From Nostoc carneum NIES-2107 (GTDB lineage Bacteria; Cyanobacteriota; Cyanobacteriia; Cyanobacteriales; Nostocaceae): 64,000 nucleotides of DNA. Where the stretch lies: the NCBI GenBank assembly GCA_002368155.1, contig AP018180.1, positions 1,831,947 to 1,895,946 on the forward strand, given 5' to 3'. The notes beneath the pieces are model-generated. The model did no database searches, had not been told where the DNA came from, and worked only from the letters and a program-made list of their open reading frames with translations. Every line of letters starts with the position of its first letter. Position 1 is the stretch's first letter. The position numbers and the translations under genes were made by a program. Positions 1 to 64,000 of this stretch are shown here, one piece after another.

Positions 1-256
1 GACCGTAGTCGGCTGGCCACCAGTCTTGAGAGGTGGTCATCAGCTGATAGATATCTTGCCTCACCGCATTTAAATCGAGACTTTGAAACTCCTGAGCGTA
101 GTTGAACGCCTCACCCATAGGATTGGACTGGGGTGAGTGCTGGTGGAGAATGCTCAGATTTAAATAATTTGGCCACCAGTCTCGGTTCGACGGCACATGA
201 CGAGCCTGAAATTTCTGGCCTCCGCCCGTAAATGGGCATCCGCTTTCGCTGCTCAT
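1..256 (-). CDS. katG: Catalase-peroxidase, N-terminal part (cut by window edge)
   Basis: The minus strand from an ATG at 256 runs open to base 1, giving the first 85 residues of a bifunctional heme catalase-peroxidase, which destroys hydrogen peroxide in the cytoplasm. Recognisable family blocks are [11 protein letters not shown] at the start, NRDWWPN, SNPMGE and [10 protein letters not shown]; the last lies just before the distal heme pocket, which is outside the window. A good ribosome site (GGGAGA) lies 7 bases upstream of the ATG. Nothing suggests damage in the visible part. Seen directly: the N-terminal motifs. Inferred: that the remaining roughly 640 residues follow beyond the edge. 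Confidence 0.93.
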
Positions 257-637
257 AGTATCTCCCGTCAAATTTTGTGGTATGGATTTTTTAATGTAGT
301 GCTGGTATAGCCAACAAATAGCACATGGGCAATTATTGGGATGAGCGATGAGAAATATAATCGAAGAGAAATATAAACAACGTGATAATTTGAAACAATC
401 GGTTATACTCATCGCCTCAGCATGGCGATCGCATCTAAATATTAATGGGTAAGCTGTAACCATATAAGAAAGCACATTGAGGCTGCAGGGGGGCAGGGAG
501 CAGGTGAACCAGCGCGGTCTTCTCCCAAGGGGAGAGGCTAGCGCCAAGGGGGTTTCCCCCATGAGCAACTGGTGCTCGCGTAGCGTATCCGAAGGATTCA
601 CCCGAAGGGGGGAAGGGGAGAGGGTTTGCAGCTTTGA
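257..637. other. Spacer with cyanobacterial dispersed repeat
   Basis: No gene is supported here. Bases 257-470 are AT-rich and probably hold the katG promoter; I see no clear -35/-10 pair. Bases 485-630 are G-rich and resemble dispersed intergenic repeats of Nostoc-type genomes (AAGGGGAGAGGCTAGCGCC, GGGGGTTTCCCCC, GCGTAGCGTATCCGAAGG). This block abuts the point where the neighbouring oxidoreductase gene is broken, so repeat insertion or recombination may have caused the truncation. Confidence 0.5.
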
Positions 638-958
638 CTAACATGAAATGATGCAATTTAAATGACGAATTCCTTGATTAAAGCGATCGCGAATACCTCT
701 AACTCGCTCCATCACTACAGGAAAGTCAACCTGAACCTGCTGAGTATGAATCCCCAGTTTGGTTGCCTGACGGGCGCGGCCTGCAGCATGAGCAGCGGCT
801 AAAAACGCTTTAGAAGGAGTACACCCATAGTTAATGCAACTACCACCTAACACATCCCGTTCAAAAAGTACAACTTTGTGTCCCGCTTTGGCAAAATCTG
901 CGGCGAAAGGAATGCCACCTTGTCCGCTACCAATCACAATCAAATCTGCGGTTTCCAT
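638..958 (-). pseudogene. Truncated FAD/NAD disulfide oxidoreductase (MerA/Lpd-like)
   Basis: About 100 residues match the N-terminus of class I pyridine-nucleotide disulfide oxidoreductases. Visible are the FAD-binding Rossmann motif IGSGQGGIPFA, the acidic end of strand 2 (VVLFER) and the redox pair GGSCINYGCTPSK (C-x4-C). Intact members have about 450-480 residues; here homology stops after RDRFNQGI and the frame ends a few codons later with an unrelated tail. The NAD and dimerisation domains are missing and do not appear in the flanking repeat sequence. I chose ATG 958 because a GGGGG ribosome-site-like run precedes it; an earlier in-frame codon at 985 is possible. The gene is very likely dead. 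Confidence 0.8.
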
Positions 959-1592
959 TTCTACACCCCCTTCATCCTTGAGCAATAGCGATGTCTACGA
1001 CAAGCCGCCTTCCGGCTACGCACTTACCCCCAGTTTACGGTCAAATACCATGCACAGAACTCATAAAATCTTGAACAACAGTCATAGCAAATGCACAGTC
1101 TCTGAGGGTACAGGTGCTCTTACAAAAAATAGGCTAATTGAATACTATAGCAATCCGCTCTTGGATTTGTTGAAGGCTAATTTTTAATGTGTTTATCTTG
1201 AGTATTTGATGTTTTTTTCTGATTGTGCAATTGAACTTTTTCGATTTACACTAAAGAGTTGCGATTAATAATTGCTAACTGTTATCTCTTTTTAAAGAAA
1301 CTTATCAAAAATTTCATCAATCCTGAGAAAGATGTATTTACACTCAGTAATCATTTCAGGAGATGAGCGCAAAACTCAGGTACATACTTGCATAGATAGT
1401 CCTCATGCCCTAGCAAATTACTCAGCAAGAGGTTTCCAAATCATCAGCAAGCTGATTTTTTCCTTTAAATCCGAAAACTCTGGGGCAGAGAGAATACAGC
1501 TAGAGGCGCGTGCACAGAAACGTTATACCTACTAAATTTTTGGGAATCATTGGTTTTAAGTAAAGTTTTCCCAGAGTTAGGATTTGTAGGTC
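959..1592. other. Intergenic region, no supported gene
   Basis: Bases 990-1030 contain a dispersed repeat (GATGTCTACGACAAGCCGCC and CCGGCTACGCACTTACCCCC) of the kind scattered through filamentous cyanobacterial genomes. The rest is AT-rich. A 67-codon open frame at 1332-1535 has no ribosome site and no recognisable motif, so it is not called. The promoter of the binding-protein gene at 1593 should lie at the right end. Confidence 0.4.
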
Positions 1593-2651
1593 ATGAAAGT
1601 TCCTCAAATTATTGGCAAATTGGGTATCTGGTGGAAGCAAAAGCTGAAGTTAGGTATCAAGCCTACCTTGTTGTATTTGTTTATAATCACCTTTTCTCTT
1701 ACCTGTGTGAGCAGTGGCTGTAGTTTTGGACAAGACCAATCTTTTAAACCGCTGCGGGTTGGAATTACAAGCTGGGCGGGGTTTGATATTGTACGCTATG
1801 CTCAACCAGCCGGAATCTTTAAACAGCGAGGGCTAGAAGTTGAGTTGGTGCAATTTGATAACCAGCAAGATTCTAGTCGGGCTGTACTCCGAGGCGGATT
1901 AGATGCAGCATTTGTTTCTTTTTGGGATGTGATGCAAGTTGACCCTGGCAACGATCAGCCTGTGGTATTAATGACAACAAATATCTCTGCGGGAGCAGAC
2001 GGAATTGTTGCCCGTCCAGAAATTAAATCTGTTGAAGATTTGCGCGGTAAAAAAGTCGGAGCAAAGCTAGGAACTGTCAACCATTTAATTTTGCTGGAAG
2101 CCTTAAAAGCCCATCAAATCAAGCCTGCTGATGTTCAGATTCGAGATTTCTCTAATGATGTAGCAGCCGAGAAAATCAGAACAGGTGAAGTTGATGCTGC
2201 TGTGCTGTGGGAACCAATGCTAGGAGAAACTGCCAAGAGCATTAAGGGGAATGTGATTCACACTACAAAGCAAGTGGACAGTCTGGTGATTGATATTTTG
2301 ATGTCCAGTAACAGTGGAATGAAAAAGAAAAAAGCAGAACTCAAGCAATTTATCCTAGCGTGGTTTGATGTGATGCACGTTGTGGAAACGCAGCCAACAA
2401 AAGTGTTTAACACTGTAGGAGAAAAACTCGGGCAAAGTGGTGAGTCTTTTGCCAGTGATTATGCTGGGTTAAAAAAAGGAGATATTACTTTAAATAAACG
2501 GATGTTTGCAGCAGACGGTCGTCTCAATGAGGCAAAGGTAGAAATTGTGCGACTGCTGCAAGCAGATCCGCGTCATGGTCGAGTGATTCGGCAAGATGTA
2601 GACATTAATGCCGCACTTGTCAATGAAGCCATCACAGGATGGAAGTTATGA
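1593..2651 (+). CDS. Periplasmic substrate-binding protein, NMT1/SsuA/TauA-like
   Basis: This 352-residue protein has the NMT1/SsuA-type periplasmic binding fold. After a basic N-terminus and a hydrophobic stretch (about residues 24-42) comes VSSGCSFG, a weak lipobox that may anchor it as a lipoprotein. The mature part starts LRVGITSWAGFD and contains FKQRGLEVELVQF, DAAFVSFWDVM, VEDLRGKKVGAKLGTVNH and EVDAAVLWEP, typical of proteins binding sulfonates, nitrate-like ions or thiamine precursors; the ligand cannot be read here. No ABC permease or ATPase is adjacent. Its stop codon overlaps the start of a sensor kinase (ATGA), so it more likely presents a ligand to that kinase than to a transporter. 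The family is secure, the sensing role is inferred. Confidence 0.85.
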   Translation: MKVPQIIGKLGIWWKQKLKLGIKPTLLYLFIITFSLTCVSSGCSFGQDQSFKPLRVGITSWAGFDIVRYAQPAGIFKQRGLEVELVQFDNQQDSSRAVLRGGLDAAFVSFWDVMQVDPGNDQPVVLMTTNISAGADGIVARPEIKSVEDLRGKKVGAKLGTVNHLILLEALKAHQIKPADVQIRDFSNDVAAEKIRTGEVDAAVLWEPMLGETAKSIKGNVIHTTKQVDSLVIDILMSSNSGMKKKKAELKQFILAWFDVMHVVETQPTKVFNTVGEKLGQSGESFASDYAGLKKGDITLNKRMFAADGRLNEAKVEIVRLLQADPRHGRVIRQDVDINAALVNEAITGWKL

Positions 2652-4396
2652 CCCAGCCATCTAAAAATCACTTATCCCACCAACTACTGATGGGTTTTGG
2701 AATTTCTTTAGCAACAGTTGGCTTAACTACATTAGGATTAAACTACTTCTTGATTCAATCAAAGCTGGAGCAGGAACTAGAACAGCGTGCTCAATCGATT
2801 ACCCAGGGAGTTGGGTTTTCCACAGAAGGATTAATCGAACTGGGAAATACGAGCATTATCAAGCGAGTAGTACAAAACTATGCCACACTGCCAACAGTTA
2901 TAGAAGTTGCGATCGTCAGTCCAAATGGACAAATCCTAGCTAAGAGTGGAGCAGAACTAAAAAACCCACCTTATGCTTCAATTCACCCAGAATTGGCTGA
3001 TGTGGTTAAACAGACTTCCCAAACAGGCTTAGAAGGGAGTTTTAGAATCACAATAGATGGTAAACCAGCATTAGTTGAAATTTTGCCCTTTAGCAGCACA
3101 TTGTTTGGTCAGGTAAACCAACGCGGGTTAGCGATCGCTATACTGGATGTCAAAGAACTACAACAGCAAGCTTGGCAAACCCTCTCTACCTCTACCATCA
3201 TCCTACTCATTGGGATGTCAGCAATTCTAGTGCTGATGACAATCATCATTCAGCGATTTGTCTTATATCCACTCCGACGTTTGAATAAAGCTGTTACCGA
3301 AAGTCACAGCATTGACCATTTTGTGATGCCCAGTGGATTGCCAAATAACGAAATCCAATTCCTTGCCCATACAATTCAACAGGCGGCTACAAGAGTAGAG
3401 GCTTATCAACAACTTGAACAAGAAGTGGCGCAAAGAAAGCAAGCCGAAGTCGCTTTACTCGAGTCAGAAGCAAAGTTACGCCAGCAAGCCCAAGATTTGG
3501 AAAAAGCTATTCAAGGTTTACAGCAAGCTCAAATGCAAATTATTCAAAGTGAGAAAATGTCTGCTTTAGGCAATCTAGTTGCGGGTGTGGCTCACGAAAT
3601 AAACAATCCAGTTTGCTTTATTCACGGCAATCTCACTCATATTAATAGCTACACTCAGGATTTATTACAATTAATCGACCTTTACCAAAAACAATATCCT
3701 GATTCTACAGAAACAATCCAGACAGCAGTGGAATCTATTGACCTAGAATTTCTTCAACAAGACTTTCCCAAACTGCTTAGTTCTATCAAAGTAGGAACAG
3801 AACGCATTCGGGGAATCGTGCAATCTCTACGCAACTTCTCACGTCTGGATGAAGCTGAGCGGAAAGCAGTAAATGTGCATGAGGGCATTGAAAGTACGTT
3901 GCTGATTCTGCAAAACCGCCTCAAGGGACAAACAGATTCTTGCAAAATTGAAGTAATTAAAGATTACGCTCAGTTACCCTTGGTTGAGTGTTTCCCTGGT
4001 CAACTAAATCAGGTTTTCATGAATATTTTATCAAATGCGATCGATGCTTTAGAAGAGGTTACATTCAATCAACAACCTTGCACTGATCAAAAATTACAAC
4101 AAAAAACTCATCCTCAAATTTGTATTTTTACGCAAGTATTAGCAGAAAAAACTATCTCAATTCACATTAGTGATAACGGCTCAGGGATGGATGAAACAGT
4201 AAAAGCAAAGTTATTTGACCCCTTTTTTACCACCAAACCAGTAGGAAAAGGCACAGGCTTAGGTTTATCTATTAGTTATCAAATTGTGGTGGGCAATCAT
4301 GGGGGCAAGCTATACTGTCATTCTCAACTAGAACAGGGAACTGAATTTGTCATAGAAATTCCAATTAATCAGTCAAGTCGTAACTATCTGTTATAG
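2648..4396 (+). CDS. Membrane sensor histidine kinase paired with the binding protein
   Basis: This 582-residue kinase starts at ATG 2648, which overlaps the upstream stop by four bases; a codon at 2639 is in frame but less likely. Order: transmembrane segment (about 12-33), extracytoplasmic sensor region (about 34-175), second transmembrane segment (about 178-202), HAMP-like linker, coiled coil (about 250-300), then the phospho-acceptor block GVAHEINNPVCFIHGN with the predicted His near residue 316, and an ATPase domain with N box (SNAIDALEE), G1 (DNGSGMD), F box (FDPFFTTKP) and G2 (GKGTGLGLS). All catalytic motifs are intact. This is the HEINNP type common in cyanobacteria. No response regulator follows, so its partner is elsewhere. 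Translational coupling indicates one sensing unit with the binding protein. Confidence 0.9.
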   Translation: MTQPSKNHLSHQLLMGFGISLATVGLTTLGLNYFLIQSKLEQELEQRAQSITQGVGFSTEGLIELGNTSIIKRVVQNYATLPTVIEVAIVSPNGQILAKSGAELKNPPYASIHPELADVVKQTSQTGLEGSFRITIDGKPALVEILPFSSTLFGQVNQRGLAIAILDVKELQQQAWQTLSTSTIILLIGMSAILVLMTIIIQRFVLYPLRRLNKAVTESHSIDHFVMPSGLPNNEIQFLAHTIQQAATRVEAYQQLEQEVAQRKQAEVALLESEAKLRQQAQDLEKAIQGLQQAQMQIIQSEKMSALGNLVAGVAHEINNPVCFIHGNLTHINSYTQDLLQLIDLYQKQYPDSTETIQTAVESIDLEFLQQDFPKLLSSIKVGTERIRGIVQSLRNFSRLDEAERKAVNVHEGIESTLLILQNRLKGQTDSCKIEVIKDYAQLPLVECFPGQLNQVFMNILSNAIDALEEVTFNQQPCTDQKLQQKTHPQICIFTQVLAEKTISIHISDNGSGMDETVKAKLFDPFFTTKPVGKGTGLGLSISYQIVVGNHGGKLYCHSQLEQGTEFVIEIPINQSSRNYLL

Positions 4397-4937
4397 GATT
4401 TATTAGAATTGGCGGCTACATCTAGAACTTGATTTTTCAATGCTTTCGTGCTTGCACACCATCTTTATTCCCATTTTACACTCCATCAACATTGGTGATT
4501 TCGTTTTTGAGAATTCTAATCGCTTCAATAGTTTGGCATCAAACCTAATTGATTTAGGAACATTAGCAAGAAATCTACCCTATTACGCCAAAAAGAATAT
4601 TCCTTTAGTTAGAATCATAAAATCAAGGGATATCATAAGATAATTTTCTGTCTGCTATGGTTTTAAGAGCTAAAACTTTTACTGGCTCAAGATAACTGCT
4701 GATTTTCAAAACTAAAAGGTTAAATATTTCAAAGTAAAAGTTTGAAGGTTTCCAAACTTATTAGTTTGCTTTGGTGAAATAAAAGTATAGCGATTCCCAA
4801 ACTGGTAAAGTAGAGCCGGAAAGAATTAACCACTGATAGAAGAGGATGGACGTAGATAAATATGTACCGCGGCAGAGTAGGAAACACTCTATATAAATAT
4901 AAAGATAAACAATAAATGACAATAGTAAATTAATATT
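4397..4937. other. Intergenic region upstream of the NRPS
   Basis: AT-rich spacer of 541 bases. An open frame at 4440-4643 (67 codons) has no ribosome site and no recognisable domain, and is not called. The NRPS promoter and leader presumably lie in the last 250 bases; no strong -35/-10 pair or hairpin stands out. The NRPS start codon is not preceded by a clear Shine-Dalgarno sequence. Confidence 0.4.
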
Positions 4938-7900
4938 ATGATATTAAATTTTTTAAGCAATACTAATACAATACTAGAGCCAAGAAATGCTTTCGATAAC
5001 ATTAATTGGGCAGTCCGCTTAAGCGGTAACCTCAAAATAGAAATTCTGCAACAGGCTTTAAATGCGATCGCATCTCATCATCAAAAACTGCGATCGCATT
5101 TTAGTTCTCAAGATGCACAGTTAGTAGAACTGATAGTGTCAACAACTGAATCTGAGGCAGAAGTACAACGGCTACTGCAACAAGAAAGCCAACGTTCCTT
5201 CGATTTAGCATCAGGCTTGATACTGCGAGCTTGTTTATTGCAGCTAGCGCCACAAGAGCAAATCTTATTGTTGGTTACCCATCCCCAGCACTCTTGGCAA
5301 ATGGATATTCTTTGGCAAGAGTTAGCACAGGTGTATCAAGCTTTTCTAGCAGGCAAACCTCACCAATTGTCTATTCAGTATACCGATAATACCGTTGGGC
5401 AAGAGCAACTTAACTATTGGCAACAGCAGCTGGCTCTTGCGCCGCCAGTACTGGAATTACCGACAGACCGCCCTCGTCCACCTGTTCAAAGATACAGAGG
5501 TGCAGAGCAATCTTTTACCATCTGTGAGGATTTAAGCCAAGCATTGCAAACACTGTCACAGCAAGAAGGTGTGACATTATTCATCACCTTATTAGCAGCA
5601 TTCCAGACTCTTTTGTATCGCTACAGCCGACAAGAAGATATCTTAGTTGGTTCTGCGATCGCCAAACGCAACCATCAAGAAATTGAGGGGTTAATTGGCT
5701 TTTTTGCCAATATCCTAGTCATGCGTACCGATATGTCTGGTAATCCCAGTTTTCGGGAATTGCTCCAGAGAGTACGGCAGGTAGTATCTAGTGCTGATGC
5801 ACATAAAGATTTACTCTTTGAGAAACTGGTTGAACAACTCCCAATAGAGCGTTCGTTAAGCTATCACCCCTTATTCCAAGTGATGTTTATCCTGCAAAAT
5901 AATCCTTACCAAGATTTGCAGTTACCAGGATTAAACAAGGCAAGATTAGATCTCACCTTGGAGATGTTAGAAACACCCACAGGGATCAAGGGGAAGATAC
6001 AGTACAATACTGACTTATTTGACGGTGCTACCATCGTGCGGATGATTGAGCATTTACAAACTTTGCTGGCAGGAATTGTGGCTGACAGAAAGCAAAATAT
6101 CGCTACATTACCACTACTCCCAGCTAGGGAACAGCATCAACTTTTGCGGCAATGGAACGATACTCAAGTTGACTATCCTCAAGACCAATGTATTCATCTA
6201 CTCTTTGAGCAACAGGTAGAACGCACGCCCGATGCAGTAGCAATAGTATTCCATCATCAACAATTGACCTATCGGGAATTGAATCAACGAGCAAATCAAC
6301 TCGCACACCATTTACAAAGCTTGGGTGTAGCCCCCGAAGTCCTTGTAGGTATCTGTGTCGAGCGTTCTATAGAAATGATTGTAGGAATGTTGGCTGTTCT
6401 CAAGGCGGGTGGTGCTTATGTGCCATTAGATCCTGCTTACCCTCAAGAACGTTTGGCATTCATGATGTCTGATGCTCAATTGCAGATTGTGCTGACTCAA
6501 GAACAGCTATTAACTCTTTTGCCTAAGCATCAAGCAACTGTAATTTGTTTAGATACAGACTGGGGAGAAATATCTCAATATCCACAATCTGAGCCTGTAA
6601 GTAACGTGCAGGTAAGTAACTTAGCCTATATTATTTATACCTCTGGTTCTACAGGTAAACCCAAAGGTGTACTAGTAACCCATCAGGGACTATGTAGTTT
6701 AGCTTTGGCACAAATTAAAAAATTTGATGTTCAGCCAACCAGCAGAATTCTGCAATTTGCTTCCTTTAGCTTTGATGCTTCGATTGCAGACATCTTGATG
6801 GCATTGTGTTCTGGTGCAAAGCTATGTCTCGCCAAAAAAGAGGCATTACTCCCAGGCATTGATTTGATGCAAACCATCAATAAGTATCAAATTACTCACG
6901 TAGCTCTACCTCCTTCCGCATTAGCTGCTATGCCAAATCAGTCGCTTCCTAGCTTGCAAGCCATAATTGTAGCTGGAGAAGCCTGTGCAAATGAGTTAGC
7001 AGCCCAATGGTCTAGGAGAGTCCGCTTTTTCAATGCTTACGGCCCAACAGAATGCACGATCTGCGCCACAATGGCCGAATATACTGATGCTAGCCAAAAG
7101 CTGACTCTTGGCCGTCCCATTGCCAATAGCTTTGTTTATATTCTCGATTCTCATCTGCAACCTGTACCGATTGGTGTAGCAGGGGAGGTACATATTGGTG
7201 GTATTGGTTTAGCGCGAAGTTATCTCAACCGTCCAGAACTAACCAGAGAGAAGTTTATACCTAATCCATTTAGTAGCGAAGCCGAAAGTCGTCTGTATAA
7301 AACTGGAGATTTAGCACGATACTTACCAGATGGAAACATAGAATTTTTAGGAAGGATTGACCATCAGGTAAAAGTTCGTGGCTTCCGCATTGAATTGGGA
7401 GAAATAGAAGCTGCGATCGCTCAACATTCCCTTGTTCAACAAACAGTAGTCACTGTTCGCGAAGATATTCCTGGTGACAAGCGCCTTGTCGCATATATCG
7501 TTACTCAGTCCCAGCCTGCACCAACCACAAGCGAATGGCGGAGCTTCCTCAAGCAGAGCTTACCAGACTACATGATACCGAATGCATTTGTAGTCTTAGA
7601 AACGCTGCCTTTAACACCAAATGGCAAAGTAGACCGCCGCGCCTTACCAGCGCCAGAGACAGAGAGCGTTAATCTAGCCACAAACTATGTAGCACCAAAC
7701 ACCCCTACACAAGAAGCCATAGCCGCAATCTGGACGCAAGTTTTGGGTGTAGAAAAAATCGGCATCAATGACAACTTCTTTGAGTTGGGAGGACACTCTT
7801 TACTAGCAACGCAAGTTATTTCTCGCATCCGCCAAGCTTTCAAAGTAGATATCGCCCTACAATTACTTTTTGCCCAACCAACCATCGCCCAGTTAGCACA

Positions 7901-10900
7901 GCTCATTCAACAGCAAGCACAAAACACACAGCAGTTACAGCAAATACCTCAAGCTAACCGCGAGTCAATTCCCTTATCTTTTGCCCAACAGCGAGTCTGG
8001 TTTTTAGAGCAACTAGAACCCAACAATTCAGCCTATATCATTACCGATGCCCAGCGCTTGCAAGGTCAACTGAATATTGAGATTTTGCAACAGTCTTTAG
8101 ATGCAATTGTTGCCCAGCACGAAGCTCTTAGAACTACTTTTATTCCTGGGGATGATGGAAGCCCCATCCAGGTAATTAACCCACCGCGACCATTTGAACT
8201 GAAGATAGTTGATTTGCGATCGCATCCCCACTCAATAGCACAAATCCTCAATCAAGAGGCGCAACGACCTTTCAACTTGGCATCAGACTTAATGGTGCGC
8301 GCTACCTTAGTGCAAGTTGATACCCAAGAGCAGATATTGATGCTAGCCATGCATCATATCGCCTCTGATGGCTGGTCTACAGGCATTTTCTGGCAGCAGT
8401 TAGCAGCAGTATACAAAGCATTATTGGACGGTAAACCTTCTCCTCTGACACCTCTACCAATCCAATATGCAGATTTTGCTGTTTGGCAACGTCAATATTT
8501 ATCTGGGAAGCTGCTGCAAACAGAGCTAGATTACTGGAAAAATCAACTAGCAGGTGCGCCAACTGTCTTAGAATTACCCGCAGACCGACCGCGCTCCCCG
8601 ATGCAAACTTACCGGGGAGCCAGTGAATCGCTCAATTTATCCTCAACATTGAGTGCATCACTCACCACGCTGTCACGTCAACAAGGTGTAACTTTGTTCA
8701 TGACTCTCTTGGCAGCTTTTGGCACTCTACTGCACCGCTATACCGGGCAAGAAGACATTCTCATCGGTTCGCCAATTGCTGGTCGCAACCGTGCAGAAAT
8801 TGAGGAACTCATTGGATTTTTTATCAATACAGTTGTTTTACGGACTCAATTTGCGGAAGACCCTAGTTTTGTTGACCTCCTAGCGCAAGTCCGGGAAGTA
8901 GCATTAGCAGCTTATGCCCATCAAGATCTGCCCTTTGAAAAACTAGTAGAAGAACTTCATGTAGAACGAGATACCAGCCGCCACCCGATATTCCAAGTTT
9001 GGTTTAATATGCTCAACTTGGGGGATATGCAAGTGGAAATTCCGGGGCTGAATGTTGAACAAGTTTCTTTAGTGGAAGCTCCTTCCAAGTTTGACTTAAC
9101 TCTGTATATTCGCGAACAACCACAGGGAATTCAATTGCAGTTAGTTTACAATGCTGACCTGTTTAACGCCGAACGGATGCAGGAAATGTTACAGCAATTC
9201 CAGCATTTATTGAGTCAGATAGTTGCAGTTCCCCAGCAGTCAATTAGTTTTTATTCTTTAGTGACACCAGCATCGCAATCTCTGCTGCCAAAACCCAGCG
9301 CAATTTTGCCACAGCCAGATTACGAATTAGTTACCAGAGTATTTACTGCTTGGGTAGATAGAAATCCAGACCAGACAGCACTACGTCAAGGCGATTGCAA
9401 TTGGAGTTATAGAGAATTAGGCGATCGCGCTACTACTTTAGCTAAGACACTAGTATCAAATGGCTTGAAGTCAGGGGATGTTGTTGCTGTCTTCGGCACC
9501 AAATCCTTTGGGCTAATTGCCAGTACTATCGGCATCCTCTTAAGTGGCGGTGTGCTTTTAACTATTGATCCACAACTGCCCCGCTATCGCCAAGAACTGA
9601 TGCTGCAAGCGGCGAAGGCGAAATATCTGATCTATATTGATGGTGAGTATCCAGAAGTTAGCGAGCTCTGGCAATCTCTCGTTCTTATTTGCGTAGATTC
9701 CCAGAGTGGAGAAGTAATAAATCTCTCTGTAGATGGAAGTCAAGTTGTAGAACTACCACAAATCCAAGCAGATGATGCCGCTTATATCTTCTTTACATCC
9801 GGCACGACAGGCATACCGAAGGGTGTATTGGGATGTCATAAAGGATTAGCACATTTTCTCACTTGGCAACGGCAGACCTTTAACATCGGGCCGCAAGACC
9901 GAGTTGCCCAATTAACTGCACTTTCCTTTGATGTTGTCCTCAGAGATATCTTCTTGCCTTTAACTAGTGGTGCTACCTTATGTCTGCCAGAACCAGGGGA
10001 TAACCTAGACCCAACCAGAATTCTGCGTTACTTGGAACAAGAACAAATTTCTGTAATGCACACAGTGCCTTCCCTAGCGCAATCTTGGTTAGTGAATGTC
10101 CCAGATAATGTATTCTTGCAAAACTTACGCTGGTTGTTCTTTGCCGGAGAACCACTCAAGCAAACACTTGTACAGCAATGGCGCAAAGCCTTCCCAGCAT
10201 CAGGGGAAATAGTCAATCTTTATGGGCCGACAGAAACCACTCTCGCCAAGTGCTATTACCGAATCCCTGATGAACCAACATCAGGAGTACAACCCATCGG
10301 CTTACCACTACCCCAAACCCAAGCACTAGTTTTTACACCCTATAATCAACTTTGTGGTATTGGGGAATTAGGTGAAATTGTCATCAGAACACCATTCCGC
10401 AGTAAAGGCTACATCAACGCCACAGCAGAAAACCAAGCTCGGTTTGTCCAGAATCCCTTTAATAATGACGAACAAGACTGGCTTTACTATACAGGCGATC
10501 GCGGCCGCTATCGTCCAGATGGCTTACTAGAAATTCTCGGTCGTCAAGATCATCAAATCAAGCTCCGAGGGATACGCATTGAACCTGGGGAAATTGAGAG
10601 CGTATTAACTCAATATCCAGATGTGTTCCAAGCTGTAGTTATTGCCCGTGAAGATATTCCCGGTGATAAACGCTTAGTAGCTTATATTACCGCCAGAGAT
10701 ACAGCACCCAGCATTAGCGATGTGCGGCGCTTTCTCTCTACCAAGCTGCCACAGTACATGATTCCTTCAGCTTTTGTTTTACTAGACACCTTACCTCTGA
10801 CCCCGAACGGTAAAGTAGACCGCCGCGCCTTAAAAGCACCGGAATTATCTAGACAGGAACCAGAAGCCACTTTTGTTGCACCTCGCAATCAACTAGAACG

Positions 10901-11957
10901 TCAGCTTGTGCAAATTTGGCAACAAGTTTTAGGTGTCGAGTCTATTGGTATTAGAGATAATTTCTTTGAGCTAGGAGGACACTCACTATTAGCAGTCAAA
11001 CTGTTTTGGCAAATTGAGCAGACATTGGGTAAACATTTACCTTTGGCGAGTCTTTTCCAATCAGCAACCATTGAAGGCTTAGCTCAAATAATTAGCCCAG
11101 AAGAAAATCAGAAACAGGAAAAATCCTCGGATACTTACTCATCCCTCATAGCAATTAAACCCAGTGGTTCTAAACCACCTCTATTCTTAATTCATGCAAT
11201 TTGGGGTAATGTTCTCTTCTATCGAGATTTGGCTAGGTATTTAGATGCAGAACAACCAGTTTATGGTCTACAAGCACAGGGAATTAATCCACAACAAACC
11301 CCGGTAAATTCCGTACAGGAAATGGCTGCTAATTACATTCGTGAAATTCGTCAGATTCAACCACAAGGCCCTTATTATCTCGGTGGCTTTTCTTTAGGTG
11401 GGATCATAACTTTTGAAATTGCCCAACAACTGCAAGCACAGGGCGAAAAAATTGGGCTGCTGGCTATATTTGATATGTCAGCGCCAGGTTATGCTAGACC
11501 AACTGCCAAATCAGGTAACTCTCTATTGCACCATGCACGTAATTTGTTGAGTATGAATATTCAAGAACAAATAAATTATATATGGGCAAGGGTAGCTTGG
11601 CATTTAGAGCTAGGAAAAGCCAGCGGGTTAAATAGGTTTTACCTGCGTTATATTAAACGCTCACTAGCAGAACTGCGACTTTTAGATGTAGCTTTGGCTA
11701 ACGATAAAGCTCGTAAGAATTATGTACCATCAATCTATCCTGACAAATTGACTCTTTTGCGAACTATTGAGCAAAGTTTAGAGTCAGATACTGACCCCGA
11801 ATGGGGCTGGGGTAAGCTGGTTGCTGGTGGAGTAGAAATTCATTACGTTCCTGGTGTTCACACTTCTGTCATGCATGAACCTCATGTACAAGTAGTTGCA
11901 GAAAAATTGCGTAATTGCTTGAACAAAGTTGTTGTGGGGCGCATAAATACGGTATGA
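4938..11957 (+). CDS. Two-module nonribosomal peptide synthetase, C*-A-T-C-A-T-TE
   Basis: 2339 residues. Domains: condensation-like (1-400) whose HHxxxDG site reads THPQHSWQMD near residue 114 and whose usual N-terminal block is missing, so probably inactive; adenylation 1 (416-900; YTSGSTGKPKG, NAYGPTE, NGKVDRRAL); carrier 1 (GGHSLL, Ser near 954); a normal condensation domain (1010-1450, MHHIASDGWS); adenylation 2 (1464-1960; FTSGTTGIPKG, NLYGPTET); carrier 2 (Ser near 2015); type I thioesterase (GGFSLGG, Ser near 2152; His in PGVHTSV near 2308). By eye the ten-residue codes are DAAAIAAICK (resembles Phe/aromatic codes) and DVRHFALLAK (not recognised). Expected product: a dipeptide or its cyclised or oligomerised form. 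No tailoring or export gene is adjacent. HIP1 sites and codon use look native. Confidence 0.93.
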   Translation: MILNFLSNTNTILEPRNAFDNINWAVRLSGNLKIEILQQALNAIASHHQKLRSHFSSQDAQLVELIVSTTESEAEVQRLLQQESQRSFDLASGLILRACLLQLAPQEQILLLVTHPQHSWQMDILWQELAQVYQAFLAGKPHQLSIQYTDNTVGQEQLNYWQQQLALAPPVLELPTDRPRPPVQRYRGAEQSFTICEDLSQALQTLSQQEGVTLFITLLAAFQTLLYRYSRQEDILVGSAIAKRNHQEIEGLIGFFANILVMRTDMSGNPSFRELLQRVRQVVSSADAHKDLLFEKLVEQLPIERSLSYHPLFQVMFILQNNPYQDLQLPGLNKARLDLTLEMLETPTGIKGKIQYNTDLFDGATIVRMIEHLQTLLAGIVADRKQNIATLPLLPAREQHQLLRQWNDTQVDYPQDQCIHLLFEQQVERTPDAVAIVFHHQQLTYRELNQRANQLAHHLQSLGVAPEVLVGICVERSIEMIVGMLAVLKAGGAYVPLDPAYPQERLAFMMSDAQLQIVLTQEQLLTLLPKHQATVICLDTDWGEISQYPQSEPVSNVQVSNLAYIIYTSGSTGKPKGVLVTHQGLCSLALAQIKKFDVQPTSRILQFASFSFDASIADILMALCSGAKLCLAKKEALLPGIDLMQTINKYQITHVALPPSALAAMPNQSLPSLQAIIVAGEACANELAAQWSRRVRFFNAYGPTECTICATMAEYTDASQKLTLGRPIANSFVYILDSHLQPVPIGVAGEVHIGGIGLARSYLNRPELTREKFIPNPFSSEAESRLYKTGDLARYLPDGNIEFLGRIDHQVKVRGFRIELGEIEAAIAQHSLVQQTVVTVREDIPGDKRLVAYIVTQSQPAPTTSEWRSFLKQSLPDYMIPNAFVVLETLPLTPNGKVDRRALPAPETESVNLATNYVAPNTPTQEAIAAIWTQVLGVEKIGINDNFFELGGHSLLATQVISRIRQAFKVDIALQLLFAQPTIAQLAQLIQQQAQNTQQLQQIPQANRESIPLSFAQQRVWFLEQLEPNNSAYIITDAQRLQGQLNIEILQQSLDAIVAQHEALRTTFIPGDDGSPIQVINPPRPFELKIVDLRSHPHSIAQILNQEAQRPFNLASDLMVRATLVQVDTQEQILMLAMHHIASDGWSTGIFWQQLAAVYKALLDGKPSPLTPLPIQYADFAVWQRQYLSGKLLQTELDYWKNQLAGAPTVLELPADRPRSPMQTYRGASESLNLSSTLSASLTTLSRQQGVTLFMTLLAAFGTLLHRYTGQEDILIGSPIAGRNRAEIEELIGFFINTVVLRTQFAEDPSFVDLLAQVREVALAAYAHQDLPFEKLVEELHVERDTSRHPIFQVWFNMLNLGDMQVEIPGLNVEQVSLVEAPSKFDLTLYIREQPQGIQLQLVYNADLFNAERMQEMLQQFQHLLSQIVAVPQQSISFYSLVTPASQSLLPKPSAILPQPDYELVTRVFTAWVDRNPDQTALRQGDCNWSYRELGDRATTLAKTLVSNGLKSGDVVAVFGTKSFGLIASTIGILLSGGVLLTIDPQLPRYRQELMLQAAKAKYLIYIDGEYPEVSELWQSLVLICVDSQSGEVINLSVDGSQVVELPQIQADDAAYIFFTSGTTGIPKGVLGCHKGLAHFLTWQRQTFNIGPQDRVAQLTALSFDVVLRDIFLPLTSGATLCLPEPGDNLDPTRILRYLEQEQISVMHTVPSLAQSWLVNVPDNVFLQNLRWLFFAGEPLKQTLVQQWRKAFPASGEIVNLYGPTETTLAKCYYRIPDEPTSGVQPIGLPLPQTQALVFTPYNQLCGIGELGEIVIRTPFRSKGYINATAENQARFVQNPFNNDEQDWLYYTGDRGRYRPDGLLEILGRQDHQIKLRGIRIEPGEIESVLTQYPDVFQAVVIAREDIPGDKRLVAYITARDTAPSISDVRRFLSTKLPQYMIPSAFVLLDTLPLTPNGKVDRRALKAPELSRQEPEATFVAPRNQLERQLVQIWQQVLGVESIGIRDNFFELGGHSLLAVKLFWQIEQTLGKHLPLASLFQSATIEGLAQIISPEENQKQEKSSDTYSSLIAIKPSGSKPPLFLIHAIWGNVLFYRDLARYLDAEQPVYGLQAQGINPQQTPVNSVQEMAANYIREIRQIQPQGPYYLGGFSLGGIITFEIAQQLQAQGEKIGLLAIFDMSAPGYARPTAKSGNSLLHHARNLLSMNIQEQINYIWARVAWHLELGKASGLNRFYLRYIKRSLAELRLLDVALANDKARKNYVPSIYPDKLTLLRTIEQSLESDTDPEWGWGKLVAGGVEIHYVPGVHTSVMHEPHVQVVAEKLRNCLNKVVVGRINTV

Positions 11958-12019
11958 ATTGGCAGTTTAAACCATTGAGACTTATCAAAACTTTTTAAAC
12001 AACCTTTTAGGAGATGGGG

Positions 12020-12135
12020 TGTTGGGAATGGGTAATGGGTAATGGGTAATAGATATTTCTCCCCAGCTTCCTCTGCTCCCCTGCTCCCTCTGCTCCCTCT
12101 GCTCCCTCATCTCCCTCATCTCCCTCATCCCCACT
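12020..12135. repeat. Short tandem repeats (GGGTAAT and CTGCTCCCT/CTCCCTCAT types)
   Basis: Two runs lie between the NRPS and the convergent DUF928 gene: GGGTAAT repeated three times near 12030-12050, then overlapping 9-10 base units of CTGCTCCCT and CTCCCTCAT near 12068-12130. Such heptamer-like tracts are common in intergenic DNA of heterocystous cyanobacteria. They form no obvious intrinsic terminator. Confidence 0.75.
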
Positions 12136-12142
12136 CCCCTTG

Positions 12143-13105
12143 TCACCTCGTCACCCCTGCTCCTCCATTACCCATTGTTTCCTGTTGAGTAGTGCAGCAA
12201 GGCGGTAATAAAGGCTGATCTGCTACTGCGTCCAGCTTCACAGATTTCAACAAATCTGACCAATATTGCTTTATTTTCGGGTCATTTGGACTCTGGCGGC
12301 GTAAATCAGCCAAAATGCTGAGGGCATTTTCCCAAAATCCAGCTGTTGCATAGAGAACTGCACGATCTAAAGGTGTTGGTGTTTCTTTTACCTGTGCAGC
12401 AATGTTCTCATCTTGCATAACTTGGATTTTACCTTCTAGATAAAAGTCGCGATCGCGGCTGTTGGGATCGCAAATCATCGAAAAGGCCCAAGTATATTCT
12501 TTACCAGCTTTCAAAGGCGGTTGATTAGCTTTGAGGTTAATCCCAACAATTCCAGCTTGGTCAAAAGCTTTGAAATTCTCCTTATATAATGGATCGAGAT
12601 TCTCATCTTCCCGCAGTACAAATTCTAGTTCTGAGACTGTTCTGGAAGCTTTAGGAATATAGAAGAAGAATGTGGGACGCTCTTCTGTAGTGTATTGAGT
12701 GTCTCTATTGCTTGGGATCAAAGGAATCACCACTTCTCCCCGCTGAAAGCAAGCTCCCCGTGATGCTGCTGAACCGACTCTATTAGGTTTTCCTGGAACG
12801 AAGCTAATCAAAGTCTTGCGACCTTGAATATATCCCGTGACATTTCTAATTGCTGTGGTAGCATATATATCTCCGGGACGTAGTTGCGCTGCTTGCTGAA
12901 AATATCCCAAAGCTCTGCGATAGTTTCTGCGCTTAGTTTCTGTGTAGCCCAACCTCATATATTGGTTGTAACTATTTGTTACTTGTGCTACTTGAAAAAC
13001 TGGCTCTACTGCGAAAATTTTGCTCGTGCTGACAGCCCCAAAAGGTAAGCAGACTAAAAGAGCAAACAGATAACTTTTCCACAATTTACGTTTCATAATC
13101 TTCAT
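12143..13105 (-). CDS. Secreted DUF928 family protein with TPR-like segment
   Basis: 320 residues. An N-terminal signal peptide (basic start, hydrophobic LFALLVCLPFGAV, predicted cleavage near residues 30-40) leads to one TPR-like helix pair (about 48-85: YNQYMRLGYTETKRRNYR, ALGYFQQAAQLRPGD). The DUF928 domain follows (about 105-235), then a helical C-terminus resembling another TPR unit (ATAGFWENALSILADLR). DUF928 proteins are frequent in filamentous cyanobacteria, often beside CHAT or adenylate-cyclase-like signalling genes, but no function is established; none of those partners is adjacent here. A second Met (codon 4) is an equally possible start. The call rests on memory of the domain. 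Confidence 0.75.
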   Translation of the reverse strand: MKIMKRKLWKSYLFALLVCLPFGAVSTSKIFAVEPVFQVAQVTNSYNQYMRLGYTETKRRNYRRALGYFQQAAQLRPGDIYATTAIRNVTGYIQGRKTLISFVPGKPNRVGSAASRGACFQRGEVVIPLIPSNRDTQYTTEERPTFFFYIPKASRTVSELEFVLREDENLDPLYKENFKAFDQAGIVGINLKANQPPLKAGKEYTWAFSMICDPNSRDRDFYLEGKIQVMQDENIAAQVKETPTPLDRAVLYATAGFWENALSILADLRRQSPNDPKIKQYWSDLLKSVKLDAVADQPLLPPCCTTQQETMGNGGAGVTR

Positions 13106-13557
13106 TCTGTTACTACCACTCTTCTAAGGTGGGCATACAGCCAAAGCCTTGTTTTATAGTAATTTCCCGAACAGCATTCTTAATAAATTAAAAAAATTAG
13201 CCTCAATACGCTTGTGTATTTATATTGGCTGCGAGATAGATACTTGTCTCAGACAAGATATGGTAATTACTAGTTCCCATTTTTGAAATTGAAATGTTTT
13301 GTCTAGTCAGTGATTAACCTTTGATCATTTGTAGTTTCTCACAAATGATTTACTACTGCTATACAAGTAAACCATACAAACACAACAAAATACCTGAGGC
13401 GAGCTTTGACAAATACTAATGTTGAATGCCCAATACGCTCATCCCCTCTCTAGACATTTATATGATAAATCAATCATGAAGACATGAAAATCTCTTTTCT
13501 CTCTCAACAGTCAAGACTATTTTCCAGGCAGAGCTTTGACTACTGAATTAAAAAATA
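13106..13557. other. Intergenic region, nothing recognised
   Basis: 450 AT-rich bases between the start of the DUF928 gene and the end of the EamA gene, both on the minus strand. It must contain the DUF928 promoter. I see no RNA gene, repeat or strong hairpin. Confidence 0.4.
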
Positions 13558-14751
13558 TTATATTCCTTTGAATCCCATGTAGGTTTCTACTTCCTGTTCA
13601 GATGGAGTAGAACTCATCTTCCTAGATGCAAATCTGCGAGAACTATGACGTAAATTACCGATTTGGCTCAGAAATATACCGACTAAAATCAAGCTACCAC
13701 CAAGATATTGAGCCATTGTAGGGGCTTCATTTAATATCAAAAAAGCAGCAACAATACCTACAATTGGTGTAAATGAACCGATTAATGATGCTGTAGATAC
13801 TGTAGAATCTCTTAAGCCTTTGAGCCAAAATGACTGACCTAGCACTACAATAACGGCACCATAAACTAACATCCATTGCCACAGAAATGGTGAGAAAACA
13901 TCGATAAAATGCTCTTTACCATAAAGTGTTATAGCTATCAAAAAAAAGATGACAGTTCCTAAAGCAGTGCGAAAGATACTATAAATTCCTAATGGTATTT
14001 GAGAGAGATATTTTTTACCAATAATTGTAGAAACGGCTGCAGCGATAGATCCAATTGCTGCCAATACTTCCCCTAGTCCTAAATTCAAAACCCCCATACT
14101 CATCATAGGGACGCTGGGAGGTTGAAGGAGAATCGTCAGGCTAACGCCAACAAATGCTGCGATCGCACCAATAATTTCCCATCTATTTACCCGTTCTCGC
14201 AACAACCAAACTGATAAAGCTAGGGTTAATGGGGGTTCCAAGCGTCCAATCAAAATTACATTGTTAACTCCTGTAATTGCTAGAGCTTGGAAAATTAAGC
14301 CAGGGGCCAGCGCTCCCGATAAAATAGCAACAACGGTAAGGCTCAACCAATCTCTTTTCGATAGCTGTTGCAAATTCGTTTTATTCCACTGTCGCCAGTA
14401 GATAGCGATCAAGACGATCAAAGCGCAAAGATTACCGACAAATAAAACATTACACAGCGAGATAGGATTGCGATCGCCTATCAAATTATGGGCACCAATT
14501 TCTGTGAGCTTACGGGTAATTGCACTAGATGCACCAAAAATGAGGATTGCTAACCAGAGATATATTTGCCCTGGAATTCTTCGGTGCAAGCGATTTCGTC
14601 TTTTTACTCTAGTCAAAATAACACCACTGTATAAAATCAGCCTTTGCTTAAAAATACTGTAAGCCACTTGTGAATTTAACATCCCATAACTCTCTGAAAA
14701 AATGCTGAGAATTAACTGAAATTTCTCAAGGGATAAATTCATCAAAATCAT
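13558..14751 (-). CDS. EamA/DMT-family membrane transporter
   Basis: 397 residues, with ten hydrophobic segments in two repeats of five from about residue 60 to 370, the layout of the drug/metabolite transporter superfamily. Typical phrases are YLWLAILIFGASSAITRKL in the first repeat and LAAIGSIAAAVSTIIGKKY in the second. These inner-membrane carriers export or exchange metabolites; the substrate cannot be inferred. The family core begins near residue 57, so the first 55 residues may be an over-long start; an internal ATG at codon 24 is an alternative and no ribosome site decides it. The polar C-terminal tail is cytoplasmic or disordered. The gene is separated by only 78 bases from the divergently transcribed secreted-protein gene. 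Confidence 0.85.
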   Translation of the reverse strand: MILMNLSLEKFQLILSIFSESYGMLNSQVAYSIFKQRLILYSGVILTRVKRRNRLHRRIPGQIYLWLAILIFGASSAITRKLTEIGAHNLIGDRNPISLCNVLFVGNLCALIVLIAIYWRQWNKTNLQQLSKRDWLSLTVVAILSGALAPGLIFQALAITGVNNVILIGRLEPPLTLALSVWLLRERVNRWEIIGAIAAFVGVSLTILLQPPSVPMMSMGVLNLGLGEVLAAIGSIAAAVSTIIGKKYLSQIPLGIYSIFRTALGTVIFFLIAITLYGKEHFIDVFSPFLWQWMLVYGAVIVVLGQSFWLKGLRDSTVSTASLIGSFTPIVGIVAAFLILNEAPTMAQYLGGSLILVGIFLSQIGNLRHSSRRFASRKMSSTPSEQEVETYMGFKGI

Positions 14752-14829
14752 GGTTGAGTTTCAGTTCAGCTTCAGCCCTAACAGCGATAGTTTGGTTGTT
14801 CCAGAAAATTCCAGGTTTAGGAGTCAGAA

Positions 14830-15207
14830 ATGAAACTCGCTACCATGCTCACAAGTGTTGCCTTAATCGGTTGTTTTACAGTTTGGGATGCTCCCCTCAA
14901 AGCTATTAATCCCTCACTAGTTCAAGCTTCAGCCGCAGAAGCAAAGGACGCTACAGGGTTAACTGCTCAACAAAAAATAGAATTCCTCGCCAAAAATAAG
15001 GGTCAATTTGGCACCGGTGACGCTTTGCGACGTTACTTTTTTGGCGATTTAGAGCCAATTGCCGTACAACCGGGTGGTGCAGGTATGGTAGTTAACTTAT
15101 ACAACAAAGCCAATAATGTCACCATCGCTTACTGTGCAACCTACGATGTGGTTGTCGCTATCAAAAAAGGCAAGATTACCAAGTTTGAAGCCAGCGAAGT
15201 CAAATGA
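14830..15207 (+). CDS. Small secreted protein of unknown function
   Basis: 125 residues with a predicted signal peptide (MKLATMLTSVALIGCFTVW, cleavage probably after a later Ala near residues 25-35) and a mature domain of about 90 residues. A good ribosome site (TAGGAG) precedes the ATG. The mature part contains LTAQQKIEFLAKNKGQFG, FFGDLEPIAVQPGG and paired Cys-free beta-like segments ending KKGKITKFEAS. I do not recognise a named family; it is probably a periplasmic protein conserved in cyanobacteria. It is monocistronic, and a spacer with palindromic repeats follows. Confidence 0.65.
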   Translation: MKLATMLTSVALIGCFTVWDAPLKAINPSLVQASAAEAKDATGLTAQQKIEFLAKNKGQFGTGDALRRYFFGDLEPIAVQPGGAGMVVNLYNKANNVTIAYCATYDVVVAIKKGKITKFEASEVK

Positions 15208-15641
15208 ACAGTGCTGAGTAGTTAAGTTGCTTCCTGCCTCGTTATACCAATTTGAAACAAAAATGCGACAGATTGTAGGGGCATGGCAGTGCCATGTCCT
15301 CCAGAATATTATTGATGTGTCTCAGCAATACCAAATCCCGATTCTGCTTGGTGTCTTGAGTTTGAAGCCTAGCGAAATATTTCTTCTTTACTTGAACAAA
15401 GCAGCGTTAAACCCTTTCCCTTGATACCGATTCTCCAAAATTCAATCAAAGATGCAAACTCACGAACGCTGGTAATATATGGCTTTGCTAAGTTTGAATT
15501 TTGAATTGGTACTCTTTTCAGACAGACATCACACCTCACAAAAATCTTGTTCCTTTCAATGACAGGCGTAGCTACGCCTGTCATTGCCTTATTGATAAGC
15601 TGATTTTATAGATAGTATCTACAATTATTTGTCAAGCAGTA
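15208..15641. other. Intergenic region with palindromic repeats
   Basis: No gene is supported; open frames at 15227-15424 and on the minus strand at 15369-15584 lack ribosome sites and motifs. It holds GCATGGCAGTGCCATG near 15283-15298, a common Nostoc-type palindrome, and the perfect palindrome listed at 15557-15586. Confidence 0.5.
15557..15586. repeat. Perfect 30-bp palindrome
   Basis: The sequence CAATGACAGGCGTAG is followed without spacer by its exact reverse complement. It is a zero-loop palindrome that could extrude as a cruciform or fold as a hairpin in RNA. It lies 56 bases upstream of the psb34 promoter. It may be a dispersed repeat rather than an operator. Confidence 0.85.
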
Positions 15642-15670
15642 TTGACTATTTGTAACAAACTTGTTAAATT
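15642..15670 (+). promoter_or_regulatory. Predicted sigma-70 type promoter of psb34
   Basis: TTGACT at 15642-15647 and TAAATT at 15665-15670 are separated by 17 bases, close to the housekeeping promoter consensus. Transcription would begin near 15677, leaving a leader of about 28 bases before the psb34 start codon. Confidence 0.6.
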
Positions 15671-15704
15671 TATTTACATAAGTTAACAACTACGAGAAAC
15701 AACT

Positions 15705-15875
15705 ATGTATACAACTGTTAATGAAGACGGCGTTCTCAATAACTACGCAACTGAACCTCAGATGTACTACGCTGAGTACCCTGCAATTTGGGAACAGCGC
15801 AAATATGTTATACAAGGCGTGTTCGCTACATTGCTTGTTACTACTCTGGTGTTGGTAGGCTTGAGTGTTAGCTAA
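15705..15875 (+). CDS. psb34: Psb34 / Ssl1498-family photosystem II assembly protein
   Basis: 56 residues, matching the Ssl1498 (Psb34) family: MYTTVNEDGVLNNYATEPQ at the N-terminus, an EYP-containing linker and one C-terminal transmembrane helix (VFATLLVTTLVLVGLSVS). Psb34 is a one-helix thylakoid protein related to high-light-inducible proteins that binds photosystem II assembly intermediates near CP47. The start is fixed by the family N-terminus; a predicted promoter ends 35 bases upstream and a strong terminator lies 48 bases downstream, so the gene is monocistronic. Length is normal for the family. Assignment is by remembered family sequence. Confidence 0.85.
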   Translation: MYTTVNEDGVLNNYATEPQMYYAEYPAIWEQRKYVIQGVFATLLVTTLVLVGLSVS

Positions 15876-15922
15876 GATTTTTTGAATTCGGTATCAGTTC
15901 GTTATTTGGACTTCTCATTTTC

Positions 15923-15950
15923 ACCCCGGTTAGTGCCACCGGGGTTTTTT
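15923..15950 (+). terminator. Intrinsic terminator of psb34
   Basis: Perfect 8-bp stem ACCCCGGT / ACCGGGGT with a 7-base loop, followed by a run of six T. Typical Rho-independent terminator. Confidence 0.9.
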
Positions 15951-15961
15951 GTCGCTTAGTA

Positions 15962-16023
15962 ATTATCTCTACATAATCAAAAACCCAGCCTTAGTGACTG
16001 GGTTCTGGTTGGGGTATATCCCC
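15962..16023 (+). ncRNA. NsiR1-like RNA copy 1 (probably silent)
   Basis: Bounds are by analogy with copies 3-6. This copy has the best 7-bp stem (AACCCAG, loop, CTGGGTT) but lies directly after the psb34 terminator and lacks both TCCGGA and TATAAC upstream, so it may not be transcribed on its own. Confidence 0.4.
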
Positions 16024-16129
16024 ATATTTTCGGTATAAAGTTTACATATAGGTTGCTTGTCTGAGAATTACTACAGCATGAGATTTACTAATTCCAGAAA
16101 AGTTACCACGAGGTTTTTGGTCTCTCAGC

Positions 16130-16191
16130 AATAACAATAGATAATCAAAAACCCAGCCTTGATGACTAGGTTCTGGTTGGGGTATATCCCC
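16130..16191 (+). ncRNA. NsiR1-like RNA copy 2
   Basis: Same fold as the other copies. Its upstream element is TCCAGA (16093-16098) instead of TCCGGA, and the -10 position reads TGGTCT rather than TATAAC, so promoter strength is doubtful. Confidence 0.45.
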
Positions 16192-16260
16192 GCACTTTCG
16201 GTATAGAGTTTACATATAAGTTGCTTGTCTGAGAATTACTACAGCATCAGATTTACTAAT

Positions 16261-16292
16261 TCCGGAGAAGTTGCCACAAGGTTTTTTATAAC
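16261..16292 (+). promoter_or_regulatory. DIF-type promoter of copy 3
   Basis: TCCGGA at 16261-16266, 20 bases, then TATAAC at 16287-16292. Start predicted near 16298. TCCGGA near -35 is the signature of heterocyst-associated DIF promoters. Confidence 0.6.
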
Positions 16293-16297
16293 TCAGC

Positions 16298-16359
16298 AAT
16301 AACAATAGATAATCAAAAACCCAGCCTTGATGACTAGGTTCTGGTTGGGGTATATCCCC
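16298..16359 (+). ncRNA. NsiR1-like RNA copy 3
   Basis: Predicted transcript of about 62 bases from the DIF-type promoter to the end of the GGGGTATATCCCC hairpin. The first stem has one mismatch (AACCCAG against CTAGGTT). Loop and flanks are the same as in copies 4 and 5. Confidence 0.6.
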
Positions 16360-16428
16360 GCATTTTCGGTATAGAGTTTACATATAAGTTGTTTGTCTGA
16401 GAATTATTACAGCATCAGATTTACTAAT

Positions 16429-16460
16429 TCCGGAGAAGTTGCCACAAGGTTTTTTATAAC
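16429..16460 (+). promoter_or_regulatory. DIF-type promoter of copy 4
   Basis: TCCGGA at 16429-16434 and TATAAC 20 bases downstream, same spacing as copy 3. Confidence 0.6.
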
Positions 16461-16465
16461 TCAGC

Positions 16466-16527
16466 AATAACAATAGATAATCAAAAACCCAGCCTTGATG
16501 ACTAGGTTCTGGTTGGGGTATATCCCC
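16466..16527 (+). ncRNA. NsiR1-like RNA copy 4
   Basis: Predicted RNA of about 62 bases, essentially identical to copy 3 across the transcribed part, behind an intact DIF-type promoter. Confidence 0.6.
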
Positions 16528-16596
16528 GCATTTTCGGTATAGAGTTTACATATAAGTTGTTTGTCTGAGAATTACTACAGCATCAGATTTACTAAT

Positions 16597-16627
16597 TCCG
16601 GAGAAGTTGCACTGGATTTTTTATAAC
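16597..16627 (+). promoter_or_regulatory. DIF-type promoter of copy 5
   Basis: TCCGGA at 16597-16602 and TATAAC at 16622-16627. The spacer is 19 bases, one shorter than in the neighbours, which accounts for the single 167-base period. Confidence 0.55.
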
Positions 16628-16632
16628 TCAGC

Positions 16633-16694
16633 AATAACAATAGATAATCAAAAACCCAGCCTTGATGACTAGGTTCTGGTTGGGGTATATCCCC
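16633..16694 (+). ncRNA. NsiR1-like RNA copy 5
   Basis: Predicted RNA of about 62 bases with the same two hairpins; downstream sequence differs slightly (CCCCGTGCTTTCGG). Confidence 0.6.
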
Positions 16695-16763
16695 GTGCTT
16701 TCGGTATAAAGTTTACATATAAGTTGTTTGTCTGAGAATTACTACAGCATCAGATTTACTAAT

Positions 16764-16795
16764 TCCGGAGAAGTTGCCACAGGGTTTTTTATAAC
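16764..16795 (+). promoter_or_regulatory. DIF-type promoter of copy 6
   Basis: TCCGGA at 16764-16769 and TATAAC at 16790-16795, 20-base spacer. Confidence 0.6.
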
Positions 16796-16800
16796 TCAGC

Positions 16801-16862
16801 AATAACAATAGATAATCAAAAACCCAATCTTAATGACTGGGTTCTGGTTGGGGTATATCCCC
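16801..16862 (+). ncRNA. NsiR1-like RNA copy 6
   Basis: Last and most divergent transcribed unit. AACCCA pairs with TGGGTT (6 bp) and the second hairpin has an extra C. It sits behind an intact DIF-type promoter; the repeat spacer fades out near 16942. Confidence 0.55.
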
Positions 16863-17030
16863 CTGCTTTAGGTATAAAGTTTACATATAAGTTGTTTGTC
16901 TGAGAATTACTACAGCTTGAGATTTCCCGATTCCAGAAAAAGTAAAACCAGTTTGAAAAACAATCCAACAAAGAGAAATAGGTGTGGACACAACACGGTT
17001 CGGATAGACAGATTGAGTTTAAATCCTGTA

Positions 17031-17052
17031 GAGACGCGATTTATCGCGTCTC
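17031..17052. repeat. Short palindromic repeat GAGACGCGAT...
   Basis: GAGACGCGAT and its exact reverse complement separated by TT. A second partial copy (ATCGCGTCT) follows near 17069-17077, and a related palindrome occurs at 55590. This is a dispersed repeat type of Nostoc-like genomes. An overlapping 99-codon open frame (16896-17195) is therefore not believed. Confidence 0.8.
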
Positions 17053-17332
17053 CAATCCACATATTAATCGCGTCTTTACAACCCCAAAATCATGAGGAAA
17101 AATTTTTAACCGAACCATCATGGGGTGTGTACAGCTTTGCAACCCTAAAGATTATGGATGTGTTATTAATATTTTTCTTAATTTGTATAAATTAATGAGT
17201 CTTAAATTTTAGTGAGTAATCAATCAATACTCAATCAAGAATTGTATTGATTTGTTCTCTGGTACCTCTGTATGTTCATATACTGAGAGTGTTCCCCATT
17301 AGCGTGCAGAATGCACATTTGGAGGTTCCAAA

Positions 17333-17533
17333 ATGGATCACACATACGAGGTATTGGTAGATATCAAAGAATTTGCTGATCTAGCAAACAATACCTTTCA
17401 ACGCGGGACGACAAGGTACGAAATCGACGCTCCTTCAAAAGCACAAGCTGACGGTATGGCATTCCAAAGGGCTAAAAGCGAGCATCCCAGAGGCACTGAA
17501 TACGATATTAGGGTAACCAGGCTACTCAGGTAA
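17333..17533 (+). CDS. Small protein of unknown function
   Basis: 66 residues, predicted soluble, with no signal or membrane segment. A strong ribosome site (GGAGG) lies 7 bases before the ATG, and a near-perfect terminator hairpin follows 76 bases after the stop, so a real monocistronic gene is likely. The sequence contains EVLVDIKEFADLANN and SKAQADGMAFQRAKSEHP, giving an alpha/beta pattern without a recognised motif. No function can be proposed. It sits downstream of the NsiR1-like array but has its own spacer, so co-transcription is not indicated. Confidence 0.7.
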   Translation: MDHTYEVLVDIKEFADLANNTFQRGTTRYEIDAPSKAQADGMAFQRAKSEHPRGTEYDIRVTRLLR

Positions 17534-17609
17534 AGCGAACATTAAGCTATACTTCCCAGAATCGGCATTCCTTTACCTAGAGGTTGAAGTAATTTATATA
17601 GATATCAAT

Positions 17610-17652
17610 AGCGGTGTCGAGTGCTATCTGTTCAGCTCGACACCGCTAAATT
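17610..17652 (+). terminator. Terminator-like hairpin after the 66-aa gene
   Basis: Perfect 12-bp stem AGCGGTGTCGAG / CTCGACACCGCT with a 14-base loop, followed by AAATTTTG. The stem is strong and the T tract is weak. Confidence 0.7.
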
Positions 17653-17897
17653 TTGATTAACCCTTGTCAAAGTGGAGAACTGGAATTTTTTACAAGAGAG
17701 CAGCCGTTCAACTCCAAATCTTAAAAATATATAATTAAATCCATATTTGTCCCATAGAGTTTACCAGCTACAGAAACTCACGCTTCATAAGGTAGAGTAC
17801 ACATATCAGTTGGTAATCTCTAAGGCTGAAAGCAGCCATAGAAAACTTACTCGATAAAGTTTTAAGGTTGCCGAATGGTTTTTGCAAGGAGAATCTC

Positions 17898-18275
17898 TTG
17901 AGAATATTTTTATTTATCCTGCTGTTGGCGATCGCTTTATTTAGATTTACATTCATTCTGCCAGCATTAGCTGCCGAAACATCTGATGGCGCGAAAATCT
18001 TTGATGCTAATTGTTCTTCTTGCCATATTGGGGGCGGTAATATCCTAATTAGCCATAAAACCTTGCAAAAGGAGGCATTATCAAGTTATCTGGAGAATTA
18101 CGACCAAGATCCCATTCAAGCAATTATCCACCAGGTACAAAATGGTAAAAATGCCATGCCTCCCTTTAAAAACAAGTTAAGCACTCAGGAGATTTTAGAG
18201 GTAGCTGCTTACGTTTTCCAGAAAGCGGAAACAGGTTGGCAAAGTACCTCATCTGCATCTGCTGCTACACCTTAA
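17898..18275 (+). CDS. petJ: Cytochrome c6 (PetJ-like)
   Basis: A secreted class I c-type cytochrome. A hydrophobic signal peptide (IFLFILLLAIALF, predicted cleavage near ALA-ET) precedes the heme site CSSCH, the GGGN block typical of cytochrome c6, and the axial Met in NAMPPF. Cytochrome c6 carries electrons in the thylakoid lumen from cytochrome b6f to photosystem I or the terminal oxidase. I favour the TTG at 17898 because AAGGAGA lies 5 bases before it; an in-frame TTG at 17868 would give 135 residues. The tail after AETGW (about 12 Ser/Ala/Thr residues) is longer than in standard PetJ, so it may be one of several c6-type paralogues. Confidence 0.85.
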   Translation: MRIFLFILLLAIALFRFTFILPALAAETSDGAKIFDANCSSCHIGGGNILISHKTLQKEALSSYLENYDQDPIQAIIHQVQNGKNAMPPFKNKLSTQEILEVAAYVFQKAETGWQSTSSASAATP

Positions 18276-18347
18276 TATCGGTTAATGGGGAAAGGGGAAA
18301 AGGGGAAAGGGTAGATTCAAATATTTTCCTCTTTCTCAGCCCAAATA

Positions 18348-18395
18348 AATGTGGATTGTGAAGATGCTAGATACAGCGTCTTTACAATCCACATT
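18348..18395. terminator. Long inverted repeat between convergent genes
   Basis: A 21-bp stem (AATGTGGATTGTGAAGATGCT against AGCGTCTTTACAATCCACATT) with a 6-base loop. The two non-identities are G/A and T/C, which on one RNA strand still pair as G-U. It lies between cytochrome c6 and the convergent TonB-like gene and may terminate both or be a small palindromic mobile element; there is no T run. Confidence 0.55.
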
Positions 18396-18524
18396 CATTT
18401 TTGGCTTTTGTCTCTAATCTCAGAAAGCTGGCGATAGTAATCGGTTTCTAGATTGGGGGAAAAGGTGAAAGGGTAAGGGTTAAAGGTTTTTTCCTTTTCC
18501 CATTCTCCTTTACCCCTTTACCTT

Positions 18525-20228
18525 TTATTTACCTTGATCAGAGGTTTCTCTTTCTTGTCTCAGTTCACGCAACTGTTGTACTAGCTTTTTGCCAGATTCC
18601 ACAGTAGCAGTAGGCTGATTGTTGTTAGTAGCAGGTGCTGCTAAGGGTTGAGTCGTAGCTGCTGGTGTGGGTACTGGTGCTGCTAAGGGTTTAATATTAG
18701 TTGCAGGTGTAGGTGCTGGTGCTGCTAATGGTTTAACAGTAGCACCTGGTGCTGACTGAAGTTTATTAATTAAGGAATTAGATGATGGCTTAACATTGGT
18801 TGCAGGTGCAGGTGTCTGCTGGTTATTGTTAACTGTTGGCAATGTTAAGGGTTTGGTATTGGTGACTGGTATGGGTTTGAGCTGATTGCTATTAACATCT
18901 GGCAAGTTTAATGGTTTAACTGTAGTAGCTGAACCAGGTGCAGATGTTGGTTGGTTATTATTAACAGCTGGCAGGTTTAATGGTTGAACTGTAGTGCCTG
19001 TTGCTGGTGTGGGTTGACTATTATTAACTAATGGCAGATTTAAAGGTTTGACAGTAGCGGCCGATCCGGTTGCAGGCTTTTGATTATCTCCTGCAGCAGT
19101 GTTGCTATTATTTTTAAACTCTAAGCTAAAGGGGTAATGAGCAACTTGCTTATCTCCCTTGGGTGGATGTGTCTTAAAGTACTCCATTGCTTCGACGCGC
19201 AAAGCAGGGGTTACTGATTGGCCTTCAAATTGAATGTCTAAGACTTTACCATCAGGGTCTACTACTAATCGCCCTAAGATAATACCTTGAACGTCAGTTT
19301 TATCTGTAGTAACTGTGTCACGAATCACAGTTTTTTCTACAGCATTTGGGTATTGTTTCTGAACTGCGGCTCTGAGACTTTCGTAAGATTTAATCTGCGC
19401 GATCGCTAGTTCTGTTCCGGGTGTAGGTGCTTGATTAGATAGATTGGGTGTAGATCCCAATTGCCCTTGGGGTATGGCTTGTTCGGATATTTGTAAATTA
19501 TCACCAGCTTTTGGTGTGTTACCAACTGCAGCTATTAGCTGTTGGTTATCGCCAGATTGGGATGGATTACTGCTAGGCTGAGGATTTGCTGCCACATCAG
19601 CTATGGGAGTTGGGTTAGCATCCACAGGTAGCGGTGCTGGGGAGTTTGGTAATCCATCAGGTAGTCTACCTTCTGGTAATACTGGTAACCTGCTCACAGG
19701 TAAAGGCTTGGCTTCACCTAAGGTAATATCTCTGTTATTAAAACGTGGAACTGAAGCGAATTTGTTATTGCCATTAAAACCAGAGGTATCAAAGCGAAAA
19801 TTGCTTTGAGAATAATTGCGTAAAGGCTGCCTTTTTGGTAGTGCCGCAATTGAGTAATTACCCGCCGATGACGGGATCGGTGGCATGACAAACTGGCTAG
19901 ATGATGGTGGTGGTGGTAATGGTGGTAAACTCGATTGGGAATCCAGATTTAGTGGCGTAACTGGAGATTGTGATAGTAAAACTGGCGATTGGGGGTTAAT
20001 TGGTGTTTGCCCAGGAATTTGTGGTAACCGACTTTGGTCAGCCTGGCTCAATTCCATAACTCCAACCGTTTTTGATGATGCTGTTTCTTTCGGTTTATTG
20101 GAGTCTACAGGTACTAATGGCACAATCAAGGCGATCGCACCGTGGATGCCAACAGAAGCTATTGCTGCTATTCCCGTTGGTTGGCCTAAGATTTCCGGTA
20201 GATTTTTTAACAGGGAGACGTAAGACAT
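18525..20228 (-). CDS. TonB-like protein with a repeat-rich tail
   Basis: 567 residues. A short N-terminus leads to one hydrophobic helix (IAAIASVGIHGAIALIVPLV, about 20-39), as in TonB/TolA inner-membrane anchors. A Pro/Gln/Ser-rich periplasmic linker (about 50-270) follows, then a TonB C-terminal-like domain (about 276-372: YESLRAAVQKQYP, GRLVVDPDGKVLDIQFEG). TonB proteins transmit proton-motive energy to outer-membrane receptors. Unusually, the domain is followed by about 165 residues of imperfect repeats (VKPLNLPxVNNNQ, then PLAAPAPTPA) and a basic helical end. No ExbB/ExbD or receptor gene is nearby. Read on the other strand it only yields shadow frames. Confidence 0.7.
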   Translation of the reverse strand: MSYVSLLKNLPEILGQPTGIAAIASVGIHGAIALIVPLVPVDSNKPKETASSKTVGVMELSQADQSRLPQIPGQTPINPQSPVLLSQSPVTPLNLDSQSSLPPLPPPPSSSQFVMPPIPSSAGNYSIAALPKRQPLRNYSQSNFRFDTSGFNGNNKFASVPRFNNRDITLGEAKPLPVSRLPVLPEGRLPDGLPNSPAPLPVDANPTPIADVAANPQPSSNPSQSGDNQQLIAAVGNTPKAGDNLQISEQAIPQGQLGSTPNLSNQAPTPGTELAIAQIKSYESLRAAVQKQYPNAVEKTVIRDTVTTDKTDVQGIILGRLVVDPDGKVLDIQFEGQSVTPALRVEAMEYFKTHPPKGDKQVAHYPFSLEFKNNSNTAAGDNQKPATGSAATVKPLNLPLVNNSQPTPATGTTVQPLNLPAVNNNQPTSAPGSATTVKPLNLPDVNSNQLKPIPVTNTKPLTLPTVNNNQQTPAPATNVKPSSNSLINKLQSAPGATVKPLAAPAPTPATNIKPLAAPVPTPAATTQPLAAPATNNNQPTATVESGKKLVQQLRELRQERETSDQGK

Positions 20229-20513
20229 GGCTATTCTCGTTCACTCAGCTCAATTGCAGTTGCAGATCAATAAATTATTTTTCAGGCTCTAAATTTTTCT
20301 TCCGGCTCTATAGCAAAATATTTAAATGTGTCCCTTTTAAAATCATAGCTTTCTAACATGGGACTAAAATAGCCAGATTGGCATTTTTTTCAGCAAAGTT
20401 TAATTTTTGTGCAATCACGTAACATTTTACTAGAAAGTGGCACTTGCTGACGCGACCATGAAAAAATCCTGATGTTGCTCGCTAAGATCTGGTAACTGTT
20501 GCAATCATTACTC

Positions 20514-21209
20514 ATGGCTTTACCTACAGTTATTTTACCTGGCTATCTAGAAAGTGCGATCGCTTACCGCCTACTGGAACAATCTCTACAGCAGTTGGGT
20601 TTTCCTACAGTGACAGTGCCATTACGGCGGCGAGACTGGATTGCCTTGTTTGGTGGTAGATCTGTGACACCTATTTTGCAAATATTGGATCGCACGGTAA
20701 AACAAACTTTACAGCAATATCAAGCTTCTCAAGTTAATTTAATTGGTCATTCAGCAGGTGGTTGGCTATCTCGAATTTATTTAGGAGAAAAGCCTTATTT
20801 GGGACGTGGTGAAGTCCAATCTTCTGTCTGGAATGCTCACCCACTCACAGCTACGCTCATTACCCTGGGTACACCTCATATCAGCCAAGAGCGTTGGACA
20901 CGCTGGAATTTAGATTTTGTCAAAAATAATTACCCTGGAGCTTTTTACCAAAATGTTCGTTACGTTTGTGTAGCGGGTAAAACTATTTTTGGAGAAAGGC
21001 GGCCTGGTAGTTGGTTAGCTTACAGCAGTTATCAATTAACCTGTGGCACAGGTAACACTTGGGGAGATGGGATTACACCGATAGCAGCTGCCCATCTAGA
21101 TGGTGCTGAAAATCTTGTAATTGCAGGCGTGAGGCATTCTCCGAGAAGCCCTGGTATTTGGTATGGCTCACCAGAAATCCTACAAACTTGGGCACAGTAT
21201 TTGGCTTAA
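20514..21209 (+). CDS. Alpha/beta hydrolase, lipase/esterase type
   Basis: 231 residues from ATG 20514; an in-frame TTG at 20499 is less likely. The protein begins ALPTVILPGYLESA, carries the nucleophile elbow GHSAGG (Ser in VNLIGHSAGGWLSR) and ends with RHSPRSPG, whose His can complete a Ser-Asp-His triad; the Asp is probably in WGDGITPIAAA. The layout fits triacylglycerol lipase or esterase proteins of cyanobacteria and plants. No signal peptide is visible, so it is probably cytoplasmic or membrane-associated. Substrate unknown. It stands alone, divergent from the TonB-like gene across a 285-base spacer. Confidence 0.8.
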   Translation: MALPTVILPGYLESAIAYRLLEQSLQQLGFPTVTVPLRRRDWIALFGGRSVTPILQILDRTVKQTLQQYQASQVNLIGHSAGGWLSRIYLGEKPYLGRGEVQSSVWNAHPLTATLITLGTPHISQERWTRWNLDFVKNNYPGAFYQNVRYVCVAGKTIFGERRPGSWLAYSSYQLTCGTGNTWGDGITPIAAAHLDGAENLVIAGVRHSPRSPGIWYGSPEILQTWAQYLA

Positions 21210-21296
21210 ATATCTCTATGGAGACAAATAAATTAATTTTTCTTAGTTAAACTGTAATAAAAATACACATTTTTTATTACATAAGAGGTGTCAGCT

Positions 21297-21941
21297 ATGC
21301 AAATCACCTTGTCAGATAGAAGTTTGCGGCGACTGGCGACCATATTATCGGTCGCGATGCTTACACTATGCGTGATGCATCTCTCAACTGGAGTTTTACT
21401 ATCTTTCTATTACGAACCTACAGCAGGTGGTGCTTATCGGTCATTGAAAATGATTGATACCGTAGTGTCTTACGGTTGGTTATTCCACAAAACCCACGAC
21501 CTCTCTGGTAATGCCATGATTGGAGTTGGCTTAATTCAAATGGTCGTGATGTTTTTAGGGCGACAATTCCGCAAGAGTTGGCTAACTGCGTGGATTAGTG
21601 GCATTTTGTTTACCTTAAGTGCGATCGCTCTCGATTGGACTGCTATGCTTTTAGACTGGACTCAGGAAGGATACTGGCGTTTTAGTATTGAGTTAGGCAC
21701 TATCGAAGCCATTCCCTTGATTGGTGGCGAGTTGCGAGATATTCTCACTGGTGGTGGCGCAATTAGTACTATCACTGTGCAACACCTTTACGCTTTAAAC
21801 AGCTATATTATTTCTCCTATCGCTCTACTGCTGGCTATAGTGCATTTAGCTGCTTTATTGTGGCAAGAGCGAGAAATCTCTGCTGATGAAACTGCTGAGA
21901 ATACTTTTCAAGCACCAGACGCTTCACTAGTGGAAAGTTGA
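21297..21941 (+). CDS. Cytochrome b6-like protein with substituted heme ligands
   Basis: 214 residues from ATG 21297 (AAGAGG 8 bases upstream; an in-frame GTG lies at 21288). Four hydrophobic helices and the b6 signature run (SFYYEPTAGGAYRS, LDWTQEGYWRF, LTGGGAIST) show homology to PetB, the cytochrome b6 subunit. In b6 each b heme is held by two His, one from helix B and one from helix D. Aligned by spacing, the helix B positions are His67 and Gln81 (14 apart) and the helix D positions Asn168 and His183 (15 apart), so each pair has lost one His. The Cys that carries heme cn in PetB is also absent. The last 34 bases overlap the convergent antiporter gene. Function unknown. Confidence 0.75.
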   Translation: MQITLSDRSLRRLATILSVAMLTLCVMHLSTGVLLSFYYEPTAGGAYRSLKMIDTVVSYGWLFHKTHDLSGNAMIGVGLIQMVVMFLGRQFRKSWLTAWISGILFTLSAIALDWTAMLLDWTQEGYWRFSIELGTIEAIPLIGGELRDILTGGGAISTITVQHLYALNSYIISPIALLLAIVHLAALLWQEREISADETAENTFQAPDASLVES

Positions 21942-23827
21942 GCTAATTTTGCCAGGGGAACCTCTTCCACCTCCGGTAACTTCTCCAATGCTAGAGGAGT
22001 AGATTGACTTGCACCAGATAAGCGTTTTAAAAGATTTGGTCTGGGGTCATGTAAAAGGTAGATAATGCGATCGCCTATTTCCCATTCTTGGTTAACTGGC
22101 ATTACCTGTAAGCGTTGCTCTCGTTCTACCAACAACGGTATCAATACTCCAGTCCGAATCTTTTCTTGGATGTGATCCTGTTGACTAACAAATTCCAATT
22201 CATTGAGTGTGGTTGTTCCCAACTTCACCTGTCCCTTATTCAAGTATTCATTCCAGGTTTTGATTGCCAAGTCCGAAACAAAAGCTTGATGCACTTTACT
22301 ACTGGCAGAAGTACTAGCTTGCGGATCGCGGGGAAATACTGCTAACACACGCGGCGGATTAAACTCTTCAGCAGCCCGTTGTGCCAAGACGAAATTTACC
22401 TCGCCATTACTCGTCATCGCCAAAAAAGTTCCCATAGAAGCTAATCCTGCCTCTTCTAAAACCGCAGTATCTAGGGCACTGCTAGCAATCAACCTCAAAT
22501 TTTGCGCTTCCGCTTGGGCAAAGCAATCTGGGTCTGTATCAATCATCACAACTTTTTCACCCCGTTCTTGGAAGAAGCGGGCAATTAACAGACTCAAAGG
22601 ATTACAACCCACAATTACAGCCCCAGTGGCTTGTTTTGAGGTGATTTGCAGCCATTTAGCAATTTGTCCGGCTGTCAGTCCTTGGCAAACAACCGTCATG
22701 ATAATTGTCAAGAAAACCAGGGCTTTAATTGCATCACCACCGTTTATCCCCTTCTGTGTCAAGGAAATTGCAAATAAAGAAGCAACCGAAGCCGCCACAA
22801 TTCCCCTTGGTGCAACCCAGCTTAAAAACAATTTCTGCCGCCAATTGAGGTCACTATTCCAGGTACACAAGAGAATATTAATTGGTCTGACGACAAACAT
22901 CAGTACCAAAACTGTGAATAAACTACCCCAACCCAAAGCAAACACACTGGCAATAGACAAGTCAGCCGCGAGTAAAATAAACAGCACTGAAACGCTGAGT
23001 ATTGTCAGTTGACCTTTAAAATGCCGCAAAAACCTTTCTTCTGGTACTGATGAGTTAGCAAATACAGCACCCGCAACCACCGTAGTCATGACTCCCGACT
23101 CACTGCGGATAGTTTGCGCTAAGGTAAATAACCCCCAAAGTATTGCCAGTACCACCAAATTTTTCAGTTCAAAGGAAAGAAAATTGGCGCGTTTGAAAAT
23201 CAAGCTCATCAAATAGCCACCAGCAGCACCAATTGCGCCCCCAATACTCAGACGCATCAGCAACCCGGTAATGGCATGAATGGGGTCTACATCGCCATTT
23301 AAAATCGTATCCAGCACCACGAAAGCCAAAATAGCTCCTACGGGGTCAATTAATACCCCTTCGCCTTCTAGAAGCGTTGCAACTTGGCGATCGACATTAA
23401 TTTGTTTCAACAGGGGATTAATCACTGTTGGGCCTGTGACCACGATAATCGAAGCGTAGAGAAAGGCGATACTCCAAGGAAATTCACCCAACCAGTGCGC
23501 CGCCATACTACCACCCAGCAGCGTGACCAGCGTTCCCAAGGTGACGAGCAATTGGAGGCTAACTGAAACTCTCCCCAACTCGCGCAAATCTAGGTTGAGT
23601 CCCCCTTCAAACAGAATTATTGCCGTTGCTAGAGCCACAATTACTTCTAACCCAGTGCCTAGCAAATGGGGATGCAACAGCCCAATCCCATCAGACCCCA
23701 GAAAAATGCCCAACAACAGCAACAAAACAATGCTAGGTACCCGAAGATAGGCAGCCAGCACTTGGGCGCTAATACCTGCAAAAACCGCAGTCACCATCTG
23801 TAAGGTGATGTCAAAAGATGCTTCCAT
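21908..23827 (-). CDS. CPA1-type Na+/H+ antiporter with TrkA-N domain
   Basis: 639 residues. The first 400 form 12-13 membrane helices of the cation:proton antiporter-1 family, with the ion-binding stretch TGPTVINPLLKQ, EGEGVLIDPVGAILA (Asp in the membrane) and SWVAPRGIVAAS. Residues from about 405 (GAVIVGCNPLSLLIARFF, then VVMIDTDP) form a Rossmann TrkA-N domain that may bind NAD(H) or nucleotides as a regulator, and the last 100 residues resemble a TrkA-C-like segment. It would exchange Na+ or K+ for protons in the plasma or thylakoid membrane, for pH and salt balance. It overlaps the convergent b6-like gene by 34 bases. Confidence 0.9.
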   Translation of the reverse strand: MEASFDITLQMVTAVFAGISAQVLAAYLRVPSIVLLLLLGIFLGSDGIGLLHPHLLGTGLEVIVALATAIILFEGGLNLDLRELGRVSVSLQLLVTLGTLVTLLGGSMAAHWLGEFPWSIAFLYASIIVVTGPTVINPLLKQINVDRQVATLLEGEGVLIDPVGAILAFVVLDTILNGDVDPIHAITGLLMRLSIGGAIGAAGGYLMSLIFKRANFLSFELKNLVVLAILWGLFTLAQTIRSESGVMTTVVAGAVFANSSVPEERFLRHFKGQLTILSVSVLFILLAADLSIASVFALGWGSLFTVLVLMFVVRPINILLCTWNSDLNWRQKLFLSWVAPRGIVAASVASLFAISLTQKGINGGDAIKALVFLTIIMTVVCQGLTAGQIAKWLQITSKQATGAVIVGCNPLSLLIARFFQERGEKVVMIDTDPDCFAQAEAQNLRLIASSALDTAVLEEAGLASMGTFLAMTSNGEVNFVLAQRAAEEFNPPRVLAVFPRDPQASTSASSKVHQAFVSDLAIKTWNEYLNKGQVKLGTTTLNELEFVSQQDHIQEKIRTGVLIPLLVEREQRLQVMPVNQEWEIGDRIIYLLHDPRPNLLKRLSGASQSTPLALEKLPEVEEVPLAKLAQLSTSEASGA

Positions 23828-23989
23828 GTTGTAGATTTTGAGGGATATATATCAAAATCTTTTGTAAAGAAGAGTAAATATTACCTCTAAAGGGTACAAC
23901 ATCGCACCATTTTCCCCTTGAGAAATTCCATTTTTTTTTCATACTTAGTTTCTTATATTACTCTATTTCTGATTGGTTGCCAAAAGGGA

Positions 23990-24222
23990 CATTGGGAATG
24001 GGGGATTGGGCATGGGGGATTGGGCATGGGGCATTGGGGATTGGGCATGGGGCATGGGGCATTGGGCATTGGTCATTGGTCATTGCTCATTGGTCATTGG
24101 TCATTGGTCATTGGTCATTGGTAATGATATTTCTCTCCTGCTCGCTCTGCTCTCCAGTCCCCAGTCCCCAATCCCCAGCCCCCAATCCCCAATCCCCAGT
24201 CCCCAATCCCCAGCCCCACCCC
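23990..24222. repeat. Heptanucleotide-type short tandem repeats
   Basis: Three runs: GGGGATTGGGCATG units (about 23995-24065), CATTGGT repeated about eight times (24061-24122) and CCCCAAT/CCCCAGT units (about 24157-24222). The first and third runs are complementary and could pair across the middle. CCCCAGT/CCCCAAT-type heptamers are known from heterocystous cyanobacteria. The rest of the 500-base spacer (23828-24327) shows no gene. Confidence 0.85.
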
Positions 24223-24327
24223 CCAACTTAACTAAAAGAAATTTTTTTGCCAAAACTGTTGACAGCATCTGAAAAATTAGTTAATTTATAAAAGGTCTGA
24301 GTCCGAAGCGCCCACAGCGCCTAATGC

Positions 24328-24400
24328 GCCCCCATCGTCTAGAGGCCTAGGACACCTCCCTTTCACGGAGGTAACGGGGATTCGAATTCCCCTGGGGGTA
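24328..24400 (+). tRNA. tRNA-Glu (anticodon TTC)
   Basis: A 73-base cloverleaf: acceptor arm GCCCCCA / TGGGGGT, D-loop CTAGAGGCCTAGG, anticodon stem CTCCC/GGGAG-type around TTTCA with anticodon TTC at the centre, and T-arm GGGGATTCGAATTCCCC. The 3' CCA is not encoded, as usual in cyanobacteria. Charged tRNA-Glu serves protein synthesis and is the precursor for 5-aminolevulinate, hence chlorophyll, heme and bilins. Confidence 0.96.
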
Positions 24401-24450
24401 TTGAAGAGAAAATTCAACTGTAAGAAGTTGATTTTCGTTCATCCGCTAAA

Positions 24451-24503
24451 ATAGAAAACCTATCTTGTGATGATGTGAATCAAGATAGGTTTTCTATTTT
24501 TTA
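24451..24503. terminator. Bidirectional terminator between tRNA-Glu and SRPBCC gene
   Basis: Perfect 17-bp stem ATAGAAAACCTATCTTG with a 13-base loop and its exact complement, followed by six T on the plus strand and TTTT on the minus strand. It can stop both converging transcripts. Confidence 0.9.
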
Positions 24504-24509
24504 GTATAT

Positions 24510-25100
24510 TTAATTGCTTAACTGTTGTACTCGTTGGTAAACAGCTAAAAGATTTAATTGCAAATCCTTGCTGAGACGATTCTCAATGATTGTCACTGGC
24601 ATTGTGAGTTTGGGCCAAACTTGAATTGTGTAGCAAAGATTGGTACCCATCGCATCACCACAAGGATAAGGTTCTAAGCGCCAGCTACCAGAAAAGCCTT
24701 TAAAATCTCCTTCTATCATGCGGAAGTTGATTTCTTTGGGGAAATATTCTTCCAAGTCCAGAACGACACGCGCACAAAAGTTGAAGTTGAGTAAGCGCTG
24801 CGAACCTACTTGTTCTAGGCGAATTCCACCGTCTGGGTGATCCAATCGTCGGCTTTTCGCCAAATTGGGAATGAAGTCAACTAAGGCTTCATAATCTGTG
24901 AGCACTTTCCAGATTTTTTCTATTGGTTGAGGTATCTGGATTTTAGCGGTGATTTGTCGTTGTCGTTCTGCGATTTTTTCAATTTGGATATCTACAGATG
25001 GTTCTACACCTGTACTCACAGCCAAATTTGGTTCTTGGTTGGTTTCGTCACTAGCAGCGTTGAAGTTAACGCCGACTGTTGTGTTAGGTTGTTCAGTCAC
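24510..25100 (-). CDS. SRPBCC (START-like/polyketide cyclase) protein
   Basis: 196 residues. After a low-complexity N-terminus (about 1-45) the protein has the SRPBCC ligand-binding fold: VDIQIEKIAERQRQITAKI, IPQPIEKIWKVLTDYEALVD, DLEEYFPKEINFRM and GSWRLEPYP, ending in a long helix (SKDLQLNLLAVYQRVQQL). Related cyanobacterial proteins bind lipophilic molecules; the ligand is unknown. Translation begins at GTG 25100, inside the end of the kinase-like gene (8-base overlap), so the two are translationally coupled and probably act together. The transcript ends at the bidirectional hairpin next to tRNA-Glu. Confidence 0.8.
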   Translation of the reverse strand: MTEQPNTTVGVNFNAASDETNQEPNLAVSTGVEPSVDIQIEKIAERQRQITAKIQIPQPIEKIWKVLTDYEALVDFIPNLAKSRRLDHPDGGIRLEQVGSQRLLNFNFCARVVLDLEEYFPKEINFRMIEGDFKGFSGSWRLEPYPCGDAMGTNLCYTIQVWPKLTMPVTIIENRLSKDLQLNLLAVYQRVQQLSN

Positions 25101-27165
25101 TTTCCGAATATGTTTTGCTTTCGTCAGAAAACTGGGGCAACGTAAAGGTAAAGCAAATTTTACTCAGATCGGAATCTGCAATTTGCGTACTCTCAACACT
25201 AATTGTCCCATTTAAATGCTGCACCAGGGACTTGGCGAGAGCCAAACCCAAACCAGTCCCAGGAGTCCAGCGTCCTTTACCGCGACGGAATTTGTCGAAG
25301 ATATAAGTCGCTTCTTGCTCAGAAATCCCGCGGCCGATATTAGTCACCTTAATAATAACTTGATCCACCGATTGATTAACTTGGTGAGCGGCTTCTAAAT
25401 CAACAATGGTTTCAGACTCTGAATATTTACAAGCATTAGTTAATAACTCTTGTAAGATGCGGTCAAAACTTTCAATTTCAGTTTGTAGTTTTAATGACTG
25501 CTCTGGTAAATCCAGGTTAATGCTTAATCCTTTATCTGCCAGTTTTGTGGCAAAGGAGGCAGCTAAATCTTGGATACGTCTATTTAAATCAATACTTTCA
25601 AATTGCGGCGTTGCTTGTTGCGACTCTAGTTTTTGCAGTGTCAGTAAGTCATTAATGAGATTAATTTCTTTAGTACATTCCTGCTCTAAAATATCGAAAT
25701 ATCTATTTTGACGCTCTGGTGTAATGCTTGGCAGACGCAAATTGCGAATTGACATCAGCATATTTGTTAGAGGATAGCGTAAGCGATCGCTCATGTTGCT
25801 CAAAAATTCATCTTTGAGTTCATTGAGTTCTCGCAACTGCTCTACATATTGCCTAGTTCTTTCGTGCAATTTGGCTTGTAGTTCTAAGCTACTTTGGAGT
25901 TTGGCTGTGCGCTCATCTACCAAATTTTGCACTTGTCGCAATGTCTGTGACTGAATAATGGCGTTGCTTACTTGGGCGCATACCATTTCTACCAGATTTA
26001 ACTCAGATGATTGCCAATTGCGAGCTACTGTTTGTTGTAGAACTAAAAAGCCTAAAATTTTGCCTTGGCTTTCTAATGGCATTAACAGCACTGCGGGAAA
26101 CTGCTCTACAGCAAACAATGGCGCGACTGCCAAAATTTCTGTTTGTTCTGTATAGTCATCAATTACTACTGGTTTACCAAAGTCGATGAACACCCGCTGG
26201 CATAAACCACAGTCGGAAATAGCAAAAGATTGGTCTTGTAAGGTATCTAATGCACTACTAGACCCATTTTGGCTATCTCGAGTCCATTGTCTGATTACAG
26301 TAGCTTTGGCGTTAGGAATTTGCTTTTTAGACCGAGTTCTAAATAAAGGATCTGTATATTTTAATGTAATAAACAAACCCCTATCTGCTTGGAGAGATTC
26401 AGCAGTAGAAGCGATCGCCAACTGGAGCATTTGATTTAACTCCAAGTTGCTGCGACTGAGTATAGTTAATTGCTTGATTAAGTTTTGGTGTTGGTGACTC
26501 TGCTGTAAATGCTGCTGTTGAGTCGCTATTAGTTGTGCTTGGGCTACTTGTGAAAAAGCGATCGCGCAAACAGACTCTATACTCTTGAGTAACTGCTGTT
26601 CTGACTTAGTCCAATCATGTGATTGAAACTTAATCAAGCTAATTATCCCGTTGTTTTTTCCTTGAAAGCGGGTAGGAATTGCCAAAACAGCTTTAATTGG
26701 GAGTGGCAAAGACTGGCAACCAAGTTCAAGACTTTGTTGAATTGTCGAAATATCCTCAATATTTAATGGTTCGGCTGCACATTGAACTACATTGAGTTCC
26801 ATGAGCAATTGTTCCATCGAAAATACTTCGTTTGATTGCGGCAAACCTAAATATTCCTCATGGCACCAATTACTACTAGTTACTTCACTGGATGCCTCGC
26901 TCATCACTGTAATCAAGCAACAGTCTACCTGAAAAGCTACTCCAAGCAACTTGGACAATTCTTGCAGCATTAAAACCGTCGCTGGTGTGGTAGCGACAAT
27001 TTGATTAATTTGTTCTGACAACTGGTAGGTTGTTTCTTGCGGATGCTGCATCAGCTTGACTGGGTATGATTGTAGTCGATCTACGTCATCTGGGCACTGT
27101 GGCGGCGATGATAAACGCTTTTTCATTCCTGGCACGCTCTTGGATAACGACCCCATGTTTTGCAC
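25093..27165 (-). CDS. Double-GAF histidine-kinase-like protein with His to Asp change
   Basis: 690 residues, soluble. Two GAF domains (about 45-205 and 235-395) are followed by a coiled coil (about 400-450), a HisKA-like dimerisation helix and a HATPase domain. The phospho-acceptor block, normally SHELRTPL, reads SDRLRYPL; the His position is Asp460. The GAT codon lies inside a HIP1 octamer (25783-25790). In the ATPase the N box (LLTNACKYS) and G2 (GTGLGLALAKS) are present, but G1 has Asn instead of Asp (TNIGRGIS). Autophosphorylation by the usual route is therefore impossible as read. It could regulate a partner kinase or the coupled SRPBCC protein. The frame is intact over its whole length. 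Confidence 0.85.
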   Translation of the reverse strand: MQNMGSLSKSVPGMKKRLSSPPQCPDDVDRLQSYPVKLMQHPQETTYQLSEQINQIVATTPATVLMLQELSKLLGVAFQVDCCLITVMSEASSEVTSSNWCHEEYLGLPQSNEVFSMEQLLMELNVVQCAAEPLNIEDISTIQQSLELGCQSLPLPIKAVLAIPTRFQGKNNGIISLIKFQSHDWTKSEQQLLKSIESVCAIAFSQVAQAQLIATQQQHLQQSHQHQNLIKQLTILSRSNLELNQMLQLAIASTAESLQADRGLFITLKYTDPLFRTRSKKQIPNAKATVIRQWTRDSQNGSSSALDTLQDQSFAISDCGLCQRVFIDFGKPVVIDDYTEQTEILAVAPLFAVEQFPAVLLMPLESQGKILGFLVLQQTVARNWQSSELNLVEMVCAQVSNAIIQSQTLRQVQNLVDERTAKLQSSLELQAKLHERTRQYVEQLRELNELKDEFLSNMSDRLRYPLTNMLMSIRNLRLPSITPERQNRYFDILEQECTKEINLINDLLTLQKLESQQATPQFESIDLNRRIQDLAASFATKLADKGLSINLDLPEQSLKLQTEIESFDRILQELLTNACKYSESETIVDLEAAHQVNQSVDQVIIKVTNIGRGISEQEATYIFDKFRRGKGRWTPGTGLGLALAKSLVQHLNGTISVESTQIADSDLSKICFTFTLPQFSDESKTYSESD

Positions 27166-27467
27166 CCAACCTCTTGGCTTAATTCTTCACCCTTAGTTTT
27201 TTAGTGCACCCTGACGAATTGCAAATCTTTTGTAAAGACTTTCTCTCACCTGTTATAGCCCTTTTCTATTTCAGATGACCAAGTTTTTGGTATATTAAAC
27301 GAATTTTTACACAAGTAATGAAAGTACCTAGGATATACTAAAATCCCTTTGCTAGAGAAGCTCTAACGACTTGGGGTTAAGTTGATTTACTAACTTTGAG
27401 ATAGGATATCCTGTCTGTAACTATACATAAACCGTAATTTCTCTGGAATTGAGGCAAAAAGTCAACC

Positions 27468-27495
27468 TTGTACTCAGTGGTATTACTGAGTACAA
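27468..27495. repeat. Perfect 11-bp inverted repeat
   Basis: TTGTACTCAGT, six bases, ACTGAGTACAA. There is no T run on either side, so an operator or RNA hairpin is as likely as a terminator. Confidence 0.55.
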
Positions 27496-27776
27496 TTAGG
27501 GGAAAAAATTATATTTTTTTCTCAAACTCATGACTCAGCGAGCTAACCAATTGATTCAGTCTAGCTCTCAGTATAATTACGATTTAGGAAAAGCCTGAGC
27601 AATCATTTTTATAGCTTCTGCATAACAGCAGTGTGCTGTATCTACGTATTGTTGCTTAACTCCTATGGTCGATAATCCTATATTTAATATGCTGATGATT
27701 TGTATCTGTCAAGTGATGTGAAACCCCCTGTGACTCAAGTGTTGTTTATATTGAGTTGCACTCAGAGCGCACATAT

Positions 27777-27929
27777 ATGAAAGTCGATGTAACTATTGTA
27801 GAGTCTGCCTTTTGGCTTTGCAGTTGCCGAATTTGTCGCCCTGAGACTGGCTCTGTCCGCTGGCGAAATCAATATGAGTTAAAGCAGGAAAACTGTATCA
27901 ATATACATGAATTTTTCTATAAAAATTGA
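27777..27929 (+). CDS. Doubtful 50-residue ORF with Cys cluster
   Basis: An open frame of 50 codons beginning MKVDVTIVESAFWLCSCRIC and including RPETGSVRWRNQYE, with three Cys in a C-x-C-x2-C arrangement plus a fourth at residue 40. No ribosome site precedes the ATG, no family is recognised, and it may be chance or a gene fragment. It is recorded because the spacer is otherwise empty and the composition looks protein-like. Confidence 0.2.
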   Translation: MKVDVTIVESAFWLCSCRICRPETGSVRWRNQYELKQENCINIHEFFYKN

Positions 27930-28004
27930 TAACTATATAATTAATTTAAAATAATTATTTATAGAATGATAGCCTATGTATCATTTTAGATTCCGCTTCA
28001 TCAT

Positions 28005-28046
28005 GAATGCAGCCTAGTTGCCCGGATGAGTAACTAGGCTGCATTC
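28005..28046 (-). terminator. Hairpin after the ribbon-helix-helix gene
   Basis: Perfect 15-bp stem GAATGCAGCCTAGTT / AACTAGGCTGCATTC with a 12-base loop, 14 bases beyond the stop codon of the minus-strand gene. The T tract is poor. Confidence 0.7.
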
Positions 28047-28059
28047 CGGTAATAAAAAG

Positions 28060-28395
28060 CTATCCGGCCAAACTCTCGATACTCAGAGGTACCATATCGC
28101 CATTTCTGGTGAATCCTAAAAGCATCGGTTGTTGTGGCTGAATGATTTGACCTGTTAGTACACAACGTTCTTCTTGTTGAGCTGTGGCTGCTATGCTCGC
28201 TCGAATATCAGTCTTTGAAAATCGCGGTTTCCACTCACCTGATTTTTGCTGCACATAATTCCAGAGGATATCGCGAATGAGAGCTTGATATCCTTGATTG
28301 CCAGCAATATCTTTCAGTTTATCTTTCAGTTCCCGTTCTAAACGGATGCTGGTAACTTCCATATCGGTGGTTGGGGTGCGAGCGATTGTATGCAT
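28060..28395 (-). CDS. Ribbon-helix-helix DNA-binding protein (CopG-like)
   Basis: 111 residues. Residues 12-50 have the ribbon-helix-helix pattern: beta strand TSIRLERELKDKLKDIAGN, then QGYQALIRDILWNYVQQ. Such proteins dimerise, insert the strand in the DNA major groove and repress, often as antitoxins or plasmid regulators. The C-terminal half has CVLTGQIIQPQQP and LGFTRNGDMVPLS, without a recognised fold. No toxin gene is adjacent: upstream is a spacer and downstream a terminator, so a stand-alone regulator is more likely. A SD-like GAAGGAG lies upstream of the ATG at 28395. Confidence 0.75.
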   Translation of the reverse strand: MHTIARTPTTDMEVTSIRLERELKDKLKDIAGNQGYQALIRDILWNYVQQKSGEWKPRFSKTDIRASIAATAQQEERCVLTGQIIQPQQPMLLGFTRNGDMVPLSIESLAG

Positions 28396-28740
28396 GACTT
28401 TTTCTCCTTCAAGGTATAGACAGGATAGTAATACAAGTGTAGTATGTTTAAAGGAATGTTCAATAGGTGAAATTTTTCTGTGAAATCCATTTTCCCCATC
28501 TCTACTTCTTTAGGTGCTACCAACTGCCGAGCCAGTCTGGAATCAGCATCTTTGGGAGTGGAGTATCTTTTTATGGGTAATGGTGGCCGATATCAGCAAA
28601 TCACAGAGAGTATTTATGATTTTAGAAATATCAGCATTGATGTGCTGAATACAAAACCACAAATAGGCGTAAGAAGCGGGAGGTACAGGTAGAGCAATAC
28701 TGTACCGATAAAGACCAGAAGATTTAGAGGTCAATTTCCC
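28396..28740. other. Spacer upstream of a strong terminator
   Basis: Open frames at 28480-28692 (plus) and 28543-28734 (minus) overlap each other and show no ribosome site or known domain. Because a strong plus-strand terminator follows at 28741, something is probably transcribed through this stretch: a leader, a small RNA or an unrecognised short gene. Confidence 0.35.
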
Positions 28741-28778
28741 ACCCCCGCTTCAGCTAAAGAAGAAGCGGGGGTTTTTTA
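28741..28778 (+). terminator. Strong intrinsic terminator
   Basis: Perfect 11-bp GC-rich stem ACCCCCGCTTC / GAAGCGGGGGT with a 10-base loop and a TTTTTT run. It lies directly upstream of the HNH-like gene, so it acts on a transcript from 28400-28740 or as an attenuator in the leader of the gene at 28794. Confidence 0.85.
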
Positions 28779-28793
28779 ATAAGGAGTCAAGCT

Positions 28794-29159
28794 GTGACAA
28801 GCGTGATGCTAGTGTTAGAGCCATCAACAGTGGTATTTTCTCCAAATTACTTGCCACGATTTGGGATGAAGAGTGTTAAGTTACAAAACCGCCCATCAGG
28901 AGCATTGTTGCGGCGAGGCTATCATAGTTGCCAAGATGACGGTAGGAACAAACCTTTCACACTAAAACGCGTAATTTGGCGATCGCACGGCGGCCATCAC
29001 AAATGGAATAACCTAGTCATAGCTTGTAAAAAATCTTACCGTTATAAAGGGAATTGCACCCCGAGGATGCATCTGCGTAATCAACCGAAGCCACCAGTCT
29101 CTCAAGCGATTTCTGTTGCTGAAGAGTTCTGGATAAATATGCAAGCCAACCTGGAATAG
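28794..29159 (+). pseudogene. Decayed HNH endonuclease
   Basis: 121 residues that align from memory with cyanobacterial HNH nucleases of about 165 residues. The start VLEPSTVVFSPNYLP is family-like; about 45 residues are then missing. The HNH region reads HSCQDDG, LTLKRVIWRSHGGHHKWNN and VIACKKSYRYKGNCTP, where active relatives have HxCQYCG, LTLDHVxPRSxGG and CxxCNxxKGDRTP. The zinc Cys pairs are broken and the first His/Asp of the HNH core is replaced, so nuclease activity is not expected. The end, AISVAEEFWINMQANLE, is family-typical. The frame itself is uninterrupted, so a new role is possible, but decay is the simpler reading. A gene of the Alr0857 type follows 16 bases later. Confidence 0.7.
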
Positions 29160-29175
29160 CAGGAGAGCAGAAGGA

Positions 29176-29565
29176 ATGTTGAAATTAACTTACACTGAAA
29201 GGAGTTTTCACTTAGAGTGCCTCAGCTTATCGCTGGAGGAGTGGGTAGCACAGCGAGTAGTATTGGCAATGCGAGTCGGCCAATCTCTCCATGTTGAACC
29301 CAGCACTGCTTCCTTTTTGCTACCTGCGGATTTACCAGGTTTAGAAATGCTGGAGGCTGCCATCAAACGCCATGACACCGAAATTATGGCTTTATCTCGC
29401 TGTGATGCGGAATATATGGAGGTGACGCTGCGGGGTTCTTGGTTATCTGATGGAACACAAGAAGCCGTAGGTGTATTTGTCACCACCATGAGCGATCGCA
29501 CTGAATTCTTCCTCCATAAAATTTGGCAAGAAGCCCAAGCTTGTGCGTCGGCTTTGAGTGAGTAG
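29176..29565 (+). CDS. Alr0857-like conserved cyanobacterial protein
   Basis: 129 residues, soluble, starting MLKLTYTERSFHLE. The pattern VAQRVVLAMRVGQSLHVEPS and SFLLPADLPGLEMLE resembles the Alr0857 family, conserved in cyanobacteria and of unknown function; I assign it from memory. A ribosome site (AGGAGAG) lies upstream of the start. It follows the decayed HNH gene by 16 bases and may be co-transcribed. The gene ends in a heptanucleotide repeat tract. Confidence 0.6.
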   Translation: MLKLTYTERSFHLECLSLSLEEWVAQRVVLAMRVGQSLHVEPSTASFLLPADLPGLEMLEAAIKRHDTEIMALSRCDAEYMEVTLRGSWLSDGTQEAVGVFVTTMSDRTEFFLHKIWQEAQACASALSE

Positions 29566-29567
29566 GG

Positions 29568-29758
29568 GTTGGGGACTGGGGATTGGGGATTGGGGATTGG
29601 GGATTGGGGATTGGGGACTGGGGACAAGGGGAAAGGGTAAAAGGGGAAAGGGGAACAAACACCCATTACCCATTACTCATTACTCATTACTCATTACTCA
29701 TTACTCATTACCAATGCCCAATGCCCAATGCCCCATGCCCCATGCCCTATGCCCATTA
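29568..29758. repeat. Heptanucleotide short tandem repeats
   Basis: GGGGATT repeated about six times (29577-29615), CATTACT/CATTACC repeated about seven times (29665-29712), then ATGCCCA/ATGCCCC units (29713-29757). They fill the gap between two convergent genes, and the last unit touches the deacetylase stop codon. Confidence 0.9.
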
Positions 29759-30796
29759 CCTTTGCATTTCTAAGAGTTCAAGAACTGTGACAAATCGGTA
29801 GCCTTGCTTTTTGAGTCCGCTGATGATTTCGGGTAAGGCTTCTACAGTTCTTTTGCGATCGCCTCCGCCGTCGTGCATCAATACTATAGATCCGGGTTTG
29901 GCATCTCTTAAGACGTTTTTGATGAATACTTCATATTTAGCACGTGGATCGGTATCGGCGGAAGTTTGCGACCACATGACTACTGCCGATTTTTGGCTTT
30001 TGGCGTAAGCTGCTAGTCCGTTGTTTAACACGCCTCCAGGGGGACGAAACAGACTAGTTTTTACTCCTGTAGTTTTGTAGATGAGTTCATTTGTGCGCTC
30101 AATTTCACTTTTGGCTGTGGCTGCATCTATGCGGCGATACCAATGATGCCAAGTATGATTACCAATGGCGTGTCCTTGGGCTACTACTTGTTTCGCAATT
30201 TCGGGATTAGCTTGTAAAGCTTGTCCTACCCAAAAGAATGTGGCTTTGACATTATTTTGCTTGAGAATATCGAGCATTTGTAATGTAGTTTTGGGCCAAG
30301 GGCCATCATCAATGCTCAAGGCGATAACTTTCTCGTTATTGTTAGGTTGAACATGATACACAATTTGTCCCTGAAACTTATCTGGAACGCTAAAAGTGAG
30401 GTTTTCTACTTTAGCTGGTGACTGTGATTGTGGTTTATCTTGGCTGGTTGTCTTTTGTTGCGGAACTTGTACAGCGTGAAGTTGACTTTTTAGCTGCTTG
30501 GTGTTGGATTGTGGAGAAATACTTGCTGGGGTAAAACTGCAAGCTGTTACTGAAAAAGCGATCGCCACTCCACTAATTATCTTTTGTCGCTGGTATTGAT
30601 TGTGTGTCACATCAGGGTGCCAAAAACTCACACCATCATAAGCGGCAAGTTTTAATTTGTAATGAAGTTGATGAGTTAATAGTGTGTGGAGAATCTCATT
30701 GGAAACCAGGCAAGCAAATTTGAAGATGATTTTAGCTGCTTCTTGGAATACTGATAAGACAATTAGCACCAGAACTTTTACTAGTTTGAAAAACAA
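29756..30796 (-). CDS. Polysaccharide deacetylase (NodB family)
   Basis: Up to 346 residues. The C-terminal 200 form a NodB deacetylase: SIDDGPWPKTT (metal Asp), GNHTWHH (metal His pair), FRPPGG and LMHDGG. Such enzymes remove N-acetyl groups from peptidoglycan or exopolysaccharide in the cell envelope. Residues 79-92 (SGVAIAFSVTACSF) form a convincing lipoprotein signal (VTAC) if translation starts at the in-frame GTG at 30610, giving 284 residues; the 62 residues before it are hydrophobic but not family-like. I keep the longer frame and flag this alternative. A Gln/Ser/Lys-rich linker joins signal and catalytic domain. Confidence 0.88.
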   Translation of the reverse strand: MFFKLVKVLVLIVLSVFQEAAKIIFKFACLVSNEILHTLLTHQLHYKLKLAAYDGVSFWHPDVTHNQYQRQKIISGVAIAFSVTACSFTPASISPQSNTKQLKSQLHAVQVPQQKTTSQDKPQSQSPAKVENLTFSVPDKFQGQIVYHVQPNNNEKVIALSIDDGPWPKTTLQMLDILKQNNVKATFFWVGQALQANPEIAKQVVAQGHAIGNHTWHHWYRRIDAATAKSEIERTNELIYKTTGVKTSLFRPPGGVLNNGLAAYAKSQKSAVVMWSQTSADTDPRAKYEVFIKNVLRDAKPGSIVLMHDGGGDRKRTVEALPEIISGLKKQGYRFVTVLELLEMQR

Positions 30797-30799
30797 CTT

Positions 30800-30976
30800 C
30801 TAATTTTCTAAGATTTGCCTGATTTCCTCTACAGTTTCGGATGTGAGAATATAACGTTGAATTGCTTTGAGTTCTTCAATATCAGATATTTGAGAAATTT
30901 TTGGCATTAAATTTAATCCTTCATTACCAAATTTTACTTCTAAAGTTAATTGTAGAAGGTGTTTAAGCCTGGGTCA
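30800..30976 (-). pseudogene. C-terminal remnant, Rpn/PD-(D/E)XK transposase-nuclease type
   Basis: After a stop codon the frame reads RLKHLLQLTLEVKFGNEGLN, then PKISQISDIEELKAIQRYIL and VEEIRQILEN, ending at 30800. This resembles the C-terminal helices (EVKFG..GL, then a conserved helix pair) of the Rpn family of recombination-promoting nucleases common in cyanobacteria. The catalytic N-terminus is absent. A 35-codon frame from ATG 30907 could be translated, but a remnant is more likely. Confidence 0.45.
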
Positions 30977-31092
30977 CATTTTGGTAAAGTCAAGCCTAAC
31001 AGAAACGGTAATCAACCTGTATAAAAACCTAACTGCCTAACGGCAATCTGTACCTTGACAATTGAAGATATAGGGTTCTATTCCATAGTTCT

Positions 31093-31266
31093 ACTTCTTG
31101 CCCAGAACTTAATCCGATTGAGCGGCTATGGGCACACCTCAAAGCGGATCTTAAATGGGCTTGTTTTCAGACACTTGATCAACTGCAAGCTAAAGTTGAT
31201 CAACTCTTGGCGCTCGTTAACACCATCCTTGATTATGTCCATGACGGGGTATTCCTTCATTCTTGA
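31093..31266 (+). pseudogene. IS630-type transposase C-terminal remnant
   Basis: In one frame the sequence reads CPELNPIERLWAHLKADLKW and then FQTLDQLQAKVDQLLALV up to a TGA at 31264. PELNPIERLW is the hallmark around the third catalytic residue (E) of IS630/Tc1-type DDE transposases. Everything N-terminal is missing, so it is an insertion-sequence fossil. A 79-codon frame at 31055-31294 in another phase is only its shadow. Confidence 0.85.
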
Positions 31267-31322
31267 TGCCCTATCTGCCCTAAACACTATTTAAATTGGT
31301 ATGAATACATCTGTAATGCCAA

Positions 31323-31352
31323 TAAAAAAGCGCTCTCTAAATCGAGAACGCT
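31323..31352 (-). terminator. Terminator of psbA
   Basis: On the minus strand AGCGTTCTC, six bases, GAGAGCGCT form a 9-bp stem with one U-G pair, followed by TTTTTT. It lies 22 bases past the psbA stop. Confidence 0.85.
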
Positions 31353-31374
31353 ATTAATTTATATTAAACTCAGA

Positions 31375-32457
31375 TTAACCATGCATTGCTGGAACTTGTA
31401 AAGCTACAGGTATGAATTCACCAGCAGCTAAATCTAGGGGGAAGTTGTGAGCATTACGCTCGTGCATCACTTCTATACCTAAGTTGGCACGATTGACGAC
31501 ATCAGCCCATGTACTAACTACACGACCTTGAGAATCTAGCACAGATTGGTTAAAGTTAAATCCATTCAAATTAAATGCCATTGTGCTTATACCTAAAGCC
31601 GTCAACCAAATACAAACTACAGGCCAAGCAGCTAAGAAAAAGTGCAGCGAACGAGAGTTGTTAAAGCTAGCATATTGCCAGATCAAGCGTCCAAAATAAC
31701 CGTGAGCCGCTACAATGCTGTAGGTTTCTTGTTCTTGACCAAATTTATATCCATAGTTAATGGATTCAACTTCAGTCGTCTCCCTAACTAGCGAGGAAGA
31801 CACCAAAGAACCATGCATTGCACAGAATAAAGAACCACCGAAAACACCTGCTACCCCAAACATATGGAAGGGGTGGAACAGAATATTGTGTTCTGCTTGG
31901 AATACAAGCATAAAGTTAAACGTGCCGCTAATACCTAGAGGCATACCGTCAGAAAAGCTACCTTGACCGATGGGATAAATTAAGAACACTGAGGTCGCCG
32001 CAGCTACGGGTGCTGAGTAAGCCACACAAATCCAGGGACGCATCCCTAAACGAAAACTTAGTTCCCATTGTCTGCCCAGCCAACAGAAAATACCAATGAG
32101 AAAATGCAAAACAATTAGCTGATAAGGGCCGCCGTTGTAGAGCCATTCATCCATAGAGGCCGCTTCCCAAAGGGGGTAGAAATGCAAACCAATAGCATTG
32201 GATGTCGGCACAACAGCACCAGTAATGATGTTATTACCGTAAAGTAAAGAACCAGAAACAGGCTCTCGAATACCGTCGATATCAACAGGTGGTGCAGCAA
32301 TAAAGGCAATAATGAAGCAAATAGTTGCATTTAACAAGGCGGGAATCATTAACACACCAAACCAGCCGATATAAAGCCGATTTTCAGTGCTAGTAATCCA
32401 TTGCGAGAATCGATCCCACTGATTACCGCTCTCGCCTCTTCTGAGAGTTGTGGTCAT
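31375..32457 (-). CDS. psbA: Photosystem II D1 protein, divergent paralogue
   Basis: 360 residues, the standard D1 length. All oxygen-evolving ligands are present: D170, E189, H332, E333, D342 and A344 before a 16-residue C-terminal extension removed by CtpA; Tyr161 and H190 are also intact, so it should support water oxidation. Position 130 is Gln, as in low-light D1 forms. G80, F158 and T286 are unchanged, which argues against the microaerobic D1' type. It differs from usual cyanobacterial D1 at many positions (e.g. [39 protein letters not shown]-terminal QVPAMHG), so it is probably one of several conditional psbA copies. It is divergent to the reductase-ended NRPS across 660 bases. Confidence 0.93.
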
Positions 32458-33119
32458 GGCTGTATTGTTGATAAATCACTAAAATCAACCTTCTCAATTA
32501 GTAAAAATTGAGAATAAAGCTATTTTCAAAGACTTTTGCCAAATACCTTCTCCCTAATCATCGGGACTCTCTGAAATTGGCTCACACCATACAAAAATTA
32601 CTCAATTAATTGCCTAGGGAGACGGTGTGAATAAGGGGAGAATTTTTATCACCTCTTATTATCAGTTTTTACATAAATTCTTTGTATTTATCAATAACGT
32701 TTTTATAAAGTTTGATTTCAATTACTACATAACCTCTTGTGACAGCAGAATTTTAATATCTCAACAATAGGGCTTTAAGTATTTTTAACAAACAACGTTT
32801 TATCTGGACGCAAATTTACCTAAAAATTGGTAAAAACTGGCTGATACTCTATCAGAAATAGTTTCACAATTTATCCAGTGGCATTACTCAAGCTATTAAG
32901 TAAAAAGCCTAATTAAAATATATCTACTGATTTTTTTCTAATAGCTTCTAATTGATATTGCAAATAATATTACTGAGATTATTTATGTAATATTAAAAAC
33001 CAAGCTGTTACTAACAGTCAAGATATAAATTGACTGCAAAAAATTAGGGGTGCACTGCCACAGACTTCAACAGGGTACTGCTGAGTACTCTGAATACTTC
33101 CAGTTCAAAATTTGGTTAG
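32458..33119. other. Divergent intergenic region between psbA and NRPS
   Basis: 660 AT-rich bases that must hold both promoters. An 8-bp inverted repeat (TTCTCAAT / ATTGAGAA, 32491-32514) lies in the psbA leader, and CACACC/GGTGTG arms occur at about 32583 and 32624. No gene, RNA or strong promoter pair is recognised. Confidence 0.4.
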
Positions 33120-36100
33120 ATGGAAAAATCCATGCTGAGTGATCATAAAAACATTTCCATTCATCAATTAGTGGAATTTCAGGTGTCACAAACCCCTGAT
33201 GCTGTAGCAGTTATTTTTCAAAATGAGCAATTAACATATAGAGAGCTGAATCAAAAAGCCAATCAATTAGCGCATCACCTGAGAACTCTAGGTGTCAAAC
33301 CAGAAACTCTAGTTGGGGTTTGTATAGAGCGATCGCTAGAGATGGTAGTCGCGTTGTTAGGGATACTCAAAGCGGGTGGTGCTTATATTCCTCTTGACCC
33401 TACCTATCCCCAAGATCGCTTGGAATTCATGTTAGAAGACTCTCAGATGCCAATTCTTGTGACTCAAAAGCATCTGATTGAGCAATTACCAAGTTTAGAA
33501 AAAAGACAGGTTGTATGTGTTGATATAGATTGCCCAGAGATTTCGCAATACATCACAGAGAATCTCAATAATACAGTCAATAGCGAGAATTTAGCTTATA
33601 CCATATATACTTCAGGCTCTACAGGTAAACCTAAAGGTGTTCAAATTATCCATCGTGCTGTTGTCAATTTCCTAAGTTCTATGCGAGAAGAACCAGGACT
33701 CAACCAATGGGATGTATTGTTAGCAATTACGACAATATCTTTTGATATAGCAGTTTTAGAAATATTTTTACCCCTGATTGTAGGTGCTCGCCTTGTATTG
33801 GTTAGTCAAGAAGTAGTTGCTGACGGAAAACAGTTATCTAAAATTCTCACGGAATCTGGTGCTACCGTCATTCAAGCTACACCAGCTACTTGGCGACTTC
33901 TACTTGGAGCAGGATGGCAAGGTAATAAGCAATTGAAAATGTTGTGTGGCGGAGAAGCAATGAGTCAAACACTTGCTAATCAGCTTCTAGAAAAAGGTGG
34001 TTCTTTGTGGAATATGTATGGACCAACTGAAACTACAGTTTGGTCTATGCTTTATAAAGTAGAGTTTGGCAATAACTTAGTAGCCCTAGGTCACCCCATT
34101 GCTAACACACAAATATATTTATTAGAGGAACCAGCAAGGCGCAAGAATGATCCGCTTAAGCTTGCCCCTGTTGGTGTACCAGGAGAAGTATACATTGGTG
34201 GTGATGGGGTAGCGCGAGGTTACCTTAACCGACCAGACCTAACTCGCGAAAGATTCATTCACAATCCTTTCAGCCATGAGCCTGGAGCACGACTATATAA
34301 AACTGGAGACTTAGCTCGTTATTTACCCAATGGAAATATAGAGTTCATCGGTAGAATTGATCATCAAGTCAAGATTCGTGGTTTTCGAGTGGAATTAGGA
34401 GATATTGAGACAGCACTTAGCCTGCATCCTTCAGTCAGAGAAGCAGTGGTGATTGCTAGAGAGGATACACCTGGAAATAAACGCTTGGTTGCCTACATTG
34501 TTCCTAAAGCTCGCCTCAATGATTTAGATTCATTGGTACCAATCAATAATTTCTCTACAGAACAACTTCAGGAGTGGAAACAAGTATGGAATGCTAGCTA
34601 TAGTAAATCCCCAGAAGATTGGGCTGGTTGGAATGATAGTTTTACTGGTCTACCAATACCAGCAGGTGAAGTACGTGAATGGGTAGACAGCACAGTTGAG
34701 CGGATTCTTTCTTTACGTCCACAGCGAGTATTAGAGATTGGATGCGGAAAAGGACTACTTCTGTTTCGTATAGCTCCTCACTGTAATTACTATGTAGGTA
34801 CAGATATCTCTACAGAAGCTATTCATTACATTGAGGAGCAATTAAGGAATGATCAAGAAAATTATTCCCATGTAATAGTATCCGAGGGCGCAGCCCATGA
34901 AATTGAACGCTTAGAGCCTGCCAGTTTTGATACTGTCATCATAAACTCAGTAATACAATACTTCCCCAGTGTGGATTATCTCTTGCAAGTTATTGAGAAG
35001 AGTGTCAAGTTGATCAAACCGGGAGGACAAATTTTCATTGGTGACGTTCGCAGTTTGCCACTACTAGAAACTTTTCACACCGCAGTTCAACTCAACCAAG
35101 CTATTGCTTCTCTGTCTAGCTATGAACTCCAACAAATAGTTCGGGAACGAATTTTGTATGAAAGAGAACTAGTTCTTCATCCCGAATTCTTTCCTACTCT
35201 GAAGCAAAGAATTCCCCGTATTAGTCATGTTCAAACCTTACTCAAGCGAGGTCATTCTCAAAACGAATTGATTAGATTTCGCTCTGATATTATTCTCCAT
35301 ATAGACAATGATGTGTTTCTAAATATAGAGCCTTTGTGTTGGGATTGGGATAACAATGATATATCAATACCACAAATATGTAACTTTCTTCAACAGAAGC
35401 AACCAAAAACTCTAAAAATCATTAATGTGCCAAATGCTCGAGTTTTCCTAGATGTGAAAGCTGTGGAGCTGTTAGCAAGTGCCAATAAACCGACAACTAT
35501 AGGGCAGCTAAGAGAAACTCTTTGGCAGATGCATGAACAAGCAAGGATTCATCCAGAGGAATTTTGGGACATAAGTCAATATCTACCCTATAGTGCCCAT
35601 ATCACTTGGTCTGAGCTAAATAATCCAGGTACATATGATGTTGTATTGCACAGGAAGTTAAAAACAACAACCCAAAAAACTATTCTTGTCCTACCAGAAC
35701 AACCATTTGAGTTAAAACCCTTAAATGCTTATGCAAATAATCCTCTTCAGGTAAACGAGAAAAGCAATTTAATTCCCCAACTACGTAATTTCCTCAAGGA
35801 AAAATTACCTGACTATATGCTGCCTTCAGCATTTGTCGTGATAGATACCCTACCCCTGACACCAAATGGAAAAATTGATCGACGAGCACTTCCAAAGCCC
35901 AAAAAGAACCGACCAATTTTAACAGAGTCATACGTTGCACCTACAACTTTGCCAGAAAAGCATCTGACTGAAATTTGGTCTGAGGTCTTAGGTATTGAAT
36001 TAGTAGGAATTTACGATAACTTCTTCGATTTGGGAGGACATTCTCTTTTAACAGTTCAACTGCTATCTCAGATAGAAAAGTTAATGCAAGTAGAAATACC

Positions 36101-37490
36101 TTTGTTCTACCTTCTCAAGGAACCAACAATAGCTGGATTAATCAAATCAATTGATGTTTTACAAAATTTTGATTCTACTAAAGCTGTTGAGGAAGTTTTA
36201 CAGGTAGACTTACTTGCTGAAGCAGTTTTAGACCCAAGCATTTTACCTGAATTACCTTTTGTCGAACTTACAAATAAACCAGAGCATATCTTATTGACAG
36301 GAGCAACAGGTTTCTTAGGGGCTTTTCTCTTACATGAACTCCTGCAACAAACATCAGCTAATATTTACTGCCTGGTTCGTGCTTCTAATCTTGAAGAAGG
36401 ACAGTACAAAATTCAAACTAATCTAGAACGCTATATGCTCTGGAACGGTGAATTCAATTCTCGGATAGTTCCACTTTTAGGTAATTTATCCAGACCTTTT
36501 TTGGGGTTAAATTATGAAAAATTCCAAGATTTAGCTAGTAAGCTTGATCTGATTTATCACGCTGGAGCTTTTGTCAACCTAGTTTATCCTTACAATCTAC
36601 TGCGAGATACTAATGTCTTAGGCACTCAAGAAATTCTTAGGTTAGCCAGTTTAGGCAAGGTCACACCTGTTCACTTTATCTCGACGGTTGATGTACTTAA
36701 GCCTCTAATTTTTCATGAAAACAAGCTAATTTTAGAAGATGATCGCTTACTATCTGGAGAAGGATTAACTAGGGGTTATACACAAACTAAGTGGGTTGCC
36801 GAACAGCTAGTCATAGCAGCTCAACATCGAGGTATTCCTGTTTGCATATATAGACCAGGAATGCTAGCGGGTCACAGTCAAACAGGTGCTTATCACACTA
36901 ATGATCTAATGGGCAGAATTATCAAAGGGATAATTCAATTAGGAGCAGCCCCTGATTTAGATCAATGGGTGAATATAACTCCTATAGACTACGCTAGCAA
37001 AGCAATTATACATCTATCACAACAGCGAGAATCATTTGGAAAATCCTTCCATATTATCAATTCTCACCCTTTATCCTGGAAGCAACTTATCAATGGAATT
37101 CGTAGTTTCGGTTACTCCATTCAGGCACTACCACTTGAAAAATGGCAAAGAGAGTTACTCAAGCTGGGCAATTTACAAGAAAATGTTTTAGCTCCCATTA
37201 GATCGTTGTTTGTTGAAAAGAGTTCTCAAACAGATATGACGTATTTGGAAACATTTCTAATGACATCTAAATCTTTTGATTGCCAAAATACCCTAACTGG
37301 ATTGGCTGGAACTTCTATAGTCTGCCCAGCTATTGATTCCACGATCATGAATGCTTACTTTTCATACTTCATTAGAAATGGTTTTTTACAATCTGTAGAA
37401 AATACTTATAATAGTACATTTGTATCCAAAGAACCGATAGAGACTTACAAGACATATGACAGCGATAACTATGTGCGATTGCTGACTTGA
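33120..37490 (+). CDS. Stand-alone NRPS: A-(N-methyltransferase)-T-reductase
   Basis: 1456 residues and no condensation domain. Adenylation domain (1-480; YTSGSTGKPKG near 160, NMYGPTET near 298, GRIDHQVKIRGFRVELGD near 411). A SAM-dependent N-methyltransferase is inserted before motif A10 (about 485-860; VLEIGCGKGLLLFRIA near 538, VIQYFPSVDYLLQVIE, IGDVRSLPLLE). Motif A10 (NGKIDRRAL) is near 917; carrier domain FFDLGGHSLL, Ser near 975; thioester reductase from about 1055 (HILLTGATGFLG, Y1220-x3-K1224). The hand-read specificity code DILQLGMVWK matches the remembered glycine code. Expected chemistry: activate glycine, N-methylate it on the carrier, release it reductively as aldehyde or alcohol. 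With no C domain, either the free N-methylamino aldehyde is the product or a separate C domain supplies an acyl partner. Confidence 0.92.
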   Translation: MEKSMLSDHKNISIHQLVEFQVSQTPDAVAVIFQNEQLTYRELNQKANQLAHHLRTLGVKPETLVGVCIERSLEMVVALLGILKAGGAYIPLDPTYPQDRLEFMLEDSQMPILVTQKHLIEQLPSLEKRQVVCVDIDCPEISQYITENLNNTVNSENLAYTIYTSGSTGKPKGVQIIHRAVVNFLSSMREEPGLNQWDVLLAITTISFDIAVLEIFLPLIVGARLVLVSQEVVADGKQLSKILTESGATVIQATPATWRLLLGAGWQGNKQLKMLCGGEAMSQTLANQLLEKGGSLWNMYGPTETTVWSMLYKVEFGNNLVALGHPIANTQIYLLEEPARRKNDPLKLAPVGVPGEVYIGGDGVARGYLNRPDLTRERFIHNPFSHEPGARLYKTGDLARYLPNGNIEFIGRIDHQVKIRGFRVELGDIETALSLHPSVREAVVIAREDTPGNKRLVAYIVPKARLNDLDSLVPINNFSTEQLQEWKQVWNASYSKSPEDWAGWNDSFTGLPIPAGEVREWVDSTVERILSLRPQRVLEIGCGKGLLLFRIAPHCNYYVGTDISTEAIHYIEEQLRNDQENYSHVIVSEGAAHEIERLEPASFDTVIINSVIQYFPSVDYLLQVIEKSVKLIKPGGQIFIGDVRSLPLLETFHTAVQLNQAIASLSSYELQQIVRERILYERELVLHPEFFPTLKQRIPRISHVQTLLKRGHSQNELIRFRSDIILHIDNDVFLNIEPLCWDWDNNDISIPQICNFLQQKQPKTLKIINVPNARVFLDVKAVELLASANKPTTIGQLRETLWQMHEQARIHPEEFWDISQYLPYSAHITWSELNNPGTYDVVLHRKLKTTTQKTILVLPEQPFELKPLNAYANNPLQVNEKSNLIPQLRNFLKEKLPDYMLPSAFVVIDTLPLTPNGKIDRRALPKPKKNRPILTESYVAPTTLPEKHLTEIWSEVLGIELVGIYDNFFDLGGHSLLTVQLLSQIEKLMQVEIPLFYLLKEPTIAGLIKSIDVLQNFDSTKAVEEVLQVDLLAEAVLDPSILPELPFVELTNKPEHILLTGATGFLGAFLLHELLQQTSANIYCLVRASNLEEGQYKIQTNLERYMLWNGEFNSRIVPLLGNLSRPFLGLNYEKFQDLASKLDLIYHAGAFVNLVYPYNLLRDTNVLGTQEILRLASLGKVTPVHFISTVDVLKPLIFHENKLILEDDRLLSGEGLTRGYTQTKWVAEQLVIAAQHRGIPVCIYRPGMLAGHSQTGAYHTNDLMGRIIKGIIQLGAAPDLDQWVNITPIDYASKAIIHLSQQRESFGKSFHIINSHPLSWKQLINGIRSFGYSIQALPLEKWQRELLKLGNLQENVLAPIRSLFVEKSSQTDMTYLETFLMTSKSFDCQNTLTGLAGTSIVCPAIDSTIMNAYFSYFIRNGFLQSVENTYNSTFVSKEPIETYKTYDSDNYVRLLT

Positions 37491-37629
37491 TTGCTTTTAT
37501 CATCTATAAAATTCTTATTTTTTAGATGGTATTTTCCTCGTTTATTCGGGAATTATGAATTATAAGTATTTATATTTCTCTCTAGATACTAAGTAAGCAA
37601 CATTATATTGTTGCATTAGGACAATACCA

Positions 37630-40302
37630 ATGAAAAGAAAGAAAAACTTCATACATAATTCTATCGGTTCAAGACTATTTTTCTATGTATTAAGTGGTGC
37701 GTTAGTAGGATTAGGTAGTATGTCTTACTTCTTCTATCAAGCACTGGAAAATCGAGCTAAAGATGAAATCAAAGGTAATTTAAGTACGCAAGTTAAGTCC
37801 GTTGAAGGATCGCTAGCTAGAGTAGAACAGTCTATGCGGAATTTATCTGCTGCTGTCAAAACTTTGCAGCATCAAGGAATTAAAGACCCACAAGTATATA
37901 AACAGCTAGTTTTTGATATTTTTCAAGAACGTTCAATTTTAACAACAGGTCTTGGTATTGGTCAAACGCCTTACCAAATTGTGACTGATCGTGAGTGGTA
38001 TTGGCCCTATTTTGTTATTGACCAAAAAACCCCTGGTCAAATAGGTGAAATTTTACCCAAACCTTATAATCATATTCGTTATGCAGAACTATTCAAGGAA
38101 GATAATTACCCAAAACAAAGTTATTATCAGACTGTTATAAAAGCCAAGAAGGATATATGGTATGAACCTTATAAATGGTACGGACTGACTTTAACAACTT
38201 ATACAGGCCCTATAATTTCTGATAATAACAATTTGATTGGTGTAACTGGTCTAGATATTAATGTCACAGCTATAGGTGAAAAAGTAAAAGTACCTGTAAC
38301 AAAAGGTGGTGGTTATTTTGTTATTTTAAGTGAACAAGGGAATTTGCTGGCATATCCACCAGAACCGCAAAAAGCTAAATCATTAGCCACTTATAAAGAC
38401 ATACCAGAATTGAGGGATGTGTGGCAGCAGATTGAAACCGATAATGACGGTTTTGTACAAGCAAAGGGTAAATATTGGGTATTTCAGAGGGTACATGGAA
38501 CGAACTGGTTAATGTTAGCAGTCGTACCTCAGTCAGTTGTGTTAGCCCCAGTATTATCTATTGCAGTTGGTGGTGCCTTAGGTGCTGGTTTAGTTTTAGC
38601 ATTAGTTGTTACTTTATTTATTCGTCAACTTAATAACCGCTTACAACCCATTCTCGAAGAATGCCAGAAACTGGCAGAAGTTGATGCTCAAAGAGCGCTG
38701 CGTTTAGGTCAAGATTCTGGGGTAGTAGTTAATAGCAAACAAAACTATCAATCTGACTTACAAAATGCAGATGAAATCGAAATCTTGGCACAGTCTTTTA
38801 CTCAAATGGCAAGCCAGTTAAAAGAGTCATTTGATGAGTTAGAACTGCGAGTTCAAGAACGCACATCTGAATTACAAGAAGCTAAAGAATTGGCTGATAG
38901 TGCCAACAGAGCTAAAAGCGAATTCCTGGCTAACATGAGCCATGAACTTCGCACACCACTCAATGGAATTTTAGGATATGCTCAAATTCTCCAAAGTTCA
39001 AAAAATATGACGGAGAAGCAGCAGAAAGGTATTGGAATTATTAACCAATGTGGCTCTCATCTGCTAACCTTGATTAATGATATTCTTGACCTTTCCAAAA
39101 TTGAAGCTCGGAAAATGGAATTACATCCTACAAATTTTCATTTTCCTTCTTTCTTGCAAGCCGTTGCTGAAATTTGTAGAATTAAAGCAGAACAAAAAGG
39201 TCTAACCTTTATTTATCAACCAGATACTCAACTACCAACAGGTATCTATATTGATGAAAAGCGTTTAAGACAGGTTTTAATAAATTTATTGGGTAACGCA
39301 ATTAAATTTACTGAAAAAGGTAATGTAACGTTTACGGTAAAAATTCTACAAATTCAAAGTATTTCTTCTCAAGAACCAGTAATTTATCAAATTCGCTTCC
39401 AAGTTGAGGATACTGGTGTGGGGATTAGTAGTGAGCAAATAGAGCAAATATTTTTACCTTTTGAGCAGGTAGGTAACATCAAAAAACAGTCAGAAGGAAC
39501 AGGTTTAGGATTAGCTATTAGTCAAAAAATTGTTGAGATGATGGGTGGTACTATCGAAGTGCAAAGCCAACCAGAAAAAGGTAGTATTTTTTGGTTTGAT
39601 GCCGATATACCTGAATCCTTAGAATGGGCAGATAAGTCCAAAGTTACTCAACAAGGCTCTATCACTGGTTTTAAAGGCGAAAAACAAAAGATTCTGGTAG
39701 TAGATGATCGTTGGGAAAATCGCTCTGTACTTATGAATTTACTGGAACCAATTGGTTTTGAAATTGTAGAGGCAGAAGATGGTAAACAAGGATTAGCCAA
39801 AGCAGTTGATTTTCAACCTAACTTAATAATTACTGATATTACTATGCCAGTGATGAATGGATTAGAAATGATTCAACATCTACGTAATTTACCAGATTAT
39901 AAAGATATCAAGATAATTGTTTCATCAGCTAGTGTTTTTGATACTGACAAGCAGAAGAGTTTAGATGCAGGTGCCGATGATTTTATGCCTAAGCCTGTGC
40001 AAGCTTCTGACTTACTTGAAAAGTTACAAAATCATCTAGAAATCGAATGGAATTATGAAGAAGAAAATAACTCATTATTACTACTTAGCCAAGAAGTAGT
40101 ACTGCCACCAACAGAAGAATTAAATCGTTTACATGAATTAGCTTTAAAAGGTCGAATAAAAGCTTTACAAAATAAATTATCGGAAATAGAAAAAGCCGAT
40201 CATAGATTTGTACCGTTTGTCCAGGAAATCCAAGCATTAAGTCAGAGTTTTCAAATAGAAAAAATTCAAAATCTTATTGAGAATTATATCAAATCTTCTT
40301 AG
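37630..40302 (+). CDS. Hybrid sensor histidine kinase with Cache-like sensor
   Basis: 890 residues. Transmembrane helix (about 12-33), large extracytoplasmic double-Cache-like sensor (about 34-300; [27 protein letters not shown]), second membrane helix (about 303-330), HAMP-like linker and coiled coil. The HisKA block [10 protein letters not shown] has its His near 438; the HATPase domain has [17 protein letters not shown] and [11 protein letters not shown]-terminal receiver (about 688-805) has VVDDRWENR and acceptor Asp in TDITMP near 733; the last 80 residues are helical. All catalytic residues are present. It lies 139 bases after the glycine-type NRPS and 59 bases before a second kinase on the same strand. 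Its ligand is unknown; Cache domains typically bind small organic molecules. Confidence 0.92.
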
Positions 40303-40361
40303 CTTTAATGCTTTACTAGATAAAATACAGCTATTTAAATTAAGAATTTAAAATCAGCATA

Positions 40362-41846
40362 ATGCAGAACTCAGAAACCAATTTAATCTTGATAGTTGAT
40401 GATACTCCTACAAATTTAGAAGTACTGTCGGAAGCTCTAACTGATGCAGGATTTGATGTTGCAGTGGCAACGACTGGTGAAAGTGCTATTAAGCAAATCG
40501 AATACGATCCACCAGAGTTGATTTTGTTAGATGTGATGATGCCAGGTATTGATGGATTTGAAACTTGTAATCGACTAAAAGCAAATCCGAAAACCAAAAA
40601 TATCCCCATCATTTTTATGACTGCTCTGAGTGACACAGTGGATAAAGTCAAAGGCCTTTCTTTAGGTGCTGTAGACTATATCACTAAACCATTTCAGCAA
40701 GCAGAAGCACTAGCCCGTATTCAAGTTCATTTGAAGCTGCAAAATATCAGTGCAGCAATGGAAAAACAAAATGTGCGTCTTAAACAGGAAATTGCAGAAC
40801 GTGCTAACGCTGAGGCTGCATTGCAAAAGTTAACTCAAGAGTTAGAGCAAAGAGTTACAGAAAGAACCAAGGAACTATCGCAAGCACTGCAAGACCTGCA
40901 AAGTGCCCAAGTTCAACTGATTCAGACAGAAAAGTTAGCCACATTGGGTCAGTTGGTAGCAGGTGTAGCGCACGAAATTAACAATCCCATCAATTTTATT
41001 CATGGCAATCTCGATCATGCCAGTTCCTACATTAATGACTTGTTAGAACTCCTCAAACTCTATCAAACTCAGTTTCCTGAAACCACTCCAGAGATTGCTA
41101 AAAAATCAAAGGAAATTGACTTAGATTTTTTGAGGGCAGATTTACCCAAAATTATCTCTTCGATGGCAGTTGGCACACAACGAATTCAGGAAATTGTACA
41201 ATCTTTCCGCAACTTCTCCCGCCATGACGAGGCGGAAGTGAAACAAGTCGATATCCATAATGGATTAGACAGTACGCTAATGATGATCGACCATCGTTTG
41301 AAAGCTAGTACAGAATATCCACCAATTCAGGTGGTTAAGGATTATGGAAACTTACCACCAGTGGAATGCTTTGCTGGACAAATGAACCAAGTCTTTATGA
41401 ACGTCCTCAGCAATGCCATTGATGCTTTGGAAGAGTTAATGGGAGATGGGCACAGTTATTGTACTTTATCACCAATGATTCGGATTCAGACAGAAATTGT
41501 CGGTGCTAATCGTATTGCTATTCGGATTGCTGATAATGGCCCAGGTATACCGAAGGAAGTGCAAAAGCGGGTATTTGATCCCTTCTTCACCACTAAACCA
41601 GCAGGTAAAGGGACAGGATTAGGGATGTCAATTAGCCATCAAATTATCACAGAAAAACACGGTGGTTCATTGTCATGTATTTCCAGTCTTGGCAAAGGTG
41701 CAGAGTTTATCATTGAAATTCCAATTCAATTGATTAAGTTGTCCAATACAAACTGGTGGCAGTCTCAAGATGTACCGACAAACTCTATGCAGAGTCAATC
41801 ATTTCCTCATTATCGTCAAGATATAGCAATTCTCAATGAGTTGTGA
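40362..41846 (+). CDS. Receiver-histidine kinase (cytoplasmic)
   Basis: 494 residues with an N-terminal receiver (1-125; ILIVDDTPTN, acceptor Asp57 in LLDVMMPG, conserved Lys in YITKP). A coiled coil follows (about 135-190), then the HEINNP-type acceptor helix (GVAHEINNPINFIHGN, His near 203), and an ATPase domain with SNAIDALEE, DNGPGIP, FDPFFTTKP and GKGTGLGMS. No membrane segment. The kinase core closely resembles that of the kinase at 2648-4396, suggesting a shared cyanobacterial subfamily. The receiver probably gates kinase output and may accept phosphate from the hybrid kinase just upstream, making a local relay. No DNA-binding output gene is in this cluster. Confidence 0.92.
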   Translation: MQNSETNLILIVDDTPTNLEVLSEALTDAGFDVAVATTGESAIKQIEYDPPELILLDVMMPGIDGFETCNRLKANPKTKNIPIIFMTALSDTVDKVKGLSLGAVDYITKPFQQAEALARIQVHLKLQNISAAMEKQNVRLKQEIAERANAEAALQKLTQELEQRVTERTKELSQALQDLQSAQVQLIQTEKLATLGQLVAGVAHEINNPINFIHGNLDHASSYINDLLELLKLYQTQFPETTPEIAKKSKEIDLDFLRADLPKIISSMAVGTQRIQEIVQSFRNFSRHDEAEVKQVDIHNGLDSTLMMIDHRLKASTEYPPIQVVKDYGNLPPVECFAGQMNQVFMNVLSNAIDALEELMGDGHSYCTLSPMIRIQTEIVGANRIAIRIADNGPGIPKEVQKRVFDPFFTTKPAGKGTGLGMSISHQIITEKHGGSLSCISSLGKGAEFIIEIPIQLIKLSNTNWWQSQDVPTNSMQSQSFPHYRQDIAILNEL

Positions 41847-41946
41847 AAATCTCTACCAATTTCGCAATCCAGCAAAGACTAGAATCAATCTAGGCAAATA
41901 TTAATAACGTTAACTACCTTAAATTTATATGATTAAGAACTACTAT

Positions 41947-42693
41947 TTATTTGCGGTATAACTGTCCATTATGGACTTGTAGCACTGGATGATTGCATTT
42001 ACGTACTAGTTGTTCATCATGAGTAGTAACAATTACAGTTGCGCCAAAGGAATTTAACTTTTGGAGAATCTGCATGACTTGCCAAGAGTTATCTGGATCG
42101 AGGTTTCCTGTTGGTTCATCTGCCAAAAGTAGTGGAGGAGTTGCCACAATTGCACGTGCAATACTCACTCGCTGTTGTTCTCCGCCAGAGAGTTGATCGG
42201 GAAAGCAGTCAGCTTTAGAAAGCAAACCCACTAGCTTTAATGTGGGTTCTAAACGACGTTGAATTTCTTTGCGGGTATAACCTTGAGCTTGCAAGACAAA
42301 GGTGATATTTTCAGCTACTGTTCGTTGGCGAATCAGCTTATAGTCCTGAAAAACAATGCCAATGCGCCGCCGTAATAATGATAAGCGATCGCCCCTTAAA
42401 GATGCCATATTGCATTGATCGACAATTACTTCTCCTTTGGTTGCTAACTCTTCACCATACAGCAACTTCAAGAGAGTTGATTTACCAGAACCACTGGGGC
42501 CTGTGATAAATAAAAATTCTTTTTCTTTGACCTCTAAGTTCACGTCCAACAAAGCATGACAGCCGTTGGCATAGGTTTTTGTCACAGAAGACAATCGTAA
42601 TATTACTGGAGCGTTGCTACTTTGCTTTTGAGTTTCAATGTCCTGTTGATGAACAAATTGCTTCTGTGTTGCTTGAGTGGTTAATACTGGCAT
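41947..42693 (-). CDS. ftsE: FtsE-like ABC transporter ATPase
   Basis: 248 residues. A 30-residue N-terminal extension precedes a standard ABC ATPase: Walker [11 protein letters not shown]-loop VFQDYKL, signature [14 protein letters not shown], Walker B LLLADEP with TGNLDPD, and switch His in [20 protein letters not shown] and the short length identify the FtsE branch, which with FtsX controls peptidoglycan hydrolases at the division site. No ftsX is adjacent, although in many bacteria the pair forms an operon; in cyanobacteria the genes are often separate. LolD/MacB-type ATPases are close alternatives. Confidence 0.8.
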
Positions 42694-42871
42694 TGCTGAA
42701 TTGTTAGGTACAGACTAAGATTTCAATGTTTGAAATTCCTTATAAAATTAATGATTCCCAAGCTAAACCCGGGAATCACAAATCTCAAACCAAAAATCTC
42801 AAATTTCTCAATAAGTAATTCTTACCACTCAAGGCTGAGGACTCAAGGCTGAGGACTCAAAAATTTTATCG

Positions 42872-43627
42872 CTAACTAATTGCACCTCTTGCAGTCAAAT
42901 GATAAACAAAAGCTTTAAAGGCAAACTCTGGCAAAGCTAACATCCGTCGCCAGCGCCAAGGCTCTTGATACAGTCGGTACAGCCATTCTAAATTGTTATT
43001 TCCTAACCAAGCAGGAGCACGGTTTTTCGCACCAGACCAAATATCAAAACTGCCACCAACACCAATCCAAATTGCGTGGGGACACAAATGACGATTTTCC
43101 GCAATCCATAATTCTTGACGTGGTACGCCTAAACCTACAAATATAACTTGTGGCTGTAGCTGGCTGAGAGTTTGCCGCAATTGTTCTTCTTCTTGTGGGG
43201 AATGGTAGCCAGAGTGAGTACCTGATATGGTCAATCCTGGGATTTGTTGCTGACAAAACTCCGCTGCTTTTGCGGCGACACCAGGTGCTCCCCCATAGAA
43301 AAATACTTTTGCATCTGGCTGTTTTTGTCCCAAATCTCGCAATAGTGTTTCTGCTAGTTCAATACCTGGACAACGTTGCACTTTCTGCCATAAAAGCCAG
43401 CGCAAATACAAAACAACTCCTGCGCCATCAGGAATGACTAAATCAGCATCTTGAATTACTTTGGCTAAGGAACCATTGCGCTCTGCTTGCATAGTCATTT
43501 CTGCATTGAGAGTGACTACATGAGTGCCTTTGCCTTGTTTTAAGCATTCAAGCAACCAAGCGGGGTAGTTCGTCATTACGTGAACTGGTATTCCCAACAC
43601 TGAAAAAGCTTTAGTCTGTTTAGACAT
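42872..43627 (-). CDS. WecG/TagA/CpsF family glycosyltransferase
   Basis: 251 residues from ATG 43627, preceded by GAAGGAAG; an in-frame GTG at 43645 would put that ribosome site inside the gene, so I reject it. Family blocks: VVTLNAEMTMQA, DADLVIPDGAGVVL (conserved Asp), FFYGGAPGVAAKAA, PQVIFVGLGVPRQELWI and GVGGSFDIWSGAKNRAP, ending in a basic membrane-associating helix (YRLYQEPWRWRRML). These enzymes add N-acetylmannosaminuronate- or ManNAc-type sugars to lipid-linked carriers in teichoic-acid-like, ECA or exopolysaccharide synthesis at the inner membrane. Here a cell-surface polysaccharide is likely. No other polysaccharide gene is adjacent. Confidence 0.88.
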   Translation of the reverse strand: MSKQTKAFSVLGIPVHVMTNYPAWLLECLKQGKGTHVVTLNAEMTMQAERNGSLAKVIQDADLVIPDGAGVVLYLRWLLWQKVQRCPGIELAETLLRDLGQKQPDAKVFFYGGAPGVAAKAAEFCQQQIPGLTISGTHSGYHSPQEEEQLRQTLSQLQPQVIFVGLGVPRQELWIAENRHLCPHAIWIGVGGSFDIWSGAKNRAPAWLGNNNLEWLYRLYQEPWRWRRMLALPEFAFKAFVYHLTARGAIS

Positions 43628-44329
43628 AACCGATTCTTCCTTCACCTCTCACCACAATTTATAGAACGTTAGTCTATCAAATTTTTTAATATATTGCCTG
43701 TTGTAATTTTAGCAACAATGAATAGGTCTTTAACATCGATAAAACTCAGTAAATTATCTTCTACACTTGATTTAAAAAATAAGATGTTGACAGTATTTTC
43801 AATATTTAACTTCATAAAAATTTCTTATATAAAAGATGTAGCAGTCATAAATTACCAACACCACTGAATGAAAAAGGGACTTTGACTAGAGCTTAGAGTT
43901 TAGTATTTTTTACTCAGTATAAGCACTAGGTTAGCTTTGCCAGATAGGCTATTACACCTAACTTTGGATACAAAAAAGCTATGACTTACGCAAACAATAG
44001 CGAAAATGCTAATTTTCAGCTAGAGGCATTTATGTATTTCTTCAGATCTCTTGTATTTCTGTGTAAGCCTTCAAAGCATGAAAATCCTTTTTTGCTAATG
44101 TTTGGTTTTCGGTTGGGGTAAACCCCTGTTGATTCTATGATTGAAGTGTATTGTTCCCAGAGATCATGAATGCCTGTGGTACGGGCAACACCTTGAAGTG
44201 TTAGCCTGAGTCACAACGCACTTCTAGCATTTGTAAGCAAATATCTTGCAATTGCATCTCTCACAAATTTTGAACTTTTGAGTAAACTCGATTTTACAGT
44301 TAAGGTAGTGTAACGGGCGGAACTTGGCT
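43628..44329. other. Intergenic region upstream of the NarL-type regulator
   Basis: 700 bases without a supported gene. At 44111-44126 GGTTGGGGTAAACCCC forms a small hairpin similar to the second hairpin of the NsiR1-like repeats (GGTTGGGGTATATCCCC); the context lacks the other NsiR1 elements. The regulator probably has a long leader. Confidence 0.4.
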
Positions 44330-45049
44330 ATGAGTAAAATTCGTATTGCTCTGATTGAAGATCATGACCTCACCCGTGTGGGTATTCGGACAGCACTACT
44401 GCAAAAAGAAGAAATTGAGGTTGTAGGAGAGGCTGCCAATGCTGCAGAAGGTCTAAAAATGCTAAAAATGCTACAACCGGATATTGCGATTGTAGATATT
44501 GGGTTACCCGATAAAGATGGCATTGAGTTAACGCGGGAGTTGAAATCTACTAGTAATGGAGAAGATTTAAGAACAAAAGTATTAATTTTGACACTAAGAG
44601 ATAACAAGGAAGCTGTGTTGGCAGCTTTTGCTGCTGGGGCTGATTCTTACTGTATGAAAGATATCAAATTCGATAATTTACTGGAAGCAGTGCGAGTCAC
44701 ATACAATGGCAACGCTTGGATTGATCCAGCGATCGCGCGAATTGTATTGCAACAAGCACAACAAAATCCTGCTAAACACGATAAAGTGTCATTAGACACC
44801 AAAAATACTTTTATTACCTCTGAGTCTGGGGAAAATCCAGAACATATAGATGCTTATACGCTGACAGAAAGGGAATTGGAAGTGTTACAGTTGATTGTCG
44901 AAGGTTGTAGTAATGCAGTCATCGCTGAGAGACTTTATATCACAGTCGGTACAGTGAAAACTCACGTTCGGAATATTTTGAACAAGCTATGTGCTGATGA
45001 CCGTACCCAAGCCGCAGTTCGTGCCTTGCGTTCTGGATTAGTGGGATAG
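44330..45049 (+). CDS. NarL/LuxR-family response regulator
   Basis: 239 residues from ATG 44330; an in-frame TTG at 44324 is less likely. The receiver (1-125) has acidic pair EDHD, acceptor Asp in IVDIGLPDKDG near 56, and the conserved Lys in CMKD. A linker (130-170) leads to a LuxR-type helix-turn-helix (about 175-238; LTERELEVLQLIVEGCSN, then ITVGTVKTHVRNIL). It is a transcription factor activated by phosphorylation. No kinase is directly adjacent; the next gene, 186 bases downstream, is a receiver-phosphatase. Targets are unknown. Confidence 0.92.
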   Translation: MSKIRIALIEDHDLTRVGIRTALLQKEEIEVVGEAANAAEGLKMLKMLQPDIAIVDIGLPDKDGIELTRELKSTSNGEDLRTKVLILTLRDNKEAVLAAFAAGADSYCMKDIKFDNLLEAVRVTYNGNAWIDPAIARIVLQQAQQNPAKHDKVSLDTKNTFITSESGENPEHIDAYTLTERELEVLQLIVEGCSNAVIAERLYITVGTVKTHVRNILNKLCADDRTQAAVRALRSGLVG

Positions 45050-45235
45050 GGTTGATTTTAGCTGTAGCACCCAGTGCAGAAATTTAAAGAGAAATTCACA
45101 ACTTTGACCCAATTCTTAAGTTCAAAGTGGGTAACTTCTCTTTATAGGTAATTTTTTGATTATGTCATGATTTATTATGTGTGATAAAAATTACACTATT
45201 TTGCTATTGCAGTATCTAAAAAGTTAAAGTCAAAT

Positions 45236-46909
45236 ATGACTGAAGTAGAAATATGCAAACTTAAGCTCATGGTGGTAGATGATGAGCCAGATAACTTAGA
45301 CTTACTCTACCGCACTTTTAGACGAGATTTTGAAGTATATCAAGCCAATCATGCTCGTGCTGCTCTAGAAATATTAGACAAAGAAGGCGAGATGGCGGTG
45401 ATTATTTCTGACCAAAGAATGCCAGAAATGAATGGTACGGAATTTCTCAGTCGCACAGTGGAGCGCTTTCCCGATACGATTCGGATTTTGCTGACTGGTT
45501 TTACGGATGTCGAAGACTTGGTAGATGCAATTAACTCTGGTCAGGTATTCAAGTACATCACCAAACCCTGGAATCCGCAACGATTAAAAGCATTAGTAGA
45601 ACAAGCTACTGATACTTATCGTTTGGTAAAAAAGCGTACCCAAGAGTTGCGGCGTGCTTTGCGGCGAGAATCTTTGTTTAATGCAGTGACAACAGCAATT
45701 CGGGAGTCTTTAGACTACGACAGTATGCTGCATAAGATTGTTGCCACCATTGGGGAAACGTTTGAAGCTACTTGTTGCTTTCTGAGGCCTGTAGAGGGTG
45801 ATTCTCTAACATCAGACCTGTATTCCTACCAAAATCCTCAATATAATGCATCAAGCAGTATTTTCGATCCCAGCGAGTTAATCGAAAAAGTTCTTGCAAC
45901 TCATCAATACCAACTGACTCAAGGTACAAATGATGGTAAGCCTTGCCATCAATTAGTTGTGCCATTATCTTACCAACAACATTTATTGGCTGTTCTGGCT
46001 CTCTACCAAAGAGGTAGTGTTCATTCTTGGCAAGATGAAGATATCCAACTAATTGCAGGTGTGGCAGAACAAGCAGCTTTAGCCCTCTCCCAGGCAAAAT
46101 TATACCAGCGCCTGCAAGAAAAACAGCAGCAAATTCGCGCTGAATTAGAAGTGGCTCGCCAAATTCAAAATAATTTGCTCAGGCAAAGCTTACCAGATAT
46201 CAAGGGTGTGAAGGTGCAAGCTTGCTGCTATGCGGCACGGGAGGTAGGAGGAGATTTTTTTGAAGTTTTTGTTCATCCCAAAGGTGACTTGTGGTTAGCA
46301 GTGGGTGATGTTTCTGGTAAAGGAGTTCCAGCAGCTTTGTTCATGGCTAGCGCCATTTCGGTGTTACGTCGGGAATTATCTCAGGAAACGCCAGCTGAGC
46401 CAAATGTGGTGATGCAGAATTTGAATCACGCTATGTCTGATGACTTGATTGGCAATAATTGCTTTATCACTCTCGTCTTAGCTTGTTATACCCCTAGCAC
46501 CAGGGAACTAGTTTATGCTAACGCTGGTCACATTTATCCCTTACTCTGGTCATCACCTACAAGTGCTACCGAACAACCGCACTACCTCAAGGTACGCAGC
46601 GTTCCCTTGGGTATTTTGCCGAAATGGCAAGCACAGTCTGGTCGTTTAGTGTTAAATCCCCAAGATACCTTACTCCTCGCCAGCGATGGAATTACAGAAG
46701 CAATGGTATCAAGTAATGTGTTTAATGGTGATAATACTGGGAATGGTAGTCAAGGATTTAGCCGTTCAATGCTCAATCAAGATGGTCTTTGGCAACTTTT
46801 ACAACAGGAACCAAAACCGCTTTCTCTTACCCATCTACTAACTCGCATCCAGGCAAACAACCAAGTTCAAGAAGATGACCAAACTATACTCTCATTGGAG
46901 GTTTTATAA
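45236..46909 (+). CDS. Receiver-GAF-PP2C (RsbU/SpoIIE-type) phosphatase
   Basis: 557 residues. A receiver (about 8-125; MVVDDEPDNL, acceptor Asp near 59 in ISDQRMPEMNG, Lys in YITKPW), a GAF domain (about 150-300; ATCCFLRP, AVLALYQRG), a coiled coil (about 300-325; QIRAELEVARQIQ) and a PP2C-like phosphatase (about 330-557; EVGGDFFEVF and GDVSGKGVPAALFMA with metal-binding Asp, YANAGH, LLLASDGITEA). In partner-switching systems such phosphatases dephosphorylate an anti-sigma-antagonist. The anti-sigma-type kinase gene begins 3 bases after this stop. The antagonist (STAS protein) is not in the window. Confidence 0.92.
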   Translation: MTEVEICKLKLMVVDDEPDNLDLLYRTFRRDFEVYQANHARAALEILDKEGEMAVIISDQRMPEMNGTEFLSRTVERFPDTIRILLTGFTDVEDLVDAINSGQVFKYITKPWNPQRLKALVEQATDTYRLVKKRTQELRRALRRESLFNAVTTAIRESLDYDSMLHKIVATIGETFEATCCFLRPVEGDSLTSDLYSYQNPQYNASSSIFDPSELIEKVLATHQYQLTQGTNDGKPCHQLVVPLSYQQHLLAVLALYQRGSVHSWQDEDIQLIAGVAEQAALALSQAKLYQRLQEKQQQIRAELEVARQIQNNLLRQSLPDIKGVKVQACCYAAREVGGDFFEVFVHPKGDLWLAVGDVSGKGVPAALFMASAISVLRRELSQETPAEPNVVMQNLNHAMSDDLIGNNCFITLVLACYTPSTRELVYANAGHIYPLLWSSPTSATEQPHYLKVRSVPLGILPKWQAQSGRLVLNPQDTLLLASDGITEAMVSSNVFNGDNTGNGSQGFSRSMLNQDGLWQLLQQEPKPLSLTHLLTRIQANNQVQEDDQTILSLEVL

Positions 46910-46912
46910 CTA

Positions 46913-47344
46913 ATGAAAAGTGAGTTACACGTACCCAGTGATTTAAATTTTTTAAACATCGTGGAAAACTGGTTGCTGGGATGCCTGAAAATCCAGCTAG
47001 GAGAATCGGTTGATTGGTCACGGCAATCAAGCCGTTTGCGGCTAGCTTTGGTGGAAGCTTACTCGAATGTAGTGCGTCATGCCCATAAAGAACAGCCTAA
47101 TTTGCCAGTGTTATTGCGTTTGGAACTCAGGGAAAGGGATTTGGCCTTAGAAGTTTGGGATTATGGTGAAGGCTTTGATATGTCTACCTACTTTCCGCCG
47201 AACCCTGTTGCTAAACAAGAAGGTGGGTATGGTTGGCTAATTATGAATCGATTAATGGATAAAGTAGAGTATCAATTGCAAGTAGATGGTGCTAACTGCC
47301 TCAAGTTAGAAGCGACATTGCCAGAACTAGTACAAAAAAGCTGA
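46913..47344 (+). CDS. Anti-sigma-factor type serine kinase (RsbW-like)
   Basis: 143 residues with a GHKL ATPase fold of the RsbW/SpoIIAB type: LRLALVEAYSNVVRHAHK (N box), LEVWDYGEGFD (G1) and GGYGWLIMNRLMD (G2). In known systems this kinase binds either a sigma factor or an antagonist protein, which it phosphorylates on Ser. The ribosome site GGAGG lies inside the end of the phosphatase gene and only three bases separate the two, so they form one operon. In cyanobacteria such pairs do not always act on sigma factors, so the target is left open. Confidence 0.88.
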   Translation: MKSELHVPSDLNFLNIVENWLLGCLKIQLGESVDWSRQSSRLRLALVEAYSNVVRHAHKEQPNLPVLLRLELRERDLALEVWDYGEGFDMSTYFPPNPVAKQEGGYGWLIMNRLMDKVEYQLQVDGANCLKLEATLPELVQKS

Positions 47345-47454
47345 GTTATGTTTGCGTAGAGTCTCGGATAGAATAAAGCTAAAGGATGATAGTAAGAGGC
47401 TAATATAGAAAGCTTTGAGCCGATTTACAATCGGAGCTTGAATTCTATAGCTGT

Positions 47455-47585
47455 CTAAGATTTATATTGCTGTTCCCTAATTTCCCATTGAGCAATCAAG
47501 ACTTGCCTAAGCTGTGTGATAGAGTTGACGCGATCGCATATTTTCTCCACACTATTAGGCTGAATGCCTGGATGTTGCCAAACCT
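47455..47585 (-). pseudogene. Possible IS630/Tc1-like transposase remnant
   Basis: On the minus strand one frame reads WQHPGIQPNSVEKICDRVNS and then TQLRQVLIAQWEIREQQ before a stop. This resembles, with much decay, the C-terminus of Tc1/IS630 transposases (SPDLNPIExxW..., then LRQxLIxEWxxI). There is no upstream coding continuation. The assignment is tentative; the rest of 47345-47662 shows no gene. Confidence 0.3.
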
Positions 47586-47662
47586 AATAATCAAGACTAA
47601 ATGGTTCCCAGCCACAGGCTAGAAACCAATCAGCACCAGAGATATTTGCTTGTAATATTTAA

Positions 47663-49411
47663 TTACTTCATCCGCAGATTAGTATCTTTGCCATCTCTAC
47701 CTACTAAAGTAGGAGTAGGGATGCTTTGACCTGACGAGGTATTTTTTAAAGCTACCCAACTACTCGCAATTGGCATTCGCCAACCAGTACCAAAAGCGCG
47801 ATCGGTGATTTTTAAGCCAGGGGGTGCTTGTCGCCGTTTAAATTCCGCACGGGCTAGCATTTGGATAACTCGGTCTACAATGACTGCATCATGTCCAGCA
47901 CTGACAATTTCGGCTGCTGATTGGTGTTGATGAATCAGGCGTTCTAAAATGTCATCGAGAATTTCGTAGGGTGGAAGAGAATCTTGATCGACTTGTCCAG
48001 GTTTAAGTTCAGCACTTGGTGCTTTAGTGAGAACATTTTGGGGAATAATTGCGCCATTGCGATTTAACCAATGACAAATTGAATAAACGCGGGTTTTAGG
48101 AACATCCGCAATTACTGCTAACCCGCCATTCATATCTCCGTAAAGGGTACAGTACCCAACTGCCATTTCTGACTTATTACCAGTGGATAACAGGAGGTAG
48201 CCAAATTTATTGGCGATCGCCATTAATAGATTACCCCGAATCCGAGATTGCAGATTCTCTTCGGCAATGCCAAACTCAGTACCTGCAAACAACTCAGTTA
48301 AGGAGTTATCAAAGCTTTTCATCGGTTCGGCAATTGGTAATGTAGTAGTTTTGATGCCTAAATTCTCCCCTAATGCCAAAGCATCGCTGATGGAATGATC
48401 GGAACTATAAAGAGAAGGCATTAACACACCAAAGACATTTTCCTTACCAAGTGCAGCCACTGCGATCGCAGCTACCAATGAAGAATCAATCCCTCCGCTT
48501 AAACCCAGCACTACTTTAGTAAAGCCACACTTACGGGCGTAATCACGCACACCTAAAACCAAAGCTTGCCAAATTTCTGCATCTGCTGAATCATAAACAG
48601 GCGCTACTTTACCTAACTTAAAATCTCTCTGTTTTTCATCAAATTCCACTATCAACAAGTCGGTCTCAAAGCCACGGGCGCGAGATACAATTTCACCTTG
48701 ACGACTTAAGGCAAAACTGCAACCATCAAATATCAAGTCGTCATTGCCACCAATTTGGTTAGCATAGATCAACGGCTGCTGAAAACGCACTGCACTATGC
48801 TTGAGCATAGCTTCGCGGAACTGCTGTTTACCGACACTGTAAGGTGAAGCAGACAAATTGACAATTAAATCCACGCCCAAAATTGCTAAATCCGCGATCG
48901 GGTTAACTGCGTAACTGCGCTTACCCCAAAATTCCTCATCATTCCATAAGTCTTCACAAACCGTAACACCAATATGTAGGTCGTCCAAGGTGAAATAATT
49001 GGCTTGTAATCCTGGTTCAAAATAGCGGTTTTCGTCAAACACATCGTAGGTAGGTAAAAGCCGCTTGTGAAAAACTTGTTTTACCTGTCCACCTTGTAAC
49101 AAAGCGATGCTATTAAATAAGGATTTACCACCTGTAGTATTGGCTTTAAAATTTTCTTCTACAGTACCTACCAAAACTGCTAAATTTGGCGGTAAATCTC
49201 TAGCTAATTGTTGCAAAGTTGTATTCATCGCCGCTATAAAACTGGGATTTAGCAATAAATCCCTGGGCGGATAGCCACACAAAGAAAGTTCTGGTGTTAA
49301 TAACAACCGCGCCCCAGATGCTACTGCTTTATGTGCGGCTTGGAGAATTTGCCCAGCGTTTCCAGGTAAGTCACCAATTTTAGGATTTAGTTGAGCGATC
49401 GCAATTTTCAT
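47663..49411 (-). CDS. nadE: Glutamine-dependent NAD+ synthetase
   Basis: 582 residues, two domains as in glutamine-hydrolysing NadE. The N-terminal nitrilase-like amidase (1-270) has Glu in TPELSLCGYPPRDL, Lys in FHKRLLPTYDVFDE and Cys in VTVCEDLWND. The C-terminal ATP-pyrophosphatase has the P-loop GLSGGIDSSLVAAIA, then LLSTGNKSEMAVGYCTLYGD. It converts nicotinate adenine dinucleotide to NAD+ using ATP and glutamine in the cytoplasm, the last step of the pathway. It is the last gene of the minus-strand NAD locus, 63 bases after nrtR; short CATTTGT repeats lie in that gap. Confidence 0.96.
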   Translation of the reverse strand: MKIAIAQLNPKIGDLPGNAGQILQAAHKAVASGARLLLTPELSLCGYPPRDLLLNPSFIAAMNTTLQQLARDLPPNLAVLVGTVEENFKANTTGGKSLFNSIALLQGGQVKQVFHKRLLPTYDVFDENRYFEPGLQANYFTLDDLHIGVTVCEDLWNDEEFWGKRSYAVNPIADLAILGVDLIVNLSASPYSVGKQQFREAMLKHSAVRFQQPLIYANQIGGNDDLIFDGCSFALSRQGEIVSRARGFETDLLIVEFDEKQRDFKLGKVAPVYDSADAEIWQALVLGVRDYARKCGFTKVVLGLSGGIDSSLVAAIAVAALGKENVFGVLMPSLYSSDHSISDALALGENLGIKTTTLPIAEPMKSFDNSLTELFAGTEFGIAEENLQSRIRGNLLMAIANKFGYLLLSTGNKSEMAVGYCTLYGDMNGGLAVIADVPKTRVYSICHWLNRNGAIIPQNVLTKAPSAELKPGQVDQDSLPPYEILDDILERLIHQHQSAAEIVSAGHDAVIVDRVIQMLARAEFKRRQAPPGLKITDRAFGTGWRMPIASSWVALKNTSSGQSIPTPTLVGRDGKDTNLRMK

Positions 49412-49474
49412 ATTGGTTATTTGTCATTTGTTATTTGTCATTGGTCATTTATCATTTGACCTTGGACGTTACAG

Positions 49475-50221
49475 TTAAATAAATACCAAAGGCTTATCTT
49501 TAAAAGGAGCAAAAGCCTCAGCATCAAACTTATACAAACTAGCTGGACGACCAGCGCCACGGGATACCTTAACTCCGGTATCGCACAAAAAACCTAACTT
49601 GAGTAGACGAGCGCGAAAGTTAGAATAATCAGAAAAGTTTTCCCCTAAAACTGTGGTGTATAACTGATATAAATCATTGAGAGTAAACATTTCTGGTAAA
49701 ACTTCAAAAGCCACCGGACTGTACTCTAATTTATTTCGCAAACGCCTGTGTCCATAACTGAGAATTTGATTGTGGTCAAAGGCTAATTGTGGTAATTGTT
49801 TGAGTGGATACCAAGCTATACCTGTGACTCCATCAGCAATTAATTCTGCTTCCTCAAACCGCACTAAGGCAAAGTAACTGACGGAGAGATAACGGACACC
49901 GTAACTATCGGTAGCTTCCCGTGGATCGCGATGGGGGCCGCCAAAAGTATATAACTGTTCTAAATAGAGATTTTTCACTCTAATTTTTTCAGCCATGATG
50001 CGATAGGCAGCATCTTCTAAAGATTCTCCTTGACGCACCAAAGTACCAGGAAGACTCCAACAATTTAAAAATGGCTCTTGTTGCCGCATCACCAACAGCA
50101 CGAGCAGTCGATTTTGGGCAGTATCTACAGAAAAAATTACATTATCAACACCAACCTTGAAATCAGCCAAAGGTTGTTGATTTAACGGAGTTGGAAACTT
50201 TTTGTGGCTGCGTCCTGGCAT
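49475..50221 (-). CDS. nrtR: NrtR-type Nudix-related regulator of NAD metabolism
   Basis: 248 residues. A Nudix-like domain (about 20-155; VGVDNVIFSVD, CWSLPGTLVRQGESLEDAA) has a degraded Nudix box: the catalytic REXXEE core reads RIMAEK, so hydrolysis is not expected. The C-terminal 90 residues form a winged helix (TLNDLYQLYTTVLGE, then FRARLLKLGFL and GRPASLYKFD). This is the NrtR layout, a repressor released by ADP-ribose or related NAD metabolites. Its position between nadD and nadE strongly supports the role. The ATG at 50221 lies inside nadD (40-base overlap), so translation is coupled. The likely operator is the palindrome at 52324-52352. Confidence 0.88.
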   Translation of the reverse strand: MPGRSHKKFPTPLNQQPLADFKVGVDNVIFSVDTAQNRLLVLLVMRQQEPFLNCWSLPGTLVRQGESLEDAAYRIMAEKIRVKNLYLEQLYTFGGPHRDPREATDSYGVRYLSVSYFALVRFEEAELIADGVTGIAWYPLKQLPQLAFDHNQILSYGHRRLRNKLEYSPVAFEVLPEMFTLNDLYQLYTTVLGENFSDYSNFRARLLKLGFLCDTGVKVSRGAGRPASLYKFDAEAFAPFKDKPLVFI

Positions 50222-50781
50222 TTGTACAAATGCTCTCGATTAATATAGGCAACTATAGGGGGAGTGAGGGCTTGGGAATCTCCATGTTCGCGATAGGCTG
50301 TTGAGGAAATATCTAGTCCAGTCAAGCTGGCGATCGCAATTTTCCCGCCTAGCTTTTGCACTTCCCCGAAGCTAGACTCATCTATCGCATATCCCGGTCG
50401 CGGCACTACTAATAATTGCACTTGCCGCAACAAATCTTCAACTTTATACCATCGGGGTAGCTGATTCAGCAAATCGGAACCAATCACCAAAGTATATTCG
50501 GGATCTTCTCCCCAACGCATTTTTGCTTTTTCTAAGGTTTCTAAGGTGCGGAAGCTACTCAATTCTTGTTCCAAAGCAATGTTGTGCCGTGATGTCTGGA
50601 TATCCGAAATTAATAATTGCAGCATTGCTGCCCGATGTATTAATGCTGTTTGATGGGATTTAAAAGGATTATCTGCCGCCCAAACTGCTACCCAATCATA
50701 ACGCTCAGATAACCAACTTAGAATAGCCTGATGCCCAGCAGTTGGTGGATCGGCACTAGTACCAAACAAAGCAATTCTCAT
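50182..50781 (-). CDS. nadD: Nicotinate-nucleotide adenylyltransferase
   Basis: 199 residues with the nucleotidyltransferase fold: LFGTSADPPTAGHQAIL (GxFxPxHxxH-type site), VAVWAADNPFKSH, YTLVIGSDLLNQLPRW (NadD block) and the C-terminal ISSTAYRE (ISxTxxR motif). It joins nicotinate mononucleotide to AMP from ATP, giving nicotinate adenine dinucleotide, the substrate of NadE. It lies between pncB and nrtR on the same strand, with 100 bases to pncB and a 40-base overlap with nrtR. Normal length. Confidence 0.92.
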   Translation of the reverse strand: MRIALFGTSADPPTAGHQAILSWLSERYDWVAVWAADNPFKSHQTALIHRAAMLQLLISDIQTSRHNIALEQELSSFRTLETLEKAKMRWGEDPEYTLVIGSDLLNQLPRWYKVEDLLRQVQLLVVPRPGYAIDESSFGEVQKLGGKIAIASLTGLDISSTAYREHGDSQALTPPIVAYINREHLYKCQDAATKSFQLR

Positions 50782-50881
50782 AATGTTATACGATTTTGGA
50801 TTTTAGATTTTGAATTGGAAATGGCTGTTTATATCCGACTTAGTGTGAATCCATCTGTCGCAATCATTTTTCAAATTTGTA

Positions 50882-52294
50882 TTACCTTTGTGCCTCTGCG
50901 GTTTTCTTGGTCTTTTGTGTCAAATCTTGCAACGCCGCAGAAATTTCCACATTCACAGAGAGAGGCTGATTTAAGCGCCTTGTTTGTTCTGGTAAACTAG
51001 CAACCGATGCAGCAGTACGGTGGCGAATTGTTGCTAAAGATTCTGGTGATTGCATTTTTTTCCCTTGCTTCATCACCAGTTGCAACAAAGGTTCTGCATC
51101 AAGAGGAGTTTCTGTAGCTAACCCCAATCTATCTACCTGCAACATTCCGCCAACAAACGAGCGAAATATTTGCTTGCGTCCGGGATAAGTAGCTTTGTCG
51201 CGAGATTCCTTCATCACAGGGATGCCATCAATTTCTACAAGTTTGTAAACACCATTGACAGGCGCACCCGTAACTAATTTTGTCCCTAGCCCATAACCAT
51301 CTATTTGGGCACCAGCAGCCTTAAGTCTGGCAATTTCCCACTCATCCAAATCGCCACTAGCAAAAATGGGCACAGTCGGCAGAAGCGATCGCACTTTTTG
51401 GGACAAGCTAACTAAATCTCCAGAGTCCAGCCTGACTCCACTCAATTGCATTTCTCCGGAGTTTACTTTTGGTGCTAAATGTTGGGCAGCTGCGATCGTA
51501 TCGTAAGTATCGATCAACAATGGCGCACCCGGAAAATAGCGATGAAAGGCTGTAAAAGCTTGTTCTTCGCTGCCTGCCATTGCTGACAGTGCCATAACTA
51601 AGGCGTGAGCCATCGTACCACTTGGTTGTTGATTGAGTTGTAGCGCGGCTAACACATTAGAAGTTGCATCTAATCCGCCAGCTAACGCCGCCCGCGCCGC
51701 CCACAATGAACCTTGGGGGCTAAATGCCCTTCTAGTACCAAATTCTAAAAGTGTGGCTTGTTCGCCCGCTAAATCCCTAATTCTGGCTGCTCTGGTGGCA
51801 ATTAAGGTTTGATAATTAAGAGTATTTAAAAGGTAGGTTTCTACTAATTGCGCTTGCCAAAGTGGTGCTTCTACTCGCAACAAAGGCTGATTGGCAAACA
51901 CTGCTGTACCTTCTGGTACTGCCCAAACATCCCCAGTAAAACGCCCCTCGGCTAACAATGACCAAAAGCGATCGCTAGCATGGGCAAAAATTCCTGTCGC
52001 CTGCAAAGCTTTGATTTGCGAAGGACTAAAACGCAACTTTTCTAAATATTCCAAAGCTTGCGCCAATCCCATTGCAATTAAATAGCCAAAGCCTTCAGGT
52101 AGCTTTCTGGCAAACAACTCAAAGCTTGCTGGTTTTTGTTCTACACCTTCACCTATGTAACAAGCTGCCATTGTTAGCTGATAAAGGTCAGTCAACAGGC
52201 TGTAATCCTCAGCAGCAAAATTGAGTTCCTGATTAAGGCGATTTTGCCATCTTTCTTGATTTGCATTGATCTCCAATTCTGGGAGCGTTGTCAT
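50882..52294 (-). CDS. pncB: Nicotinate phosphoribosyltransferase
   Basis: 470 residues. Family blocks: LLTDLYQLTMAACYIGEG at the N-terminus, FELFARKLPEGFGYLIA, LLEFGTRRAFSPQGS (phosphoribosyl binding), GTMAHALVMAL (conserved His) and VRLDSGDLVSLS, IFASGDLDEWEI. It forms nicotinate mononucleotide from nicotinate, PRPP and ATP, the salvage entry to NAD. The start ATG is 29 bases from a perfect 29-bp palindrome that is probably the NrtR operator. As the first gene of the minus-strand cluster, its promoter may drive nadD, nrtR and nadE too. Confidence 0.95.
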   Translation of the reverse strand: MTTLPELEINANQERWQNRLNQELNFAAEDYSLLTDLYQLTMAACYIGEGVEQKPASFELFARKLPEGFGYLIAMGLAQALEYLEKLRFSPSQIKALQATGIFAHASDRFWSLLAEGRFTGDVWAVPEGTAVFANQPLLRVEAPLWQAQLVETYLLNTLNYQTLIATRAARIRDLAGEQATLLEFGTRRAFSPQGSLWAARAALAGGLDATSNVLAALQLNQQPSGTMAHALVMALSAMAGSEEQAFTAFHRYFPGAPLLIDTYDTIAAAQHLAPKVNSGEMQLSGVRLDSGDLVSLSQKVRSLLPTVPIFASGDLDEWEIARLKAAGAQIDGYGLGTKLVTGAPVNGVYKLVEIDGIPVMKESRDKATYPGRKQIFRSFVGGMLQVDRLGLATETPLDAEPLLQLVMKQGKKMQSPESLATIRHRTAASVASLPEQTRRLNQPLSVNVEISAALQDLTQKTKKTAEAQR

Positions 52295-52323
52295 GCCAGA
52301 GCGTCCTTACAAGAATGCTTGTG

Positions 52324-52352
52324 ATATTTATGGTAACTTTTACCATAAATAT
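52324..52352. promoter_or_regulatory. Putative NrtR operator (perfect 29-bp palindrome)
   Basis: ATATTTATGGTAA, CTT, TTACCATAAATAT: two exact 13-base arms with a 3-base centre. It lies 29 bases upstream of pncB, where an operator over the promoter would sit. The neighbouring nrtR gene makes it the natural candidate repressor; direct binding is inferred. Confidence 0.7.
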
Positions 52353-52734
52353 TGTCAACCTCTACCGAGTTCATCCTTGGGAATGCTAGATTTACTAGAA
52401 AAATAATACTAATTCATGCTTTTATTTAATGTTTTTTAATAGTTATAGTTAGTAATAATCGCGTCGCTTGCGAAATTTATAATGAAATGTAACAATAGAT
52501 AATCTTAATAAAATACCTGCATCTTTACCGGGTAAGGGTTTTAAAAATAGCATGTTTACAATTAGAATTAAACATAGAAGTTGAACTTGCAAATAGGCTA
52601 AAGTATTGCAAAGCTATCTGAAAAACTATTGCAGAGATTATTGATATATTGAGAATCTAAGCAAGGTCAGAATATCAGAATTAAAGTATAGACATAACCA
52701 ATCTAAAGTGAGCCGTAAAGAGAGGTCTAATATT
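52353..52734. other. Intergenic region, nothing recognised
   Basis: 380 AT-rich bases between the pncB operator and the 50-residue gene. No repeat, RNA or clear promoter pair was seen. Confidence 0.35.
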
Positions 52735-52887
52735 ATGTCTATCTCGAGAATTATCGCTAATATCACTCAATATATTTCTGAAGCCGCAATGCGGATTTTT
52801 GCTCCTAGTGATGATGCTTATCCTGTTATTGGCGTACAACCATTTACAGGCGATCCTTACAAGAAAGGTATGGCGGACAATTGGTAA
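52735..52887 (+). CDS. Conserved-looking 50-residue protein
   Basis: 50 residues: SISRIIANITQYISEAAMRI (amphipathic helix), then FAPSDDAYPVIGVQPFTGD and a short basic-polar end. AGAGAGG lies upstream of the ATG and an intrinsic terminator 27 bases after the stop, so it is a complete monocistronic gene. I have an impression of very similar short proteins in other cyanobacteria, but no function is known to me. The Pro-rich second half could bind a partner. A minus-strand frame over the same DNA is rejected. Confidence 0.7.
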   Translation: MSISRIIANITQYISEAAMRIFAPSDDAYPVIGVQPFTGDPYKKGMADNW

Positions 52888-52913
52888 ATGATGATTGTGA
52901 GATTCAAACAGAT

Positions 52914-52944
52914 AAAGGCGTGAGGTTTTCCCCACGCCTTTTTG
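52914..52944 (+). terminator. Intrinsic terminator of the 50-aa gene
   Basis: AAAGGCGTG / CACGCCTTT, 9-bp stem with a 10-base loop and a TTTTT run. Confidence 0.9.
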
Positions 52945-53467
52945 TTCGTTTAAGGGGCAATACGCTTGGGTTAAGCTCATTAGTGATTGATTTGTCACTC
53001 ATTAAAAAAGCTAGATCAATTGGGGGATTCTCCCCCAAACCCCCGATTGGGTGACGGTTGCGTCCCCCAAACCCCCTCCAAAATTATTCTTCTGTTTTTT
53101 TGTTGAGTAACTAGTTTTTTGGTTTTGTTAGCAATGAATTTTCTTAACTGAACTGTATTTGGTTAAGGGGAAAAGGGAAAAGGGGAAAAGGATTGAATTC
53201 ACCCTCACCCCTTTTCCCATTTACCTTTTCCTAAAGCACAATGGAGATGCAAAATACTTATCAGAACCCTATTAAGAGTTTGTATAAAGAAATACCAAAA
53301 AATAGATTATTAGCAAGTAGGGAACACCCAAAAATTTTAGGTGTTCCCTACAAATTGAAAGTTTTTTAAGTTCTCTGTTCCTGAGTAATTAGGGATTATT
53401 TAATTTAGGTAGTGCAGCTTGATAATTAAGACTAAAGTAATGTCGATAATCAGATTCATAGCATTGC
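52945..53467. other. Repeat-rich spacer
   Basis: No gene. It contains GGGGGATTCTCCCCC (about 53020-53034), two CCCCCAAACCCCC-like units, GGGGAAAA/CCCCTTTTCC complementary tracts (53166-53230) and, at 53317-53351, GTAGGGAACACC / GGTGTTCCCTAC, a perfect 12-bp stem with an 11-base loop that may end the minus-strand LCP transcript or be a dispersed palindrome. Confidence 0.6.
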
Positions 53468-54904
53468 TTAAGGTTGAGTAGATTTTTCTAAAATCTCTTT
53501 TTGTTGTACCCAATCTTTACCTACTTGAATACTAATATCGGAACCGAGATTACCAGTACTTTCCACTCTCACTTCACCAAATCCCAAAAGTTGACGAACT
53601 AATTCTGCGCTATTGCCATCTCCTTGTTGAGCGACAATGTGAGTGGTATCGAGTGGTTCGCCCCAAGCTTTAGCAACATAAACATTGCGATATCCAGCTT
53701 TTTCTAAGGATTTGATTAAAGGACGTAAGCTAGAGCGATCGCCACCTGTGCTATCTTGAATTGCTATCCGCAAATTGCCTGGTTCATTTGTCTGTTCTTC
53801 TGGTGTTTGTGTTGCATCCACACCAAAGTTTTTCGCCATCAGTTTGGCAATGTTATTTTTGTTTGGTAGCCAATAGCTAGCATCAAACTCATTCTTCTCA
53901 CTAAAGCGACCAGGTACCATTAACATTTGCATATTGGAGCGATTGGTTCGCACACCAAAACCTATCAGCGCTAATAATTCCTCAACTGTCAAGTTAGTAT
54001 CAATGTGTTCTTTCACTACATCCAAAATTTTTGGCATTTGAGCTACGGTTGCTGGATTGAGTGACTGATCCATCAATGAACGCAGCACCATTTGTTGCCT
54101 TTGAATCCGCCCAATATCTCCCAGTTCATCATGACGGAATCGCAATAATTGTAGTGCTTGATCACCATTAAGGTGCTGTTTACCAGCCTTCAAATTGATG
54201 TATAGATGTTGAGAATCATCTTGATATTTCATATCCTTGGGAACGTAGACTGTAACTCCACCCAAGGCATCAATCAGCTTTGCTACACCCAAAACGTTAA
54301 TGCGGATATAGCGATCAATTGCTACTCCATTTAAGAGATTACTAACTGTTTTTGCAGTTAAAGCAGGCCCACCTTCAAGATTGGCATGATTAATTTTTTT
54401 CACGCCATGCCCTTCTATTTCTGTACGTGTATCTCTGGGAATAGAGAGCATGACAATTTTTTTAGTCTCCGGATCAAACTTGATCAAGAGCATGACATCA
54501 GAAAGACCATCAAAGGAGTTTACCTGTGGAAGGTAGCCAAGATTTTTAGTATCAGCAGGAGGGTTTTCGATATCAGGTGGAAGTACGCTCATCCCCATCA
54601 GTAAAATGTTCACAGGACGAGTTAATTGTGAAAATCGCAATCCACTCCCAGAAATGCGATCGCCATCAAATACTGCTTCTTCTTGGGGGCTAAGTTGGGC
54701 CTGCTGCAAAGGTGTACTGGTTAAAGAAACAGCTAACAGCGCCCCAGCTGTTGCTGAAACCATTGCAATGCCACTCATACCTACCCAAAACCATAACCAA
54801 CGTCCAGATTTTGAGTTTGGTATACTTCTTTTGCTAGCCTTAGAGTCATTTGCTGATTGGTTTTCTTCCGCCGAAGTTCTTTGAATGGTCACGGACTTCC
54901 TCAC
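53468..54904 (-). CDS. LytR-CpsA-Psr (LCP) family protein
   Basis: 478 residues. A basic cytoplasmic N-terminus and one membrane helix (about 36-62) precede an extracytoplasmic LCP domain (about 95-300): SDVMLLIKFDPETKKIVML, SIPRDTRTEI (polyprenyl-phosphate-binding Arg), INHANLEGG, FRHDELGDIGRIQRQQ. A LytR_C-like domain (about 360-465; LRIAIQDSTGGD, YVAKAWGEPLDTTHIV) follows. LCP enzymes transfer lipid-linked glycopolymers onto peptidoglycan; in cyanobacteria they probably attach surface polysaccharides. All recognised catalytic residues are present. It is monocistronic. Confidence 0.93.
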   Translation of the reverse strand: MRKSVTIQRTSAEENQSANDSKASKRSIPNSKSGRWLWFWVGMSGIAMVSATAGALLAVSLTSTPLQQAQLSPQEEAVFDGDRISGSGLRFSQLTRPVNILLMGMSVLPPDIENPPADTKNLGYLPQVNSFDGLSDVMLLIKFDPETKKIVMLSIPRDTRTEIEGHGVKKINHANLEGGPALTAKTVSNLLNGVAIDRYIRINVLGVAKLIDALGGVTVYVPKDMKYQDDSQHLYINLKAGKQHLNGDQALQLLRFRHDELGDIGRIQRQQMVLRSLMDQSLNPATVAQMPKILDVVKEHIDTNLTVEELLALIGFGVRTNRSNMQMLMVPGRFSEKNEFDASYWLPNKNNIAKLMAKNFGVDATQTPEEQTNEPGNLRIAIQDSTGGDRSSLRPLIKSLEKAGYRNVYVAKAWGEPLDTTHIVAQQGDGNSAELVRQLLGFGEVRVESTGNLGSDISIQVGKDWVQQKEILEKSTQP

Positions 54905-55177
54905 ACTTACTGATCAAATTCGGTACATTTGCAAACTAATAAATATGCAGACAAATCAAATCATAATAGCTAATTCTTAATTATCAGTGCTTAGTTTTTA
55001 AATGTTGTGTCAACCACAACACTTATAGCTGTCTTTTGCTTTTTTCAGGAGAAATTAAATATTGTGTTATTGCAGTATGACAACAATAAACCAGTTTGAC
55101 CAGATCTCTTCAGGGATAATCTTTAAATTAGCAAAAAAATTCAGTAAGAATACTGACTTAAAGTTTTTCTGAGAATA

Positions 55178-55552
55178 TTAAGACATATACTTCCCTAAAA
55201 CTCGCTCTGCTAAACGGCTAAACCCTGGCAAACGGTGAGACTTCCCCTGAATGATGCGAAAAATTAACCAGACATTTACCAAAAAATAACCAGAAGTTAG
55301 AAAGCTATTGAGAATTAATAGGCGCAGGGCGAAAAAATCTGAAGTTGCGGCCCCTGTTGCTAATAAAATGTAGGTAAAAAACCAGGTAAATGCCAAAGTA
55401 ATAGACAGACGGCTAGTAGACAGTTGTTCCCGGCTTCCTTGACGACGATATAGTGTCCATAGAGCCGGAAAAAAGCCAATAACTGGAATTAAATACACAA
55501 CTAGCTGTAATTTAGGAGTGGCATCAGTAATTGGGGATTGGTCATTGGTCAT
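55178..55552 (-). CDS. Small membrane protein of unknown function
   Basis: 124 residues with three predicted membrane helices (about 17-34, 50-70 and 78-105) and a basic tail (RLPGFSRLAERVLGKYMS). I do not recognise a named family; the helices and RLPGFSRLAER-type tail look conserved rather than random. The start at 55552 lies inside a short repeat tract (CATTGGT units), so the first residues are encoded by repeat DNA; a later start is possible. It is downstream of and separate from the LCP gene. Confidence 0.55.
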   Translation of the reverse strand: MTNDQSPITDATPKLQLVVYLIPVIGFFPALWTLYRRQGSREQLSTSRLSITLAFTWFFTYILLATGAATSDFFALRLLILNSFLTSGYFLVNVWLIFRIIQGKSHRLPGFSRLAERVLGKYMS

Positions 55553-55660
55553 TTGTTATTTGTCCTTTGGTAGTTGTCAAGGGTTGGAGAGACGCGATTA
55601 ATCGCGTCTGTACAAAAGTCAAAAGTGATCTACCCATTACCCAGTCCCTAGTCCCCAATC
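55535..55660. repeat. Short repeats and a 20-bp palindrome
   Basis: CATTGGT/CATTTGT units (55535-55560) overlap the start of the membrane-protein gene. At 55590-55609 AGACGCGATTAATCGCGTCT is a perfect 20-bp palindrome related to the repeat at 17031-17052. Confidence 0.8.
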
Positions 55661-55791
55661 CTTGTGAAGGAAAAATTTTCCATTTGGGTGAGTCTAATCC
55701 TAAACTAGGAGGATGAAGAACAGTTATGTAGTTAGAGATAATAAGCTGTAAAGCAGAATTTTATTTAGTTCTATCCTGTAATCGGCTAAAG

Positions 55792-56967
55792 ATGCAGACA
55801 CGCAAGCTACTCGACTGGTGGGAAACACTAACACCCATAGCGCGCACCGGAGCGATCGCACTATTCATTCCGTTGCTAGTACTTAATGGTTGGGCAATTT
55901 CGGCAATTTTCAATTACTTTCACTCGTTGATTGTGATTTTAGTCGGAGCCTCAGTGCTAGCTTTTCTGCTGAACTACCCTGTTAGCTGGATGGAGCATCA
56001 TGGTGCTAGGCGAGAGCCGATTGCTATTTTAGTATTTCTTTTGGCTTTATCAATTTTATTGGCGTTGGGTGTTACCCTATTTCCCCTAGCTCTTACCCAG
56101 GCTCAACAACTCGTGGCTCGTTTACCAGAGTTGATTGACTCAGGACGCTCCCAGTTAATGATGTTAAATGAGAAAGCAGAGGTTTTTGGCTTGCCAATTA
56201 ACCTGGATGCTCTAGTCGTGCAAATAAACGATCGCGTCAAGGGACAATTGCAAGCGATCGCGGGACAAGTTCTCAATTTGGCTGTAGTCACAGTCACTAG
56301 TCTGTTGGACTTCGTCTTGACGATGATTTTGACTTTTTATCTGTTACAGCATGGGGGAGAACTCTGGGAAAGTTTAGTGGAATGGTTACCTACAAAAGTT
56401 CGTGAGCCTTTTTCGCAAACAGTACGCCTGAGCTTTCAAAATTTCTTTATTACCCAACTAATTTTATCTACCTGTATGGCATCGGCACTCATCCCCACGT
56501 TTTTGTGGTTAAAAGTGCCGTTTGGTCTATTATTTGGGTTAACAATTGGGATTATGGCCCTCATCCCCTTTGGCGGTTCTGTGGGTATCGCCTTGACTAC
56601 CTTATTAGTATCGCTGCAAGATTTTTGGATGGGAGCCAGAGTGTTAATGGCTGCGGTGATTGTACAGCAAATTCTCGAAAACTTAATTGCTCCTCGAATT
56701 TTAGGCAGCTTTACGGGTTTAAACCCCGCCTTGGTGGTAATTTCAGTATTAACAGGGGCGAGAATTGGAGGTCTTCTGGGTGTAATTGTGGCAGTACCTA
56801 CTGCTGTAGTCATTAAAACTGCTTTAAGCGTGATCCGTCCCACATCATTAAGCAGCGATACTGATGAATATACAAATTCCAGCGAAAAAGCTGCACCCGC
56901 AACCGAAGAACCCCCAAAACCTGAAGCGAAAAACCCCTTGAGTATCTCAGAAGCTACTTCACCGTAG
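55792..56967 (+). CDS. AI-2E family transporter (PerM/TqsA-like)
   Basis: 391 residues with about eight membrane helices. Family blocks: ILVGASVLAFLLNYPVSWME, FVLTMILTFYLLQHGGELWE, PFGLLFGLTIGIMALIPFGG and GFNPALV-like TGLNPALVVISVLTGARIGG. Members export autoinducer-2, ions or other small molecules, or act as Na+/H+ antiporters; the substrate is unclear. The last 45 residues are acidic and Pro/Glu-rich, cytoplasmic. ATG 55792 is a plausible start although no strong ribosome site is visible. Confidence 0.9.
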   Translation: MQTRKLLDWWETLTPIARTGAIALFIPLLVLNGWAISAIFNYFHSLIVILVGASVLAFLLNYPVSWMEHHGARREPIAILVFLLALSILLALGVTLFPLALTQAQQLVARLPELIDSGRSQLMMLNEKAEVFGLPINLDALVVQINDRVKGQLQAIAGQVLNLAVVTVTSLLDFVLTMILTFYLLQHGGELWESLVEWLPTKVREPFSQTVRLSFQNFFITQLILSTCMASALIPTFLWLKVPFGLLFGLTIGIMALIPFGGSVGIALTTLLVSLQDFWMGARVLMAAVIVQQILENLIAPRILGSFTGLNPALVVISVLTGARIGGLLGVIVAVPTAVVIKTALSVIRPTSLSSDTDEYTNSSEKAAPATEEPPKPEAKNPLSISEATSP

Positions 56968-57205
56968 GCAGTTAATTATCGAGAAACTAAGTTATTCTTT
57001 GTTGTGTCAGCAGAGGAAGCAGAGGCGGAAGACTGCGATCGACTTCTTCACTTTCAAAATTGGATAATTTTAAGTTCTAGAATTTCCTGTACAAAAGTTT
57101 GCTCGAAAATTCAGGACTCCAGTCATGAATAAGACTGATGCAAAATTATGGATTTTGAATTTTGTAGACGCGCTTGGCAGCAAGGTATCTTGAGTTATGA
57201 ATCAA

Positions 57206-58534
57206 TTACTGTGGCTCCATGATTGAACCCATAAACAAGACACTTCCTGTTTGATTATCGCGAATAGCACAGAAGAAGGGACGGTCAACAATCATTTTGA
57301 ATGGTTCTGTGGGTGGAGCCGCAGATGTGAGCGTAATTGTGGCGGAAGTAGCCGCAGCAGCTTCGGTACCTTCTTCATTCACTTCCACAAAGGTTTTATG
57401 CTTCACCTGGCTAATGGCAAGGTTTTTACCGATACCAGCAAAATTAGCTTGGTTACTAAAAGCCTCCCCCATACCTAAAGCTTTGAGTGCATCGTTAAGT
57501 GTAACATCGTAGTCTGTTTTAAATTTAGGTAACCGAATTGACCCCTCGCGCCTTCTAAATTGAGCCATCCAGTTGTCCCAGTTTTCTGCGTTCAAGCTTT
57601 GATAGAAGGTTTTCAGGTTGGAGTTTTGTTTAGGTAAAAAGATATAAAGACTAACTTTCCCATCTTTACCATAAGGCAAACTTACAGCCTGAAATTGGTC
57701 ATTTTCTTGGTATCTATACTCGCCATCTTGCGACATCATCGGGTGTTGCTTTTGCTGACCTGATGCCAGGTAAAAAGGCAATGTAGAAGTTTGACTTTTA
57801 TCAAATTCGTTGCTCCATTTGCCTTTAAAATATATGGCATTAATCAGAAAAAGTACTTGATTAGGTTGAATTTGATCGACTATTTTGCTAATTTTACCTT
57901 GTGTATTATCCTTAACCCAGTTATTGATAATGTTTGGTGCGTCAGCATCCTGAAAATTTAAGCTCGTCACCTGGGCATTATAGAAATCCTTGTTTCTCTT
58001 GAGGAAATCTGACTTAAAGCTGGTGTTTTGATTAGCCCACAGGGAGTTAGCAATATTCAGTTGCACATTAGCATCAGGATTTTCTAATAACTTCTTTAAT
58101 GCTGCGTAAGAAGAATTAATTTCTGATAGATTCATCCCCTGTAATTCCAGGGTTCTCGCCATAGCTTTTTGCGTAGAACCACTGGCTCCGTTGTAGGTCA
58201 TCGCCAAAGCGATCGCCACACTTGAAGGGGAAACAAAAACGTTCTTTTCACCATTTTCATTTTTCAATAATTCAGAAAATAGTTTGAAGCCGAATTTGTT
58301 GTTAGCATTAACTAGTTTTGTATCTGGGTTGACAGTTTTTTTTTGCACAGGAGACTCGGAATTCGGCAAACGAGATTGGGCCATAGCACTCGTATCACTA
58401 TTGATTTGAGAACAGCCGAGAACACCGAACAGCACAACGCTAGCAGCCGCCAGCACGTAACGTCTTCCTAATCGAACACCGTAACGTCTTTGGAGGAAAT
58501 TATCTTTCACACCACTCAATTTCTGCCGATTCAT
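57206..58534 (-). CDS. Lipoprotein serpin (serine protease inhibitor)
   Basis: 442 residues. A basic start and hydrophobic stretch end in VLGC, a lipobox, so the protein is probably lipid-anchored at the envelope. The serpin fold follows: NVFVSPSSVAIALAMTYNGA, FLINAIYFKGKWSNEF, VSLPYGKDGKVSLYIFLP and PFFCAIRDNQTGSVLFMG. The reactive loop (about 385-410) has the inhibitory hinge EEGTEAAAAT, so it should trap proteases. Counting 17 residues from the hinge Glu puts P1 at Thr and P1' at Ser (LTS), suggesting no trypsin-like target. The next gene upstream on the same strand is a subtilisin-like protein. Serpins are sporadic in bacteria. Confidence 0.93.
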   Translation of the reverse strand: MNRQKLSGVKDNFLQRRYGVRLGRRYVLAAASVVLFGVLGCSQINSDTSAMAQSRLPNSESPVQKKTVNPDTKLVNANNKFGFKLFSELLKNENGEKNVFVSPSSVAIALAMTYNGASGSTQKAMARTLELQGMNLSEINSSYAALKKLLENPDANVQLNIANSLWANQNTSFKSDFLKRNKDFYNAQVTSLNFQDADAPNIINNWVKDNTQGKISKIVDQIQPNQVLFLINAIYFKGKWSNEFDKSQTSTLPFYLASGQQKQHPMMSQDGEYRYQENDQFQAVSLPYGKDGKVSLYIFLPKQNSNLKTFYQSLNAENWDNWMAQFRRREGSIRLPKFKTDYDVTLNDALKALGMGEAFSNQANFAGIGKNLAISQVKHKTFVEVNEEGTEAAAATSATITLTSAAPPTEPFKMIVDRPFFCAIRDNQTGSVLFMGSIMEPQ

Positions 58535-59172
58535 TCTGCTACCTCGTTCGCCATTAATTTTTAGCTGTCTTTGAAAGTTGACGCTAAATGATGTGTCAAG
58601 TGTTAACTATGGCATTTACAGGAGCAGAAAACCGGGTCTGTTACAGTTTTGGTAACAGCAAATAATTTGCAGGAAAGCTGTAAAACTTTTCTAAGCTAGG
58701 CTAATTGAGACGGCTACACAGGCACATGATTCTCAAATATTTCCTGCTTTTTAGATAAACGTATTTTAGACTACAAAACAACCCAATGTCCTCTGTATCT
58801 TGGGTTGGTGTTCATCAATAAATTTCATTGTTTGCTGTTGAATTTTATGCAAAGCTTCTATGGTGGAATTTAGACTTTGCACATTAGCAATCTGTGATAC
58901 ATTATAGCTGAAAACAAGTACAAATACTCTACTAATTACGCTCAGTTGTCGAGATAAATCTGTTTGTAGAATTGACAAAACTACTCACTCATTTGCCAAT
59001 TCATTACATAGCATATATATGAGTTTAGGGTATGTAGGTTAATACCCATCATTAAGAAGCGCCAAAGGTGAAAAGAAGAAGCAAAATTCGGCTTGCAAGC
59101 ACAGATAATTTTAGAGGCACAATATATTGTGCCTCTACTCGGATACTTGACTGACTTTAGAATTTGCAATTA
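58535..59172. other. Intergenic region, no supported gene
   Basis: Two minus-strand frames (58766-58978, 70 codons, TTG start; 58981-59169, 62 codons) lack ribosome sites and motifs and are not called. The serpin promoter should lie near 58540-58650. No strong hairpin was seen. Confidence 0.4.
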
Positions 59173-60813
59173 TTAATTGCCAGATGGTGGCTGATTGGGA
59201 ATTGTGATTGCTCCAGTGGCACTAGTGGGTACAGTCCACCAAGCTAAACCGTAAGCTTGAGTAGGCTCGTTGACTTGTTGGCGCATTTGCACGCGGATTT
59301 TATAATTCCCATTCGCGGGAATCGGGCAGAAAATATGTTCTACACTATCAACTTGGCTAACAGATGAGCAAACAGTAGCCGCATCTTGATTTTGACCATC
59401 AGCTTTGACAAGATAGAGGTCAAGATTATTCAAACCGCGATCGCGGAAACTATCACCCACATCATAAAGGTCATTTTTATTGCGATCATTGAGTTCTACC
59501 AACCTGTCCCAAGTCAAAGTAATCGCTACAAAGCTTCCTTGTTTTAACGGTTTTGCTAGGGCATATTCTACAGGTGCAAGTGCATCTACTGTGTGGTAAT
59601 CCCAACCAATAGCAGGTACAGGAGTTGAAGGTTGCCATTGACCTGGGCTAAATTGCTGATAAGCGCGAAATGCATTCAAATGACCAGCTCCCATTTGCGA
59701 ATCTAAGGGAATTTTGGGGTCTTGATAAGCATCCGAAGCTAGCCAATCTTTATTTTGTTTATCAATGATTGTGCGCGTCATTCCCAACCGCAAACCGTCA
59801 CCGCTATCTTGAATTTTGTCGGCGGAATTCATTAAGACAGCTTTCATTACCTGATGACGACGAGAATCAATGCTCCAATTGAGTTGTTTTTTTCGCAACT
59901 GGCGATCGCCAAATTCCTGCAATAACGCAACGGTAGCCGTGAGGTGAGGCGCTGCAAAGCTTGTCCCTGTAACCTTATTCAGTTTGCCATCGGGATTGAG
60001 CAGCGCAATATTACTACCAGGTGCAACTATGCTAATAGCACGCCTTGCACCAATATTAAACTCTTTACCTGCTAGCCTAGCAGTTGCTCCTTGGGTAGCA
60101 CCAGCCAGATTAGAAACATCAACTTTATTAAAAATCCCTCCCCGTCGGGATGAAAAAGCCACATTCATGGCATTAAAATTATCTGTAGGAATAGGAATAC
60201 CGCCTTTACCTTGGTTGCCTGCGATCGCATATAAAACATCATGAACGCGGCTAGACCAGTCAATACATAGCGTCAGTAAAGCATTACCATCTAAAATAGC
60301 CTCTGGACGCGGATCGCGATTGAGCGGTTCGCCAAAGCTAAAATTAATCGCACGAACATCTCCACCATTTTGTAAGGCAATATGTTGTGCTGATAAACAT
60401 TCTTCCGGTTGACCCATGTTTTTAGTTGAGCCAACAGCCGAAGAATAAAGTTTTGCTTCTGGTGAAACTCCTGGCCAAGCTTTATCTTTACTGACCATGA
60501 CACCAGCAACATTATAAGCATGGGGGTCAACGCCACTATTAGATTGAGCAGGGCCATTGCGTAAAAAAACTGCGGCTAGAGATATAGCACGATTTTTAGA
60601 CACGGCTTTATCCCAACCAAACATTCCCGGTCGTCCGATTTCCACCTGACCAATAGCGATTTTACGCCCGCTTAAATTATAAGGAGCTTGGTGTAACCTT
60701 AAAGCATCAATGCCATTGGTGCCAAAAGAGGTTTCATAAACCGCAGCCACTACAGGCAAACTTAAACAAGAAGCACCTAATCCCCAAAATATCCAATTTA
60801 GTTTTTTAGTCAT
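59173..60813 (-). CDS. Subtilisin-like (S8) secreted protein, Asp to Glu change
   Basis: 546 residues with a signal peptide (WIFWGLGASCLSLPVVAA, cleavage near residue 24). The S8 domain has the oxyanion Asn (AIAGNQGKGG) and nucleophile block GTSFAAPH (Ser near 285). The His block is atypical (VDPHAYNVAG, H98, where subtilases have HGTHVAG), and the position of the catalytic Asp (usually VIDTG) reads QVEIG with Glu59. The C-terminal 130 residues form a beta-rich domain resembling subtilase-associated domains (VAITLTWDRLVELNDRNKND, NLDLYLVKADGQ). Activity is uncertain. It would act in the periplasm or outside. It lies upstream of the serpin, same strand, 638 bases apart. Confidence 0.85.
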   Translation of the reverse strand: MTKKLNWIFWGLGASCLSLPVVAAVYETSFGTNGIDALRLHQAPYNLSGRKIAIGQVEIGRPGMFGWDKAVSKNRAISLAAVFLRNGPAQSNSGVDPHAYNVAGVMVSKDKAWPGVSPEAKLYSSAVGSTKNMGQPEECLSAQHIALQNGGDVRAINFSFGEPLNRDPRPEAILDGNALLTLCIDWSSRVHDVLYAIAGNQGKGGIPIPTDNFNAMNVAFSSRRGGIFNKVDVSNLAGATQGATARLAGKEFNIGARRAISIVAPGSNIALLNPDGKLNKVTGTSFAAPHLTATVALLQEFGDRQLRKKQLNWSIDSRRHQVMKAVLMNSADKIQDSGDGLRLGMTRTIIDKQNKDWLASDAYQDPKIPLDSQMGAGHLNAFRAYQQFSPGQWQPSTPVPAIGWDYHTVDALAPVEYALAKPLKQGSFVAITLTWDRLVELNDRNKNDLYDVGDSFRDRGLNNLDLYLVKADGQNQDAATVCSSVSQVDSVEHIFCPIPANGNYKIRVQMRQQVNEPTQAYGLAWWTVPTSATGAITIPNQPPSGN

Positions 60814-61052
60814 TTGTCATTTGTTATTTGTCATTTGTCATTGGGTAATTAGTAATTGGTAATTGGAGTTGGGTGTTTGGTGTTGGTAATTTACCCTCAT
60901 CCCCAGTACCCAGTCCCCATTACCCCTTATCCCCAGAGGGGGCCCCGAGTTCCCCAATCCCCCAATCCCTAGCCCGGGATTAAATTTATGAGCGATCGCT
61001 CAATATTTTGTTACAATGCTTACAGACGAGGATGCTTGAAAACCCACTAGCC
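60814..61052. repeat. Short-repeat-rich spacer upstream of rpe
   Basis: CATTTGT/CATTGGG units (60811-60842), TAATTGG units (60846-60866) and CCCCAGT/CCCCAAT units (60900-60970) separate two divergent genes. The last 50 bases should hold the rpe promoter; a HIP1-like GAGCGATCGCTC lies at 60989-61000. Confidence 0.7.
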
Positions 61053-61760
61053 ATGACCCAAAACCGATCTCAAAAGCCCATTGTTATTTCTCCATCTATC
61101 TTATCAGCCGATTTTAGCCGTCTTGGTGACGAAGTCCGCGCTGTAGATGCTGCTGGAGCTGATTGGATTCATGTTGATGTAATGGACGGTCGTTTTGTAC
61201 CTAATATTACGATAGGCCCTCTGGTTGTGGAGGCGATTCGTCCGGTAACCACAAAGCCATTGGATGTCCATTTGATGATTGTGGAACCAGAAAAATATGT
61301 TGAAGGCTTTGCTAAAGCGGGTGCTGATATTATTTCAGTCCATGCTGAACACAATGCTTCACCACACCTACACCGTACTCTGGGACAAATCAAAGAACTC
61401 GGTAAACAAGCTGGAGTTGTACTTAATCCCTCCACACCTTTAGAACTAATTGAATATGTACTAGACCTTTGTGATTTAGTACTTATTATGAGCGTCAACC
61501 CTGGTTTTGGCGGTCAAAGCTTTATCCCAACAGTAGTACCCAAAATCCGCAAGCTGCGTCAAATGTGTGACGAACGCGGTCTTGATCCTTGGATTGAAGT
61601 TGATGGTGGGCTGAAAGCCAATAATACTTGGCAAGTTTTAGAAGCTGGTGCTAATGCGATCGTTGCAGGTTCAGCTGTATTTAACGCTCCAGACTATGCT
61701 GAAGCAATTACAGCAATTCGTAATAGCAAGCGTCCTACACCAGAATTAGCTAAAGTTTAA
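61053..61760 (+). CDS. rpe: Ribulose-phosphate 3-epimerase
   Basis: 235 residues from ATG 61053, the usual family length; upstream in-frame ATGs exist but add non-conserved residues. A TIM barrel: [31 protein letters not shown] (metal His/Asp), [31 protein letters not shown] and [12 protein letters not shown]. It interconverts ribulose-5-phosphate and xylulose-5-phosphate in the Calvin and pentose phosphate cycles in the cytoplasm. It is monocistronic and ends at a perfect bidirectional terminator. Confidence 0.97.
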
Positions 61761-61791
61761 TTCTTAACAAGTTAACCATACTTGATAAAAC

Positions 61792-61826
61792 ATAAAATAG
61801 GGTGGGCAATGCCCACCCTATTTTAT
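61792..61826. terminator. Bidirectional terminator between rpe and HpsJ-like gene
   Basis: Perfect 16-bp stem ATAAAATAGGGTGGGC / GCCCACCCTATTTTAT with a 3-base loop. T-rich edges on both strands let it stop both converging genes. Confidence 0.9.
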
Positions 61827-61857
61827 AGCTTAAGGCGCTGAAAATTTTTGGTTTTAA

Positions 61858-62583
61858 TTACCGACTAATTCTTGCCCATTGGGTTGCTTTCCAAAAGCTA
61901 AAAAATAAAGTTGCAGAAACTAAAGCGCCAAGATTCCATTTCACAGAATTTTTGATTAAGGTAAGTTTCTGGGAAGATTCTGTGGCTTGTGCTTGAGTCT
62001 TAATTTGTGATTTGACCCTAGTTACTTCTGATAAGATTTGGGTTTTTACTTCTTGAGGGCTTTTACCATCTAATGAACGCCCTTGTTCTCTTAAAATATT
62101 ACCTATTTGTTCTGGGCTAGCCTGATTTAATCTTTGTTCTACTTGTTCTGCTTGAGATATTTGTTGTTTAGATGCATTGCTAATTTGAGCTGCACTCTGC
62201 CTACTCAAACGAACAGTATTACCAACTCCCAAAGGAATCATTAACAAAAACACTACTGCTAATAATAAAGTTAACCAAGATATTAGCTTTAAACTGAGAA
62301 ATTCCCATTTGTTGCGAGAATGCATCTCTCCATAAAATACCAGTGCTAACCCAATTAAAGGTACAGGTACTCTTTCAACCAGCGATCCAAAAGTTTGAAA
62401 TTCCCACGCAGGATTCATAAAATTTGGTGGGACAAACATCTCAACCACATCGAATAATGCTAATATCAGCAGTCCATAGCCAAGCATTCGTAAAATCTTC
62501 GTTGACCCTGTTTGACTAAAAGCAAACTCCTGTAGTTCTTGTACTAATCCGGGGAGGAATTTATCACTACTTGATTTCGTCAT
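61858..62583 (-). CDS. HpsJ-like membrane protein
   Basis: 241 residues. Four hydrophobic helices (about 30-48, 72-86, 98-120 and 215-233) enclose a long Gln/Ser-rich coiled region (about 125-205; QQISQAEQVEQRLNQ, EVTRVKSQIKTQAQA). The N-terminal part (ILRMLGYGLLILALFDVVEM, NPAWEFQTFGSLVERVPVPL) matches the HpsJ family, linked in Nostoc to hormogonium polysaccharide secretion and motility. Other hps genes are not in the window, so a link with the WecG-type enzyme or LCP protein is speculative. It converges with rpe across a shared terminator. Confidence 0.78.
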   Translation of the reverse strand: MTKSSSDKFLPGLVQELQEFAFSQTGSTKILRMLGYGLLILALFDVVEMFVPPNFMNPAWEFQTFGSLVERVPVPLIGLALVFYGEMHSRNKWEFLSLKLISWLTLLLAVVFLLMIPLGVGNTVRLSRQSAAQISNASKQQISQAEQVEQRLNQASPEQIGNILREQGRSLDGKSPQEVKTQILSEVTRVKSQIKTQAQATESSQKLTLIKNSVKWNLGALVSATLFFSFWKATQWARISR

Positions 62584-62752
62584 GTTCCTAGCACAATAAA
62601 AAGAAAGATTTGAAAAAAGGAGATTCCCAGGTTGGCGATCAAGGTGTTACCTTGATTATTTCAAATAACACCAGACGGTTTCTAAAACATTCTAGTTATA
62701 GAAATTAGCAAATATATTTTTTTTGCATAAAACCTTAATCTAGTGCTCACCC

Positions 62753-62950
62753 TTATTGGCTCCTGATAAGGGGAAATTTGCTCGTCTGCGTATCATTTTC
62801 AAACGATGCAACGGTATAAAATTCACCCTGAGATTGTTCTGATTTTGGCTTTTCTATAGTTGTAGTCAGCAAAACTTTCACTAAAACTAACAGTACTCCA
62901 CCCAAGGTGAGAGCCAAAACTATAATTCGCAGTTGTTTCCACAGATCCAT
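62753..62950 (-). CDS. Possible small single-helix membrane protein
   Basis: 65 residues: a short N-terminus (MDLWKQLR), one strong membrane helix (IIVLALTLGGVLLVLVKVLL) and a polar tail. AAGG lies just upstream of the ATG. No family is recognised. The pattern is convincing for a small membrane protein, but without homology it remains tentative. An overlapping frame at 62823-63119 is rejected. Confidence 0.4.
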   Translation of the reverse strand: MDLWKQLRIIVLALTLGGVLLVLVKVLLTTTIEKPKSEQSQGEFYTVASFENDTQTSKFPLIRSQ

Positions 62951-63676
62951 TACCTTGAAAACTCCGCAACATCCTAAATTTGCTAATTTCTACTGTAGAC
63001 GCACGAAAAGGTAAAATGACCCCAAAACTAACACCGCGATCGCCACTACGGGAAAATGTATAAAAGCTAATGGTAGTTATATCCCTGGTAAAGCCCCGAT
63101 CAACCCTATTCGATAACAAAATATGAGGTAACTCATATCGGTTTCGTTATGACTGTAATTGGATTTTTACGTAATTATCCTGAAAAAGCCGTAATTATCA
63201 TTACGTGTAACCTATTTATAATCAAGAATTTTATTTGATTTTTACCAAATCTTCATGTTAATAATATTGTCTACATCCAGTCTATTTTATACCAAAACCC
63301 TTACTCTATAAAGATTAGCAAAACAAGACCTTCTGATTTCTGATAAAGTTTGTGTAAATATATGCTGTTAAGCAAGGTAATTAGTATTATTTTATACAGT
63401 AAATTATATCAATCAAGATTACTTTGGATTTTATATAGTGTATGAGAGTGAATCTCAAGTATTGAAGTGTCATTTCTAAAACTATCACCAACACGCAGCA
63501 CATAAGTACTCACGCAAAATTATGTCATTGCGATCGCCAACGCAATGACAAATGTATATTTACTTTTCCACAACTACTTACTTTATTGATAAGCAACTAT
63601 ATATAGCAATCCTAAATCATTTGTGAAAAATCACAGTTGTTGATATGGTGAACATTAGAAGTCATTGATAGGGTGC
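62951..63676. other. Intergenic region up to the transposase
   Basis: No gene is supported in 725 AT-rich bases. Bases near 63604-63630 (TAGCAATCCTAAATCATTTG) begin with TA and could be the left inverted repeat of the IS630 element that starts coding at 63677; the other end is outside the window. Confidence 0.35.
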
Positions 63677-64000
63677 ATGGCAGCACAAATGGAAGAGTTG
63701 ATAGAGTTCATTCAGGCTACCTCAGACTCCAGAGAACTAAAACGGGCACTGGCAGTACAAATGGTGATGCAAAACTATAAACATTCAAAGATTGGAAATA
63801 TTCTCGGAGTGTCTGTTGGTTTTGTAAACAAATGGAAATATATATTTATAGAACAGGGTATAACCGGATTGAGGCTAAAATACAAAGGGTCAAAAAGTTA
63901 TCTTGACTCTGCACAAAGACAAGTAGTATTAAACTGGCTTCAACAGAAAAACTATTGGCATTTATCAGAATTAAAGGAGTACGTAGAAGATAATTTTGAT
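63677..64000 (+). mobile_element. IS630-type transposase, N-terminal part (cut by window edge)
   Basis: The open frame begins at ATG 63677 and runs 108 codons to the window edge. It reads TSDSRELKRALAVQMVMQNY, then a helix-turn-helix block (HSKIGNILGVSVGFVNKWK) and QRQVVLNWLQQKNYWHLSEL, the N-terminal winged-helix region of IS630-family transposases, which target TA dinucleotides. The DDE catalytic core would be beyond the edge. The visible part is intact, so the copy may be recent. Confidence 0.85.

What the first reader, a model, noticed from the sequence alone, without database searches (positions are those of the whole stretch)
33120..37490. Free-standing glycine-type A-NMT-T-R synthetase: a predicted N-methyl amino aldehyde or alcohol maker
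Seen: adenylation domain with an embedded N-methyltransferase, carrier and thioester reductase, and no condensation domain in 1456 residues. The ten-residue code read by eye is DILQLGMVWK, which matches the remembered glycine code. Known: thioester reductases release aldehydes or alcohols; embedded N-MTs methylate the amine. Inference: the enzyme turns glycine into N-methylglycinal or N-methylethanolamine, or feeds it to a partner. I know of no described pathway with this layout.
Basis: partly seen in the sequence, partly recalled or inferred. Interest (0 to 1): 0.75.

Follow-up and report, generated by a model that had tools for sequence, protein, structure and literature searches.

The report
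Amino-aldehyde synthetase with matched sensor kinase
A cyanobacterial one-module enzyme, predicted to turn glycine into a small N-methylated amine, sits beside a membrane sensor whose binding domain tends to change when the enzyme's predicted amino-acid choice changes, which looks like a chemical signal and its receptor inherited together.

Summary
In detail: 33120-37490 (+) is an intact 1456-residue A-NMT-T-R protein without a condensation domain, glycine-type code DILQLGMVWK. The next gene (37630-40302) is a hybrid histidine kinase with a periplasmic dCache sensor. In 31 non-redundant cyanobacterial pairs the kinase lies downstream on the same strand in 30. Predicted substrate varies: Gly-type 14, Ala-type 9, Pro-type 6, D-T-E-D 2. 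All six Pro-type synthetases lack the methyltransferase; proline is already a secondary amine, so these three product classes would all be secondary amines. The sensor's PDC1 domain follows the substrate class (3 label changes on its tree, minimum 2); the kinase core does not (12, as random). Window versus L039: kinase 93% identical, adenylation core 32%, PDC1 54%. The position of the amino-acid-binding arginine is never Arg in 31 sensors, though Lys in five. Best reading: a signal synthase and its cognate amine receptor, with specificity modules exchanged together. Chemistry, export, binding and output are untested; sensing of the substrate amino acid or another ligand is not excluded.

The parts
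33120..37490 (+). A-NMT-T-R single-module synthetase, 1456 aa
33156..34541 (+). adenylation domain, residues about 13-474
33645..34124 (+). A-core specificity segment, residues 176-335; code DILQLGMVWK; 32% identical to the Ala-type L039 against 77% for the MT segment
34581..35399 (+). embedded N-methyltransferase, residues about 488-760, motif EIGCGKG
35925..36155 (+). thiolation (carrier) domain, residues about 936-1012, GGHSL
36201..37397 (+). thioester reductase domain, residues about 1028-1426, TGATGFLG and YTQTK
37630..40302 (+). hybrid histidine kinase, 890 aa: dCache sensor, HisKA, HATPase, REC; proposed receptor
37765..38304 (+). PDC1 part of the sensor, residues 46-225; co-varies with the synthetase's substrate code
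40362..41846 (+). REC-HisKA-HATPase protein, 494 aa; next gene of the cassette, its family found in 12 of 15 loci compared
44324..45049 (+). REC-LuxR/GerE response regulator, family in 6 of 15 loci; possible output, inferred only
45236..46909 (+). REC-SpoIIE phosphatase, 557 aa; possible output of partner-switching kind, inferred only (conservation not tested, most compared loci end before it)

Best explanation
The synthetase activates glycine, N-methylates it on the carrier and releases it by NAD(P)H reduction as sarcosinal (N-methylglycinal) or, after a second reduction, N-methylethanolamine. Orthologues make the N-methyl-alanine counterpart, and methyltransferase-free relatives the prolinal or prolinol counterpart, so the Gly, Ala and Pro products are all small secondary amines. 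The product leaves the cell and binds the PDC1 pocket of the neighbouring dCache hybrid kinase, which passes the signal through its receiver domain and the REC-kinase. The adenylation core and PDC1 are the specificity modules and are exchanged together on a conserved chassis, as in pherotype systems. Shown by computation: domain order, code classes, gene linkage, absence of the MT in Pro-type synthetases, co-variation, and resemblance of the sensor to dCache domains. Inferred: the amino acids, the products, export, binding and output.
For: Anatomy. Linkage: 15 of 15 loci first compared (duplicates L062, L063 and L107 left out); kinase downstream on the same strand in 30 of 31 pairs, gaps 23-1608 bases, counting the one opposite-strand pair (451). 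From the synthetase side in a class sample, 16 of 19 fetched or already held loci with A-MT-T-R and no C domain found have a histidine kinase within about three genes; one of these kinases (L192) is not a dCache type. Substrate logic: the 25 synthetases with an MT are 14 Gly-type, 9 Ala-type and 2 D-T-E-D; all 6 DVQF (Pro-type) ones lack it. Co-variation: A core against PDC1 with kinase and R controlled, partial r 0.30 (31 pairs), 0.41 (28, without D-T-E-D and L116), 0.80 (11); permutation p 0.0005, 0.0005, 0.0015, not corrected for relatedness. At kinase identity of 78% or more, same-class PDC1 is 58-99% (16 pairs) and different-class 46-57% (17 pairs), while mean kinase, PDC2 and R identities hardly differ; the pairs share loci. 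PDC1 tree 3 label changes, kinase-REC tree 12. Gly/Ala contrasts independent on the kinase tree: PDC1 residues 152 and 160 follow the class in 5 of 5 (23 rows, p 0.06) and, with four long-branch rows left out, 152, 160 and 184 in 6 of 6 (p 0.03). Sensor: best PDB profile matches are 3li8, 3lib and PacA 7psg, the last two treated as amine-type in PMC10104139 (passages); the carboxylate-binding Arg position is never Arg and the Asp always kept, 31 of 31. In L201 a MatE exporter, and in L198 an NNMT-family methyltransferase, lies between synthetase and kinase.
Against: No chemistry, binding or expression data exist. Of 52 loci fetched with the sensor query, 29 have the sensor without a synthetase, several in operons that look chemotaxis-like, so the sensor family also has other roles. 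Other parts of the synthetase follow PDC1 too: R against PDC1 (kinase and A core controlled) partial r 0.35 in 31, 0.08 in 28, 0.55 in 11 pairs; A residues 13-175 against PDC1 0.06, 0.09, 0.82; R tree 6 label changes. Relatedness inflates the Mantel and shuffle tests. The tree-based contrast reaches only p 0.03-0.06, its residues were picked because they separate the classes, and the four rows were left out after the tree was seen. The Arg position is Lys in 5 of 31, which could still bind a carboxylate. My Gly class lumps DILQLG (6), DMPQLG (6), DLPQLG (1) and DIPELG (1); only DILQLG is well anchored. L116 and L165 are sensor outliers. The two D-T-E-D loci pair with a very different dCache sensor (18-22% PDC1 identity to the window). 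Both structure models are weak (mean pLDDT 63.4 window, 69.5 L107), poorest at or near the pocket segment. L199 and L203 lack a linked dCache kinase; L191 ends at a contig edge. No dedicated exporter is on the cassette strand; an ABC-transporter ATPase gene (41947-42693) lies next on the opposite strand.
Confidence: 0.55

Rival explanations
1. The sensor recognises the substrate amino acid (glycine, alanine or proline) outside the cell, and the kinase controls use of it by the synthetase. The pair co-varies because both read the same amino acid, not because one reads the other's product.
For: The co-variation is equally expected. dCache domains often bind amino acids, and many amino-acid receptors are among the Foldseek hits of the L107 model. 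The Arg position is Lys in 5 of 31 sensors.
Against: The position of the arginine that binds the amino-acid carboxylate (R126 in PctA, PMC10104139 passages) is Q, K, L, N or D in 31 of 31 sensors. Two of the three closest profile matches, 3lib and PacA, are treated there as amine-type. The Arg position was placed by sequence alignment only.
Confidence: 0.22
2. The product is an ordinary secreted metabolite or osmolyte, and the kinase is just its pathway regulator with an unrelated ligand. The apparent co-variation comes from joint transfer of neighbouring DNA.
For: Genes of one pathway are often beside their regulator. The R domain partly follows PDC1 and the substrate too, with partial r 0.55 in the closest 11 pairs.
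Against: The A core and PDC1 are separated by MT, T and R (about 3.6 kb in the window). At high kinase identity, R, PDC2 and kinase hardly differ between same-class and different-class pairs, and the kinase, PDC2 and TM regions do not follow the label. Transfer of one tract would carry the middle along more fully.
Confidence: 0.15
3. The synthetase hands sarcosine or its aldehyde to an NRPS or other enzyme encoded elsewhere.
For: A two-module NRPS with thioesterase lies about 21 kb upstream in the window (4938-11957), and the own genome has other R-domain proteins. In another genome a C-A-MT-T-R protein (L206) lies in an NRPS line.
Against: No other ORF with A, T, R or C seed hits lies near the cassette in the 15 loci. 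The R domain has its motifs and would release the product.
Confidence: 0.08

Closest known systems
dCache_1AM amine receptors (PctD, PacA, McpX, M. mazei 3LIB; PMC10104139, passages read)
   Same: dCache resemblance; aromatic pair, final Asp and, in most sensors, hydrophobic and small hydroxyl positions kept; no carboxylate-binding Arg
   Different: the W155 and R103/D133 features were not tested; those receptors are not described in the passages read as paired with a synthetase of the ligand
HamD/valdiazen system of Burkholderia (PMC11659414, passages read)
   Same: an NRPS with a terminal reductase takes part in making a small molecule that acts as a signal
   Different: valdiazen is made by a multi-gene cluster by other chemistry; no embedded MT and no adjacent dCache kinase was mentioned in the passages read
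Lyngbyatoxin synthetase LtxA (recalled, not in any call)
   Same: A-MT-T and a terminal R in a cyanobacterium
   Different: two modules with a condensation domain, giving a dipeptide alcohol
Fungal NRPS-like glycine betaine reductase (only a reference-list entry seen; details recalled)
   Same: NRPS-like reductive enzyme acting on a glycine derivative
   Different: recalled as A-T-R-R, making choline, without embedded MT or linked sensor
Pherotype systems such as Agr and ComQXP (recalled)
   Same: signal maker and sensor kinase are adjacent and change specificity together on a conserved chassis
   Different: those signals are ribosomal peptides; here a one-module NRPS-like enzyme

Membership tests
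single-module reductive NRPS-like enzymes (A-T-R) | A, T and R domains, no C domain | tested here: met
single-module reductive NRPS-like enzymes (A-T-R) | R domain reduces the carrier-bound thioester | not testable with these tools
   motifs TGATGFLG, ST and YTQTK present; activity not shown
L-aminoadipate-semialdehyde dehydrogenase (TIGR03443) | NCBIfam curated score cut-off | tested here: not met
   582 bits against 1030
myxochelin synthetase MxcG (NF038078) | NCBIfam curated score cut-off | tested here: not met
   645 bits against 2300
glycine-activating A domain | glycine-type ten-residue code | tested here: met
   DILQLGMVWK; alignment to 4zxh and 5u89, nine positions read by eye; PMC12283262 passages give DILQLGMIWK for Gly domains, the code of L042, L061 and L151
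dCache sensor domain | dCache fold or profile | tested here: met
   MCP-like_PDC_1 above its cut-off (36 against 27 bits), dCache_1 below its own (38 against 45) in the window protein; Foldseek hits to dCache structures with a model of L107
dCache_1AM (amine motif) | no carboxylate-binding Arg; aromatic pair; final Asp; hydrophobic and small polar positions | tested here: inconclusive
   Arg absent 31 of 31 but Lys in 5; Asp 31 of 31; aromatic pair 31 of 31 counting W and F; M215 position L, M or I in 29 of 31, Ala in the two D-T-E-D sensors; S217 position S or T in 28 of 31, Asn in 3; positions placed by sequence alignment and counting; W155, R103 and D133 not tested
pherotype or quorum-sensing system | receptor binds the partner's product | not testable with these tools
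   co-variation only
pherotype or quorum-sensing system | signal maker and receptor specificity change together against a conserved chassis | tested here: met
   tree-based contrast p 0.03-0.06 with residues chosen beforehand for separating the classes

The most novel reading that the evidence does not exclude
A family of cyanobacterial pheromone systems in which a one-module NRPS-like enzyme makes a secondary-amine amino aldehyde or alcohol (from Gly or Ala with N-methylation, or from Pro without), read by an adjacent dCache hybrid kinase, with the adenylation core and the sensor PDC1 swapped as matched specificity cassettes to give chemically distinct pherotypes among close relatives.
Probability: 0.45. 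Interest if true: 0.92.

Novelty: new variant of a known kind. Interest (0 to 1): 0.8.

Why it matters
If true, it would give cyanobacteria a small-molecule signalling system with its own maker and receptor, and a way to predict the ligand of a dCache kinase from its neighbour's adenylation code. Matched natural pairs (Gly-type and Ala-type on nearly the same kinase) make the prediction testable with a few purified sensor domains and simple amines. It would also show NRPS and receptor specificity modules being exchanged together, useful for sensor engineering.

Tried and rejected
Rejected: assignment to L-aminoadipate reductase or MxcG (below cut-offs). Rejected: a C domain missed by Pfam (seed search). 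Considered and kept as rival: sensing of the substrate amino acid.

Led nowhere or weak: structure models of the window and L107 ectodomains were low to moderate, so no pocket geometry is claimed; only the L107 model was searched. Ten paper searches listed no paper whose title or abstract start suggested this cassette; the library lacks most subscription papers. Papers opened: passages of PMC10104139, PMC11659414 and PMC12283262, and one reference-list entry in PMC10720950. Of six codes searched as words only DILQLGMIWK was found (one paper). The Ala reading rests on the same residues at nine positions, read by eye, in McyA 8jbr as aligned (that this module takes alanine is recalled); the Pro reading is recalled only.

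Rows dropped: L139 (near copy of L059) from all counts of 31; L062, L063 and L107 as duplicates; D-T-E-D pairs from the trees; D-T-E-D and L116 from the 28-pair Mantel; four long-branch rows from one contrast, after the tree was seen. The loci were chosen from hits, mostly by identity, and are not a random sample; 4 of its 23 synthetase loci (L140, L141, L142, L172) are loci already held. Not every hit was fetched: mainly those with open frames near 1400-1530. In the order and class searches only four candidates per genome were scored, eight in the family search, so matches may be missed.

The reasons are that R and the A-domain N-terminal part also follow PDC1 in the 11-pair set, that Lys stands at the Arg position in five sensors, and that a further NRPS lies in the window.
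Full report
The finding. The ORF at 33120-37490 (+) is 1456 residues from an ATG. Pfam gives AMP-binding, an interrupted AMP-binding_C, a methyltransferase, PP-binding and NAD_binding_4, and no condensation domain; the thioester-reductase model is above its cut-off. The code DILQLGMVWK is at the expected positions and motifs of MT, T and R are present. The core segment aligns best among solved A domains with 4zxh and 5u89, which I recall as glycine modules.

The neighbourhood. Upstream and divergent is psbA (31375-32457). Downstream on the same strand are a hybrid histidine kinase with a dCache-type ectodomain (37630-40302) and a REC-kinase (40362-41846). Fifteen loci were compared, fourteen besides the window, after leaving out duplicates L062, L063 and L107. 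The kinase family was beside or near the synthetase in all 15 and the REC-kinase family in 12, including Oculatella, Leptolyngbya and a Pseudanabaenaceae MAG among the loci with the kinase. In 31 non-redundant pairs the kinase is downstream on the same strand in 30. Farther away, the window also holds a C-A-T-C-A-T-TE NRPS at 4938-11957 and a REC-SpoIIE phosphatase at 45236-46909. No other ORF with A, T, R or C seed hits was found near the cassette in those 15 loci.

From the kinase side, a query with sensor residues 1-400 hit 17 of 217 genomes of the family, 39 of 388 of an order sample and 109 of 388 of a class sample (the samples overlap, and few candidates per genome were scored). Of 52 loci fetched from these hits, chosen mostly by identity, 23 carry a synthetase (4 re-fetched, 2 in pieces) and 29 do not. 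Several of the 29 look like chemotaxis operons, so the sensor family is not confined to this cassette. From the synthetase side, a class search with the MT region gave hits in 85 of 388 genomes. Of 18 further loci fetched, 11 hold an A-MT-T-R without a C-seed hit, one of them in pieces. With 8 already held (one, L173, in pieces and not tested with the C seed until, where none was listed), 16 of 19 have a histidine kinase within about three genes. The exceptions are L191 (contig edge), L199, and L203 (inside an NRPS line). In L192 the kinase is a permease-PAS-GAF type; in L196, L198 and L201 it carries a dCache.

Substrate classes. Codes were read from alignments. Counting 31 pairs: Gly-type 14, Ala-type 9, Pro-type 6, D-T-E-D-type 2. 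Gly-type lumps DILQLG (6), DMPQLG (6), DLPQLG (1) and DIPELG (1). The alanine reading rests on McyA 8jbr as aligned; the proline reading of DVQF[IY]A[HQ]VVK is recalled. All six Pro-type synthetases lack the methyltransferase, and all 25 others have it. Proline is already a secondary amine, so Gly, Ala and Pro products would all be secondary amines. That is an inference, but it explains the pattern simply. The D-T-E-D and D-A-E-D loci form a second group, with HalD (L074) or an NNMT-family methyltransferase (L198) beside the synthetase.

Co-variation. Window against L039: kinase 93%, REC 98%, REC-kinase protein 94% and MT 77% identical, but A core 32% and PDC1 54%. Among pairs with kinase identity of 78% or more, PDC1 identity is 58-99% for the same class (16 pairs) and 46-57% for different classes (17 pairs), with no overlap; mean kinase (88, 89), PDC2 (82, 81) and R (71, 68) hardly differ. 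These pairs share loci. Partial Mantel r for A core and PDC1 given kinase and R is 0.30, 0.41 and 0.80 for 31, 28 and 11 pairs, against 0.03, -0.03 and -0.14 for A core and kinase given PDC1 and R. Against a simple picture, R and PDC1 given kinase and A core give 0.35, 0.08 and 0.55, and A residues 13-175 and PDC1 give 0.06, 0.09 and 0.82. Nearest PDC1 neighbours share the class in 30 of 31, nearest kinase neighbours in 16, PDC2 in 20 and R in 23 of 31 (all). On trees of 29 pairs the label needs 3 changes on PDC1, 6 on R, 11 on PDC2 with the TM2-HAMP stretch, and 12 on kinase with REC; shuffled labels give means of 12.4 and 12.7 for the PDC1 and kinase trees, as low in 0 and 88 of 200. Contrasts independent on the kinase tree (Gly against Ala): residues 152 and 160 follow the class in 5 of 5, residue 184 in 4 or 5 of 5 (23 rows, p about 0.06); with four long-branch rows left out, all three in 6 of 6 (p 0.03). 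These residues were chosen because they separate the classes, so the p-values are optimistic; what stands is that the sensor type switched with the code in at least five separate kinase lineages. All 17 columns that separate Gly-type from Ala-type by my criterion lie at residues 61-218, none in PDC2 (226-300), although 40-329 was scanned.

The sensor. A profile of ten ectodomains finds 3li8, 3lib, PacA 7psg and other dCache chains, and a moderate model of the L107 ectodomain matches dCache structures by Foldseek, amino-acid and amine receptors alike. By sequence alignment the carboxylate-binding Arg of amino-acid receptors is replaced in 31 of 31 (by Lys in 5), while the final Asp and the aromatic pair are kept. 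The paper on amine receptors, read in passages, reports loss of that Arg in PacA and micromolar binding of ethanolamine or dimethylamine by some tested sensors. This favours an amine over an amino acid as ligand, without proving it.

Mechanism proposed. Load Gly, N-methylate on the carrier, release reductively, export or diffuse, bind PDC1, signal through kinase, receiver and REC-kinase. In L159 the downstream genes are a receiver, a REC-SpoIIE phosphatase, a DUF6272 protein and a STAS protein, and L152 and L165 have genes of matching size. That resembles a partner-switching module; a link to motility systems is recalled only. In the window a REC-LuxR regulator (44324-45049; family in 6 of 15 loci) and the REC-SpoIIE phosphatase are possible outputs.

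Novelty. The parts are known kinds. The pairing of a one-module reductive NRPS with a dCache kinase, and the exchange of their specificity segments together, was not suggested by any listing in ten paper searches, which cover only an open-licence library. I therefore call it a new variant of a known kind, with a bolder reading given as the novel case.

Noticed in passing
window 4938-11957: A two-module NRPS with thioesterase (C-A-T-C-A-T-TE, 2339 aa), about 21 kb upstream of the finding.
   Followed up: partly
window 45236-46909: REC-SpoIIE phosphatase next to the REC-LuxR regulator; recalls the partner-switching genes downstream of the cassette in L159.
   Followed up: partly
window 55792-56967: AI-2E family transporter (Pfam name), about 14 kb downstream of the cassette.
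   Followed up: no
L143, L144, L145, L146, L147, L162, L163, L166, L188: Sensor kinases of the same family without a neighbouring synthetase (some in pieces); L188, L162, L163 and L166 have Pro-type PDC1 domains as nearest. They could be listening-only receptors.
   Followed up: partly
L164, L167, L168, L169, L175, L181, L183, L190: The same sensor domain lies in proteins beside receiver-domain genes in an order that looks like chemotaxis operons (labels from seeds, not Pfam).
   Followed up: no
L159:13407-16583: Downstream of the cassette: receiver, REC-SpoIIE phosphatase, DUF6272, STAS. L152 and L165 have proteins of matching size.
   Followed up: partly
L074:12937-13671 and L198:11954-12724: A HalD-family protein, respectively an NNMT/PNMT/TEMT-family methyltransferase, between a D-T-E-D or D-A-E-D type synthetase and its kinase.
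   Followed up: partly
L201:11713-13263: A MatE-family exporter between synthetase and dCache kinase; a possible route out for the product.
   Followed up: no
L171:4199-7501: HlyD-like, FtsX/MacB-like and thioesterase genes lie before a sensor kinase whose PDC1 is 66% identical to the window's, with no synthetase; a possible uncoupled receptor.
   Followed up: no
L155, L173, L205: Synthetases that appear in several ORF pieces beside an identifiable sensor; whether real decay or assembly errors is unknown.
   Followed up: no
window 31375-32457: psbA lies directly upstream on the opposite strand; the same family is in 6 of 15 loci compared.
   Followed up: no
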